DNA from: Sphaerolaimus hirsutus | Taxonomy: Eukaryota; Nematoda; Chromadorea; Monhysterida; Sphaerolaimidae | Direction of reading: 5' to 3' | NCBI GenBank assembly: GCA_964036195.1 | Contig: OZ038456.1 | Location: 16,492,001-16,556,000 of the forward strand | DNA: 64,000 nt | Shown here: positions 1 through 64,000 of the stretch, piece by piece | Numbering within the stretch: position 1 is the stretch's first letter | How the letters are laid out: every line of letters starts with the position of its first letter | Notes under the pieces: model-generated | Database searches by the model: none | The model's input: the letters and a program-made list of their open reading frames with translations, nothing else | Told to the model about the DNA's origin: nothing | Made by a program: the position numbers and the translations under genes

Positions 1-647
1 ACAACTGATTTTCGAAATTGAAAAATTGTGCACTGAAAAAATGATTCACCATCGAAAATAAGTTGACAACTGTTGCCCATCCGTTTGACAAAAAAAATTG
101 TGCAGGAATTTCCTAAGCCGGGAAAAACAAACGTTTAAATCCCATTGAAATTAAAAACCTATAAAAAATGGAAAAATACCAAATACGGATGACTAACACA
201 CTAAAGCAATAAACTAAATGGGCATTTAGCATGCAAACAAACACAAGATGCCGCATTGTGCCCACACACACTAGTTTTCCGCGTGACGCTTGGGAAAACT
301 CAAATGGCGACATGTCGCCATTCAGTTTTCCCATCTTGCATGAAGTAAAATTTAGAGGTAAAAATAAATTTGTTTTGGTTTCGGCAAGTCACAATTTTTC
401 CCAACATGAATGCAGTAGGGGAAAACTGAATGGAAAATGTTGCCATGTGGTATGGCAACACTTCCTGAATGTCGCCATACCACATGGCGACATGTCGCCA
501 TTGTCGCCATTGTCACCATGGACAACTATATTGAATTTTCGACATGTGAATGCAATAAGTGAAAACTGCCAAACTTTGCTGTGTAAGCAACTCTGTTGAA
601 CTAGCAATTAACCACAGCCATTTTTGACATGCAGACAGAGGAGGAGG

Positions 648-674
648 AGGAGGAGGAGGAGGAGGTGGAGGAGG
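648..674. repeat. GGA trinucleotide microsatellite
   Basis: About nine GGA units with one interruption. Read on the minus strand it gives a short proline run, which is not evidence of a gene. Confidence 0.8.
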
Positions 675-966
675 GCAATGTGAACAAATGTGATGTTGTA
701 TCAACACAGTTTAATCTGTGAAAGTACTGACATCATGCTTTATCAGATACATATTTACTATTTTTGTGCTTTACATGTGATATATTTGTTTTTGATTTTG
801 TTAATTTTTCATGCTTGATATTTGTTCCTGTTTTTCATTGTATATTTTTAAGAAAAATATCATGTACACACCTGTTGTTTTCCATTTTACTTTTTACATA
901 TGAGAGAAATATTGCAGACAATACAATTGTAAAAAGACAGCAATGAATGTTTTTGAGAATAATGTA

Positions 967-1391
967 CCATATTTCCTTGAATTACACCCCCCCCCTTGCA
1001 TTAACCCCCCCTCAAAATACCCCCAGGTGTTTTCCTGCTGAGGAAAAAATACCCCCCCCCCCTCAAAATACCCCCTGTCTGGAATGATATACATCATGTA
1101 TGCAATGTACATGATGTATTTATTGATGCCAATTTGCATCACAGATACACATATACGTTAATATGTGTACAGATGTATGTCTAAATACCCGATATGTCCC
1201 GATATATCCTATTTACCCATGTTTATTACCAGTTTTGGGTATGAAAAAGCATACTGTTTACTATGAATTTCCTGAAAATTTCTGATGAAATAATACCCCC
1301 CCCCTCGAAAAAGCCCCCCCCTCGAAATACCCCCCTCAAAATTTCCACTCTGAAAAAATAAACCCCCTGGAAGTATTTTGAGGAATTATGG
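967..1391. mobile_element. CCGTATTTCC-family TIR element (degenerate copy)
   Basis: The left end reads CCATATTTCCTTGAATTAC and the right end is the inverted counterpart, closing in ATTATGG. TA dinucleotides flank both ends. The interior has C-rich runs and ACCCCCCTC words like the better copies at 42290, 47385 and 34270. No coding capacity is seen. Confidence 0.55.
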
Positions 1392-1919
1392 TATGTGAAT
1401 AATGCCTTAGTAAATGGAATCATGCATTAGGATCAGAACTTTGAAAAATGTAATGGGAACACAAACATTACAAACAAAAACATGATTATTGTATTTTGAC
1501 CATATTTCTTGAGCTTTTCATAGCTGTAATTGTATTGCACAAACTTTGAAAAGTGAATGAGATTGAATAAGTGACTGTATTGGAAATTTGCAAGTGTGTA
1601 TGAAACTATATCAATGTTTAACAAGATAGGAACAAGTTACTCACTAATTGCACAACATTTAACTACTTAACTAAGTACTTCACAAACTACTTGCTAAACC
1701 AATTTCCAAATGAATTAAACAAACTTAAATCAAATGACTTCAAAAGTAAACACTGCTATTCTCATTCACCAGTAATTACAAATAACACTGTTTGCACTGT
1801 TTAAAAAAATGCATGTTGAGTTTTCACAATGTGCCAGCATGTTGACAATATTCCTTGGCTCAATAGCAGTTTTTGCAATGCATGAAGCAGTTTTCCACTT
1901 TGTCTGTCATTATGGGAAC

Positions 1920-2110
1920 AGTATGCATACACATTGTGAAAACTGGCGACACATGGCGACAGGTGGCGACAGGTGGCGACAAGAAATGTCGCCACACGTG
2001 TCGACAGTTTTCACAATATGCAAGCATCTGTGGAAAACTGTCGCCATGGCGACAAAAATGGTGTCAAAATGTCGCCATTTTTGTCGCCATATCGGTGAGT
2101 TTTCACACAG
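1920..2110. repeat. TGGCGACA-motif repeat cluster
   Basis: The words TGGCGACA and TGTCGCCA occur many times in both orientations, interspersed with GTTTTCACA words (1815-2110, again near 2268-2300). The same vocabulary appears at 300-515. It resembles the core of a short inverted-repeat element, but its limits are unclear. Confidence 0.4.
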
Positions 2111-2456
2111 GTGGCCACTTTGAAAAAGTATCTTTAAACGAGACATGAATGGACCAGAGATGTGAAATTTGGAGGTCTTATGCAGAATTTTTTCCTCTAT
2201 TTTGTGTAGAGAGATAGGCACTTAACGATATGTATTAAATGAGTAATAATTTTTTCAAATTTTTGAGTTTTCACATGGTTTTCATGGTGACAACCATGGC
2301 GACAGTAAAGAAATAGTAGTTAAGCACAAATAACGTCATGTTAGGAAAACTCAACTGAACTTTGACATGGTTTTTTTGGCTTTTTTTGTAAAAATCGTAC
2401 ATTTCAGACAGCGGCACACGTTACTACAACTTCAAAGAATTTTATTCAGTGATACT

Positions 2457-2729
2457 TAGGGTGTCAACAAAAACTTTTAGGCAGAAAACGGGAATGAAAA
2501 TTGAAAAATTTGCTGTAATTATGCTGGAAATACAAAAATTTACAAAATTGAGAACTTGCATGCATGTTTACCAGTTTCACTGAAACAGAAATACTTGAGA
2601 AAGAGAAAATTGAGCTGGAAAATGAATTTTTTTTGGAAAAGCAGACAAGTGAGCCAGAAAATGGAAGCGGAAATGGAAAAAAATTTGCCTGTGGAAAGCA
2701 TAAACGGCAAATGGAAAGTTGACACCCTA
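2457..2729. mobile_element. hAT-like MITE, TAGGGTGTCAAC ends (273 bp)
   Basis: The element begins TAGGGTGTCAAC and ends GTTGACACCCTA, a 12-bp perfect terminal inverted repeat of hAT form (TAGGG...). The interior is built from GGAAATGGAAA-like words. The flanking octamers (GTGATACT, GTTTTGAC) no longer match, so the copy is probably old. Same family as 5086-5623. Confidence 0.6.
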
Positions 2730-2737
2730 GTTTTGAC

Positions 2738-5085
2738 ACCTTGCATGACACTTGCCATTTTACACGGTGATTTTACACAGTTTGTGACTGCTACCAGATG
2801 GGGAATGAGAAAGCATCGCTGCGCACTCCAGATGAACAAATGCTTTGCAACCATACAGTTTGTTTTGTTTTTGTTTTACATTTATCACTGTTTTGACATG
2901 TTTTTTTACAAAGAATGTATGCTAAATAATGCAGTTGGACTGGAGGGATGCGTATGACGGGCTGGATAACGTGCAACATGGTGATCAACGACGCAAGCCT
3001 GACCACAGAGGGTTGAGAGAGAAACTAAAGGAGTGGATGAAGACTCCAGAGGGGGTTCTGCCGTGGATAAATTGGCGAAATTTTTGAATTTTTATAATTT
3101 TTTATGACAGGTTTTGATTGTTCATGTGTGTGCTGCATGAATTGGTAATAAGTGAAAAGCTAAATGAACATTTTACTACCAAGTGTAAATTATTTTTCAC
3201 CTTCTGCATGCAACATGGGAAAACTAAATATTTTAGCTTTTCAACTATACAATTAGTTGAGTTCGTGATTAATGCTTGATTTAGATTTCATGTGTTCCCA
3301 CATATTTTTGTCTTTCGATAAAAGTCTAATGAGCGCTCAGGGTAAAAAATTCGATTTTTAGGACATGTTTTAGTAAAAGAAATTGAAAAATACTTTTTTT
3401 TTTTTTTTATGGTGTAGATATATCACCTTTTTTTTGACAATATACTGAATACATGCTGTGCCTCATGTGAAAAAATTGCAGCTGATTGCCAAATGATTAA
3501 AAGTTTATTGATTTTTTTATGTCATACATGTTAAATTCATTCATTTTTCAAACTGTGGTAATGACAGTGTGTGATTAGTATCAAATAAAAGAGAAAAAAA
3601 AAACTGTACGTGGCTCTCAATTTACAAGTATTACAAAGTAACCAATGATTTTATAAAAATTATTATATTCATGATTTTCAAAAATTATTTAAAAAAGAAC
3701 AAAAGTAACTGGAAGCACAAAAATGTACATATATATACAGTTTCACATAGTGTATAACATGCAACATAAATAACGTTCCGGAAATCAATTTTTTTATGGT
3801 GCAAAACTCATTAAACTTTCACCATTTTTTCACAGTTTTCCCAAATGGGTGTCACAAAGGGATCATTGTAAAAAAATTGCAAATGGCGGCCTCTTGCATC
3901 TGTTGCCTGCACAATGGGAAAACTAAATTGAGTTTTCCCATGAAAGTCACGCGGAAAACTAGTGTGTGTATGCCCATTATGGCAGCCCAAAGTGGTTTGA
4001 ATGCTGACAGATTGTGTTCACAGCTGCACCACCATGCATTTTGGTACAGGGTGGCCCAATTTTGAGCAATCATTTTTTGAACACACTGTAAAGTACACGC
4101 AAGCAGTGAAGCAAGGCATCAAAAGCTTGCTACTAAATTAATAAAAGTAGTCAGGCAAATTGGCTTGGCAAGGATCAATATTTTCTCATTAATTTCTAGC
4201 ATAACGAACACCTAACATCAAAATATTTCTAACAAGATGCATGTTAACACATTTAAAGTGAGAGGAAGTAAGAAAAACAGTCAAAACAGATAACGTGAAC
4301 TTTTCAATCAGATCTAAATTAGCATCCTGCACAAATCTGAGAAGGTCATCACAAATCGCAAATCATAGGATGAAAACATATACATCTCAAAAATATTACA
4401 AAGGACAACATGATTGACTGTGTTCAATCCATCGTGAAAACAAAATGGCATTAAAAATTTCGCAGAGAAAAAGAAAACCTTAGAAAAACCCTGACCCGAG
4501 ATGAAAGAGGTAAATATATTCTTTGAGCTGCGCCCAGAAATTCAAAAATCGACGTTGTACGAGAATTTCATGCCGCGCACACCTGTCATTCAACTAAGTA
4601 TTCAATTCAACATCTACATATTTACCTGCGATACAGAAAATGGCCAATCACTCTGCAATACACAACTGCAGAGTGCAATGTCAGTAGTGTACAACTTAGG
4701 CAACAAGGCACTGAAAGCATTAGAACGGCCTTGACAGACATGTGCACCGGAACGCACTGCTGTTCCGCTAAACACTGTGTTCAGTTAATTTGTGGACACC
4801 GTTTTATAGATTTTTTTTTATCTGCAGTGTCAATTGCATCTGTTTTTTAACATTTGGTTATTGTTTAGTTTCTAACATTATTAGGGATTAAGGGGATTTC
4901 AGCCCCTGAATGGTTAAGTGGATAACTGAAATATTTGTGGAGGCTAACAAAATGTGCTTTTTATACAGTTGTTTAGGTATTTGTGTAACTTATGAGACCG
5001 CGTGTTTTACAATGAATGTTTTACCATATTTGAATGAATACAAAATGCACACAACTTTTTTTAAGCAAAATACATCAGTCAAGAA
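2738..5085. other. AT-rich stretch with no supported gene
   Basis: Open frames here are short, AT-rich and lack splice or domain support. The only structure seen is the inverted repeat at 3928-3975 described separately and a T-run at about 3393-3410. Confidence 0.5.
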
Positions 5086-5623
5086 TAGGGTGTCAACTTT
5101 TCATTTTACATTTTTTTTCCAATTCCAAAGGCAGATTTTTTATGTTTCTGTTTTCTGGTCAGTAAGTTTCTTTCTATTGCTTTTTGTCTGTCAATTTTTT
5201 CTGGGGGATTTTTCCACCTCATTTTACATTTTCTGGCAAATGTTCTCTTATTCCACCTCATTTTCTATTTGTAGGTGAATGTTATGTTTTTCCATCTCAT
5301 TTTCCATTTCCTGGCTCAACCTTCTGTTTTCTGTTTCAGCCAAACTGGTAAACCTGCACTCAGGTTTCCAATTATCCAAATTTGTGCAAATTTTTCGATT
5401 TCCAGCAAAATTTCTGCAAATTTTTTCCAATTTCCATCAAAATTTATACAACTTTTTCCATTTCCAGCAGAATTTTTGCATTTTTTCATTTCTGTGCAAA
5501 TTTGGCTTTCCATTTTCTAGCATTGAATCTTTCCATTTTGCAAAAAGTGCAAAAAATCTTTATATTTCCATTTCCCAGTGGGTGCAAATTTTTTTTCATT
5601 TCCATTAAAAAATTGTCACCCTA
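5086..5623. mobile_element. hAT-like MITE, TAGGGTGTCAAC family (538 bp)
   Basis: Starts TAGGGTGTCAACTTTTC and ends AATTGTCACCCTA. The interior is a tract of TTTCCATTTCC and CAAATTTTTCC words, so frames in it are repetitive and not genes. The flanking octamers GTCAAGAA and GTCCAGAG match at 6 of 8 positions, as expected for a decayed 8-bp hAT target duplication. Confidence 0.6.
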
Positions 5624-6438
5624 GTCCAGAGCAGATTTGATGAGAAATTTTTACATCCCAAAACACTACAATAATTTTCTGTGGTTGAAAAACAGACCCA
5701 GCCTGAATCACAGCGTTATTATATCAAAACTAGGGCACAAAATATTATGACTGTCCACAAACTTTCCAGACTAGGTCTATGCAAACAGCAAACCAAACAG
5801 GAATGCAAGGTGGGAAAATCACCCTGTACAGTCCACACAGGAAACGGGGCATTCACATTTTGCACATAGAGGAACATAAATGCGCTGCCTGCTATAGAAT
5901 GTAGGTATTCACAATTTATACAAATCCAGTGGCTGAAATGAGCAATCAAAATGCATGTGAAATGCAAATCTGCAGTTGGTACCAGCCAAATTTGACACAC
6001 ATCACAAAGGGCTATAAATAGCCATTTTGTGTATCATTTTCGCATGATACACAGTGCCTGGAATGGAACACTGAAGTATCGATGTCTGTTCAAAAAGTAT
6101 TTTCGACAACAGCCAATTATATATCATACTTTATTTTGTTTATTTTGATTTTACAACATATATACCAAACAAAATTCCAACATGCAGGGAGGGGACATAA
6201 ATCTAGCATGAGTCACTGCTGAAAATGGGTCTAATAAAGCATAGCATCTATCCACACCCATAAACACAAACACACAGATGGCTGGTGTTCGTGGAGCTTT
6301 TTGTGTTCCTCTCACATATGCATGCATGTGAATCAAGTGCATCCAATCTGATCACATCTGTGCACGAATGAATCCATCCATTGCAACCAGCATTGGGGCA
6401 GATAAATGCATGAGATAAGTGATTGCATGAGCCACCAG
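5624..6438. other. No supported gene
   Basis: Short unsupported frames only. I see no splice-consistent coding exon, RNA gene or defined repeat. Confidence 0.45.
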
Positions 6439-6873
6439 TAGGGTTGAGAATTTCAAAATTTTCGGGTTCGGGTATCGGGTCCAAAAAGTTAGTGAAAGGT
6501 ATCTGGGAATCGGGTCCAAAAAGTTCGTGTCGGGTATCTGGGAATCGGTTCCAAAAATTTTGCGGTTTCGGTTTCGGGTAGGGTTCAAACGGGATTGACT
6601 TTTCGGGATTGGGTTGGGATTGGCTTTTTGAGTTTTCGGGGTCGGGATTGACGTCTCGGGATCGGGATTCATTTTTTTGTGATTTCAGGATCGAAATTAG
6701 TTTTTTTTTCATATTTCGGGATTGGAGTTTCGGGATCGGGATTGGGACCGCTGAATCCTGGAAAGTTTCGGGATCCCGTTTGAACGTTTCGGGTATCAGG
6801 TTTCGTTCGGTTCCAAATAATGTGCGGGTATCGGGTTCGAGTCGGGTCGAGCCGGGTCGGGTTCCCAACCCTA
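6439..6873. mobile_element. hAT MITE with GGGTTCGGG core, 8-bp TSD GCCACCAG
   Basis: Left end TAGGGTTGAGAA, right end TTCCCAACCCTA. It is bounded by a perfect 8-bp direct repeat GCCACCAG (6431-6438 and 6874-6881), the hAT signature. The core is a degenerate array of GGGATTGGGTT / TCGGGATCGGG words. Translations of it give runs of PNPDPE, which explains the 266-codon minus-strand frame across 6248-7048. Confidence 0.8.
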
Positions 6874-6881
6874 GCCACCAG

Positions 6882-9201
6882 TGACACCATCCGTGTGGGT
6901 GCAGATCAGTCGCCAGATTCCACAGAACTGTGCTGATCCGAATGACCACACCGCACCGTACTCGACATTCCACTGCGAATGTGAGTGTTGGCACAAAAAT
7001 ACCCGCATATTTACAATTTACATGCATAAAAGTAGGTGTCAGTGGCACTTAGGCAAATCCAGTCATGTTTCAAATGCGCGCCGCACCCGCACACCGCGCA
7101 TGTGAACAGTTACTCACATGCATGGAACACTACCTACTCTGGGGTCAAGGGCGTTTTTGCAGTTACCACAGTCACAGTGAGAGTGGTAATTCTACCTGCC
7201 ACTGTGAATGCTGTATACAAAATAGTTCTGCAGAAAAGGAATAGAAAGTAATTTTTCAATAGAAAGTAATTCAAGGGTCTCAATCAATGGGTAGGTTGGG
7301 GGGGGGGGGGCAGCTCTCAAATACTCCAGCTCAATATCTATCTATCCCGGACCCTGCTCAAGCTATCTATATATCTCGTCAGCAATTTTTTTGGCTACTA
7401 ACCTGAGCAACCCCCCCCCCCCCAATCGTTCAGCCATCTACCTATCTGGAGTACATTTTGAGAAATTTAGCCCTAATTTTCATTAAAATCACTAATTTTT
7501 GCACCTAATTTCATATTTTAAGCTACATTTGTATTTAAATACCTATTTTAACTGGAAATATTTAGTGCAAGCGATTTTTCTCCCTTTTACCTTCTACATC
7601 TGAAAATACCTATATATTGAGCCCAATAAGAGACCGAGCCCCCAACAAATTATTTCAGCTATTTTTTGAACTGTGGAGGAACGATTTGCTATCTACCTAT
7701 CTGAGTCCCTATGTGAGTCAAAATTCTAGAGACCCCTGCAATCAATGTATACCTAGATACATGAATATTTACAATACTTAGATATTTTCACATGCAAATG
7801 CATGTGATTTGAACATATTTTGCCCCGTGTTGCTTATGCATGCCCTCCATGTGGAAGTATTCAATTTGCGAGTAGTTGAACATGCATAATGTTACTTGGC
7901 CTGATTTCCCTACAGATGTGACATGGAAGGTGTTATTATTTATGTGGTAACAAAAATGTCTTTTTTGATGTTTTGTTCCAGATTTTTCCAAGGAAAATTC
8001 AACACGGCCTAAATACTATAAACAGTAAAAATACACAGTACTCATGAGTATTGGAAAGTGTGACATATAAAACAATTCACAACAAAACCATTGAACTCAA
8101 GGTGTTAGACTAGAGTGCAAATCAACAGTTGAGAACTGCCCACATTGAAACACAAACAAAAAATCTCACAAAAGGATCCCTTTGACAAATAGAGTATGTT
8201 ATTTCTAAAATTGGGCATTGCCCACTTTTTTCAGTTCAACAATCCAAAGCCAAGCTTTGGTTGGATAAATGTGTAACGCATTTTTTTCAATTCTATGGTC
8301 ATAGATGCAATGTTTGGGGCAATAATAAATCAGAAATAGATTAGTTACACTCCAGCTACCAGATGTGCAAATCCACAAGATCTGTAGTGCTGCATAAAAT
8401 CAATATGCAAAATTTCAGATGAAAATTGTGATTCATAAAATGAATGCACACAGCCCACGCGAATAGATGCAAATATCGCCCCTTGTCATTCAACAGAGTT
8501 GAACTTCAGAACTCAACATGAATAAACAAATGTGTGCAAACATTGGGTCGAAATCCAATGAGAATTTTCTAAAAATACAGAAAAAAGGAATTAAGAGTCA
8601 GGCACACCACACAAATAATGCCTATGAATGCATACAATACTTGATGTTTAACCTGGTGGTGAAATTAATCTATGCATAAAAATATACTAAAGTCTAAAGA
8701 GTATAAAACACTTGTCAACATTTTTTATTTTCATCTATTCTTGAAAATTTATGTCAACTTAATATGATTTTGATTTTCCTTATTTTATTAATACTGAAGT
8801 AGATAAAATCTTGGGAGTATAGAAGATATTTACTTCAAACACTTCAAATAGATTGCTCAGTAGTCATTGTAAGTTAAGTGCCATTTAATTGCAGAATTAT
8901 GGGGCAATTGTGACATAAATTTTCTTTGACAAATAAGCTGATACAAACTAGACAAAAGCTCTTTTGCTTATCAAAAACACTTACACACATGTTGTTTGTT
9001 TGCATAAGAGACACACCCGAGCATAGGTCATAAAATTGCATTCAATTTGCATTTCATGCATATATGCAACATTAACAAACTAAAAATGTGGTAGAAAGAC
9101 CTGGATGTACTCAAAAAATTGTGAGGAAAAACAATGCAGCAACAGCAGCAGCAGATTCACGATGATTTCAAACAAACACTAGAATGTGTACATGTCACAT
9201 C
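6882..9201. other. No supported gene; one TIR-like repeat near 7262-7735
   Basis: The only recognisable structure is a stretch whose left edge carries AAGGGTCTC and right edge TAGAGACCCCTG, with G-runs, C-runs and TATCTATC words between. The same vocabulary recurs at 11957-12000, 13910-14100, 20160-20490 and 55890-56150, so it is a dispersed repeat family. The rest is AT-rich and featureless. Confidence 0.4.
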
Positions 9202-9646
9202 CAAGGACGTAGCCAGGGGGGGGGCGGGGGGGGGCGGCCGCCCCCCCTTCCCGGGCTATACCAAAAATGCCAGAAATGGCACTTCCAGAAGACGATTTTG
9301 TCGACAGTTTGAAAAACATTTTGCGCGCAAGCGCGCATTTTCCCTTCACAACATTTCATTTTCGGCTGACTGGTCTCTGCGGCCTCAAAGCCAATGAAAA
9401 TGGACCCAATTCCTGTCCATGTCGCTCTTTACGCCTGTAAAAACAGACGTATTTATACTGGTGTTTTCGCGCCAATGCCAACGCCAGTGGCGCCATGGCA
9501 TGGCGCCTACGAATGGCGCTAGCGCCATGGCGCCATTCCCCTACTACAGGGGTAAAATTTTAGGGGGGGGGGCGCCGCCCCCCCCGTTCGCCGGGCTCCG
9601 TATACAATCTGCCCCCCCCCGCTCAAAAATCCTGGCTACGTCCCTG
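9202..9646. mobile_element. hAT-like MITE, CARGGACGTAGCCAGG ends, TSD GTCACATC
   Basis: The left end CAAGGACGTAGCCAGG and right end CCTGGCTACGTCCCTG form a 15/16 terminal inverted repeat. They are flanked by a perfect 8-bp duplication GTCACATC (9194-9201 and 9647-9654). The interior has long G and C runs and GGCGCCATGGCGCC-like palindromes. A CAGGG terminus with an 8-bp duplication points to the hAT superfamily. Confidence 0.8.
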
Positions 9647-9654
9647 GTCACATC

Positions 9655-11288
9655 GGTATTTTAGTTTTTAGGAGCAGCAAAACTTTCAAGGTTGCACTTT
9701 TGTTCCACATGAGCATGCTTGATTCCCCCACAAAAAAATTGGTTTGAAAATTGACACAAACATCACAAGGGGCAGTTGATTTTTCCTCAGAAATTTCAGG
9801 AAAGCTTGCTCTTTTTTCGTTGTATAAATGCATTCCATCAACATCAGCAATCCAGAAAAAAACAGTTCAACAACAACTAAAATTCATGTTCATTGGCATC
9901 TGAACCATTCAAATACACATTGTACAATGTAGATACACATATCAAATACCCAGAGGGTGGTGTTATTCAAGGATGGGAGTTATTTTTTCCTCACCTGACC
10001 AACAGAGGGGGGTTATTCAAGGGGGATGTTATTCAAGGTGTGTAATTTTCATGGATATACGGTAATAGAAAATGAATACAGGAAACATTTAAAACGGTCT
10101 TGTAACCGCTACTACCATGACACTACTACTCACAAATACAAGTTGACAGAATGGCATATTGGCGCTACACGCACTGGGTGTTGTCGATTGGTTTAAATGT
10201 CAACTGAGATTTTAGTTGAAGGGTTTCAGCACCATTTCCAAGCGCACATGCGGCAATGTTGACAAGGAATTAATTTGATTTATGTGCATGTGAACACCGT
10301 TCCACAACGCATGAGCAAAATTTTGAATCGAAACCAGTCGACCCAGTACGCACACATAGCCATCGTCAACTAGTGTGTGGCGCCAATAGGAAAACAGGGG
10401 TCAGGAAAATTGCAAATACCTATGCCCGATTCGGTATGCATGAGAAATTTTCACACTTTACAGGCTCCAATGAAAATGGAACTATCGCATTGTACTATTT
10501 GTATGGTAACGAATGGTATTAGATAGCGGATTAGATGGAGGATCAAACACGAAATAGATTCATCAAAACGAAAGATGTTTAGACATTGGCGAATTGCCAA
10601 AATGTAGAAATGTGGCTGCAATACCAAAAGCGAATGTCACCGCCGTTTGGAGACGTTGAAGCAAAGTCCACAATTTGAACGAAGTACAATTGCAAAAGAT
10701 ACAACGCAGAAAATACAATATTTTCAAGCATAATCGTAATGAATATCAGCGTCGCGAAATGTGTCCAACCAAATTTTTCCATTTTTTTCCTGAAAATCGC
10801 ATTTCTATACGATATAAGAGAGCCTGGCTGCCGTATACGAAATGTTTTGGGTGCCTCTCACATAAACGCGCAGCCACAATCTCATTTTCCCAATGCTTCC
10901 CAGCCAGTGCGACCATGGTTTTTCTCTAACGCTTTACGGTCCAGAAAGCGCCCAGTATAGTAACTCGATTTACGTTTGAAATTGATACAGACTTTTCCCT
11001 GGGAAGTTTTGGTCCGATAAATTTGGAAGTCAACGTTGGGGATTGCTTATTGTACGAATGAGAGTGAAAGCACTCAAAATCGCTAAATAAACTTCATTTT
11101 GCCTATTTCACCTACATAATCGCCATTTTCGGTTCGGGCTATTTATGACAAATTGGCACCCGTCCAAGTTATCGGTTACGTATGTACAAGTAAGAGTAAA
11201 AGTGCTCAAAATCGCCAAACTTAGCCACATTTTGCCCACTGTCGCCTTCATAATCGCTATTTTCGTCTATATACATGGTTATATACTT
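9655..11288. other. No supported gene
   Basis: A probable CCGTAT-family remnant ends near 10062 (GGATATACGG), with G-rich TTATTCAAGG words from 9955. The rest has only short unsupported frames. Confidence 0.4.
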
Positions 11289-11732
11289 ATTTTAGCTATT
11301 TTTTATAGCGATTGCGAAATAATTTTTGGCAGGCTTCTTTTTGGCATGCTGCCAGTTTGTCATACGTGGTATTTCCCGTTAAGTTGGCAGCTGTCCAAAA
11401 CTATCTTTGGATATACAGTATGAAACAGTCGCTAACGATGGCGAACTGGCGCGGCATGCTAGTGTGTGGGCCGCCATCAGCGACCATTTTCGGTCGTTTG
11501 ATGGCATGCCACGGCCATTATCGGTGACTCGCACGGTAATTCTGTGACTTTGATACTCGTTCTACAATACAGCACTGTATCCAAATACATACTTGGACAT
11601 TAGCCAACTCCACATAAGTGCCCCGAGCCAGAAAAAGACCCTCGCAAAAAAAGAAGAACCCCACTTTATGAGAACACATACATTCACATGCTTCCAAAAG
11701 CAAATCACCCTGACCCCCAATCTTCCCAGGCA

Positions 11733-14700
11733 ATGCAGCTATCAATCGCTCCACTAGCAACCGCTGTTGGTGCGACCTTCGCACTGGCCAGTATGTGCGC
11801 GTTCTACTTGAAGCGGCGACGCGACAGACGCATGTATGGCGTGTGCGATGGGCGGGTAGCTGCGACACGTTTGGATGGGGTCGTGGTGTTGATTACGGGC
11901 GCTGGCAGTGGCATTGGTTTGTGTGTTTGTTTGTTTTTTTGGGGGGGGGGGGCGGAGTCAGGGGTCTCCTAGATTTTGACCCTCCGGGGGTGGGATGGAT
12001 AGCTGAGCCGCCTTCGGGCTATTTCATGCTCGTACGCTTTTTCTGTTTATTACTGCTGGGCGTTTTGCCAAAAGCGACTATTTTGCACGTTTTATCTAAA
12101 AGACAAAACGCGCAACCACTGTCGCAATCATGTGACCAAAAAATTGGACACACGACCACGGCTGGTCGCATATCTTAATACTTATAGGGGCCCATCCTAT
12201 GCACCGGGGGCCACTGGTCGGGAACTCCCCCTACACAAAAATACAATCCCAATATAGGAGGTAGAACCCTATATTGAGTCTAGGTGCAGACCCAAGTGGG
12301 TCTGACTTGAGCTCTGGCTGTCTAGGGAGCTGGTTTTTTACTGGGTGGGTGACAGAGGTTAGAGCAGTTACACTAACACAGTGGGCGGAGCCTGCAGGCA
12401 CCAGCTGGCTCTGTTTGGACATGTTTGCTGTGGTCTGGAATTGGCTCTAGCTGGCTCTGTACCTCGCTGGTTTGGCAACATGGTTTTTGCCCAACTGTAT
12501 CAAGGTAACTACCATAGTGGTGATATTATTTATCACCACTGTGGTAGTTACCTTGATACAGTTGGGTAAAAACAACCTGGTAGCTGTCAAACACAGTCAA
12601 ATGTGTAATGTAAAGTAAAGAGTAAAGTGTCAAATGTAAAGTCAAATGTGAAATGTTAAGTAAAGAGTAAAGTGTCAAATGTAGAGTCAAATGTGAAATG
12701 TCAAGTCAAGTCTCAAATGTGAAATGTAAAGTAAAGTGTCAAATGGAAGGTCAAATGCAAAGTCAAATGTGAAATGTAAAGTAAAGAGTAAAGTGTCAAA
12801 TGTAAAGTCAAATGTGAAATGTAAAGAAAAGTGTCAAATGTAGAGTCAAATGCAAAGTCAAATGTCAAATGTAAAGAAAAGTGTCAAATGTAAAGTCAAA
12901 TGCAAAGTCAAATGTAAAGTAAAGTGTCAAATGTAAAGTGTCAATTGTGTATCCAAATCTTATTTTTTCGTATCCAAATCTTATGTTTTTGTATCCAAAT
13001 CTTATTTTGAAAAGTAAGATTTGGATACAAAAACATAAGATTTGGATATGAAAAAAAGATTTGGATACACAATTGACATTTTACTTTACATTTGACACTT
13101 CACTTTACATTTGACTTTACCACTACCTATTTAAGCCATTTTTAAAATGGTTCATTGCCCTAAGCTTAAAATGGTTAGTAGGGCTAAGCTTAAAATGGTT
13201 AGTAGGGCTAAGCTTAAAATGGTTAGTAGGGCTAAGCTTAAAATGGTTAGTAGGGCTAAGCTTAAAATGGTTAGTAGGCCTAAGCTTAAAATGGTTAGTA
13301 GGCCTAAGCTTAAAATGGTTAGTAGGGCTAAGCTTAAAATGGTTAGTAGGCCTAAGCTTAAAATGGTTAGTAGGCCTAAGCTTAAAATGGTTAGTAGGGC
13401 TAAGCTTAAAATGTTTGGTAGGCCTAAGCTTAAAATGGTTAGTAGGCCTAAGCTTAAAATGGTTAGTAGGCCTAAGCTTAAAATGGTTAGTAGGCCTAAG
13501 CTTAAAATGGTTAGTAGGCCTAAGCTTAAAATGGTTAGTAGGCCTAAGCTTAAAATGGTTAGTAGGCCTAAGCTTAAAATGGTTGGTAGGCCTAAGCTTA
13601 AAATGGTTAGTAGGCCTAAGCTTAAAATAGTTAGTAGGCCTAAGCTTAAAATGGTTAGTAGGCCTAAGCTTAAAATGGTTAGTTGGGCTAATTTTTTACC
13701 TAAGCCTAAGCCTAAGCTTAAGCCCAAAATAGTGAATTTTCCTAGAAAACAGTTGGTAGAATTCTTTTAAGCTTTTTACCATTTCAATATACGACGTTAC
13801 AGTGCGTTGGCATTGTGCCACCTTAAGCACGCATTGGCAACGTGCCAAAAAGAGTTTATTTTCCAACGCACGAGCATGAATAAGCCCCGCCTTCGGGATA
13901 CATGCATAGCTGGAAAAAATGGGGGGTTGCGGGATTTTGATATATAGGCTTTTTCAGGGTGTAGAAGGAAGAAAAGGGAAAAAATCGCTAAAAGTAGGTG
14001 GAAAATAGCTCAAAAAAGGTATACAAGAGCATATAGTACTAAAATAACTGAAAATAGGTGAAAAGGAACAGGACTCTCCCCAACCCCCCTGGGGACACCC
14101 CTGGGCGGATTGCATTTATATTTTTGCTCCGAATTATGATATTGTTTTCTCAGGTCTTGAACTGGCTGCTCATTTTTTCAAATATGGCGCCACATTGATT
14201 TTGACTTCTCACTCTGATTCTCCTGCTGCAGTTTTGAAGAAGTGCGTTCGTCATAATTAATTGTACGAGATTAACAATTTTTTAATGTCACCGTAAACTG
14301 TTTCAGATTGGAATGTCGCTGTAAATCAGATGGGATTTCTGTGGATTTACTTGAACAGAATGTTGTTGTTGTTCCACTAAACTTGCTATCTTTGCAAGCA
14401 GTTGAGAAATTCTCCAGAGAAATTACATTGCTACCAAAAATTCAGAAAATTGACATTCTCGTGTGCAATGCGGGTATCATGGCTGCTCCATATTCATTGT
14501 CTGGTTCGCTGGGGGCTCTTGTCTTTTTTCAATTCAGATCACATACGAGTTGGCTGTTGTTCTGCAAAACACAAAGTACCCAACTTAATTTCAAAATACA
14601 TAAAGTGCAATAATTAAAGTCGTTTTGAAACGATGTATGTAAAACAAAAGTTTCATTTTAACTTCAGTTGTTATGTGTACAATCATATCCACGTTAATGC

Positions 14701-17085
14701 TTGTGTACTGAGCAAATATGTGTTAATGGCGGCCCCCACACCAGTTTACACACGTTGTCACTGGTCTGGTCAACTCAGATTTCAGCTTCACGTGTGGCAG
14801 AACGATCTTCCAATGCACTTGCTTGATATTTGTTTTTCACATGAGGTATAGGTCCTAGTTGACACAGATCAGTTGAAACACTACACTAGTGTCAACTAGT
14901 ATGCGCGATGACTGTGGTGCATACTTTTGTTTTATATACAATGTGTTTTCAAATCGATTTTGAGTTGCACACCGGGTGTCAACTAGTTTGCGGGCAGCCA
15001 TTCTGAAGAAAACCGCTGCCATGAAATTTGTTGGGTAAAAATAACTCTAGATAAGGTTGAATCGGTTTCAGTTAGAGTATGTCTAGTACACACATTTGCC
15101 GTAACATTTCAGTTGACGGCTACGAGACTCATTTTGCCATCAACCATTTGGGCCACTTTCACCTGTGCAATTTGCTGTTGCCCCTCATTGCAAAGGGCGA
15201 CCCACAGTGGAGACGGATTGTCATTGTGTCGTCTGGATACTATAAAAAGGCTGCTGTGAGTCACTTTTCTATATTAGGGTGCATTAGGTTGTATATCTTT
15301 GGGTTTCATGGAGTTGCAGGAATGATGTAACGTCGGGGCAGGCCTGATACGCACACGTGCCCGATACGCACATATGCCCGGTTTTTTCACTTGACACTTT
15401 TTCAAGTGATTTTCAGATATGAGTTAAGTGAAAAAAAGTTGCGCAATGACATTAGTAAACTTTTTCACTTCACTCATATCTGAAAATCACTTGAAAATGT
15501 GTCAAGTGAAAAAAACGGGCATATGTGCGTATCGGGCACGTGTGCGTATCAGTGCACCCCCGTAACGTCCAGTTAGGGTTCAAACGGGATTGACTTTTCG
15601 GGATCGGGATCGGGATCGGGATTCACTTTTTGAGATTTCGGGATCGGGATCGGGATCGGGATTGGGGTTTCGGGATCGGGATCGGGATTGGTTTTTTGAG
15701 ATTTCGGGATCGGGATCGGGATTGGCCGGGATTGGGGTCACGGGATCGGGATCGGGATTGGGATAGGCATTTTTCCGGGATCGGGATTGGGTTCTAGGGA
15801 TAGAGATTTTGGCCATTTTTCTGGCATTCACAGTTGTTCATAAAGGTGTCAAAACACTGTTGGATGCCAGAAAAGTGGCATAAAATTGACGCTGGGGGTT
15901 TGCATCCACTTTTTTGCATGCAAAAACGTCATTAATTCACTTTTTATAATTTCCACTAATTTTTCCGGGATCGGGATCCCGGACTTGGGAGTTTCTCGGG
16001 ATCGGGATCGGGATTTGAAAACTTTCGGGATCGGGATTGGTATTTTTGAGATTTCGGGATCGGGATCGGGATCGGGATTGGGGTTTCGGGATCGGGATCG
16101 GGATCGGGACTGGTAAATCCCGGAATTTCACGGGATCCGGGATCGGGATCGGGATCCCGTTTGAACCCTACGTCCAGTGGACATTGGAGAAAATTCCAAT
16201 CCCGATCACGAAAATAAAAAACCCGCTCCCGAAAAGTCGATCCCTACTACTGAGCCGCGTTGAACACCAAATACTACTGAGTCGTTTGGTATTTCGGATT
16301 TTCCATGTCGGGTATCACTTTCAAGTATCGGCATCGATAAGTCCGAATTGTTCCACAGATGTTCAGCACTAGTCGTGAATAACTTAACATTTATTTTGGC
16401 AGCACGCCAAGTCGCTTTCTGACATTCACGATGACATCAAGGCCACTTGCGTCACGGGCTGGGATCCACTATTTGGCTATGCCAGATCCAAACTGGACAA
16501 TGTGCTGCACGCTTCTGAACTAGCGAAACGACTGGCTCATGTAGATTTGGGAGGTTGGTTGAATTTGGCACCTTGCCAGCCTGGTTTTTGCGTGTGTTTA
16601 TTTCGAATCGTATATCGACGCGGAAATTTTTTGCTTCTCAGCACTGGTGCCAATCCCAGACCCTGTAAGATGCCGTGTAAAATTTCATACAAAGTGCCCT
16701 GGGAGACCACTGCTTTCGACACTTTGCATGACATTTGACATTTTACAGTGTCTGGGACTGCCCCCGATCTATTTATAATTCCGACCCACTCGCAGTTTAT
16801 TCCGTGAGGCCTGGCTTCGTCCGCGGAACCGAACTAGGTCGCTACCGTAACCCTCTGCTGCTGTTTTTCGCCCGTCCCATTATTTGGTACTTTTCCCGGA
16901 ACTTAAATCAGGGGATACAAACGCTGCTCCACTGCTGCCTGAGCGACAAAAAGAGTTTGGAATCTGGTGCTCTTTATTCAGACTGTAAAGTTGATAATTT
17001 TGAAGGTCTAGCTGGGGATGTCACTGCACAGTTACAATTGTGGAAACTGTCTGAAATTTGTGTGAAGGAAAGTGTTGGTCAGTAG
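11733..17085 (+). CDS. Membrane-anchored short-chain dehydrogenase/reductase (retinol dehydrogenase-like), six exons
   Basis: Exons: 11733-11916, 14154-14241, 14307-14503, 15113-15255, 16403-16553, 16796-17085. All introns are GT-AG, phases close, and the product is 350 residues. Residues ~8-27 are a hydrophobic signal anchor followed by KRRRDRR. The NAD(P) Rossmann motif TGAGSGIG is at 55-62, the NAG motif (CNAGIMAAP) near 139, a catalytic serine in VSSGYY near 196 and the YARSK catalytic Tyr/Lys at 230-234. This matches the RDH11/RDH13/WWOX-like SDRs, which oxidise or reduce retinoids or steroids at membranes; the real substrate is unknown. I chose the ATG at 11733 because an upstream in-frame ATG (11688) is separated by a stop in the paralogue. 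Exon 5-6 joining at VDLG/VYSVRPG is by family fit. Introns carry several MITEs. Confidence 0.85.
12490..12566. repeat. 77-bp near-perfect hairpin
   Basis: CCCAACTGTATCAAGGTAAC reads into a central TTATTTAT-type loop and returns as its reverse complement. Arms are about 35 bp with a single mismatch. Confidence 0.85.
12595..13125. repeat. GTCAAATGTAAAGT array with inverted return
   Basis: About twenty degenerate copies of GTCAAATGTAAAGTAAAGT occupy 12595-12945. A palindromic block of TATCCAAATCTTATTTT words follows (12950-13075), and then the array vocabulary returns in reverse complement (13075-13125). The layout is a long stem: array, inverted core, array'. Confidence 0.7.
13150..13690. repeat. 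24-bp minisatellite (about 22 units)
   Basis: The unit is AAGCTTAAAATGGTTAGTAG plus GCCT or GGCT. It contains the palindromes TAAGCTTA and TAGGCCTA. Because the unit is a multiple of three with no stop in several frames, it creates open frames on both strands (repeating KMVSRPKL and ILSLGLLT); these are artefacts of periodicity. GGCT and GCCT unit variants are interspersed in the first half and GCCT dominates the second half. Confidence 0.9.
14727..15000. mobile_element. MITE with TGGCGGCCC.../...GGGCAGCCA ends in SDR intron 3
   Basis: The left end is TGGCGGCCCCCACACCAGTT and the right end is AACTAGTTTGCGGGCAGCCA. It is closely related to 36826-37035 (same CAACTCAGATTTC and GATCTTCCAATGCACTTGC internal words). 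Fragments of the same termini occur near 11457-11478 and 54793-54816. Confidence 0.6.
15344..15552. mobile_element. 209-bp foldback MITE in SDR intron 4
   Basis: The arms begin CTGATACGCACACGTGCCCG and return as the inverse at the right end. The ~90-bp arms are nearly perfect complements with a short central spacer (about 15437-15465). No target duplication could be fixed. Confidence 0.7.
15574..16170. mobile_element. hAT MITE with GGGATC-repeat core, TSD CGTCCAGT, in SDR intron 4
   Basis: Ends are TAGGGTTCAAACGGGATTG and GATCCCGTTTGAACCCTA. A perfect 8-bp duplication CGTCCAGT lies at 15566-15573 and 16171-16178. The core consists of GGGATC hexamer arrays around a unique centre (15800-15960). 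The same centre, inverted, is found in 55180-55795, so the two are sister copies in opposite orientation. Confidence 0.9.
16647..16766. mobile_element. Introner-like MITE (GTGCCAATCCC...GGGACTGCCCCC) inside SDR intron 5
   Basis: The left arm GTGCCAATCCCAGACCCTGT and the right arm ACAGTGTCTGGGACTGCCCC are inverted, and the AAAGTG / GACATTT vocabulary is shared with the other members (19775, 21412, 36550). Here the element lies within the intron (16554-16795) and does not define it. Confidence 0.65.
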
Positions 17086-17214
17086 ATGTGCAAATATATA
17101 TATATATATATATTCACTGTATTTCCCGGAAATACTTCCAGGGGTTGTTTATTATTTCGCCAGATAATTTTGAAGGAGTTTTATTATTTCGCCAAAAAAT
17201 TTCTTTTCCACGTG

Positions 17215-18271
17215 CCGTATTTCCTCGAAATACCCCCCGGGGGGTGATTGTTTCAGAGTGAGAATTTTGAGGGGGGTATTTCGAGGGGGGCTTATTATTT
17301 CGCCAGAAATTTTTTGAACCCCCAGTACTAAAATGTTGGTTGTAACATACGCAGACGTCGAAAAATGCGACAATAAGCACCATGTATAATAAGGGTCTAT
17401 ACTAGGGTTGGAAAAAAAACGTTTTTTTTAGCTCGATGTTTTAAAAAAAACTTTTTTTTATAAAAAAAACGTTTTTTTAAATAAAAAACGTTTTTTTTTT
17501 ATAGGCTCCCAGATGTGACCTTGTGTCAACATATATAGGTATATCAGACAGTGGCAATACTCTGTGATGTTATATATGACCATATAATGTCTGTGGAGCC
17601 ATGGGATAGCATTACAAGGTAAAGGTACAAGCATTCGAATGTTCTTGACTTCAGGTAAAGTTTGGCACGGAATAGTGATCAAACAAGGTTATAAAGGGAG
17701 GTTGTTACTTTGAGAGTGAAGTTACACACTGTGGAGGTACATGGAAGCACATTACCTCAATATTATATACTACAGCAACATATGACGGCTTATTAACCCA
17801 TGGTAGCACATAGAAATGGATACTTTGATACTAAAAATGCCACAAAACCAATGAAAACAACCACCAATGTCAATTTGTGTGTGAAATTGCGCGCTTGCGC
17901 GCAAAAATTTTGCAAAATACCTAGTGCTTAGTACTAAAAATTTCGGCCGATGTTTTGTTTAATAAAAAAAACATTTCGGACGTCATGTTTTTTATATAAA
18001 AAAACGTTTTTTTTTAATAAAAAACGTTTTAAAAAAACATCGGCCAACCCTAGTCTATACACTTAGGTATTTTAGTATGTAGATGGTGTAAACCCTGTTC
18101 TGACGTGACACAGTCTTTTTTTCAACATATATTCCGCATTGCCTGATCACAAACCGCAGTTTCGGCATGTACATTATCTGTAAACTCAATTTGGGGGGTG
18201 GTATTTCGAGGGGGTGGGTAATTATTTCATAGTCGCCATTTTGAGGGGAGGGGTATTTCGAGGAAATGCGG
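17215..18271. mobile_element. CCGTATTTCCTCG-family TIR element, split by a hAT insertion
   Basis: Left end CCGTATTTCCTCGAAATACC, right end TTTCGAGGAAATGCGG followed by TA. Subtracting the nested hAT (17403-18052 plus its 8-bp duplication) leaves about 399 bp, the full length seen in other copies. It lies just downstream of the SDR stop codon. A second, degenerate set of ends occurs at 17118-17200. Confidence 0.65.
17403..18052. mobile_element. hAT MITE, TAGGGTTGG ends, TSD GTCTATAC (650 bp)
   Basis: Begins TAGGGTTGGAAAAAAAACG and ends CATCGGCCAACCCTA. A perfect 8-bp duplication GTCTATAC lies at 17395-17402 and 18053-18060. Subterminal ACGTTTTTTTT arrays surround a unique centre shared almost base for base with 20526-21210. 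The T..A pattern in the target octamer fits Ac-type hAT preference. Confidence 0.9.
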
Positions 18272-18597
18272 TATTGCCATTCGAGAGAATACGGTTTGTA
18301 TGAATAGCTGCCATTTGATAATACGTTCTTTATGGTGAAGGAAATTATTTATTTCTAAATGTTTATACCATACTGCTGTTCACACGCTCGATGAAGTGCA
18401 CCTATTTGTGAAACCCATTGACAAATTCTCACATTGTTCTATTGGTTGCTGACAGCTCTCTGTCTGTACCCAGCGTAGTGCGTTTTTTAATTATTGATTC
18501 ACTTGAGGTTGTTGGTTTCTTGTCAATTCTCTAAAATGCGACCATATTTTTCTCTCTATAGAACATCGAGTTATTGGCCCCAACCACATTAGTTGAC

Positions 18598-18719
18598 ATC
18601 GACACCAGATGTCAACTGGTTCCGATCCCAATTCAAAGCTTGCTGACGAGACAGCTAACGATGCTCAAATGCAAGCTTGGAATTGGAATCATAACCAGTT
18701 GACATTTGGTGTTTGTGGG
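18598..18719. repeat. Palindromic GTTGACA-family repeat
   Basis: GACACCAGATGTCAACTGGTT at the left returns inverted as AACCAGTTGACATTTGGTG at the right around a TTGCTGACGAGACAGC centre. Similar TAGTTGACA/TGTCAACTA words recur at 19330-19510 and 36840-37020. Confidence 0.6.
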
Positions 18720-18932
18720 ATTTGATGCAGTTGGCAGAAAAAAATCGCCACATTGAAAAAATTTCATAGAAATTCGCTCGGGCCAGTGCGTTCTGGAGAA
18801 AAAAACAACTTATCACAAATATCAACCTTCTACGCTCTACCATACTAAAAATCCTTTACACACTAAAAACCCATTATCCTTCGCCAGTGCCCCCACCCAA
18901 TATAACCCACAAACCAGTGCCCAATTTGTTGA

Positions 18933-19759
18933 ATGAGCGACAGTGCGCCGAGCAGCGTGTCGCCGGGCAGGCTGGTCGACCTCGTGGACGCCGCTTGGAG
19001 GGCGGATAGAGTCCCTTTTGAGTATCATTGCGTCGGTTTTGGGGTTTTGTGCTTTTTTTGGTGGATTGGTGGTTGTTGGATTTGGATAGTTCGATACTAC
19101 CTAGTTGATATCGCGAAAAAATGTCTACTAAATACCTATTTTTCAAAGCTACCTGTCAACTAAATACCACATATGAATGTTGAAATCACCTACCTATGAA
19201 CCAAACTAGGTGAATTTAGTTGACGTTTTTTTCGATGCGGGAGCCCTTGGGCTGCGTCGGTTTATTTTCACTCGTGGAATGGCGCCAGTCGATCTGAAGC
19301 GTTCTCTTTCTGTGACATTGGGCACCCAGACTAGTTGACATCACGAATTCGTGTCAACTGAATGTCAACTAAATAACACAGAAAAAACTTTTAGAAGCGT
19401 CACACTTAACAGAAGCAACGAAAATAAGTGTCACGGTATCAATGCGTTATCACACAGGAAATCACACATTTACCAAAATTTAGTTGACACAGATTTGCGA
19501 TGTCAACTAGTGCGGGCCGATTGAGCCAAAGTTTCACCGTCGCGAGTCGCACTCATCACAGTCCAAATTCGCTTAGGTGCCGCCTTCGTTGATGCCCGAC
19601 AGCGAGGCGGCCCCGTCGACGGTGAACCCGCTCTTGACCAAGGCCGACCTGGACATGCGCTGGCACGACAACGGCCTGGCCCAGTTGTGGCGCACGGCGC
19701 ACGCGCCCAACTTTGGGAACGGTGCCAGTTCCGCGTTCGCCGGGTCGCAGCTCCGCTGA
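18933..19759 (+). CDS. ANAPC13: Anaphase-promoting complex subunit 13, two exons
   Basis: Exons 18933-19021 and 19603-19759 give 81 residues (human APC13 is 74). Recognition rests on the family's two conserved blocks: RLVDLVDAAWRADRVPFD (residues ~13-30, cf. the RILDLIDDAWREDKLP-type block) and DLDMRWHDNGLAQL, then a PNFGNG tail. APC13 is a small structural subunit of the APC/C ubiquitin ligase that steadies the TPR subunits in the nucleus. The donor GTATCA and acceptor GACAG give an uninterrupted frame with the expected FDE junction; a donor at 19011 with an acceptor at 19575 would also stay open but fits the family less well. BORCS5 starts 234 bases downstream, most of which is a MITE. Coding sequence is clearly more GC-rich than its surroundings. 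Confidence 0.75.
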
Positions 19760-19774
19760 ACCGACCCATTCCTG

Positions 19775-19944
19775 GTGCCTATACTATACCCTGTGAAATG
19801 TCAAGTGTCGTGTGAAGTGTCAAAAGTCATGTAAAATCCCCGGGAATATGGCCAACGTACGTTCGTCGTTTTGCAGGGCATTTTACATTACTTTTGACAC
19901 TTCGCGTGACATTTGACATTTTACAGGGTCTGGGACTGCGCCCG
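19775..19944. mobile_element. Introner-like MITE between ANAPC13 and BORCS5
   Basis: Left arm GTGCCTATACTATACCCTGT, right arm ACAGGGTCTGGGACTGCGCC, with AAGTGTCAAAAGTCATGTAAAA words inside each arm. It occupies most of the 234-base gap between the two genes. It could be a 5'-UTR intron of BORCS5 (an AG lies just past its right end), but that cannot be seen from sequence. Confidence 0.65.
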
Positions 19945-19993
19945 GTAGTGCAAATTCGTCTCTGTAAACTGTGATTAGCGTTTAACCGTCGCA

Positions 19994-22900
19994 ATGGGCA
20001 ACGAGCAGAGTGGCGCCGCTGCGGCCGATTCGTTTCTGGATCGCGTGAAAGGTTGGTGTTTTTTATTCTCTCACAAATTTGGTAGAGCTAGTTTTCGTTG
20101 ACGGGGTTCGTTGGCGAATTCGGCTGGCGGTGTAAAGTTGCTCAAAATATAAACCTACTCGGTCTACGCTGCTCGTGGGGGCTAAATATATAACCTTTTT
20201 CAGTGTATAGAAGACAGAAAAAGGGACAATTGCCTAAGTATCCAGAAATAGATAAACAATAGCTCAAAATAGCTATATAAACATGTAAATAACCGAAAAT
20301 GGCGATTTTGAAGGTGAAAATTGGTCAAATAGTTAGAAATTTAGAGTAAAAATCGCTCAAAATTTGCTCCACATAGATAAAAAGCTGAACAATGTGGGGG
20401 ATAGTAGCAAAAAATTTACGTCGAGATAGATGATAGATAGCTGGCCGATTTGGGGAGGGGGCAGTCCCCCCCCCCCTTGAGACCCCTGATCTACAATCAC
20501 ATAGTTCAACAGTTATGGTCTGGACTAGGGTTGGAAAAAAAACGTTTTTTTTTAACTCGATGTTTTTTTTAAAAAAAAAACGTTTTTTTTAAATAAAAAA
20601 CGTTTTTTTTTAAAAGCTCCCAGATATGACCTTGTGTCAACATATATAGGTATATCAGACAGTGGCAATACTCTGTGATGTTATATATGACCATATAATG
20701 TCTGTGGAGCCATGGGATAGCATTATAAGTGGTGATTTGTGTCAAAAATATCCATTTTTCGTCAACATATCGTTCGTATATCGCCTTATAGTCGAATGTT
20801 CGTGACTTCAGGTAAAGTTTGGCACGGAATAGTGATCAAACAAGGTTATAAAACGAGGTTGTTACTTTGGGAGTGAAGTTACACACTGTGGAGGTACATG
20901 GAAGCACATTACCTCAATATTATATACTACAGCAACATATGACGGCTTATTAACCCATGGTAGCACATAGAAATGGATACTTTGATACTAAAAATGCCAC
21001 AAAACCAATTAAAACAACCACCAATGTCAATTTGTGTCTGAAATTGCGCGCTTGCGCGCAAAAATTTTGCAAAATACCTAGTGCTTAGTACTAAAAATTT
21101 CGGTCGATGTTTTTTTTAAAAAAAAAACATTTCGGACGTCGTGTTTTTTTTAAAAAAAAAACGTTTTTTTTTAATAAAAAACGTTTTAAAAAAAACATCG
21201 GCCAACCCTAGTCTGGACCCCCTCCGATGACTTACGGGTTGCAGTGGTGTCGCAGTACAACAATGAGCCACCAACCCACGCAGGGCGCTCCATTCGCACG
21301 GACAAAATAGTAGTGGTGCGGGCGGCGAGCGACGGCCAGCCGAGCTACGACCCCGACAAGGACGAGCACGTGCTCGCCGTCGACTCGGTTCCCCAGTTCA
21401 TGCCCATCCTGGTGCCAGTCCCGGACCCTGTGAAATGCCCTGTAACATGTCAAGTGTCACGCGAAGCGTCAAAAGTCACGTAAAATTCCCTGCAAAATGG
21501 CAAACGTATCGGGTCTGTGCCGCTGCGCATGTAAACCCGGTGCACATGTAGGCCAAATTTCCCGCATTTTGCCATCACACTGATATTATATAACTAAAGC
21601 GGTCCTCGTACTGTCAATGCTCTACAAAATACACCGAATGGTGTGCTCGTCACTATATGTATGTATATTTCATACATATCAGCGATTTTTGGTGCGTTTT
21701 GACAATGGCGCCAGCGTTATGGCAACTTTCGATCACCATGTAGGTACACTTTTTAGGGGTTGGGGGTGCTGAGGCACCCCCATTAACCGGGCTTAGTAAA
21801 CAAACAGCCCTCAAAAATCCTGAATATATTCCTGACCCCCGAGCACAGTGTCTACATTTGCACCAGGTTTACATGCGCTCCGGGTTTTCGCCAACGTATC
21901 TGCGTTTGCCTTTTTCCATGGCATTTTACATAACTTTTGACACTTTACATGACATTTGACACCTCACAGGGCATTTTACAAGGTGCGGGACTGCCCCCAG
22001 CGCTCAGCCCTGCGCCCGCCCTCCAGCGACCCGCCCGACTTGCACGCGCGTCTAAGGCACCCCGCTGTGGGGAGGCTTTGTGACGCGCTCGCTCAGAGAC
22101 ACAAGCAGTGTGCTGAGAGTGTTGCCAGTGAACAGTTGACCTTGGCGGCTCAGTTTAAGGAGGTTTGTATTTTTGGAGGCTGTTTGGCGACACCATGTAT
22201 TTGAGTTGGCTTGATAGTTTACTTTGTTGAGGGGGTGCAGGTATTGTTCGGAAAAATCAATTTTATAAGTCGCTTCATTTTAAAAACTTATATTTTTATA
22301 AATGACCCGAAAAAGGGAAAGAATATATTTAGATTAAATGGCACACAATGTGTTATATCTACCGTGGAGTTATAACGGCTGTGCACGCATTGAGTGATTC
22401 TGAATGGTGATTGTTGTCAAAAATCCATTGTTCAAAGTTAACTTGATTTGAAAATATGGACATAAAAAGGAAACACGTCAGACTAATCTAAATACATACC
22501 TACTTCATCTACCGCACATTTCCATCCCCAGCTGGACTACTCGCTATCGACCCTGTGCTCGGTGGTGAACGAGCGCAAGCGGACGTGCGAGCGCTTCGCC
22601 GCCGGCATGCAGCGCGCCGGCGAGGTGTCTTACCTGATGAACGGCTGCGGCGAGCACATGAAGTTGCTCGTCGAGCACGTGCATCGACTCAACTCGTTGC
22701 TGCCGGAGAAGGATAGGTGTGTGTGTACTTGTTTGCGGTAATACACTGAAGTGTGACAGCTAAATCAGTCGGAGTGTTATTGTTTTCACAAACTTGTTGG
22801 ATAAGAGCTCATCTTGTTGTCTCATATGGTCAATGATTACGTTTCGTGCTGTAAAATCACATAATTTGGCGAAAATTAACAACACGCCGGACTGCCCGTC

Positions 22901-24029
22901 AAGCAACGTCAATATAAACATGTATTTACCGTATTTGCTTGAATTATTTCCCTGGGGAATTATTATTTCGTCAGACCTTTTGAGGACGGAAGTATCCGAG
23001 GGGGTGGATATTCAAGAGGGGGGATTATTCAGGCAAATACGACACATCCGTACAATGCTCCAGCGCATGGACAGCCTGAAAAACGCCTGTGCCATTACGC
23101 ATCTAAACCCATCACGCATGTAGAACCGGCACGCATTTCACTCGTCACAACATATGAATTAAATATGAATCAAAACACGACCTAGTGATTTTTAAGGTGA
23201 AAATTCATATAAAAAAGTATGCAAATTAGCGGCTTTGGGTGAAAATTGGGGTAAAATTTATCAAAAGCGCTCCAGATAGCTAGATAGCTAAGTATATTGC
23301 AGGGGGGGGGTGTTCAGGGGAAAGTAACCAAAAAATTGTCCTCTGGTATAGATAGATTGCTGGGCGGTTTGGGGTACCCGTCCCCTTTCTTACCCTGCTT
23401 GTATAATGTGTCTATAATGGATCTACATGCGTAATGGGTTTACATGCGTAATAGGCCTGACCCCCTGAAAAGCCCTAGCCCAATCTGTCAGACTGCCCCC
23501 TCTGGACCTGTGTCCGATCGTGTCGGTGGTGCGCACCGACGCCGAGCAGAAAGCGGTCACGCCGCATGAAGGCCCGTCGAACGCGTTGCCCTGCGACCAG
23601 CTGTGCGACCTGTCCATGGACCGCTTGCCCAGGTGCCAGTTCCGCGAAAGGTGAAGTGAAATGGGAAGTGAAGAGCGAAGTGAAAACTTTTGACTGAAAA
23701 GTGAATTGAGATTGTCTTGTTGAATATGGTAACATTTTCAATTCCTTCCAAAACTTCCAAAAAAACCCTCCCAATTCAAAAAAACTTCAATTTTAATTCA
23801 AATTCCGACGCAAGCCAAAAGTCATACGTTTTTTATTAGTTTTTATTATTTATTTTTCACTTCTCACTTCACTTTTCACTTCACTTTTCACTTCTTTTTC
23901 CACTTCACTTTTCACTTGTCACTTGACTTCACACTTAGCGGAATTACCTTCAGATTGGACTCGCCGCCCATGGAGCTGCAGCACGCCGATGTTGAAGAGC
24001 AGCTGGTCGTGGACGAGGTCCAACGATAG
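19994..24029 (+). CDS. BORCS5: BLOC-one-related complex (BORC) subunit 5 / myrlysin, six exons
   Basis: Exons: 19994-20051, 21212-21411, 22001-22162, 22532-22716, 23492-23632, 23954-24029. The product is 273 residues and all phases close. The protein begins MGNEQS, an N-myristoylation signal as in vertebrate BORCS5. It then shows DKIVVVRAASDG, VPQFMPIL, QCAESVASEQLTLAAQFKE and HRLNSLLPEKDRLPPLDLCP, matching the family in order. BORC sits on the lysosome surface, recruits the small GTPase ARL8 and drives lysosome movement. A ~45-residue tail follows the conserved end. Exon 2 directly abuts a hAT element whose last bases seem to make its acceptor. Introns 2 and 5 are exactly coextensive with introner-like MITEs. 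Confidence 0.88.
20526..21210. mobile_element. hAT MITE, TAGGGTTGG family, TSD GTCTGGAC, at the start of BORCS5 exon 2
   Basis: Ends are TAGGGTTGGAAAAAAAACG and CATCGGCCAACCCTA. The 8-bp duplication GTCTGGAC is perfect (20518-20525 and 21211-21218). The interior is the same as 17403-18052. The right-hand duplicate GTC TGG AC is coding (Val-Trp-Thr), so the element landed in the exon close to its 5' edge. Confidence 0.9.
21412..22000. mobile_element. Introner-like element forming BORCS5 intron 2 (589 bp)
   Basis: The intron starts with the left arm (GTGCCAGTCCCGGACCCTGT) and ends with the right arm (AAGGTGCGGGACTGCCCCCAG). The arms are inverted repeats over about 85 bp, including matching AATGCCCTGT, GTCAA(G/A)TGTCA and CAAAAGT words. 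The GT donor is the first two bases of the element. The centre (21520-21890) is unique. Confidence 0.8.
22929..23041. mobile_element. Short CCGTATTTGC-type TIR element in BORCS5 intron 4
   Basis: CCGTATTTGCTTGAATTATT at the left is mirrored by ATTATTCAGGCAAATACG at the right. A TA precedes the left end. About 113 bp, an internally deleted or variant member. Confidence 0.55.
23633..23953. mobile_element. Introner-like element forming BORCS5 intron 5 (321 bp)
   Basis: The left arm GTGCCAGTTCCGCGAAAGGT starts exactly at the donor and the right arm CTTAGCGGAATTACCTTCAG ends exactly at the acceptor. Both arms are dense in GAAGTGAAATGG / CACTTCACTTTT words. It is the sub-family of 43052-43296 and 38288-38494. 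The right terminus is more diverged than the left. Confidence 0.75.
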
Positions 24030-24423
24030 ACTGCTCGTTTTACAATCGCTGTGTATTTAGAGCGGCTGGCGGCTGTGTGATTGCTTGCGTAAAAGTGTGA
24101 AGGTTGGATCTACCGTATGTCTCCGAGTATAATTCCCCCCGATCATAGTGCCCAGGGCACTATACATTGCAAAAAGTTCCTTGCATAGTGCCCGGGCACT
24201 ATGCAATGCACAAACAGGGCACTATTAGGCAAACAGAGCGGATTACCGGAACAAAGCGGAAGTTCTCACGCAATTTTCCCTTGCTGGCGTTTGTTGTTGC
24301 ATAAAGATTAAAGAAACTAAGAGTGGTTCATTGCGGCGCGCGTCTGGTGGACGCGTCTGGTCGAGTGTCGCGGTTTTCACTTTCACATTTAAGTCATGCA
24401 TCGTTGGGTGAATTGCATAGTAC

Positions 24424-24987
24424 TGTCGTGTGCACGGGTGGCTACAAATGGCAAAGTCCCGTCACACGGAAAAAACAACAATGTCCAACTTCGAGGGGAG
24501 CAGCGATGGGCCTGTGTGACTGATGCAGTGTCACGCCCAGAGGCTGTCGACCGGAGGGAAAGTTTATGAGGACCGTGTGTTTCAAAGTTGTGCTTTTTAT
24601 CAAATCGTCGCCTCGCGACACTGGCTTCACGTTTCTAAACTCGCAGTTTCATTTTCGTGAGCTGATGGGGGGCGAGGGAAATGAGTCATGCGAATGAACA
24701 CAACTGAATTGGAAGAAACATGCGGGCCTTATAAATGTCGGCTGGCGCATGCGTTTTGCGGGTGCCGCCGCAGCCACTCGCCGCACTGCACGCCAATGGC
24801 GCGCAGTGCCGCGAGCGACTGGGGCGACACTCGCGTGCGCGTGCGTTCGCCGCCAATGCCCAAAATACTGCGCGACACCGATCCGCGCGTCGCCACGGCA
24901 ACCCGGCGCCCGGCCGCGGTAAGCGCGGCCGAGCGTCGCGCTGTCGTGGCGGCGCGCGCAGCGGTTCATCTTGCCGCTGGGGCAACA
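24424..24987 (-). repeat. 3' LTR of the Gypsy element (564 bp)
   Basis: On the plus strand it starts TGTCGTGTGCACGGG and ends CCGCTGGGGCAACA. It is identical by eye to 32340-32903. A TTTATAAG box lies on the minus strand near 24729-24737. The inner half is very GC-rich. Confidence 0.95.
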
Positions 24988-24998
24988 CCCCCCCCCAA
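24988..24998 (-). other. Polypurine tract of the Gypsy element
   Basis: On the minus strand, TTGGGGGGGGG lies immediately inside the 3' LTR. This is where plus-strand DNA synthesis is expected to start during reverse transcription. Confidence 0.7.
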
Positions 24999-25379
24999 GA
25001 CCGGGGCAGGGGTCTTAAAAAAACAAAGCGAAAACACCAAATTTACCGTAAATGTCCAAACCTATATTCTCGACTGGCAGAAAAAGGAAATTCAGGGAAA
25101 AAATAAATAAATAACCCTTTTTTTACAAACATCGAACCAATAAATAAGTAGGTATTAGTCAATTTATACACAAATGGAATTTTGAAAGACACAAAAAATG
25201 TCTACCCGTTTTTATGTAAATAAAAACCCGTAAAATGTTAAAACCCGTAAAATGATAAATGAAATGCACATCTCAACCCGTTTCTCCACTGAAAATCACC
25301 CGATACACATGTCAAAAGGCTGCGCGAAAAAAGGAACCGCAAAAAATTACGTGAAACTTCACAAAATGCCCAAAAAACC

Positions 25380-27170
25380 TTATCGCTTGCGGCTGGTTTT
25401 CTTAAAATCGGTTGTCTGGATGCTGGCCGGTTTGTCCGCCTCCTCGCCGCCGCTCTCGCCGAGCGGCGTTGGTGGCCGGGGGCGCGGTATGCGGCTTGTC
25501 GATGGCTGCATCGGCGATAGGAGGGGGGGAAGCGACGTAAAAGTGTCACAGATGTTTTTTATGTTGCGCCGCACCTCAGACGGGCTGTGCGGCAGCAACT
25601 CGCTGTCGCTGTAGTCAATAGAATCGGGGCTGAGCGCGGGGGAGGGGCTTTTGGGCTGCGTGAGGTCCTGCTGCTGGCGAGCGGCCGCCGCCTCGTCTTC
25701 GGATGCCTCCAGGAGCTCCGAAGCGATTTGGAGCTCCTCTTGGCAATCCTCCAACTGGCGGCGGAAACTGTCGCGCTCTACACGGACGCGCGCTTCCGCA
25801 TTTAGGCTCCAACGCAGCATGGGGAGCGCTTCGTGGGGATAGATGGAGAGGCGCTCCACGGTCGCGGACAACAGGTCGACCGTGCCGCGCAACTTAGCCA
25901 CCTCATCGCAATCTGAGGGGGGTGGCGGGACTTTTTTACCGTGGGGGGGTGAACCATCTATCGCAACCGTCCTATTACGGCACTCACCGGCGGGGGTGGT
26001 TGGGGCCAGGTGGCGGGGCGTGGGCAGTAGGGGCGCGGCCGGAATCTTGCGTGGTATGTCTGCGCAAGTGGCTGTACATTTTTGCACCCAGCGAGTGTTC
26101 CAAAAAACTTTAGCTGTGGACTCACTCGACATTTTTGGGAGGTGAGTGGCCGCGGCCGTGCGGTCGGCGGGTTTTGGGCGCGCGCTGCGGTCGTTTTGCT
26201 CTGCGCGGTTTTTTCCATGTGTCCCATAATTTTGTGCCCGTGAAAAAACGTTTGTCGGCGTAAAATTCACACCTGCGCCTGGTTTCGGCTGCACCGTGTT
26301 GAGCGGCACGGGCACGCGAATGTTCGTGTGGCCGACGACGCTTTCCAGCGAGCGCCGCTGCTCGTTTTGGGGCGCGGGGGGGCGGTTCTGTGTGGTGGGG
26401 GGGCAGCGATACGTTTTTGTGTCTTGTGCGGTTCTGCGACCCGGTAATTTTGGGGCTTGCGCCCGGCGGACTGAACTGACCCAGTCTGTCATGACGCGCT
26501 TGGCGCTGGGGTCGCGGGACGGTGGGCTGATCGGCCGGAAACGTGGCCGTTCCGCGGCCGGCGCCGCCGGTCTCTTGGTGCTGCTGTCGCGTCTGCCCTC
26601 CGTTCTCCCCACGCGCGAGTTGGTTAGATTGCCCCGGCCAGCCATTGTATTTGCACTCGTGTCTGAGATGAATTTTTCTTTTTTATTTATTATTTCATTT
26701 GCGGGTGTGAGTGCACACATTGGTACTCTCCGGAGAGAGTCCCCTGTATCGATTATTGCGATTGATTTATCGATTCCCACTACATCGTATGGTCCAGTGC
26801 GTAGGGGCTGCGTTTTTTGTTCTACAGATAATCCCCACTTTGTTTCTAGGTAGGCTGTGTCTCCGATTTTTATGGGTGTCCCTGTTTTCAGGTCATAGGC
26901 GCGCTTGTACCGATCTTGAGCGTGCTTCAGGTGCATTTTGGCTTGCTGCCATAATTTTTGCAAATGCCCTGGGCGATCTGCAGCCATCGGTACTCGCGTG
27001 GCTAATGCTTTGAGTGTCTTTTGCAGTCGTGTGTTACTGCTGGGCGGGGTGGGGTCGATGTTGTCTATTGTTTGGGGCGCGTCTGCTTTATCTTCGATAA
27101 TTGGGGGCATGTAACCAAACAGTAATTCGAACGGTGCATGCGCAATGTCCCGGTTGTATGCTACATTCAT
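25380..27170 (-). CDS. Gypsy integrase C-terminus plus ~400-residue extension (same frame as gag-pol, after a stop)
   Basis: This frame is in register with the frame ending at 27201; the two are separated by one TAA (27201-27203) and ten sense codons. It opens with the tail of the integrase core (AHAPFELLFG). A GPY/F-type module follows (LRTGPYDVVGI) and then a domain ending ALTPANEI near residue 165. The remaining ~400 residues are basic, Pro/Thr/Ser-rich and disordered-looking, then an acidic coiled-coil stretch with heptad-like LRGTVDLLSATVERL and EELQIASELLEASEDEAAA. I see no signal peptide or membrane segment, so it is not env-like. The function of the extension is unknown. The first ATG is probably not a real start. 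Confidence 0.75.
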   Translation of the reverse strand: MNVAYNRDIAHAPFELLFGYMPPIIEDKADAPQTIDNIDPTPPSSNTRLQKTLKALATRVPMAADRPGHLQKLWQQAKMHLKHAQDRYKRAYDLKTGTPIKIGDTAYLETKWGLSVEQKTQPLRTGPYDVVGIDKSIAIIDTGDSLRRVPMCALTPANEIINKKEKFISDTSANTMAGRGNLTNSRVGRTEGRRDSSTKRPAAPAAERPRFRPISPPSRDPSAKRVMTDWVSSVRRAQAPKLPGRRTAQDTKTYRCPPTTQNRPPAPQNEQRRSLESVVGHTNIRVPVPLNTVQPKPGAGVNFTPTNVFSRAQNYGTHGKNRAEQNDRSARPKPADRTAAATHLPKMSSESTAKVFWNTRWVQKCTATCADIPRKIPAAPLLPTPRHLAPTTPAGECRNRTVAIDGSPPHGKKVPPPPSDCDEVAKLRGTVDLLSATVERLSIYPHEALPMLRWSLNAEARVRVERDSFRRQLEDCQEELQIASELLEASEDEAAAARQQQDLTQPKSPSPALSPDSIDYSDSELLPHSPSEVRRNIKNICDTFTSLPPLLSPMQPSTSRIPRPRPPTPLGESGGEEADKPASIQTTDFKKTSRKR

Positions 27171-27200
27171 TTGTAGTGCTACTTCAGGTAGCGCTGTGGG

Positions 27201-30200
27201 TTAGTCGTTGGATTTTGTATTTCTTTGCGCCCATTGTCGTGTGAGCTGTTCCACGCTGCGGATTGCTCTTTCCGCTAGCCCGTTTGATTGTGAATGGTAG
27301 GGGGTTGTTGTGCGCAGGGAAAAGTCCCACTTGCGAGCCAGGTTTGACATGTCTTTGTTTACGAATTCTGTGCCGTTGTCCGTGATAAGTTCCGTGGGTG
27401 GTCCGAACAGATAAATGACATGTTTCTCGAGAGCCTTTGCCGTTGCCTCTCCAGTTAGTTGTCGCAATGGGGCTAAAGCTACCGCCCTGGTTAGATAATC
27501 AATTGCTACCAACATGTGTCTGTATCCGCGGAATTCGGGCATCGGTGTTGTGTCTACAGCCACTTTTTGCCATGGTTGTGTCCCTGGTTCGACTGGGAAA
27601 AGTGGACTGGACCCTTTGCGCTGTCCGTCTTTTGTGATTTTGCATGTGTGGCATTTTTTCACAAATTCTAGGGCGTCTTGTCGCATGCGCGGCCATGCGG
27701 CTGTTTTAGCTATTTGTTGGGTCGTTCGTTCCGCTCCTCCATGTGCTCCAAGGAGACCGGCGTGTGCGTTTGCTAGTAGCTTTTCTCTCATGTGGGTGGG
27801 TGCCCATGGTTGTGGTCCCTGTGGTCCTCTGTATTCTATGATGTCCCCTGTCCATGTATACTGCGCTTGGCCCATAGTGCCGTCGACGAGCTTATTTTTC
27901 AGGGTCTCGTATTCGGGATCTTTGCTCTGTTCGCGGCGCCAGTTTGTGACTGTTTGCAAGTATTTGCTCATGTGGGGACAGAGTTTTTCAAGTGGGATGC
28001 GGATACTTTCGCTGGCTCGCTGGAATGCCAGTGTGTCCAAATCTTCGATTGGGTTCCTGCTCAGCGCGTCCGCCACTACGTTTTGCTCTCCTGGGCAATA
28101 TTCGATTGTTAAGTCTTTCAGAGACAGTCTCATGGCCCATCGGTGTGTCCACCTTTCGATTTTCCCGTGGGCTGGCTTGATGAGTGCGTTTACAAGGGCT
28201 TTGTGGTCTGTTCGTAGGATTACTTTCTGCCCGTCAATGTAGTCGCCCAGCCTGTCAAGCGCCCAGGTGCACGCTAGCGCTTCTTTCTCAATGACTGACC
28301 AATTTTTGTGTGTTGTTGGTAATTTTTTGGACACAAATGCTACGGGTCGTAGCTGTTCAGGATTCGTTGCACATTTCTGCATTAACACTGCTCCCAAGCC
28401 AACGTCACATGCGTCCGTGTACAGGTAGTATTCTTTCGATCGGTCTGGATGTGCCAGCACTGGGGCGGTGCTGAGCATTAGCTTGAGAGTGTCATACGCA
28501 TTTTTAGCGTCTTCCGACCATTGCTCGTGTGGGGGAACTGGGTCATTTCCATTCACTCGGTATTTCCCTTTGGACATTTCATTTAGCGGTGCTGCTAACC
28601 GGTGAAAACTCGGGATATGCTGGCTAAAATAGCCTGCTTTTCCCAGGAACGTTTTGATTGTTTGTTTAGTTGTTGGGGTGGGCATTTCTAGTATTGCCGC
28701 AATGTTACTCCGTTTTGGCGCGATGCCTTTTTCACTCAACTCAAACCCCAGGAACTTGACTTTGCTGCAAAAAAAGTGGCACTTTTCTGGCTTCAGGCGT
28801 ATGCCTGCCCACTTTAAGCGGTGGAATAGTTGGACTAGGTGTCGCATGTGTTCGTCTGGGTTATTGCTCGTGACTAGGCAGTCGTCTATGTATGCAAAAA
28901 ATGATGGCCGTTCTGGTTCTATGTTCAGTCCGGCCAGAACGCAGTCCATGAGTCGTTGGAAACTTGCACCCGCGTTTTTTAGGCCCAGCGGCATGCGCGT
29001 GTAGCTGTACTGACCCCTGCTACACACGAATGACACCATGTCTCTTGTGGCCGGGTCAGAGATTGTGACGTTGTAGTACCCGAAACTTGCGTCCATGGTG
29101 GAGAAAACTGTTCTCTGGTTCATTTGCTGGAGCATATCGGTGATGCGAGGGAGTGGGTACGCATCTCGGACCGTGACGTCGTTCAATTTTCGAAAATCTA
29201 GGCACAATCTGTAGTCTGACTTGCCTTTTGGGACGATTACTAGTGGGAAAGCCCAGGGAGATGCGGAGGGCACGATTAGTTTCTTTTTGAGCATTTCATC
29301 GATGGTTCGCCATACAAATGCGCGTTTTGGGGGAGTTTCAAACCTCGCTGCGCACTTGATTGGTTCAGCCCCTGGCACTAGTTCGATTTTGTGTTCGGTC
29401 ACTTGTGTTTCCCCAATGTCATACTCATTCATGCTAAACAAACCTTCTTGCCGAGCTAGGAGGTTCTTGAATCGGTGCTGCACCGCTGGCGGCAACGCGT
29501 CCTGGCTGTCTGTGGGCAGGCGCTTCCAGATTTCGTCAATGCGTTCTTGTTCTTCTTGTGTCAATTCTCGCCATTCTGGCAGGGTGGCCGTTGGGGGTGG
29601 TGGGCTGGGCAGCTCTTTTAAGCCTTGAGCTGCCGGTGTTTCCGGCTCTTCAAATATCAGTGCATGGGTCGTGGTGAAAACTTCCGCTACTTTTGTGTGT
29701 GCGGGGATGTGGCAGTCTGTGTTTGTTGTGTTGGTTACACACATTTGGAATTCTGCTGCCTCCAGCCATTCGCGGTCTGGCTGAAGTATGGCGTTGCATG
29801 CGAGGCCCGGGATTCGTTCGTGAAGTTCTCCGTTTGTGTCCCTCATGTACGGGTCTAGTGCGTATGCGACTTTGTCCCCTATTTCTGTTTCCGTTAGGAT
29901 GGGGGTGTTTTTGTCTATAGCCACTTGCATGTGGGACCGTTGTCCAGGCGGAATGGTTGTTTTGTGTGTTGTGTACACATTTGCTGTGTGGCCTTGCGGC
30001 TTGTCGGCCGTGTCGTTTGTTCTGAGCACTTCGTTTTCCTGCTCATATTCGTTTGACAGTCTTTTCAATTCTTGGTGCGCTGTTTGGACGATTTGGAGGG
30101 GGCCCCATATCGCAGCTCGCCCAATTAGCAGTGGGTCCGCTGGGGGCAGGAATTCCATTAGTTTCACAACAGCCGGGAGTGTGTCTGTGCGCTGTGCTCC

Positions 30201-32255
30201 ATCTGGAGTTCTATGTTCCACTGTCATGTCATACAGTCTGAGCCACTCGCCCTTGATAATATTTCCCGATGTGCGGATGTGGCTGCCCAAGTAGGGTCTG
30301 AATCTTTTTCTTTCGGTGTCAGGGTTCATGTGGGCTTTCGCCCAGGCGCGCTCCAATGTGGAGTCTTCAATAAACAGGCCAATGTTGCATCCGGTGTCTA
30401 TGTGGCCCGTAATAGATACACCGTTGAACATGATCGTGGCCATTGGGTCGGGCGAACCCACTGTGCGTGTGCATGAATCGACTTTTGTGCTTGCAATTGT
30501 GGGGACCCAATCATCTAGGTTGTTTCCCTCTTCTGGGTCATCGCTGTTGTCCCACAAGTCATTGTCTAACTCATACTGTTCTTGCGTGCACCTGCTGGCC
30601 GGTGTTTCCGTGAACGGGATGCCCATCTCGGTGCATTTTTGCTTCATGTTATTTTTAGCTTCTTGTTCCGATTTTCCCCGCCTTGCAAGGGACTGTTTGA
30701 TGTTGTTTGCTCGCTCGGCCTGATGTGCCGGGGATTCTGGGTTTAGGTAGCATTTGTCTGGGCCGTGGGGCATGGGTTTGGGGTGCAAATGAAAAGTGCA
30801 CCAAGGGCCCTTGTAGTTGTCAGGGTCAAACGTGGCCCGGGCGCCCTCTGCGCAGCTGTTTGTGCTGTACGCTTTTGGCTCGGATTGCCAATTTGTGTTG
30901 TATCGTGGTCGGTTTCGTTGGGGTTTCTGTTCCTCTTTGCGCTGTGCTCGGGCCCTGTCGGCCTCTTTACGTGCGGCATCAATTTTCGTGATTGCTCTGT
31001 TTAGTGTGCAACCCCCGTCTTGCCAGCGCTCTCGCCACATATACCAGCAACTGACGGGGGCCAGTTTGGGTGCCTCGGTGAAAAATTTGTCACCGATCAT
31101 GCGTTGTCGGTCGTGATCAGACATTGTTTCGCTGATGTGGTGGAAATTTGCGCACAATCGCGTGTGGAATGAGGATGCTGTTTCTCCCGGTTCGGGCTTT
31201 AGGCTGTACCAGTCGGCCACTGAATGAACTGTGTGGTCGGCCCGGTATGCTTCGACTAGGCTGTCCACTACGTACAGAATGTCGTTGCGTTTATTCACGC
31301 GTATCGCGCGGTATTTATTCTGTGCGTCGCCTGTTAGGCATTGAATGAACACTGTGTTCCAGAAAAATTGTTGTTGGCACTCTGGGATGCCCATGGCTTG
31401 CTGCATAATCATGTGCAGCCAGAACTTGAATGGGCCGGTTTGGCTGTCTTCGTCTCCGTCAAATTTTATTTGTTTGCTGGCGGTAGATGCCACATGGCCT
31501 ACTCCGATTTTGTCTCTGGGGGCCCGAATCGTGCTGAGTGGTTGCAAACCGTCTTCTGGGGCCAGTACGAAGCGTTCCATGTACTCGACCATTTGCTGGA
31601 GTAGGGGGTTCTGGGTCAGCGTTGCCAACCGTTCCTCGGTGGACCATCGCCAGGGGTCGCCTTGCTGCTGTGTTGAGCTTTGCGATGAGCTGGTCAGATG
31701 GTTGTTGGCGATTATTCGCGTCAATTGTTCGATTCGCTTGTTTTGTTCTATGACTTGTTGCTGTTGCTGGTCAAACCGTTGGTTGATGTGCGTCGCCATT
31801 GCAGCCAAGTCTGATGTTTGGATTTTTAGGTCTGCGAATGGTGTGGGGGATGCGGATGCTCGCGATTGTGAGGGTGGCTGGAGCAGGGGTGCGTTCATTG
31901 CGGTAATATTCCCGCTATCACTTTCGTCCCCACTACTGTTTTCGTTCACATGTTCTGGATTTTCTATAGTTATCGTCGATAATTGCGACGTTTCGAAGAA
32001 TTTTTCCATTAGGCGCAACAGCCGGCGGCTGAGGGTTGTGTTGCTGTCTTTGCTGGCCACTGTGCCCTTTGGCCAGTCTGATTTTCGCAGTTTGTTCACT
32101 GACTCGATGGCGTTCACAAGCGCCCTTCTATTCCGGGAGTCTGTCCATTCAGAGATTTTCTGGCTGAATTCGTGCTCTCGGTATGTTATTTGTGGGCGCG
32201 CGGGGAAATTTGATGGGTTGGCCGCAGGTGGGCCGTTTGCGTCACTGTCTGACAT
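27201..32255 (-). CDS. Gypsy gag-pol polyprotein (protease, RT, RNase H, integrase), stopped within integrase
   Basis: 1684 codons. Gag occupies roughly residues 1-600, with a Gln-rich coiled-coil segment near 150-180. In place of a CCHC knuckle it has a His/Cys motif, CTFHLHPKPMPHGPDKC. The aspartic protease IDTG is near 618. RT shows SDYRLCLDFRKLN and the catalytic FAYIDD near 1125. RNase H has YTDACD near 1283. Integrase has the HAGLLGAH/CHTC zinc module near 1499, VDTTPMP, ITDNGTEF near 1626 and the glutamate in GLAERAIRS. A TAA at 27201 cuts the frame about 15 residues past the integrase region containing that glutamate. Gag and pol share one frame. The start at 32255 follows an 84-base leader. 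Confidence 0.9.
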   Translation of the reverse strand: MSDSDANGPPAANPSNFPARPQITYREHEFSQKISEWTDSRNRRALVNAIESVNKLRKSDWPKGTVASKDSNTTLSRRLLRLMEKFFETSQLSTITIENPEHVNENSSGDESDSGNITAMNAPLLQPPSQSRASASPTPFADLKIQTSDLAAMATHINQRFDQQQQQVIEQNKRIEQLTRIIANNHLTSSSQSSTQQQGDPWRWSTEERLATLTQNPLLQQMVEYMERFVLAPEDGLQPLSTIRAPRDKIGVGHVASTASKQIKFDGDEDSQTGPFKFWLHMIMQQAMGIPECQQQFFWNTVFIQCLTGDAQNKYRAIRVNKRNDILYVVDSLVEAYRADHTVHSVADWYSLKPEPGETASSFHTRLCANFHHISETMSDHDRQRMIGDKFFTEAPKLAPVSCWYMWRERWQDGGCTLNRAITKIDAARKEADRARAQRKEEQKPQRNRPRYNTNWQSEPKAYSTNSCAEGARATFDPDNYKGPWCTFHLHPKPMPHGPDKCYLNPESPAHQAERANNIKQSLARRGKSEQEAKNNMKQKCTEMGIPFTETPASRCTQEQYELDNDLWDNSDDPEEGNNLDDWVPTIASTKVDSCTRTVGSPDPMATIMFNGVSITGHIDTGCNIGLFIEDSTLERAWAKAHMNPDTERKRFRPYLGSHIRTSGNIIKGEWLRLYDMTVEHRTPDGAQRTDTLPAVVKLMEFLPPADPLLIGRAAIWGPLQIVQTAHQELKRLSNEYEQENEVLRTNDTADKPQGHTANVYTTHKTTIPPGQRSHMQVAIDKNTPILTETEIGDKVAYALDPYMRDTNGELHERIPGLACNAILQPDREWLEAAEFQMCVTNTTNTDCHIPAHTKVAEVFTTTHALIFEEPETPAAQGLKELPSPPPPTATLPEWRELTQEEQERIDEIWKRLPTDSQDALPPAVQHRFKNLLARQEGLFSMNEYDIGETQVTEHKIELVPGAEPIKCAARFETPPKRAFVWRTIDEMLKKKLIVPSASPWAFPLVIVPKGKSDYRLCLDFRKLNDVTVRDAYPLPRITDMLQQMNQRTVFSTMDASFGYYNVTISDPATRDMVSFVCSRGQYSYTRMPLGLKNAGASFQRLMDCVLAGLNIEPERPSFFAYIDDCLVTSNNPDEHMRHLVQLFHRLKWAGIRLKPEKCHFFCSKVKFLGFELSEKGIAPKRSNIAAILEMPTPTTKQTIKTFLGKAGYFSQHIPSFHRLAAPLNEMSKGKYRVNGNDPVPPHEQWSEDAKNAYDTLKLMLSTAPVLAHPDRSKEYYLYTDACDVGLGAVLMQKCATNPEQLRPVAFVSKKLPTTHKNWSVIEKEALACTWALDRLGDYIDGQKVILRTDHKALVNALIKPAHGKIERWTHRWAMRLSLKDLTIEYCPGEQNVVADALSRNPIEDLDTLAFQRASESIRIPLEKLCPHMSKYLQTVTNWRREQSKDPEYETLKNKLVDGTMGQAQYTWTGDIIEYRGPQGPQPWAPTHMREKLLANAHAGLLGAHGGAERTTQQIAKTAAWPRMRQDALEFVKKCHTCKITKDGQRKGSSPLFPVEPGTQPWQKVAVDTTPMPEFRGYRHMLVAIDYLTRAVALAPLRQLTGEATAKALEKHVIYLFGPPTELITDNGTEFVNKDMSNLARKWDFSLRTTTPYHSQSNGLAERAIRSVEQLTRQWAQRNTKSND

Positions 32256-32321
32256 TTTCGAAATTCACTTTTCTTTTGCGTGTCCCTGTATTTACTTGGA
32301 CATGGGCAATTTACTGGGATT

Positions 32322-32339
32322 TGTGCAGTGTGGTCACCA
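32322..32339 (-). other. Primer-binding site region of the Gypsy element
   Basis: Directly inside the 5' LTR the minus strand reads TGGTGACCACACTGCACA. The first eight bases would pair with a tRNA ending GGTCACCA, as tRNA-Trp does; later bases do not match that tRNA, so the primer assignment is weak. Confidence 0.55.
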
Positions 32340-32903
32340 TGTCGTGTGCACGGGTGGCTACAAATGGCAAAGTCCCGTCACACGGAAAAAACAACAATGT
32401 CCAACTTCGAGGGGAGCAGCGATGGGCCTGTGTGACTGATGCAGTGTCACGCCCAGAGGCTGTCGACCGGAGGGAAAGTTTATGAGGACCGTGTGTTTCA
32501 AAGTTGTGCTTTTTATCAAATCGTCGCCTCGCGACACTGGCTTCACGTTTCTAAACTCGCAGTTTCATTTTCGTGAGCTGATGGGGGGCGAGGGAAATGA
32601 GTCATGCGAATGAACACAACTGAATTGGAAGAAACATGCGGGCCTTATAAATGTCGGCTGGCGCATGCGTTTTGCGGGTGCCGCCGCAGCCACTCGCCGC
32701 ACTGCACGCCAATGGCGCGCAGTGCCGCGAGCGACTGGGGCGACACTCGCGTGCGCGTGCGTTCGCCGCCAATGCCCAAAATACTGCGCGACACCGATCC
32801 GCGCGTCGCCACGGCAACCCGGCGCCCGGCCGCGGTAAGCGCGGCCGAGCGTCGCGCTGTCGTGGCGGCGCGCGCAGCGGTTCATCTTGCCGCTGGGGCA
32901 ACA
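32340..32903 (-). repeat. 5' LTR of the Gypsy element (564 bp)
   Basis: Same length and, as far as I can read, same sequence as 24424-24987. As the minus-strand 5' LTR it should carry the element's promoter. Open frames inside it are shadows of GC-rich sequence. Confidence 0.95.
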
Positions 32904-33180
32904 GTACCCGGGCACTATGCACAGCACTTATAAAGTGTTGGAAAAAAGCCCCCAAATTTGTATAGTGCCCCGGGAATTATACTCGGAGAAATACGGTAGG
33001 CTTTCTGGCATACAAGTATTGATTCAATGTTTGATTCCATGCACTGTTTCCAGCCATTTGGTGATCAATATTCTGGATAAATGGCTATTTCATCAGGCGT
33101 ATTTTGTGCAAACCCTACGTTGTTTTAAGCACCCGACTTTGTCAACACCAATGTTGTTGTTCTATTTGAGTGCTTCTGAG

Positions 33181-33322
33181 TAGTGATGGAAAAGCGCCAT
33201 GGCGCTGGCGCCTGGCGCTAGCGCCAAAGCAAAAAGCGCTTTTGGCGCTTGGCTCTGGGGTTTGGAAAAGCGCCATGACGGTTTTGGCACCTGGCAAAGT
33301 CCTGGCACCTTTTCCATCACTA
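33181..33322. mobile_element. hAT MITE, TAGTGATGGAAAAGCGCC ends (142 bp)
   Basis: Left end TAGTGATGGAAAAGCGCCAT, right end CCTTTTCCATCACTA. The flanking octamers CTTCTGAG and CTTCTAAG agree at 7 of 8. The core repeats GGCGCTAGCGCC-like words drawn from the terminus. Confidence 0.75.
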
Positions 33323-33843
33323 CTTCTAAGTATGGTGTTTTTCATACCGTTGTCCTTTGGGAAACACACTTGTCATTTTGGAAACACTCCAATTAAACAC
33401 TTGTTGAACCAACTTAGGTATACTGCGGATTTTGGCCAATTCGTTTTGATCAGGCTGAAATGTCATAAATATCTTATCGGTTCTATTTCAATTTATATTC
33501 CAATGATTGAGCAATAGAGACTTGTGGACGAGGCCACAGTATGTTTGTGCTGCAGTGCTGTCGTTGTCTCAACATTTGTCAACATGTGCCATCACAAGTT
33601 TGGTTGAACCTCAATATTGTTCTGTAAATTCTCCATATTTTAGCATTCAATTTTTGTTCGTAAAATACTTTGAATTAATGTACAGATAATTCTATACATA
33701 AAACCGCGCTTTATCCAATTAACGATATATCACGTAATTGTATCATTTGCAATTATCCCCTAGAGTCTGCGCTCGGAACACGGATTTATAGTCCGTGTCT
33801 TTCATTATCGACCGATAACAATCCATATTTGTCGCACTACAGC

Positions 33844-33963
33844 TAGGGTTCAAACGATCTATCGTATCGAATATCGGATATCGACCATTTTTTAGTATCG
33901 AATATCGATATCGAAAATTATGAAAAAATATCGATATCGAAAAATCATATCGTTCGAACTCTA
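33844..33963. mobile_element. hAT MITE with ATCGATATCG core (120 bp)
   Basis: Starts TAGGGTTCAAACGATCTATC and ends ATATCGTTCGAACTCTA. The flanking octamers ACTACAGC and GCTACAGC agree at 7 of 8. The core is alternating TATCGA/ATCGATA. The terminus shares TAGGGTTCAAACG with the GGGATC family, but the core is wholly different. Confidence 0.75.
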
Positions 33964-34024
33964 GCTACAGCTGATATTGTTGAAAAAAATTTTCAGCGGC
34001 ACAAATTGTGAAAACAAACAAACA

Positions 34025-35213
34025 ATGGAAGCGGCAGATGACGAGTTGTCATTCGTCGATCCATCGGCTGTGGATTACGCCCAGGTTCTGTTTGGCGTCA
34101 CTTTTGCCTGATAACGGTAGATGTGAGGTGGGGTGCTGAGATTGCCCGTTCCGCGTCAAGTTTGAACCATTTTCCCGGTTTTCTGCATTCTACACATTGG
34201 AAAAGCCTATATTGCACCCCCGCTGCCCCCGCCCCCACCACCAACATTATTTCCATATTAGTTCCATTACCGTATTTCCTCGTAATACCCCCCTCGAAAT
34301 AGACTCCCTCAAAATGAGCGCTGAATTAATAAACCCCCCTCAAAATTAGGGTGGCAGACGGTACGGCCTTGCGGTAAACCGTACGGTACGGTAAATTTTC
34401 TATTTTGCGGTAAACGGTACGGTACGGTAAATGTTCAATTTTGCGGTAAACGGTACGGTACGGTAAATCTGAAAAGTGCGGTACGCGGTACGGTACGGTA
34501 AATTTCCGATTGTCAGAAATGTATCAATACCGGACTACATACAACTTTTTCTTCATAAATTGACACCAAATTCAATTACACAATTTTATAATGGACTTAA
34601 GAACAAAATAACAGTGTGATGACATAAAATTACATTACCCACAATGCAGGGGCTCAATATACAGGTTTTTTCAAGGTGTAGAAGAAAGAAAAAAGAGAAA
34701 ATAGGTAGAAATGGGTGAAAATTTGCTAAATAGTTGAAAAATAGGTATATAATGGCATATAGTATAAAAATAGCTGAAAATATTCCATAAGGCATGAATG
34801 CAATTTGGGAACAATATAGCATGTGAAAGGGCTAAAAATCAGTGAAAACAATGTTGTGAATATTGCGCACTTGTGCGCAAAAATTTCCAGAACACCACAA
34901 CAATTGTCATCAATATGTTGAAAAATGTCAGGTAAATCTGAGTTAAATTTACCATGTAAAATGCGGTAAATGAGTGCGGTATGCGGTACGGTACGGTAAA
35001 TTTCGGAAAATGTGGTACGCGGTATGGTACGGTAAATTTCTACAATTGCGGTAAACGGTACGGTAAATTCTGCCACCCTACTCAAAATACCCCCCCCCCC
35101 AATTGAGTGTAAAGAGAACGTCAATGACAAAAGCTGCGTTTTATGACTTTGGCAATGCATAAGACACGTTAAAAACAATGATTGTGTTACGTTAGAACAT
35201 GGTTTATACCATC

Positions 35214-35280
<67 letters not shown>

Positions 35281-37196
35281 CACTTATATAAGGCTGTAGA
35301 CTCTTTTACATGGTGGTTTTTGCTTTCTACGTCTGCGTACGTTATTAGTACTGGGAGTTCAAAGAATTTCTGGCGAAATAATAAATCCCCCTCGAAATAC
35401 CCCCCTTAAAATTCTCACTGAAAAAATAAACCCCCTTGGGGTATTTCGAGGAGATACGGTATCTATCCACCGAATAAGCGATTTGCTATCTACCCAACCC
35501 CCGGAGTGTCAAAATGTAGAATTCCCCTGGTTCCAATTGAACTTCAGCCCTGGTTCCAATCTAGCAACGGAAACTGATCAGTCAACTCGCACAGATCGCT
35601 CCGATGGATTCTCGACGTTTGACCGCCTTTGTGAACTTTTGGCTGTCGCGCATGTGCTCCCTCCTGGACGCGTTCGTGGAGGAGGCGGACGCCAAGTTGT
35701 CGCGCTTGGAGCTGAAGGTGGACAGGCTGAATGGGGACATTGCCCTGGCCGAGGCCAGGGTCGGCTTTCTTTTTGCTGTGTCTAGGGATTGCCAGCGCTT
35801 TTTCAATCGCTTTTTTCTAATCCCCTTATTCAAAAGGCCGTGATTTTGTTATGTTTGATGATTATTTTGAAAAAGCAAGAAATTGCTCTTTAAAAAAACG
35901 AGCCGTTGAAAAAACGCTTTTCCCATCGCTATGTCGTCAACTTCTCTTCAATCCGACAACAACCATTTGTGCAGATCAGTTCAATCTACTGGCTGCAGCA
36001 CGAGCTGCGGCGAGACGTCCAGCCCACGCTAAAAGTCGAACCGACAACAAACGGCACCAATGTTGAAAAATCCACGCCGCCACCGCCACAAGTTCAAGTG
36101 GTCGATTCAGTCGACCAGCGAGGGGTCTCAGAAACTCCGCCCCAATCTGAACGTCCGGATGTTCCCGACGCACCGGGTCCCGTGTCCGATGCTGAAGTGC
36201 GTTGAGTAGCCTTTTTTGTGCTTGTAACAGATAGGGTTCAGACGGGATTGACTTTTCGGGATCGGTGTTTTGAGATTTCGGGATTGGGTTTCGGGATCGG
36301 GATCCCGTTTGAACCCTGGGGGTCGAGTAACCCGCAACGCCAATCCCCTCCCTTTCCTACCCCTGCTTGTAAGTTGTCATTGTTATTTTGCAGTGATTGA
36401 TGTTTGCATCGGCAACCCCACGCAGCCACCTTCAAGTAGCGAGGGCATGGTCAAGGCGAGTGCGCACCCGTCCTATGCGAAGTACTTCAAAATGATCCAC
36501 ATGGCTAGTTGTATTACGATTTAATTCCGTGTTCCTCTACCACGCCTGGGTGCAGTTTCAAACCCTGTAAAGTGTAAAATGTCATGTCAAATGCCAATCA
36601 AAACAAAAAGAGAAGATTTTTTACTGAACTTTGCATGACAACTGACACTTCGCATGACATTTAACACTTTACATTTTACAGGGTCTGAGATTGGCTCCAG
36701 GATAATACCTGCTACACTAGAAAAATATCTACTCCCCTTTCAGGGCGTGCCAGCACAAGCTGTGAAGCACAAAATGATCATGGATGGAATTGACGGCAGC
36801 GTTTTAGAGTTCGTTTCACCGGCAATGACGGCCCACACACCAGTTGACACCTGCGTGTCAACTGGTCTGTAGCAACTCAGATTTCGGCTTCACGCGTCGC
36901 AGAGCGATCTTCCAATGCACTTGCCGTAATATTTATGTTTCCACATTGCCGCATGTGCATTTAGAGAACGCTCTGCTACACGTGAAGCCGGAATCTGAGT
37001 TGACACACGTGTGTCAACTAGTGTGTGGGCCGCCAATGGCGGTAGATTTTCGCTCACCTGCATCTGCAATTTGGTTTCTCACCGCAGTGCACCTGACGCG
37101 TTGGTCCCCGCCGCGGTTGTGGCCGCAAAGAAACTGGGATCGGTCAACTCGAGTGATGATGAGTCTAGCCAGTCGGGGAACTCTTTTAGTTCTTGA
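34025..37196 (+). CDS. WASHC3: WASH complex subunit 3 (CCDC53), six exons
   Basis: Exons: 34025-34084, 35595-35759, 35975-36196, 36426-36503, 36744-36808, 37088-37196, coding 232 residues (human 194). The family order is clear: AFVNFWLSRMCSLLDAF, then a coiled coil (ADAKLSRLELKVDRLNGDIALAEARISSI), a Pro/Gln-rich linker, HPSYAKYFKMIHM GVPAQAVKHKMIMDGID, and an acidic Ser-rich end SSDDESSQSGNSFSS. WASHC3 is a core subunit of the endosomal WASH complex, which activates Arp2/3 for actin-driven sorting. Intron 4 must start with GC (36504) to keep the frame, a GC-AG intron; the other introns are GT-AG. Introns 1, 3, 4 and 5 each contain a MITE. Confidence 0.88.
34347..35080. mobile_element. hAT MITE with CGGTACGGTAAA core, TSD CTCAAAAT (734 bp)
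   Basis: Ends TAGGGTGGCAGACGGTACGG and GGTAAATTCTGCCACCCTA. A perfect 8-bp duplication CTCAAAAT lies at 34339-34346 and 35081-35088. Arrays of ACGGTACGGTAAAT flank a unique centre. Confidence 0.9.
35213..35279. repeat. TA dinucleotide microsatellite
   Basis: About 33 uninterrupted TA units; it produces a spurious YIYIYI frame on the minus strand. Confidence 0.95.
36232..36317. mobile_element. Short hAT-family MITE (GGGATC type) in WASHC3 intron 3
   Basis: TAGGGTTCAGACGGGATTGA at the left and GATCCCGTTTGAACCCT at the right, 86 bp. The final TA of the right end and a target duplication are not seen, so it may be a truncated copy. Confidence 0.6.
36550..36700. mobile_element. Introner-like MITE inside WASHC3 intron 4
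   Basis: Left arm GTGCAGTTTCAAACCCTGTA, right arm CAGGGTCTGAGATTGGCTCC, then AG. The arms are inverted over about 40 bp with AATGTCATG words. Its right end supplies a possible AG, but the reading phase requires the acceptor at 36743, so the element is contained in the intron. Confidence 0.65.
36826..37035. mobile_element. MITE with TGACGGCCCACACAC.../...GTGTGTGGGCCGCCA ends in WASHC3 intron 5
   Basis: An imperfect palindrome of about 210 bp. GTTGACAC/GTGTCAAC motifs lie beside each end, and AACTCAGATTTCGGCTTCACG is matched by its inverse near 36980. Same family as 14727-15000. Confidence 0.7.
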
Positions 37197-37284
37197 ATGG
37201 GAATTGAGTGCTTTATTAAATGCGTGTATATTTATTTGGTTTTGATGGTGGTATCATATACATATTTATTATTTTTACAGATTA

Positions 37285-37424
37285 CCGTATTACCTCGAAA
37301 TACCACCAGGGGCTTATTATTTCGCCAGCAAATTTTGAGTGGGGTAAATTCGAGGTAATACCCCCGGGCGGGGTTATTATTTCTCCAGTTCGCTCAGACC
37401 TGGCGGTAATTCGAGGTAATACGG
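37285..37424. mobile_element. CCGTATTACCTCG-type TIR element between WASHC3 and COX16 (140 bp)
   Basis: CCGTATTACCTCGAAATACC at the left is mirrored by TTCGAGGTAATACGG at the right. Short member, with ATTATTTCGCCAG words inside as in the copy at 17215. Confidence 0.65.
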
Positions 37425-37882
37425 AATAGTGATTTGACGGGTTTTGCGTCTTGTTTTCCTTATATTTTTGAGTCCTTGCCAATTTTTGATCGAGGTAAAA
37501 TACGATCAAATGGCGCACCGCACACTGCAAAGTGTAAAGATGGGGTCCGGACGTTTTAATTTCCGCCAGGGCAGAATTATAAAGTCAATTCGGACGATTT
37601 TATTAACGACACATCTAAAAAACTACTGAAATTTGGGTCGTTTCGGACGATTTTTAATTCCACCCCTTTTTTAATTCCGCCTCTGAATTTCACCCATGCA
37701 AAAATCATCCGAACTTCCCATTACACTTTGCAGTGTGCGGTGCGCCAATTTGTTTATAAAAATGCTTAGCCACTTTGCAATGTCGCATCGGTCATCTACC
37801 AATAGTCGCTGTGTCAACCAGCCTTCACTAATTCCAGTAAACATCACAATCCCCATTTGCCATTTTGCACCACAAAAGATAA

Positions 37883-40169
37883 ATGCGCGACTACCTTCGC
37901 TCGTGGCGGCTTTTTTGGCGCGGTTCCAAGTTTCTGACGGTCGGCCTGCCGTTTTTCGCCACGCTAGTGGGCGCGTCGTACGGACTGAAGTACTTCCAGG
38001 AGAATCGGTATACTTATGCTCGGAGGGTGCAGTCGTCTAAAGTCTCTGAGGAACTGGTTTGTGGGTTAGGGTGTAGGATGTTTCTGGTGCGCTGCGCAAA
38101 GTGTTTCGTTGGCGGTTTGGAGTTCAGTACGAAAGTATTCCATACGGCGCATGGCGTGGGTTAACGGGGTGTAACCGACTCCATTAGGCGGATTAACGTC
38201 ACGTTTGTAGATAAATAAATGATTGAGTGCATGACTACATGCCAAAAAATTAGTTTAGAAAAAATCTAGTTTCGAGCCCTACTCCTGGGGCTAGTTCCAC
38301 AACTGGAGAAGTAAAAGGGCAAATGCGAAGTGAAATGGGAAAAGAGAAGTCAATTGAGAAGTAAAATGACAAAAGCTAAGAGAAATAACTTTTTTACACT
38401 TCGCTTTTGCCATTTTACTTGCCATTTCAACTCACTTTTACCACTTCACTTTTACCACATACTTCTCACTTCTCAACTTGCGGAACTGGCACCTGAATTG
38501 CCAGTGTCACTGTTCATTTTTAATCCATTTTCTCGGTTTGATTCTTAGCTCCCCCCCCGCAGAAGGAGGAACTCTCTGCGGAAGGGGTGCAGCTAGCGGA
38601 AAAGCAGTCCGACGAACAACTAGTTAAGGTGAGTGCAGAAAGTAGGTTCTACTTGATCGTGTTAATGTGCAGTTGCGGGTGTGAGTGTGCAATTGTGAAT
38701 GATGAAAAGGTTCTTGACTACCGCAAATCCTCGAATAATAACCCCTCCTCGAATAACTTCCCCCTTCGGATGAAAACGATACAATACAAAAATACATGGT
38801 CGGGCTGAAAAGTCCCCGGGCAGTGCTCGCCATTTGCGCTAGGGGTAAGCTACGATTATAAAATTTTAACACGTTAATATATTAGGTGTTTTGAGTTTTC
38901 ACCCAAAATTTCACCCCTCTAGCTCCACCCACAGTTCCGCAGTGGGTGGAGCTAGAGGGGTGAAATTTTGGGTGAAAACTCAAAACACCTGATATATTAA
39001 CGTGTTGAAATTTTATAACCGTAGCTTACCCCTAGCGCGAATGGCGAGCACTGCCCGGGGACTTTTCAGCCCGACCATGTACAAAAGAATATTATCCTAC
39101 AGCAGCGACAGCAGATATATGATGGGTATGCTATGTATACACATATTTTTGTTGTTGTTGGACAATTATATACCTGAATTTACAGAGTTTACAGACTGCA
39201 CCCATACAATGAATTGAGTCCCAAGTTTTCTGCGGAAAATATAACTCCTCCCCTCGAATAACTTCCCCTTGAATAACTCCCCCTCCAAAACATCCGAGGA
39301 AAAAATAACTCCCGTGGGGTCTTTTTCTAGGATTTAGGGTACTTATGTTTACCGATTCCAAATGTAAAATGATATATATTTGAGGTATTTACCTCAATAT
39401 TACGATATCGATGAGCAGATATTTCAATCATCATAAATAAGCTAAAATTGGTTGAAACTACTGGCAATATTGTTTGTTATTTACGATGCACAAATCACCG
39501 TTTGAAATTCAGCACTTTTTTGAATGCGCGATCAATTAATGGCGAATTTTGATGAAAATTTTAACCCCATGATGTAACCCCCTCGAATAACCCCCCGACA
39601 AAACGCCCGACCCCTCATGCACCCCACACTCCGTATACTGGCCGGACTTGACGCTTTTCAAAGAATGCTATTTGTATTTTGACGAATAAAGTAGAGTGAA
39701 AATTTGCACACAAAATTCCGCCATAGTGAGAGCAATGTAATGTGAAGAGAAAGTAATAATTTTTGTTGGATTTTATTCAGTTTGGATTAGGGTTCAAACG
39801 GGACCGCTGTCTCGGTACATGGTTCGGCAAAAGTTGGGGCTGGGGCGGTCCCGGTCCTGACATTAGAAAATTTGTGGTGCCAGTCCGAAAAACTGGTTCC
39901 GTTTGAACCCTAGTGGGATACGGTAGGTTCCATCGTAAATCGTGTTGTCAGTCGACTATATCCAAACATTACCCCCCCCCCCCCAGGAAGCAGACTCAGT
40001 AGCCCAGGACGACTGGACCAACGTACGAGGGCCGCGTGCCTTCGAAGAGAACACAGAGTTCTCGCAGGTGAAAGACGAGCGCAGAAAAGAGCGCCAGCGA
40101 AAACAGAACGTTCTTTTAAGGGAGAGGGGGTTTATTACTGCCGAGGCGGCCGCGCAGGCTGCGAAATAG
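37883..40169 (+). CDS. COX16: Cytochrome c oxidase assembly protein COX16, three exons
   Basis: Exons 37883-38056, 38563-38628 and 39987-40169 give 140 residues (human 106). The single membrane helix (FLTVGLPFFATLVGASYGL, residues ~17-35) is followed by KYFQENRY, the expected matrix-side start. The hallmark DDWTNVRGPRAFEE lies in exon 3 (family DDW.N.RGPRPWE). COX16 is an inner-mitochondrial-membrane protein needed for assembly of complex IV (copper delivery to COX2). The C-terminus has an added basic helix (KDERRKERQRKQN) and an Ala-rich end not in the human protein. The stop codon lies 9 bases before the PTRH2 ATG. Intron 1 holds an introner-like element; intron 2 holds a 289-bp hairpin and a hAT remnant. 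Confidence 0.85.
38288..38494. mobile_element. Introner-like MITE inside COX16 intron 1
   Basis: Left GGGCTAGTTCCACAACTGGA, right CTTGCGGAACTGGCACC, with AAGTGAAATGG / CCATTTTACTT words in the arms. The sub-family is that of 23633 and 43052. It lies within intron 38057-38562. Confidence 0.65.
38719..39338. mobile_element. Degenerate CCGTAT-type element carrying a long hairpin
   Basis: CCGCAAATCCTCGAATAATA at the left and CTAGGATTTAGGG before TA at the right are degenerate inverted ends. The interior has ATAACTCC / CTCGAATAAC words of this family plus the 38793-39081 palindrome. Limits are uncertain. Confidence 0.4.
38793..39081. repeat. 289-bp near-perfect palindrome in COX16 intron 2
   Basis: The arms start TACATGGTCGGGCTGAAAAG and meet at CACCCAC-AGTTCCGCA-GTGGGTG. 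Arms of about 140 bp differ at only a few positions, so a transcript would form a long hairpin. Such near-identity implies recent formation or arm-to-arm conversion. Confidence 0.9.
39788..39912. mobile_element. hAT-family MITE, TAGGGTTCAAACGGGACC ends (125 bp)
   Basis: Left TAGGGTTCAAACGGGACCGC, right GGTTCCGTTTGAACCCTA. The core uses GGTCCCGGTCC words. No matching flanking octamer is found, so it is either old or rearranged. Confidence 0.65.
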
Positions 40170-40178
40170 GCGGGGCTT

Positions 40179-43100
40179 ATGGGTGATAAGGGTCCTGATT
40201 TGGGCGCCTGTTTGAGGCAGCAGGTTTGTTCTGGAGTGGTTTGCGGGTCGTTTTTTTTATTTCTGTTTTTGATTTTTAGCGCGCTTTATCTCATTTTGCC
40301 CACGAAAATTGGGCATAAATTAGCCTTAAAATTAGGCCTTAGCAGTCATGACTTTTGTCAATGTACCGCGCAGTTGCAAGATCTCGGTTTCACCAGCGAG
40401 ACCATCGATGTGGCCCTGTTCAACGTGGGCAGCGAGTCCGGCATCGACGCGCTCATCGATTGGATATTTAAAAATCAACACGAGGACCCAGATTGGCTGA
40501 GCGACAGCGATCAGGATAGCGCTAGTGAGCGGAGCGACAACGACTTTTGTGATCCCGGTTAGATGTTTTTTTCGTTTGTTTGTTTTGTGAAGTGATCGGC
40601 GTTTTTGGTGAAACGGGATGCTTGTGACATGTGTCAAATGACAAATCTCGAACAAAAACACTTTATCGGGAAGAAAGTTGTGCAGTATATCTTAGACTTG
40701 CACTGAATTGGCTAGGGTTCAAACGGGATTGATTTTTCGGGATAGGGATTTCGTTTCACTTTTCTCAGTGCAAAAAGAAATTTCTTTCACTTTTTTATCT
40801 TTTGTACTAATTTTTGCGGGATCGGGATCCCGATTGGGAAGTGTTTCGGGATCGGGATTTGAAGCTTTTTCCGGGATCGGGACCGGGGTTGGAATTTTCA
40901 GATTTCGGTTTCGGGATCGGGACCGCTGAATCCCGCAAATCTTCGGGATCCCGTTCGAACCCTACTTCAGTCAATCGGGAATTCATAACATGGGATGATA
41001 TTCGTCACTCGACTGAGCATGGGTTTGCTAAAAGAGTCCTTCCAGTCCCTAAAACTTTTAGTCAAACTAATTTCAGGAGCCGATCTGAACATGTTGTCTT
41101 CGAGCAGCTTCACGATGGCTTTGGTAGTCAACAGTGGACTGAAAATGGGCCAAGGCAAAGTGGCGGCCCAGTGCGCACACGCAGCACTCGGGTTGTATTT
41201 GCAGAAAGTTGGTGAGTCTCTTTGATTTCGAATTTTGTGGGCTGTTAAGCGCCCAATGAGTGCGGGGGCGGCCGCCCGTCTCTTCCTGGGTTACCCGTGG
41301 TAAATGTAAGGTTAAAACGGGATCCCGATCACGAATCCCATGTAATTTCCGTGGTTTCAACCGGAAATTTTCAAATCCCAAAACCCGTGACCCCAATCCC
41401 GATCCCGAAAATTCAAAATACGAAACCCGATCCCGAAAAATCAATCCCGTTTGAACCCTAGGTTAACGGAGGAATTGAGGCGTCTAATTCCCAAAGTCGA
41501 CAAGTCCACAAAATGCGATTTTGAGTCAATCGCATTTTAAGTTTCAGACCCAATTCCATGCCCGTGGTGCGTGTCCAGTTTGGCTCTCTCATGCTTTCCA
41601 TTAAGTTCCATATGTTGACAATAAAGTGTCAAATTTTCAGCCCCTGCTCTCAACGTATATGTGAAAAATGGGGTGTCCATAAAATTCCATTCGGTCAGAG
41701 CAAACTGTTTTGTGGAGAGAAATGGATTTGTCGACTTCTTGCACATGATAACATTTTTGTTCCCAGCGACGACGACGCTGCCTTATGGGAAATTTATGGA
41801 CTTGTCGACTTTTAGAAATCGGTTTCCACAGTGGACTTATCACATCTGTTGCGTTTTTTCCCATAAAAAAGGATGCGGAGGACATCTTGTCGACTTTTAG
41901 CCCAAAACTAAGTGGATTTGTCGACTTATTGCCCAAATTCTTTACATTTTCCCCAAAAATGTCAAAGTTGGCACTATGCCATATGGGCATGTGAGGTCAA
42001 AAAATTTATGGAAAATGATGAAAAATGTGCGGGAGTAGCCCCAGATGACGTTTCCGGACCTTACTCGAAATTTTCATATTTTGGACTTGTCGACTTTTAG
42101 AATTGGACGCCTCAATTGTAACCTGCTGTACAAATTCAAAGTGTTTTGGAAGAAAATCTGCCCAGATTCAGATGCGGCCAACACAATGGAAAAGTGGCGC
42201 CAGAACGGCCAGTCCAAAGTGTTTCTATCGGTTGCTGACACGCGCGAACTGGAACAGAAACTCAAGGTGGGTATGTCTAAAACCGGATACCGTATTTCCT
42301 CGAAATGCCCACCTTCAATGGCCACTATGAATTTATTGGCCCCCCTCGAAATACCCCCCTCCCCCCAATTGAGTGTAAAGAGAACGTTAATGACAAATAC
42401 AGCGGTTTGTGATTCGGGCAATGCAAAACACACGTTAAAAACAATGAATTGTTACGTTAGAACAGTGTTTATGCAACTACATTCTTATATAAGTCTATAG
42501 ACTCTTATATATAGCTGTTATTGTTGCATTTTTCTACGTCTGCGTACGTTACAGACGACAATTTAGTACTGGAATTTCAAAAAAATCTGGCGAAATAATA
42601 AGCCCCCCCCCTCGAAATGCCCCCCCTCAAAATTCTCACTCTAAGACAATCACCCCCGGGGGGTATTTCGAGGAAATACGGTACATTCTTGGTGCCACTG
42701 AACATCTTACCGGGGTCAGAGAATGTGAATTCTAGCACTGCATCTAATAGATAATGATATGTCTAACAGAGTAGAGTCTTTGCCCTTCCGAAACTTTAAG
42801 TAGAACTTCATCAGAAGAAAAAAACATGAAAAACAGGAATTTGTTAGCAGCGTGAATATATGCATATTTTTGAAGCTAAAAAGCGCGCCGCCTCACTGCA
42901 AAAAGCACAATCTGCTAGCTACATTTTTAGACAAACACACAACACGCAGTCGGCCCGCCAGTGCGGCATGTGGACGTATTTAGTGCACGACGCCGGGCGC
43001 ACTCAGATCGCCGCCGGCAGCACGACAGTTTTGGCTGTTTTCGGCGACCAGGTGCCAGTTCCCCAAAATGAGAAGCGAGAAGTGAAATGGCAAAGGCGAA

Positions 43101-43338
43101 GTAAAAGCGCAAAGGCCAAGTGAATTGGCAAGTGAAATGTCAAAAGCGACGTAAAAAAAATAATAATAAAAAGTAATTTCCCTTCGCTTTTGCCAATTTC
43201 CTTCTCAATTCACTTGCCGTTTCACTTCGCCTTTGTGCTTTTACTTCGCCTTTGCCATTTCACTTCTCACTTTCCATTTTGCGGAACTGGCACCAGGACA
43301 ACGTCGAAAAGTATGTCTTGGGCATGAAACAGTTGTGA
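40179..43338 (+). CDS. PTRH2: Peptidyl-tRNA hydrolase 2 with N-terminal membrane anchor and UBA domain, five exons
   Basis: Exons: 40179-40557, 41077-41211, 42172-42266, 42950-43051, 43297-43338, coding 250 residues; introns GT-AG, phases close. A membrane segment (VVCGSFFLFLFLIFSALYLIL, ~20-40) precedes a UBA-like three-helix module (CTAQLQDLGFTSETIDVAL...ALIDWIFKNQ, ~61-99) and an acidic linker. The PTH2 domain follows: MALVVNSGLKMGQGKVAAQC and DAGRTQIAAGSTTVLAVFGD. PTH2 enzymes release tRNA from peptidyl-tRNA; the animal form is anchored in the outer mitochondrial membrane. Human PTRH2 has the anchor but no UBA; a UBA in this position recalls the nematode protein (from memory). The ATG is 9 bases after the COX16 stop. 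Intron 4 is exactly an introner-like element. Confidence 0.88.
40713..40964. mobile_element. hAT-family MITE (GGGATC type) in PTRH2 intron 1
   Basis: TAGGGTTCAAACGGGATTGA at the left, GGGATCCCGTTCGAACCCTA at the right, with GGGATCGGGA arrays between. No clear flanking octamer is found. Confidence 0.7.
41307..41460. mobile_element. hAT-family MITE (GGGATC type) in PTRH2 intron 2
   Basis: TAAGGTTAAAACGGGATCCC at the left, AATCCCGTTTGAACCCTA at the right. The flanking octamers GGTAAATG and GGTTAACG match at 6 of 8. The left terminus has decayed (TAAGG for TAGGG). Confidence 0.65.
41475..42115. mobile_element. MITE with TTGAGGCGTC ends and GTCGACTT core in PTRH2 intron 2
   Basis: TTGAGGCGTCTAATTCCCAA at the left is mirrored by GAATTGGACGCCTCAA at the right. 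The interior repeats ACTTGTCGACTTTTAG about five times on one strand. Not clearly linked to any other family in the window. Confidence 0.6.
42290..42681. mobile_element. Reference-quality CCGTATTTCCTCG-family element (392 bp, TA target) in PTRH2 intron 3
   Basis: Ends CCGTATTTCCTCGAAATGCC and TATTTCGAGGAAATACGG with TA on both sides (42288-42289, 42682-42683). The interior shares GAGTGTAAAGAGAACGT and AATTGTTACGTTAGAACA with 34270-35459 and a related stretch of 47385-47778. The TA duplication suggests a Tc1/mariner-like mobiliser. Confidence 0.75.
43052..43296. mobile_element. Introner-like element forming PTRH2 intron 4 (245 bp)
   Basis: Left GTGCCAGTTCCCCAAAATGA, right ATTTTGCGGAACTGGCAC, arms inverted and nearly identical for about 100 bp. 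The flanks are CAG (43049-43051) and CAG (43294-43296). If this is the target duplication, the element's own GT is the donor and the second CAG is the acceptor, so splicing restores the uninterrupted codon order FGDQ-DNVEKY. Confidence 0.85.
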
Positions 43339-43698
43339 GGGTTAGCTCAAGTTGAATGGGAGATTCCATTTGTGGTGCTACATATTTATGTTGCGCCGTT
43401 AGGTTCAATATTGCATCGTATCGAGTGTAAAAGAATTAGTGAAATTTGATTTAGTTTTAGTCCCAGTGACTTGTTTGCAGGGTGTAGATAACATTTTGCT
43501 AGAAATTTTTGATATTTCCACACACATTTTGAAACTCAGGATGTTAAACCCGGTTGAGATTTCTCACTCGATACCTGCCAGATTGTCTGCATTTTTGTGT
43601 TTTCGCTGTTAGACTTTCTTATAGACAATATCCATATAGTCAGTTGTTCACGTTTGCACTTCTCCGTACGACATGAACGCAATGCAAAATGCCTCGCA

Positions 43699-43959
43699 TC
43701 ACCCCAAACAGCTACAAAATCGCGTGTATCTCTCGTTCATGTAGTCGATCACGTTGAACATTAGCCTCAAGTTTCTTTCGGCCGAAAATGTGTCCCCGTC
43801 AGCCAAAGATCCGCAGGCGATGTTGAACATCTCGGTGAGGCCCACCGGGGCTCTTTTGGTCTCGCACGTGCCCACTATGAGCTGCGTGCTGCTCATGTAG
43901 TCGGCGCCGTTCTGCGTGCATCGATTCGGGTGGTTTGACGAGTCTGTGCCGATACTCAT
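43699..43959 (-). pseudogene. Isolated UGT-like exon fragment, antisense
   Basis: The minus-strand frame contains ADYMSSTQLIVGTCETKRAP and SLADGDTFSAERNLRLMFNV. It aligns in order and spacing with the part of the downstream UGT around SSSSFWPMMG...SFGDEMSFKERSLNF. GC content is exon-like. There are no partner exons on the minus strand: PTRH2 ends 360 bp away on one side, and beyond 44 kb there are only repeats and the gap. It is probably a relic of an inverted UGT duplicate, though an unrelated exon cannot be excluded. Confidence 0.35.
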
Positions 43960-44033
43960 CTAAACCCATTACTCATCTAAACACGTCATGGATGGTAGGG
44001 CAAGAAACTCGATTTTTCCGAACTCGGGTTCGA

Positions 44034-44310
44034 GTCACAGCCCCAAAGTTTTTCCGGTCGAGTCGGAGAGTCATTGAAAAGGCGCCAGACCGGTGCACAA
44101 GTAAAACCGGTGCACAAGTACGGCCGGTGCACAAGTTATAAGAGCGGTGCACAAGTACGCCCGGTGCCCAAGTAAAGTGCCCGTACTTGGGCACCGGGCG
44201 AGGCATTTACTTGGGCACCGGGTGGCTGTTTTACTTGTGCATACATGTGCATTGCTTGGGCAGCACTTGTGCACCGGTTTACTTGTGCACCGACCCACGC
44301 CCATTGAAAA
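44034..44310. repeat. GGTGCACAAGTA palindromic repeat
   Basis: GGTGCACAAGTA units (44090-44160) turn through GGTGCCCAAGTA into the inverse TACTTGTGCACCGG (44220-44292). The array is an inverted repeat of short units, like the cores of the MITEs nearby. Confidence 0.6.
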
Positions 44311-44584
44311 TCAAGTGTCAATTCGGGCAATAATTTGAGTCTCGAGTCCCCAATTTTTGCTCCATTTTGGCAATTGTCACCTTCAAAGTCGGCTGTACAA
44401 AATTAAAATCGGTATGTACATTTATTTTCAGCTGTTTTAACCCATTTTGGCACTTTTTAGCGAATTTTTCACTTCTGCATTCTGCACCTTGAAAAGTCTA
44501 TATATTTGTCCCCCCCCCCCCCCCGAGCCACCCAGCTCTCCAAAATATTCAGCCCTCTATCCATCCGGAGGAGCTATCATCCAC

Positions 44585-44784
44585 NNNNNNNNNNNNNNNN
44601 NNNNNNNNNNNNNNNNNNNNNNNNNNNNNNNNNNNNNNNNNNNNNNNNNNNNNNNNNNNNNNNNNNNNNNNNNNNNNNNNNNNNNNNNNNNNNNNNNNNN
44701 NNNNNNNNNNNNNNNNNNNNNNNNNNNNNNNNNNNNNNNNNNNNNNNNNNNNNNNNNNNNNNNNNNNNNNNNNNNNNNNNNNNN
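44585..44784. other. Assembly gap (200 N)
   Basis: The run of N is exactly 200 bases, probably a placeholder length. It lies between PTRH2 and the first visible UGT exon, so a missing 5' UGT exon could fall in it. AAACTCA / ACACAGAAACAC-type repeats flank the gap (44785-44945 and again 45735-45890). Confidence 0.99.
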
Positions 44785-45123
44785 CAGAAACTCATTGAGT
44801 TTCTGTGTTTTTGTTTTACACAGAAACACGGAAACTCATAAATTTTGAAAAACTCAAAACTCAAATGAGTTTTTTTTTGGAGAACACAGAAACACAGAAA
44901 CACGGAAACACAGAAAAGTTTTTTTGAGTTTTTGTGTTTTTTTCAGCAAAGCGGTTGCATGCACATTAATTCAGTCAAACTAAACAAGATAAAATAAGCA
45001 TGTATAGTATGTAAATATGTACATAATGTATTCATATTTTATAATGGTACAAAAAAAGAAATTCAAGATGGCATGCACATCTCACGGTGGATTTGACAAT
45101 TTAAGTTTCGACATTTAAGTATA

Positions 45124-45464
45124 CCTTATTACCTCGAATTAACCCCCCCTCCCCCCTTGAATTAATCCCCCTCAAAATGGACTGGTGAAATAATAAGCCC
45201 CCCCTCCCTCGATATAGCCCCCTCCGGGATGATGTACATCATGTATCCAATGTACATGATGTATTTATTACTGCTAATTTGCATCACGGCTACACATAGA
45301 CTGTACTAGGTTGTGTAGCTATCTACATGTTCATTTCAAATATATCCTGTTTGTACGCATTTATAACCTGTTTTGGGTACGTAAATGCCTACTATTTTCT
45401 ATGATCCTTACAAAACTTTCTGATGAAATAAAAAAACCCCATGGGGGTATTTCAAGGTAAATGG
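45124..45464. mobile_element. CCGTAT-type TIR element, degenerate (341 bp)
   Basis: CCTTATTACCTCGAATTAAC at the left is mirrored by TATTTCAAGGTAAATGG before TA. The interior (ATGATGTACATCATGTAT) matches 967-1391, which defines a sub-family distinct from 42290. Confidence 0.6.
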
Positions 45465-46298
45465 TAGTAGTAGTTCAAATCAATTCTGTAGTCTTCCATA
45501 CAGTGCACATCCATTGAAGAATTTTGGAGTACCGCGTAAATTGTCGTTTCTGGGCATTTTGTTGCTGGTGTTGTAATGTTGATGTCCTCATTGTGGACAT
45601 TTTTATGGACTTTCTTGACACTTGAATGAATACACAAATGTTATGTGGGGTTAAAACATGTGTAAAACCAATATTTTATAAGAAAACCACCGTTTCTAGA
45701 TCGAAATGCTGTAAATCGAAGTTTTCGGGGGGAAAACTCAAATTTTTTAGAAAAAAACTCAAAAAACTTGAGTTTTTACAAAAAACACAGAAATAAAAAC
45801 AGAGTTACTCAAGTTTTTTTCGAGAAAAAAACTCAAAACACAGGTATTCATTTTTGAAAAACTCAAAACACAGAAAGTGTTTTTTTTTGGAGAACTTACC
45901 CATCGTTGGTGGCGACAACTTAAATACAAATACTGAAAGTTTTATTTTAAATTTATATTTATTTTGAGAACCACTAAAGCGTTTTTGATAACTTTTGGAT
46001 ACGATGTAGATGTCGGTAAGAGCTTTCAATACGTCAATTTAGGGATGTATATATCTAAGCGTTCTTGAGTATTTGTAATTTGTCAACACTGGATTTGTCG
46101 CTTCTCAGCTGCTACTTGTCGTTATGCTGTAAATCACCCGTGAACATTAACATAAAGAACATTAAGATAACACTGTGAAAAATATGTTTATTTGGTGTGC
46201 TCTTTTCAATTGTGAGAAAGTATAAAGCGCTGCTATAATACTTTACATTGATGTATATTTTGAAAAAAGTTTGGTACTTTTCACAACTTTGTTCTCAG

Positions 46299-49200
46299 GC
46301 CATACATTGTGCCCGCGCTCGATGGATCAGAGTGGATTGCAGTGGAAAATCAGATGAATAGAATGATTTTTACAGACTTCGATATGATGGGCAAGGATAA
46401 TGATGAGCATTTTCAGCTAATGTCAAGTATGATGGTTGCTACATGCACTGGTACGTAGAAATTGAAACCTTTGCCTATTTTTTCAATATTACTTTAATTA
46501 TTTATATTAATTTATGTATTCCCCTGAGAATAATTTGTTTGTCACACTTTCTTTAAAGGGGTTATTGAAGGGTGAATCATTCAAGTGGGGGAAAAATTAA
46601 AAAAAAATTCAAATTTTTATTGGGATATAAGCCATAAAATCTCAATATCACAAAAATAATATATAATTAAATCTATATGGAAATTCCTTGAAAAAATAAA
46701 TATAAAAAATCCTACATTTTATATTTTCGAATATTTTTTTAAAGATACATCCCCAGAGATTTTTTCAATGCCAATTGGATTGTACTATAAGGGTGATAGG
46801 TAGTGATGTTAAAGGCACCGGGAAAAATGGCACCGCACCGCACCGGCACCTTTGCCAACGCATGAAAAGGGCACCTGGCACCCTGGGGCACCGGCCAGAA
46901 AATGGCACCGCACCGCACCGGCACTGGTGCCTTTTGGAAAAAATGGCACAGGCACCGAAGGGCACCGGCGGGTTGCCGGTGCTAGCACCGAAAGGCACCG
47001 CACCGGGCTGGATTTTCTGAAGTAAATATCGGGCAGTTTCTCAGTGGTCTCTAACGATGGCACAAAAAGATTCGAAAATTCGAAAACATTTTTGAATTTT
47101 CGAATTTTTTCGGAATTTTCGAATTTTTATTTCGCCCCTAGAAAAAACACTTAAAAATCGATTTATTTTTCAAAAAATTCGAAAATTCGAAAATTCAAAA
47201 ATTCGAAAATAGTTTTCGAATTTTTCAGTCAATTCAAGGCAACAAAACGCACTCTTAAGTTCAACGTGCTATATAAATCGACAATTGATACAGGGCGCAT
47301 ATGAATAAGCGAAACGAAACAAAAAAAACGTTGAAATGTCATCTGCGGTGGAAGAGGCGGACATCAACAGATCCGTTTTTTGTACCGTATTTCCTCGAAA
47401 TACCCATCCCAAAATTTACACTATGAATTGATAAACCCCCCTCGAACCCCCCCCCCCTCCCCAATTTGGTGTATAGAGAATGGAAAGTGGTTTGTGATCT
47501 TGGAAACACAGAACACATGCCAAAAACATTGACTGTGTTGTGTTACTACAGGTGTGTGTGTGTGTTAGTCTATAGAGTCTTATAAATGGCAGTTTTTGTT
47601 GCATTTTATGACATCTGTGTTACTTACAAACAACAATTTAGTACTGGGATTTTGAAAAATTTCTGGCGAAATAATAACCCCCCTCGAAATACCCACCCTC
47701 GTTTACCCCCCAAGTTTCCACTCTGAAAAAAAACCCGGGGGGGGCAGCCAGCAGGGGGGTTAATTCAAGGAAATACGGTATTTGATACCAATTTTTTTAA
47801 GCCGAATTTTTATTTGATGCCAATTTTTCAATTGTTCTTTTTATTGCCTTTGCTGTGTTGGTGAATAAAATGTGCCAATGTGTGAATTAAATGAAGAAGC
47901 AGCACACTGGTTTGCATAACTCCTTCCACCATTTTTAATGCTAAATTATGGTAAAAATAAGGTTATAAAAACTGAGCAGAACATGAAGACGGTCCAAATT
48001 CTGTGTTTTAAGCTTAAGATTCAATATTTTGCCAAAAAGATTCGAAAATTATTTGAAAAAATTCGAAAACTAGCCAAAAAAATTCGAAAATTGCCAAAAA
48101 AGATTCGAAAATTCGAAATTCGAAAATTAAATTCGAAATTCGAAAATTATTTTAAAGAAAAATTCGAAAATTCGAAAATTCATTTCAGAAAAAACACTTA
48201 AAAATTTAAATACTTTTTTTTCCGCTGTTTGCCATCGTTAGTGGTCTCACCTTTGGAAGCGCATATTTCCATGAATTTTCAACCGATTTTGATGGTTGAG
48301 CACTTAAAATGATCAGAATGATGTGGCAATCACTTTTATGAAGCAATTATAATGATTACACGTGAAGGACAAAATATTTAATTCATTACAATGTCCATAG
48401 CCACTATTGTCTACTGATCGGAGTTGTTGCTGTACAGAGAATGGAACTATCTCTGTCATAAACTGACAACAAATTTTGAACAAAAAAGTAAGATAAATAT
48501 AAAATATAAAAATCATTTAAAATTCAACAAAATTTTAGATTCGCTCATCAGATCATGTATCGGGTATAATGGATTTCACAGTAGGTATATTTATTTGATG
48601 GGAGGTTTACAAAATAGGCAAAAACGGTTGGGTAAATATATCGCTGTTTTTTGAAATATGAATAACCACATACTATGGACAAAATTGCACAGCACATGAA
48701 GCCTTGGCCGGTGCCTTTCCCGGTGCCTTTTACTTTGCCCTGGTGCTAGCACCTTTGGCACCGGCAAAAAAATGGCACCGCACCGCACCGGCACCGGTGC
48801 TATTCTGAAAAAAATGGCACCGGCACCGGCATGGCACCCCTGAAGATTGCAATGGCACCGCACCAGCACCGGTGCTGGTGCCCTTCGGTGCCCCGGTGCC
48901 TTTACATCACTAGTGATAGGTCTACAGTATATTGTAGAAAATAAAAGTATGGGGTGGTTTTGACAGACTTGGGGGGTTTCGATGGGGATTTCGATGGGGG
49001 TCGAGGGGGTTTGATGGGGGTTTCTTCAAAGGGAGAGCAATGCCTTCACCAGATGTTTGAAACTTTCTAATATAAATGGCGGTCTGTAAACAGCATGACA
49101 TTGTAAAAAATATGCACAATACTAGGGATGGCGCTTGATTTTGTTCAACCGATTTATAATCTAATTCATTTCAACCAGCCGAACTGTCCAACACGGCCGC

Positions 49201-52200
49201 CTTGGCCGACCTCCGCGCGCAGCACTTCGACCTAGCCATCGGCCATCAATACAATCTGTGCTGGCTGGGCATAGCCCGCATGCTCGGCATCGAGTCGGTC
49301 ATCTGGGCGAGCAGCTCGTCTTTCTGGCCCATGATGGGCGCTGCGGCGGGACAGCCCCCCGCGGCCAGTTTCGTGCCCGGTTTGTTTTCAAATTTTGGGT
49401 TTTCAGACGGGTTGATGAGCTGAAAAAAATAAACCCTCCCTCTAAAAAGCCCCCTTGAAATACCCCCTGGTGTAAACCCTGTGTGATAAAATAAACCCTC
49501 CCTTCAACTCAGGCATTATGACATCATTTGGCGATGAAATGAGCTTTAAAGAGCGTTCGCTGAACTTTATCGGCGGTATTCTTGGTAGCAGATTTAGCAG
49601 AAAGTTTTACGTTAGCAAATATTTACAGTATATCCTCGAATAAGTCCCTTCTCTCGTATAAGTCCCACCTCTTGTGAATGTGAGGAAAAAAATCACTAAC
49701 CCCTCGAATAACCCCCCTCTCGAATAACCCCCCTCAACTTCTGAAAAACTTCTGACTAAAAAATGTCCCCCCGGAGGACTTATTCGATGATATATGATGA
49801 TTTTTTTTTTATTATTCTTTCAAACTCCAAATTATTCTTTCCTTTTCCGCAACAGAATTCCTGTTTGCGATAAATTATAAATAAAAATATATTTCCAGGG
49901 AGTATTGAATCATGTCTTCCAACAGAAAGTGAGCGGAGATTTTCCAGATCTCTTGGAATTGGCCAGTACAAATGTGCAGCTGTACATGGCTAATAGCATT
50001 GAAATGCTTGAATTTCCCACGCCGCTATTACCGAATTTTATTCAAATTGGTGGAATTGGTCTCAAACAGCCAAAGCCGTTGGATGAGGTACTTAAATGGC
50101 CTCTTTTGAAATTGTAATAATGTTTTTTTTATTGATATTTTGTTTGTCAACTTGAGCACAGAAATGGTCGAAAGTGTACAATGATGCAAAATCTGGTGTG
50201 ATTTTCGTCTCATTTGGCTCGGTGGCTTCAGCTGGCTTGATGCCAGACGGCTGGAAGGCGACCATCATACAAGCTGCCCAGCAGATGCCCAGCTACACTT
50301 TCATTTGGAAGTATGACTCCATGGACATCTATGGTAACAAAATAGATTGATATTTAAAATGAAGATGTTAAAGGATTGGTTCATTTTCAGACAAATTTGA
50401 TGTCCCGAAAAATGTGATTGTTTCAGACTGGCTTCCACAGTTGGATCTGTTGGGTTTGTTTTCATAGTCATTTCTTATACCAATTACCTACTCAGATTTT
50501 TTATTTTTGTATTTTGTTTACATAATTCTTATCAACAATATCGCCTCAACCGACAGAATTTTTCATAGCGCATCTTATGATATATTTTTTTAAGAAGTAA
50601 ACTAACTCCAGTCAAAGTTTTTCGCGAATCATTACATAAGTACTGGACTTTTTCAAAAGTACCCGTACTGGTATTTTAAATACTTTCATTTTTACCTTTC
50701 CTCAAAAATACCTGGGTAAAATACTTTGTCTTTACCCAGTACCTGAGTAAAATTGCGTAAAAGTATTTTTTCAAGTATTTTGAAGTACAATTGATTATTT
50801 TTTTGTACATGGGTGCTTGAGGTAAGTGGCACTAAGTTTTAACAATAGACGCCTGCATTCTTAGAACAAATTACACATGAAAATACACCAGTGATGGCTT
50901 GGGTTCGGACACTTAGAATTTTTTTATAAAAAAACTTTATTCCGCCAGAATTAATATCTCAGAAAATTTTGGCCGGTACCTAAATAAAGCCAAAACGTGT
51001 GACTACAAAAGCCATGGGACACCCCCCAGTATAATGCCATGTGGGCCGCGTAAGTGGCCCACACATTTTTTTATACAAAATTTCGTTGCTGACTTGGGTT
51101 CGGACACTTCCTTTATGTAGCAGTAAATCTGTCTTTCAAGGCCGGATTTTCGCTTTGAAGACTCTGGCTAGTTGCCAGAGTCCAATTCTTTTAATTAATC
51201 AGATTACGATAGACTTTTATTACCTCATGTTCTTGATACTTGTTGGTTGAGTTAACAATCATTTTCCTCAGTTCCTTACACAGGTGCATCACTCAAGCAC
51301 AGTTTGCATGCGATTTTGGGAATTCAGCAGTGTGTAGGGCACTGGGAACAACCAGGACAGTTACAGGGGGTTGTGGGGATTATTTTATTCTCACCCCTTT
51401 TCAAGGAAACCCCCCAAACTCAAGACGCTTAAGAGCAAAAATGTAAAATTCAGAAAATGTAAAAATTTAGTAGTAAAAAGGTAACATACACACAATAATT
51501 TTTTGCACTTAAACGCCTCGAGCTTAGGAAGGTTTCCTTCAATAGGGGTGTGTATAAAAGATTCCCCACAACCCCCTGTAACTGGCCTGGTTGTTCCCAG
51601 TGCCCTACACACTGCTGAATTCTCAAAATCGCATGCAAACTGTGCTTGAGTGATGCACAAGTGTGAGGAACAGAGGAAAATGATTGTTAACTCAATCAAC
51701 AAGTATCAAGAACATGAGGTAATAAAAGTCTATCGTAATCAGATTTATTGAAAGAATTGGACTCTGGCAACTAGCCAGAGTCTTCAAAGCCAAAATCCGG
51801 CCTTGAAAGACAGATTTACAGCTACATAAAGGAAGTGTCCGAACCCAAGTCAGCAATGAAAGTTTGTATAAAAAAATGTGTGGTCCTCTTACGCGGCCCA
51901 CATGGCGTTATACTGGGGGGTGTTCCATGGCATTTTTAGACAAATGTTAGGGCTTTATATGGATACCGGCCAAAATTTTCAGAGTTATATAGTTCCGGCG
52001 GAATGAAGTTTTTTATAAAAATTGACTAAGTGTCCGAAGCCAAGCCAACACCAGTGTATTAATTAATGCAGGTATACAGTTAATACATGCTTACGTTTTG
52101 CTTCTGAAGTTTTGGTGTGCATATTTGAATTTTCTAAAATACTCAGAAGTGCCCAGTGCAGATGGGTACTGGTACTATCAAAGTATTGTACCCAAGAGTA

Positions 52201-53312
52201 TTTACCCAGTACACACTTTTACGCGTATTTTCGCGTAAAAGTCAATACTCACTATCCACTCTGTAGCAGTGTTTGTTCTACATGGAAATTTCCTTTCAGG
52301 CCATCCCAAAACGTGCGCATTCGTGACGCACGGGGGGCAGAACAGCCTGCTGGAGGCGTGCATCAGCGGCGTGCCCGTGCTCATGGTGCCCCTGTTCGGC
52401 GACCAGTTCCACAACGCCGCACTGGCCGCAAGGAGACACACGATTGGACTGCAAATTGAGAAAAAAGCCCACATGAATGATACATCGACTGGAGTTTTTA
52501 CAGAGAGGTTAAAGGAAGTTGCAAGTGACAAAAGGTGCGTGCTAAACACTTTTTGAATGAACATCATTTGATACAAAATTTGATCTGCGGCCAGATTCAG
52601 TTTGGTAGGCAAGGTGGGCAGGAGAAGGCGTAAATACACGACAAACATATTTATAATGCGTCAGAATGAAGGCACAGAAATCAAGGCAGTACAGTACACA
52701 AACAATTTACATTAAAGTTTGTCGAAACTGTGATCGTAAACTGCTTCGATATTGCGTGCGATATGAAATAGTTTTCAATAAATAAATTTAGACTTGAATT
52801 AATAATTTAATTTTTTATTGGCAGTGAACCAATTCTTCAATCCGACGAACTTATGACAAACTTTTATGTACATTCTTCGGGAATGGCTTTGCTCTCAGTG
52901 ATTTTGTGTCAGTCTGGCAGTAATACAATGATTATAAATCGGGCGTAGAGCAACAAAGTTGCCAAGAAAATTGAATTTCGCCCCAGGAGGAGAAATCAAT
53001 CTAAAAAATGAATCGATTACAAATCACATTTGCAGGTACAAAACAAATGCTCAACGTTTAGCCCGAATGTTGGTGCACCGACCAGAAAAACCGGAGCAGA
53101 ATTTGGTTCAGTGGGTAAACTTTTTGGCAGAGTTCAAAACCCTGGAAGTTTTACAATCTACCTCAAAGGATTTGAACTTTCTTCAGCTGCACTCACTTGA
53201 TGTAGTTTTTGTGATTCTGGCTATTATCCATTTGGTTGTGATTTTCGTGTTTCTTCTGTTAAGAAAGTGTTTTTGCAAAGGAACCGATGACAGTAAGCAC
53301 AAGAAGGAATAA
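46299..53312 (+). CDS. UDP-glycosyltransferase (UGT family 1), eight exons visible, 5' end missing
   Basis: Exons: 46299-46450, 49179-49379, 49513-49610, 49899-50087, 50162-50333, 50391-50453, 52300-52534, 53036-53312; phases agree throughout and give ~462 residues. The UGT signature for UDP-sugar binding is plain: [20 protein letters not shown], then GGQNSLLEACISGVPVLMVP and LFGDQFHNA. VIFVSFGSVAS opens the C-terminal Rossmann domain. A C-terminal membrane helix (VVFVILAIIHLVVIFVFLLL) and a short basic tail ending KHKKE fix it in the ER membrane. These enzymes conjugate lipophilic compounds for excretion. The signal peptide and acceptor-site histidine exon were not found; they may lie in the 44585-44784 gap. 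Intron 1 holds a three-level nest of transposons and intron 6 a 1.15-kb foldback. Confidence 0.88.
47052..48240. mobile_element. hAT MITE with ATTCGAAAA core, TSD GTGGTCTC, nested
   Basis: Ends TAACGATGGCACAAAAAG and GTTTGCCATCGTTA. A perfect duplication GTGGTCTC lies at 47044-47051 and 48241-48248. AATTCGAAAATTCGAAA arrays lie at both sides. It is inserted into the preceding element and itself carries 47385-47778. Confidence 0.9.
47385..47778. mobile_element. CCGTATTTCCTCG-family element (394 bp, TA target), innermost of the nest
   Basis: CCGTATTTCCTCGAAATACC at the left and CAAGGAAATACGG at the right, TA on both sides. Length and interior match 42290-42681. Confidence 0.75.
49628..49797. 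mobile_element. TIR element with TATCCTCGAATAAGTCCC ends in UGT intron 3
   Basis: TATATCCTCGAATAAGTCCC at the left is mirrored by GGACTTATTCGATGATATA at the right; AATAACCCCCCTC words lie inside. A relative of the CCGTAT family about 170 bp long. Confidence 0.55.
50894..52047. mobile_element. 1.15-kb foldback element in UGT intron 6, TSD ACACCAGTG
   Basis: Two ~570-bp arms are inverted: TGGCTTGGGTTCGGACACTT at the left, AAGTGTCCGAAGCCAAGCCA at the right. A 9-bp direct repeat ACACCAGTG lies at 50885-50893 and 52048-52056. The arms include matching stretches such as TTTGCATGCGATTTTG and its inverse. The arms differ by scattered substitutions, so this is an aged inverted duplication, possibly Mutator-related given the 9-bp target. 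GTACTTTTT / AGTATTTACCCAG repeats flank it (50640-50800, 52140-52240). Confidence 0.75.
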
Positions 53313-53502
53313 ATCAATATGAGTAGCATTGGCGGGAATTTTTTTAAAGAACTTTGAATTTTCTATTTTTTAATGTTTGAATTTTTGAAATTTTAGGAAC
53401 TATATTTTAATCAGAAGTTCAGAAATTAGTCAATCAACCATAATTTTTTACATCGAATGACCAAGGACTGCCTTATTTAAGTGCCTGTGCTCGATTATTT
53501 CA

Positions 53503-53508
53503 AATAAA
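53503..53508 (+). terminator. AATAAA polyadenylation signal for the UGT gene
   Basis: The first AATAAA after the UGT stop, 190 bases downstream. It is a consensus hexamer in a suitable place; cleavage itself cannot be seen. Confidence 0.55.
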
Positions 53509-55049
53509 TTTCAAGCTTATCCACTATTATTGAAATATCCTTACTTCATTCACTTTCACCATCGCTTATAAGTATTAGTGATTGAATAGCACCATGGCAC
53601 TGGCAAGATTTCATTGAGACAAACGACAGTACAATGAAATACAAGTGAGGCATCCAGATTTACAATTTACGAAAAGAAATGGCTTTTTGCTTTGGTGCTA
53701 GCGCCATGGCGCTTTCACATCACTATATAACACAGTCCTTGTGTTTAACGTGTGTTCTACATTTAGCATTGAAAAAATCTCTGGGAGATTTATATTTAAA
53801 AAATCTCAGAAAATCTCAGAAAATATAAGATTTTCTAAGATTTATATTTGTTCCATGATTTTCCAGAGAGATTTAATTATATTTTCTCCTGATTGAGAAA
53901 ATCTCTCGAGAAAATCTCTCTATATTTTCCCATTTTCACATTCACTAGTTTGCAATTCACTAGTTCATGTGCTTTTTTACCAAGTTTCATCTATTTTTAA
54001 CCATATATTTGCTTATATACCCATTTTTGGCTATTTTGCCCCTATTGGTAGTTTTCCCTCTCCTTTTTCTGTTCTCTGTTCCAGCCAATAAAAAGTTATC
54101 TGAAATGCATTTTCTGTACTCAAGTACTTTCAAGAAGTATACATAGAGTACTGGTACTTTTTCAGCGGAAATTTAGATGTATTTACTTAGTACTCAAGTA
54201 TATGTATTTTTGCGTAAACGTAAATAAGTTTTAACTCCTGAACCATACTGAAGCCCTGCAGTCCCATGAAGACCCAGTGCTTAGTGTGGGGCTGTACCTA
54301 AGCACCGGGTCATTGGCACTGGATGTTGCTACTTGTACAATGGGTAAACTTATGCACTGGGTTCTAGCCGTTTTAACAACCAAAGAGTTGACAGCATGCT
54401 TTGGAAATATAGTTACCAAATTTTGGTGAAAAAGTCTGTGGGGATCATCACACGTGAAAGTAATGTATTCTAAATACTATGAGGAAAAATGTGCCTAAAC
54501 CATATTTTTGTTCATTATTCAGATACTAAATACATGGTAGTACAAAGTGTGCCATCAGTAGACAATATGCTGTTATAATATGAAATTGTGAATGAAAAGG
54601 TTAAACAACACATAGTGTGCTTAATATTTTAGCTATTTTTTATAGCGATTGCGAAATAATTTTTGGCAGGCTTCTTTTTGGCAAGCTGCCAGTTTGTCAT
54701 ACGTGGTATTTCCCGTTAAGTTGGCAGCTGTCCACAACTATCTATGGATATACAGTTTGAAACAATCGCTAACGATGGCGAACTGGCGCGGCATGCTAGT
54801 GTGTGGGCCGCCATCAGCGACCATTTACGGTCGTTTTATGGCATGCCACGGCCATTATCGATGACTCGCACGGTAATTCTGTGACTTTGATACTCGTTCT
54901 ACAATACAGCACTGTATCCAAATACATACTTGGACATTAGCCAACTCCACATAAGTGCCCCGAGCCAGAAAAAGACCCTCGCAAAAAAAGAAGAACACAT
55001 TCACATGCTTCCAAAAGCAAATCACCCTGACTCCCAATCTTCCTAGGCA

Positions 55050-56556
55050 ATGCAGCTATCACTCGCTCCACTAGCAACCGCTGTTGGTGCAACCTTCGCA
55101 CTGGCCGGTATGTGCGCGTTTTACTTGAAGCGGCGACGCGACAGGCGCATGTATGGCGTGTGTGATGGGCGGGTAGCTGTAGGGTTGAAACGGGATCCCG
55201 ATCCCGATCCCGGATCCCGTGAAATTCCGGGATTTACCAGTCCCGATCCCGATCCCGATCCCGAAACCCCAATCCCGATCCCGATCCCGAAATCTTAAAA
55301 ATACCAATCCCGATCCCGATCCCGATCCCGAAAGTTTTCAAATCCCGATCCCGATCCCGAGAAACTCTCAAGTCCGGGATCCCGATCCCGGAAAAAATTA
55401 GTGGAAATTATAAAAAGTGAAATAATGACGTTTTTGCATGCAAAAAAGTGGATGCAAACCCCCAGCGTCAATTTTATGCCACTTTTCTGGCATCCAACAG
55501 TGTTTTGAGACCTTTATGAACAACTGTGAATGCCAGAAAAATGGCCAAAATCTCTATCCCTAGAACCCAATCCCGATCCCGGAAAAATGCCTATCCCAAT
55601 CCCGATCCCGATCCCGTGACCCCAATCCCGGCCAATCCCGATCCCGATCCCGATCCCGAAATCTCAAAAAACCAATCCCGATCCCGATCCCGATCCCGAA
55701 ACCCCAATCCCGATCCCGATCCCGATCCCGAAATCTCAAAAAGTGAATCCCGATCCCGATCCCGATCCCGAAAAGTCAATCCCGTTTGAACCCTAGGTAG
55801 CTGCGACACGTTTGGATGGGGTCGTGGTGTTGATTACGGGCGCTGGCAGTGGCATTGGTTTGTGATTTTTTTTTGGGGGGGCGGAGTCAGGGATCTCCTA
55901 GATTTTGACCCTCCGGGAGTGGGATGAATAGCTTAGCCACCTCCGGGATACATGCATAGCTGGAAAAAAATGGGGGGGTTGCGAGATTTTGATATATAGG
56001 CTTTTTCAGGGTGCAGAAGGAAGAAAAGGGGGAAAAATCGCTAAAAGTAGGTGTAAAATAGCTCAAAATAGGTATACAAGAGCATATAGTACTAAAATAG
56101 CTGAAAATATGTGAATAGGAACAGGACTGTCCCCAACCCCCCTATTGGACACCCCTGGGCGGAGTGCATTTATATTTTTGCTCCGAATTATGATATTTTT
56201 TTCTCAGGTCTTGAACTGGCTGCTCATTTTTTTAAATATGGCGCCACATTGATTCTGACTTCTCACTCTGATACTCCTGCTGCAGTTTTGAAGAAGTGAG
56301 GCCTTCTTAACGAATTGTAAGACATTAACAATTTTTTAATGTCACCGTAACTGTTTCAGATTGGAATGTCGCTGTAAATCAGATGGGATTTCTGTTGATT
56401 TACTTGAACAGAATGTTGTTGTTGTTCCGCTAAACTTGCTATCTTTGCAAGCAGTTGAGAAATTCTCCAGAGAAATTACATTGCTACCAAATATTCAGAA
56501 AATTGACATTCTCGTGTGCAATGCGGGCATCATGGCTGCTCCATATTCATTGTCTG
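55050..56556 (+). pseudogene. Second copy of the SDR gene, exons 1-3, broken by a hAT MITE in exon 1
   Basis: Exon 1 spans 55050-55179 and resumes at 55804 after the inserted element and its target duplication. Exon 2 is 56208-56295 and exon 3 is 56360-56556, with the same lengths and splice sites as copy A. Exons 2 and 3 remain open with only a few substitutions, so the copy is young. The insertion falls between CDGRVA and ATRLDG, upstream of TGAGSGIG, and a BEL/Pao element sits in the following intron. Exons 4-6 are not in this window. It is probably non-functional unless the insert is spliced out. Confidence 0.75.
55180..55795. mobile_element. hAT MITE (GGGATC family) inside SDR copy B exon 1, TSD GGTAGCTG
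   Basis: Starts TAGGGTTGAAACGGGATCCC and ends AATCCCGTTTGAACCCTA. A perfect duplication GGTAGCTG lies at 55172-55179 and 55796-55803, inside coding sequence. Core and centre are the reverse complement of 15574-16170, about 600 bp in both. Confidence 0.92.
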
Positions 56557-56651
56557 GTTCGCTGTGGGCTCTTGTCTTTTTTCAATTCAGATCACATACG
56601 AGTTGGCTGTTGTTCTGCAAAACACAAAGTACCCAACTTAATTTCAAAATA

Positions 56652-58065
56652 TGTGCTGACCGTTGGTAATTTAATCAAAAACGGTCAGGACATCTCTCAT
56701 GAGTCAACTATGGGTGTTCAGGGCACCCAGTATTGTTTTGTGTTTGAGTTTTATGTATTTTATTAGTTGTATGTTTTCTGAAGGTTTATTGAGAAATTTT
56801 AGATTAAAAAGTCAAATATGTTTAAGTTAGGTTTATGAATTCGATATTAGGCTCATTCAACTCGCAATTTTCCGCTGATCAAGAAAATATATAGGTTTAT
56901 ATGTTTATCTGTAGCCATTACCAAACCACTCAAACTTTATTTATTTCTTAATTAAATTTATATTAAGTTTGCATTGCACTGCACAATTCAAGCACAATAT
57001 TTATCCAACATTTGTTCATTTTTAGGCTCTGCGCTAAGGCCCAATCATTTTCTATAAAGCACAGCTGCATTATTAGCCCAGTTTCATAAAGTAGCTAGCT
57101 GGTTCAACAGTTGCATTTTCTCCATTTATTTGGTGTTAGTTCCTTTTTTTAGGTGTTGAGTTCCCATCTGTAAAAGTGTCAAATTGATAACTTTAAATAG
57201 AAAAATTTCTTATATCAAATATATCCTAAATTTCATGCTCTATCGCATCGTACTAATCATTTTTGCCAAAAGTTATCCTATCACATGTTATAAATTATTT
57301 AAGATGAGTTTCTTCTATTTATCCCTGGAAATTCAATTTCTCCAATTATAAGAGCAGTTTAATCATCGTATTTAGTTATTTCTAAGTGAGCTATAATAGA
57401 GTGACTATTTATTCATCATTTATTTCATGTTTAATTGAAATTTATCTTTAATTTATTGAATGCTTTAAGTAGCTTTTTGGTGTGATTTTGGAGCTTGCCA
57501 ACATTAGGTAGAAGCTCTGAAACTTTCAACAGGAAGTTCTTGACAAATTGTTAGGCCCAATTTGCTAAGTGGATTCTCGCTTTGTGCCACTAAATTAATA
57601 GTTTTCACTTTAGGCAAATTTGTACTTCCCCCAGTACCTACAGTAAGTAGTGAATACTACACCACTGTTATATTTAGCTGCAATACTACGTAAAATGTGC
57701 ATTTATCTACCAGTTTATTCACATTATTATTGTAGGGTGTTTTTCAATACATTTTCCCCTCTCCCAGTCCATTTTCAGTTTTTCAATTCAGTCTGCCACT
57801 CTGTTTCTGTGTGAAGGAAGTTTGCTAGAGAGTTAGTAAATAAAATCAGTTCTCCAGAATGAGATTCTGTGATCCAAATCTGTCCTGTGTGCTCTGAAAT
57901 TTCTCCTTTGTCATTGAGAAATCAGTTTTAATGCCCAAAATAACCGATCAACCCCCTACACTTGCAAAACTGTTCTAACTGCTGCTAAAACTAGACTTTG
58001 GTGAATTGCCCAGTCTAGTGGACATCCAAACCATCGAGGCCATCAACAGCACCACGGTCAACACA
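56652..58065 (+). repeat. Putative 5' LTR of the BEL/Pao element (1414 bp)
   Basis: The left limit is set by loss of homology with the SDR duplication, exactly where TGTGCTGACC starts. The right limit is ...GGTCAACACA directly before the primer-binding site. The TG...CA ends fit an LTR. Without the 3' LTR in the window this is inferred. The last ~70 bp are GC-rich and open in frame. Confidence 0.65.
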
Positions 58066-58084
58066 TGGCGCAGCGAGCAGGGTT
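58066..58084 (+). other. Primer-binding site matching tRNA-Ser(UGA)
   Basis: TGGCGCAGCGAGCAGGGTT is complementary to the 3' end of animal tRNA-Ser(UGA) including CCA (…AACCCTGCTCGCTGCG-CCA, from memory) over 19 bases. It abuts the LTR end with no spacer. This strongly supports the LTR boundary. Confidence 0.85.
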
Positions 58085-59562
58085 AATTCAGCTCTGAATT
58101 GACCAAAGGAACTAAATTTGTGCGGCTGGGCAGTTCTTCAAACGTGCTGCAGTTAAACGGCTATTGCGCTCGAACGGGTCGGCCGATCTTCGCGAAATTT
58201 TACACGTGGCATCTCCTGAACGAGGCGCTTTCAACGGTGCCACTCGGCGACTTGTACGATCAACGGGCGTCGATTCGCGAAGGGTCGAAGTGGGGCAGTT
58301 CTTCAAAAGCCCTGCAGTTCTACATCAGGTGTGACTTTTTTCGAGTGGCTGGCAACAGTGTACCAAGGCTCAGGTACTCCAGACGGCAACTGGAGGACAG
58401 TGGCTACTGGCTGGCAGGCTTCTGGCACGTCGTTGGGCGCTTCTACACACAAATAGAAGTTCGGACTGTCCTTACCCTGGCTTGGGGGGATAGTTTCCTG
58501 ACGGCCAGAGTTGACACAGGTCACTCTTAAGAGCAAGAGGTTGTGTCCCAGGGTTTTTGGCAATTCGAGGGGGTCACTCGGTCCTTTGTGAGTGGGACCC
58601 ACACCCTGGAGAGTCAGTGTGAAGTCAGTGTGAAGAGTGGTGAAGTGCCCACTCAAAGTAAAAGTAGGGGTAAAAGTTCAGGAAAGGAAAGACCAGCCAG
58701 GAGTGCAGTTTCAGCCAGAAATGGAGCAGGGACAGATTCAGTAAATTCAGTCAGTAAATCCTGTCAAACACTGTGTTGTGCCTAGTTTTTAGCACACCAG
58801 TGTTGTACCAAGACTGGGGAAAAGCTTAGTGCCTAGGTTTTAGCACAAGTGAAGTACTTGGTAAGGTACCTTCAGTTTAGCACTAGCACCTAGATTTTAG
58901 TGCAGTGCTCATCAGCTCAGTTCAGAGAGTGACAGGTGGCACACTGTACCTTGCGCTGGTACCTTCAATTAGGTGTGTCTTAGAGTGCAGTTTCAGTCAG
59001 AATTCAAAATTGGCAGAGAGCCAAAAGTGTCCAGAGACACTTACTGTTGAGTAAAAGTGCACCAAGTGGACAGGAGTCCACTGGGCATCTGGAAGTGTCC
59101 AGTTTCAGTCAGAAAAGTGCTGGTACTTACCAGTACTTGTGTGAAGCAGTGTGAAGTGACTTCACACAGCACCAGAGTGCAGCAAAAGTGCTGTGGAGCA
59201 CTTGACAGAGAGGGACAGCGTGTTGAAAGCACCAGGGGTGCAAATTTCCACACTGTTACAGGGCAATTGACTGCCCTGTCAGCAAAGTGCTGCAAGTGGA
59301 GTCACCTGGGGGGTTACTAACCTCAATAAAGTGCCAGTGTGTGTGGGGAGGGCTCCTGCACACCGTGCAGTGAAATTTGGGGCAAAACCAGTCCAAAATC
59401 CAGTGTGTAAAGCACTGTGAAGTGGAGTGTGAAGAGGTGTGAAGTGGTGTGAAACTTCACAGAAGTCATTGAAGTGTGCAGCAGAGTGAGGTGGTGTGAA
59501 AATTCAAGAAATTTGAGACAGTTTGAAGCAGTGGGGTGAAAATTCAGGAAATTCAAAGTGCA
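58085..59562 (+). other. BEL/Pao leader, ~1.5 kb, with an open frame of unknown meaning
   Basis: An open frame (58099-58530, no ATG at its first codon) is exon-like in GC content and repeats GSSS(N/K)(V/A)LQ(L/F) twice. Upstream the same frame continues through the primer-binding site to the LTR end, broken by one TAA (58084-58086). I do not recognise the product. The rest (58540-59560) is rich in AGTGTGAAG / GTGCAG words and has no supported gene. Confidence 0.4.
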
Positions 59563-62500
59563 ATGGCATCTCCAACAGGGCACATCAGAAAGAATATTGG
59601 GTTGGCAAAAGGCAGGCTGCAACAGCGCCTCAACAAAGCCATCATCCAGTACAAGCATGCAGAATTTGCCACAAAATCAAATGAAGAAAAGAGAGTGGAG
59701 CTCATGAGAGTGATTATGTCACTAAAGACAGAAAAAGCAAAAACAGAGGCAGCAATGAAAATGGTGGCAGACCACCAGCAAGCATGGTCAGAGGCTGTGA
59801 GGGAAGTGCCAGATGACATAATGGAGGCCGAACAGCTGATGTTCACTCAAAAATATGAAGAATATGCTGACCTGTCAGAAGCTGTGACAGACAGAACCAC
59901 AGAAATTGATGCATATATTGAAGAGTTGACACACATGATGAAACAGTGTCAAGATCAGATTGACCAATCTGCAAATGCCACACTGGTGCAGCAAATGGCA
60001 GCTGCCACAGTGGCAACTGGTGCTGGAGCCAGCAGCACAGCACAGCCACCACCACAGTCAGCAAATGTGTTTGGCAAACTGCAGAAACTGCAGGTCGAAC
60101 AATTTAGTGGAGAAATTGTCAAATTTAGGGGTTGGTGGCAAATGTTTGAGGCCCACATCCATGGCAGGACAGATTTGAGTGATGTGGCCAAATTCACTTA
60201 CCTGAGGAATGTCCTGAGAGGACAGGCTTTCAACATGATAAGTGGGCTCAGTGTTACTGCAGAAAATTACGCCCCAGCCATAGCTCTGCTGAAAAGCAGA
60301 TATGACCAGCCAGTGGTGGTGAAGAATTTATTGATGGGAAATATGATGAAATTGAGGCAGGCCAGAAATACAAGCCAGGATTTGAGGGCATTGTATGATA
60401 CCATAGAAAGACTCATGCAGCAATTTGAGGCCATGAATGAGACAGTTGAGCAATCCCTTTTGTTGAACCTGTTACAGCAGAAAGTGCCCCCAGAAGTGTT
60501 GACAGAAATGCAGAAGGAACTTGGGGATGAAACTTGGACAGTGGCCAAGTTTCGAGAACTGTTTCAGAAACAGTTGCTCATCAAGGAAACAGTGCAGTAT
60601 GCTCAGCTGAATGAGCCACAGAGCCAGCAGCGTCAAGGATTCATTCCAAGGGCACCAATGCCACAGAGCAATAATAGGTTTCAGCCAAGGAATCGATTCC
60701 AGATGAACAGACAGAATGAAAATTTCCCCAGAAAGAGTACCAGTGGAATGTCAGTGATTCAGCAGAATCCACAGAATGGTGGACAAAATGGAGGACAGAG
60801 TCTGGGGAGACCATGTGTGTTTTGTGGAGACACACAGAATCTGCATTATGATGAGAAATGCCAGAGATTCAAAACAGTCAAGGACAGAAGGATGTCTCTC
60901 ATGAGGAGTGAGAGATGTATGAGATGTCTCAGAAAAGGACATCCAGCAGCTCAATGCAAAGCACCAATAAAATGTTTTTGGTGCAGCTCCAATGTGCATT
61001 GTGGAGCAATGTGCCCTGACAAGTTTGGTGGTGGAGCGCCACAGCAACGTCAGGGACCAGCAGTCAAGTCAGTGTGGCAACCAAGCCAGCAGGTCAACAG
61101 AGTGAAGTCAAATGGACAGAGTGCAGGCAGACCTGCATCAAATCAATCGAGAAAGTCCACAGTGAATTGTGTCAATGTGGAAACCATTCAAAATGAGTCA
61201 GAAACCCAAGAATTGGAAACAATTTCCAACACAGTGGTCACAGGCCAGCAAGTACTGCAGAATAGTACTCAAGCCACGAAGTCAGGAAACAGAAACATGT
61301 CAATGCTGATGACAGCAAAGGCTGTCATAGAGAAACAAGAGACAGAAGCTGATGCAGAAAATGGTCAGCTACCAATCCAAGTACAGACATTTTTGGACAC
61401 TGGATCACAAGGGACGTACATGACAGAAAAAGTTGCAAAAAGGCTCAAGCTGAAGAGCACAGGTGCACATCACATCCAGATGTACACATTTGGAAATGAT
61501 AATCCACAGTATAAAGTGGTCCAACAGGTTGAATTCAGTATGAGACTCAGAAATGGGCAGAAGCTTGACATGGTGGCAGATGTAGTGCCAACATTGACAA
61601 CTGAGCAGGTCAGGATACCTGTCTCACAGCAAGATGAAGAGTATCTGAAAAGGCATTTCCCAGATGGGAGTTATTTTGCAGACACAGTGCCAACAGAAAA
61701 TGGTCAGAAATGTATGTTCAAGCCAGATGTAATAGTGGGTCTGAATTATTTCTGGGATCTGATGTCCAAAGATGCCAGAACCACCAGACTGCCATCAGGA
61801 TTGTATGTGATCCCATCAGAATTGGGATTGCTGGTGGGTGGAGCCCAGATTGCCATGAACAGAAACCAGATGGTAGTGGATACTGCCAACCCAGTGATGG
61901 TGAATACCATCATTCATCAGATACAGAGAGATAAGTGGTTCGATGAGGCACCACTTGCTGTGGCACCTGTGCCAAATGTCAAAGACATGGACAGGCTGGA
62001 CACCATTGGCATAATGGACCAGCCAGACCTCGTTGAGGATGATGAGGCCATAAAGCAATTCAATGAGTCAGTAAAGAGAGAGCCAGATGGCAGATACTCA
62101 GTGAAATTCATGTATAAGCCAAATTTACATGAATTGCCAGACAACAAAGCAATGGCATTCAAGAGGTTCAGAAACCTCACAAATAGGCTCAAAAGAGACC
62201 CAGAGTTGCTAAAGAAAATTGATGAAATCATGAAAACCCAAGAGGAACAAGGTGTGATTGAAAAGGTTCATGAAGACATCATGGATGGCAGACAATTTCA
62301 TGTTTTGCCACATCAGCCAGTAATTACCCCAGACAAAGTGACTACCAAAGTCAGAGAAGTTTATGATGCCTCAGCAAAGCAGATAGGCTCACCAAGCCTG
62401 AATGAGTGCATGTACAGAGGACCAGTTATACTGCCACAGTTGGTGGGCATGTTGATGAGATTTAGGATGCAGGGAGTTGCATTGGTGGCTGACATTGAAA

Positions 62501-64000
62501 AGGCATTCCTGCAGATCAGCCTGCAGGACAGAGACAGAGATGTGACCAGATTTCTTTGGTACAAAGATGCCACAAAGGCTTCAATGGAAGACAATATCCA
62601 GATATACAGATTTGCCAGAGTACCATTTGGAGTGATATGCAGCCCAGCGCTGCTGGCTTTGACAGTTAGGTATCACCTGAATCAGGCTGGCACAGAAAAT
62701 GCTCATCTGATCGATGAGAATCTGTATGTGGACAATCTTATCCTCAGTGTGGGCACTGAGGAGAAAGCCATTGAATTGTACCATGAGTCAAAAGTGCTGT
62801 TCACACAGGCTCAGATGAACGTAAGAGAGTGGAACAGCAACAGCAGAGAATTTATGATGCAAATAAAAGAGAATGATAAAGCAAAAGAGACAGAAACTAC
62901 TGTGCTTGGCATGAAATGGAGCACAGAAACTGATCAGATGTGGCTAAAAATGCCAAAATCAATTCAACAGTCAGAGTCAGAAAGTGAACAGAAATGGCTA
63001 CCACCTACCAAAAGAGTGGTGGCAAAAGTCACAGCAGGATGCTTTGACCCAATGGGGCTGGTTAGTCCAGTCATGCTGCCAGCAAAGAGGTTCCTGCAGA
63101 CATTGTGGCAAGCAGGACCAAGTGAAAAAGAATGGGATGCACCACTAACAGATGAGCAAACAGAAAAATGGCAGCAACTGGAAAAGGAGTTGATCCAGAT
63201 TGGAGACATCAAATTTGACAGAAAATTACATCTCAATTTGGATAGACCAGTGAGATTACACATCTTCGTGGATGCATCAGCAATTGCATACAGCGCAGTG
63301 GCATATCTGTGCCAGATACAGCCTGATTGCCAATATGAAGTGAGTCTGCTGTACTCGAGACTCAGGCTGGCTCCCAAAAAGCCAGAGATTACAATCCCAA
63401 GGCTAGAGCTGTTGGCCATGTTGATTGGCAGCAGAATGGTGAAATTCATTCACAAGGAAATGAGCCACATCAAGTTTAATGCAACAATACTATGGTCAGA
63501 TTCAGCATGCTGTCTGAAGTGGCTGACCACAGCAAAACCACTGGCATGTTTTGTCAAGAACAGGCTTGATGAGATTGAGAAAATTAGAGCAGGGACAGCC
63601 AATATGCACATTAGACATGTGGCTGGATGGGAGAACCCAGCAGACATGGCAACAAGAGGAATGAGTATGACAGAACTGGAGAACAGCCAGCTTTGGTGGC
63701 ATGGACCAGAATGGCTCCAAACTGGAGTGTGGCCAGAGCCAAGAGTGGATCCAGTCACACCAGAATTGATGGCAGAAATCAAAAAAGAGGAACTGAAATG
63801 CCCAAAGTCCAGTCCAATTTACCTGGGGGTAACACAGCAACTGCTAGACCACCCAGAAGAGCACAATCTGATCTCAGGGGAGTTGAATCCATTGAGGATT
63901 AGGTTGTATCGTTTCTCATCACTGCAGAGACTGCTGGGTACAACAGTGCATGTGATGAGGTTTGTGAAAAAGATGTGCAGAAAAAAGAGCAGTCAGCAAA
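59563..64000 (+). CDS. BEL/Pao gag-pol polyprotein, open for 1479 codons, incomplete at right edge
   Basis: Starts MASPTGHIRKN and has no stop before the window ends. Gag begins with a coiled-coil-rich region and a DUF1759-like segment (LQVEQFSGEIVKFRGWWQMF, ~residue 170). Three Cys/His clusters follow near 415-490, two of canonical C-x2-C-x4-H-x4-C form (CMRCLRKGHPAAQC, CFWCSSNVHCGAMC). The aspartic protease is LDTGSQGTY near 610. RT has LVADIEKAFLQISL near 976 and LYVDNLILSV near 1055 (YVDN in place of YVDD). The Pao-type connector GCFDPMGLVSPVMLPAKRF is near 1158 and RNase H-like FVDASA / LWSDSACCLKWL near 1234-1310. Integrase should follow beyond 64000. The intact frame suggests a young, perhaps competent copy. 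Confidence 0.92.
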   Translation, partial: MASPTGHIRKNIGLAKGRLQQRLNKAIIQYKHAEFATKSNEEKRVELMRVIMSLKTEKAKTEAAMKMVADHQQAWSEAVREVPDDIMEAEQLMFTQKYEEYADLSEAVTDRTTEIDAYIEELTHMMKQCQDQIDQSANATLVQQMAAATVATGAGASSTAQPPPQSANVFGKLQKLQVEQFSGEIVKFRGWWQMFEAHIHGRTDLSDVAKFTYLRNVLRGQAFNMISGLSVTAENYAPAIALLKSRYDQPVVVKNLLMGNMMKLRQARNTSQDLRALYDTIERLMQQFEAMNETVEQSLLLNLLQQKVPPEVLTEMQKELGDETWTVAKFRELFQKQLLIKETVQYAQLNEPQSQQRQGFIPRAPMPQSNNRFQPRNRFQMNRQNENFPRKSTSGMSVIQQNPQNGGQNGGQSLGRPCVFCGDTQNLHYDEKCQRFKTVKDRRMSLMRSERCMRCLRKGHPAAQCKAPIKCFWCSSNVHCGAMCPDKFGGGAPQQRQGPAVKSVWQPSQQVNRVKSNGQSAGRPASNQSRKSTVNCVNVETIQNESETQELETISNTVVTGQQVLQNSTQATKSGNRNMSMLMTAKAVIEKQETEADAENGQLPIQVQTFLDTGSQGTYMTEKVAKRLKLKSTGAHHIQMYTFGNDNPQYKVVQQVEFSMRLRNGQKLDMVADVVPTLTTEQVRIPVSQQDEEYLKRHFPDGSYFADTVPTENGQKCMFKPDVIVGLNYFWDLMSKDARTTRLPSGLYVIPSELGLLVGGAQIAMNRNQMVVDTANPVMVNTIIHQIQRDKWFDEAPLAVAPVPNVKDMDRLDTIGIMDQPDLVEDDEAIKQFNESVKREPDGRYSVKFMYKPNLHELPDNKAMAFKRFRNLTNRLKRDPELLKKIDEIMKTQEEQGVIEKVHEDIMDGRQFHVLPHQPVITPDKVTTKVREVYDASAKQIGSPSLNECMYRGPVILPQLVGMLMRFRMQGVALVADIEKAFLQISLQDRDRDVTRFLWYKDATKASMEDNIQIYRFARVPFGVICSPALLALTVRYHLNQAGTENAHLIDENLYVDNLILSVGTEEKAIELYHESKVLFTQAQMNVREWNSNSREFMMQIKENDKAKETETTVLGMKWSTETDQMWLKMPKSIQQSESESEQKWLPPTKRVVAKVTAGCFDPMGLVSPVMLPAKRFLQTLWQAGPSEKEWDAPLTDEQTEKWQQLEKELIQIGDIKFDRKLHLNLDRPVRLHIFVDASAIAYSAVAYLCQIQPDCQYEVSLLYSRLRLAPKKPEITIPRLELLAMLIGSRMVKFIHKEMSHIKFNATILWSDSACCLKWLTTAKPLACFVKNRLDEIEKIRAGTANMHIRHVAGWENPADMATRGMSMTELENSQLWWHGPEWLQTGVWPEPRVDPVTPELMAEIKKEELKCPKSSPIYLGVTQQLLDHPEEHNLISGELNPLRIRLYRFSSLQRLLGTTVHVMRFVKKMCRKKSSQQ

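Follow-up and report, generated by a model that had tools for sequence, protein, structure and literature searches.

The window analysed here is a 64,000-nucleotide stretch of the genome of the nematode Sphaerolaimus hirsutus (assembly GCA_964036195.1, contig OZ038456.1, positions 16,492,001 to 16,556,000), and it includes a PTH2 (PTRH2-like) gene on the forward strand. Exons of this gene were placed at the start of the domain (41115–41211, with a putative 5′ end), mid-domain (42172–42266, the start being either 42166 or 42172), at 42950–43051 (SARQCGMWTYLVHDAGRTQIAAGSTTVLAVFGDQ) and at 43297–43338 (DNVEKYVLGMKQL and the stop codon), the last two by Pfam and by alignment to relatives. The gene model sets a GT...AG intron between these last two exons at 43052–43296, which opens with GTGCCAGTTCCCC, closes with GCGGAACTGGCACCAG and is immediately preceded by CAG, the sequence across its boundaries reading GGCGACCAG/GTGCCAGTTCCCC ... 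GCGGAACTGGCAC/CAG/GACAAC. The left CAG (43049–43051) encodes the glutamine that ends the upstream exon, and the right CAG (43294–43296) is the source of the AG acceptor. An earlier note on this DNA had described CAG on both sides of the intron; its coordinates and both triplets hold, except that the range it gave takes in the right-hand CAG. Its label ‘intron 4’ is plausible rather than proven, because the count of upstream exons depends on a candidate first exon whose sole mark is a UBA match too weak to reach the cut-off (14.3 bits against 27) and which found no homologue when used as the only query.

Apart from its right-hand CAG, the intron is a repetitive element, recognized by its sequence, inverted repeat, fold and genomic copies. 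Two ungapped arms of 92 nt (43048–43139 and 43206–43297) are 89% complementary, and the predicted RNA fold is one hairpin of −149.7 kcal/mol, compared with an average of −56.0 (sd 4.9) over 200 shuffled sequences, none of which folded as well (z = −19.2); the proposal that the intron is a single inverted-repeat transposon from end to end was thereby borne out. The search of the 348.5 Mb host genome gave 2,688 first-look candidates, from which the 40 copies most like the query were scored; all 40, query included, matched at least 234 of its 245 bases at 88% identity or more. The consensus of this family (A), built from 37 aligned copies (leaving out L002, L017 and L026), is a near-perfect palindrome of 241 bp with ends GTGCC and GGGCC, and the median divergence of the 40 copies from it is 5.1%. 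Inverted terminal repeats are present in the element and its copies, and the last 60 nt are 70–73% pyrimidine in the eight copies checked, resembling a polypyrimidine tract. A search for the end pattern of the element in viral contigs gave no match.

Joined across the intron, the exons at 42950–43051 and 43297–43338 read in frame as FGDQ/DNVEKYVLGMKQL followed by the stop codon, with coding sequence exactly restored as the earlier note had proposed. The junction is gapless against all 12 aligned relatives, two of which combine UBA and PTH2 domains, and the tail matches that of five of them (P0001, P0002, P0009, P0012 and P0017) in length and falls one residue short of the other seven, with no relative shorter. 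The best solved relative is human PTRH2 (bit1, 1q7s); among relatives bearing an organism name, the best is that of the clam Mya. The Pfam PTH2 profile matched two exons in separate frames and scored the spliced model at 107 bits (residues 1–109 of 111, profile positions 3–113 of 115), against 102.6 bits for a version reading into the element (residues 1–95) and 102.5 bits for a model cut at the junction, a gain that is small because only 13 residues come after the junction. Taking GAC as the duplicated triplet (GGCGAC/GACAAC), which places CAG within the element, was considered and rejected: it would add two codons to a protein whose tail is never longer than those of its relatives.

The insertion might instead never be removed, the gene copy being dead or its C terminus replaced. 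Read-through meets a stop 22 codons past the junction, loss of the final 13 residues costs only 4.5 bits of Pfam score, and a duplicate of the gene (L002) differs from the window copy in its last two exons by three changes in 144 coding bases, all of them amino-acid-changing; the 1.4 kb upstream did not yield the middle exon of this duplicate. Against such a reading, the short last exon in the window is still open and alignable to the PTH2 C terminus, and a second gene with two such introns is intact in three copies. We find permanent retention of the element scarcely credible.

That second gene is BORCS5-like and lies on the forward strand at 19994–24029 (exons 19994–20051, 21245–21411, 22001–22162, 22532–22716, 23492–23632 and 23954–24029). 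Its intron 5 (23633–23953, phase 2) is exactly an A-family element with CAG on both sides, and its intron 2 (21412–22000, phase 0) is exactly an element of family B (GTGCCAGTCCC...) carrying a nested insert, with CTG on the left and CAG on the right; another B-family copy lies upstream of the start codon (19772–19943, forward strand). The intron 2 junction is gapless against solved BORCS5 (9tqb) and against the three proteins matched in the search, two of them from nematodes (Plectus and Toxocara), with L/R invariant across it, while the intron 5 junction falls within a variable stretch and is followed by the conserved EE.L.VD tail. Two further tandem copies occur downstream of the window copy, and all three have an intact 262-residue frame and both element introns, the B intron measuring 589 bp in the window copy and 198 bp in copy 2. 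The window copy and copy 2 differ at 16 of 189 synonymous and 2 of 600 nonsynonymous sites, and copy 3 shows five synonymous changes and one nonsynonymous. Judged by these counts, purifying selection acts on the three intact tandem copies, and since selection protects the message, the element introns are presumably removed from it. Such selection is evident for BORCS5 and not for PTH2, because the coding differences of L002 all change amino acids and the search upstream of it turned up no middle exon.

Elsewhere in the genome, a vasa gene that matches DEAD, Helicase_C and zf-CCHC is interrupted by a copy (L007, C2:26200594), and the join ERQTAMFSATIDDQ/VSRLASRF shows no gap in alignment with either 4d25 or 2db3. 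A KCTD gene on a small unplaced contig (C521, 12.8 kb) has three copies within coding exons, the first with CTG on the left and CAG on the right. The short piece of vasa matched nothing in Pfam and owes its identification to a search of PDB sequences; the frame around a B-family copy on L020 (2291–2463) likewise had no Pfam match, and its being open over the junction marks a candidate gene only. Similar elements thus stand as exact introns in several genes, namely PTH2, BORCS5 (intron 5 from family A, intron 2 from B), vasa and KCTD (copy 1), and the paralogues found also carry the element. With 40 scored copies in addition, the suggestion of a multi-copy, introner-like element was sustained. 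In these five of the seven exon copies an AG stands at the position required for a seamless join.

The triplet CAG had been suggested in the earlier note as the target duplication. When two duplicates (L002 and L017) were dropped, 38 distinct loci remained, of which 20 had the same flanking triplet left and right, compared with 12.2 expected with right sides shuffled (p = 0.00095), and CWG occupied 33 left and 30 right sides. Loci with CWG on both sides numbered 25 (12 CTG/CTG, 8 CAG/CAG, 5 CTG/CAG and 0 CAG/CTG), and the wider target site is palindromic, about AGAC-CWG-GTCT. An empty target of a B-family element is preserved in the window itself, where CTG occurs once (40231–40233, forward strand); in the tandem paralogue (C9:16589253–16590417) the site is filled, the element standing between two copies of CTG. 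Flank matching and this empty site of a sister element uphold the duplication, with the amendment that the target is CWG and not CAG alone. MITEs of the PIF/Harbinger type are alike in having a 3-bp duplication centred in a longer palindromic target, and differ in that their triplet is TWA.

CAG is also the usual triplet at the end of an exon before GT and at the end of an intron, and its presence on both sides of the PTH2 intron could reflect splice-site consensus only (exon CAG/GT, intron CAG/), with no target duplication; flank agreement in no more than 20 of the 38 loci accords with this. However, CWG is found at both ends of copies outside recognized exons, with within-locus matching above chance, CTG occurs only once in the paralogous empty site, and a model without CAG duplication would alter the length of the PTH2 protein, which is unchanged. 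Splice consensus alone is therefore a very unlikely explanation, and, as read from the genomic copies, CAG is a target duplication beyond mere consensus.

Among the 38 distinct copies, three lie in a recognized coding exon (PTH2, which is the query, vasa and KCTD copy 1), and all three have exact GT...AG ends. PTH2 and vasa were called by homology over the junction and KCTD copy 1 by an ATG-starting open frame into a BTB_2 domain; exon copies may have been missed among the remaining 35, because these were judged solely by G+C and by whether the joined flanks gave an open frame. GTGCC stood at both ends of the three exon copies (L001, L004 and L007) and of none of the 35 others (Fisher p = 0.0001), but the calling of exons was done in part by eye, the three include the query itself, and we do not build on this association; double-GTG ends were not seen in B-family exon copies, and a copy outside the 38 loci (L003, 1280–1498) has them with no recognized exon. 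In a 60-kb sample drawn arbitrarily from three chromosomes, none of six paired elements was verified as an exact intron, two of them (C4 4207 and C7 8237) having open frames over the junction in what are candidate genes only. The counts of 3 of 38 copies in recognized exons and 0 of 6 in this sample do not establish enrichment at splice sites.

Seven paired elements were counted in the window, excluding a half copy near 2797 and single ends: three are exact introns, three lie within introns and one is upstream of BORCS5. Those within introns are away from splice sites, an A-family copy being antisense in a COX16 intron (38283–38495, reverse strand) and two B-family copies lying in probable introns (36546–36700 and 16644–16765, both forward strand). 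These copies lend some weight to the idea that the PTH2 element landed in a pre-existing intron whose old sequence was later lost, leaving the element’s ends at the splice sites. Yet no remnant of an older intron separates element from exon at PTH2, at vasa, at either element intron of BORCS5 (2 or 5) or at KCTD copy 1, precise loss at each end would need to have happened repeatedly, and the coding sequence bears the same CWG target as copies elsewhere, so we consider trimming of an older intron hardly likely.

The PTH2 intron is very probably a MITE-like, non-autonomous DNA transposon that inserted into a coding exon at CAG and is removed by splicing. A short, nearly palindromic element of this kind would have entered the PTH2 exon at CAG and duplicated the triplet. 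Its first two bases would serve as the GT donor, its pyrimidine-rich second arm would precede the acceptor, and the AG would come from the duplicated CAG; splicing would then take out the element with one CAG, restoring the message exactly and adding no codon. The agent of removal would be the spliceosome, and a transposase encoded elsewhere would mobilize the element. This ready-made intron, with GT from the element and AG from the duplicate, had been put forward in the earlier note and agrees with what is seen at PTH2; it applies only to CAG targets, because CTG on the strand read supplies no AG, and about half of the copies are at CTG.

The KCTD gene illustrates this limit. Its copies 2 (C521:10936–11150) and 3 (C521:12172–12367) have CTG on both sides, and removal of each element with one CTG gives an in-frame BTB_2 domain (64.1 bits, 85 of 94 profile positions) with the joins CSTLL/ADPNCMLATM and DRTHL/AELVQEADYYQ, but at these two of the seven exon copies the 3′ boundary lacks AG. 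For copy 2, AG is absent from the element’s last 60 nt and first appears about 50 bases into the next exon; for copy 3, a GAG six bases downstream is usable at the cost of two residues and a fall in the Pfam score from 64.1 to 62.3 bits. Copy 2 is 14–17% from the A consensus and so either is an old insertion or belongs to another subfamily. Either this KCTD gene copy is dying, or such hairpins can leave the message with no AG present, whether the spliceosome cuts at TG or SOS splicing excises them.

SOS splicing is an animal pathway that removes transposons from mRNA by excision and ligation, as outlined in the available part of a review (PMC13247085). Applied to the PTH2 intron, it would mean removal through recognition and re-ligation at the hairpin, irrespective of splice sites. 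The element here forms one long hairpin, and the two in-frame exon copies without a boundary AG point the same way. The AG at the exact seamless position in five of the seven exon copies would be needless for hairpin excision, and most exon copies have exact GT–AG ends. We judge SOS splicing an unlikely account of the PTH2 intron.

Flanks of mixed type run in one direction. Of the eight B copies read, three were CTG..CAG and none CAG..CTG, a count that leaves out B copies without CWG on both sides, and families A and B pooled gave eight against zero (p = 0.008). Cruciform mismatch repair was dropped as a source of these flanks, since it would yield both orders. CTG..CAG flanks also occur at L010, L019, L029 and L034, where no exon was recognized, so this state alone is no sign of splicing. 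The element being one long hairpin, excision from mRNA would be possible without AG, and it is conceivable, if rather improbable, that introns are born from it in two steps: hairpin excision even at CTG targets without AG, as at KCTD copies 2 and 3, would shelter an insertion until a right-hand T-to-A change converted CTG..CTG to CTG..CAG, the state of BORCS5 intron 2 and KCTD copy 1, and handed it to the spliceosome. The CTG route is what would be new in principle, and, if this two-step reading were true, spliceosomal introns would have a cradle in the excision of transposon hairpins.

As read from its sequence, the element’s anatomy matches that of introners of the DNA-transposon type, a class on which Huff, Zilberman and Roy reportedly published in 2016. 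DNA-transposon introners, in the text available of Gozashti et al. (2022, PMC9860276), are similarly short and non-autonomous, with inverted terminal repeats and a target duplication, one splice site lying in the element and the other coming from the duplicated target so that the message is restored; the present family differs in its 3-bp CWG duplication within a palindromic site, in being nearly a perfect palindrome over its full length and in its host, an animal by its gene set. In the same text, introners are given for 175 of 3,325 genomes and, among animals and land plants, for only two groups, both animals, with copepods named. The introner elements of the dinoflagellate Amoebophrya, as far as the consulted part of Farhat et al. 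(2021, PMC7789003) describes them, also show direct repeats of 3–5 nt at the boundaries, with inverted repeats lying inside the ends of the intron and a predicted hairpin joining the exon borders, but their boundaries are mostly non-canonical and their inverted repeats measure 8–20 nt, whereas the family described here has arms of about 90 nt and mostly GT–AG ends. Our search of the literature on introners, intron gain and MITEs, which reached only a minority of subscription papers, returned no title on this element family, and we do not claim its absence from print.

Few introns are young enough for their origin still to be visible. Here a single genome presents the parent element, its target, the empty site of a sister copy, and insertions both in coding exons and in ordinary sequence, in an animal, a group in which introners are seldom reported (according to the portion of PMC9860276 available). 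Related copies that form exact introns in other genes indicate one route of intron birth, and the division of targets between CAG and CTG offers a natural test of whether such insertions owe their spliceability to splice sites or to the hairpin.

Copies of the A and B elements, two sister families of short inverted-repeat transposons flanked by the target triplet CWG (CAG or CTG), showed mixed flanks in one arrangement only: on the strand read, eight copies in the pooled count carried CTG on the left and CAG on the right, and none carried the reverse. These eight comprise five copies at genomic loci L010, L019, L029, L034 and L004, one at position 8237 of locus L053, and two in the window, at 21412-22000 (intron 2 of the BORCS5-like gene) and 36546-36700. 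At L003:1280-1741, a pair of A elements is arranged head to tail, with a single CAG common to both.

A probable intron at window 36505-36743, in a gene that we take to be WASHC3-like, has a GC donor (ATG|GCTAGT) and contains a B element. Nearby, an inverted-repeat element of a family other than A or B (36818-37043; ends ACCGGCAATGACGGCCC) starts about 5 bases past a probable splice donor.

The block of BORCS5, COX16 and PTH2 (window 19994-43338) is partially repeated downstream. Across the whole region (C9:16511994-16600658), BORCS5 is present in three intact copies, and the downstream repeat holds additional pieces of COX16 and PTH2, elements included.

Other repeats in the window include an LTR retrotransposon on the minus strand (24649-32976), gypsy-like by eye, with an open frame of 1,687 residues and related sequences flanking both sides. 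Short-unit arrays at 12577-13120 resemble the interior of B elements and are followed by a tandem repeat whose sequence is open in four frames (13115-13695). A large inverted repeat (50954-51988) has arms of 465 nt with 92% complementarity, spaced 105 nt apart, and a run of 200 N lies within 44441-44942.

On the small contig C521, three elements lie within coding exons of a KCTD gene (10548-12414; L057, L004 and L058); two of the three are flanked by CTG on both sides and lack an AG at the boundary. A fourth element perhaps begins directly after EADYYQ of the same gene, at the end of the contig.
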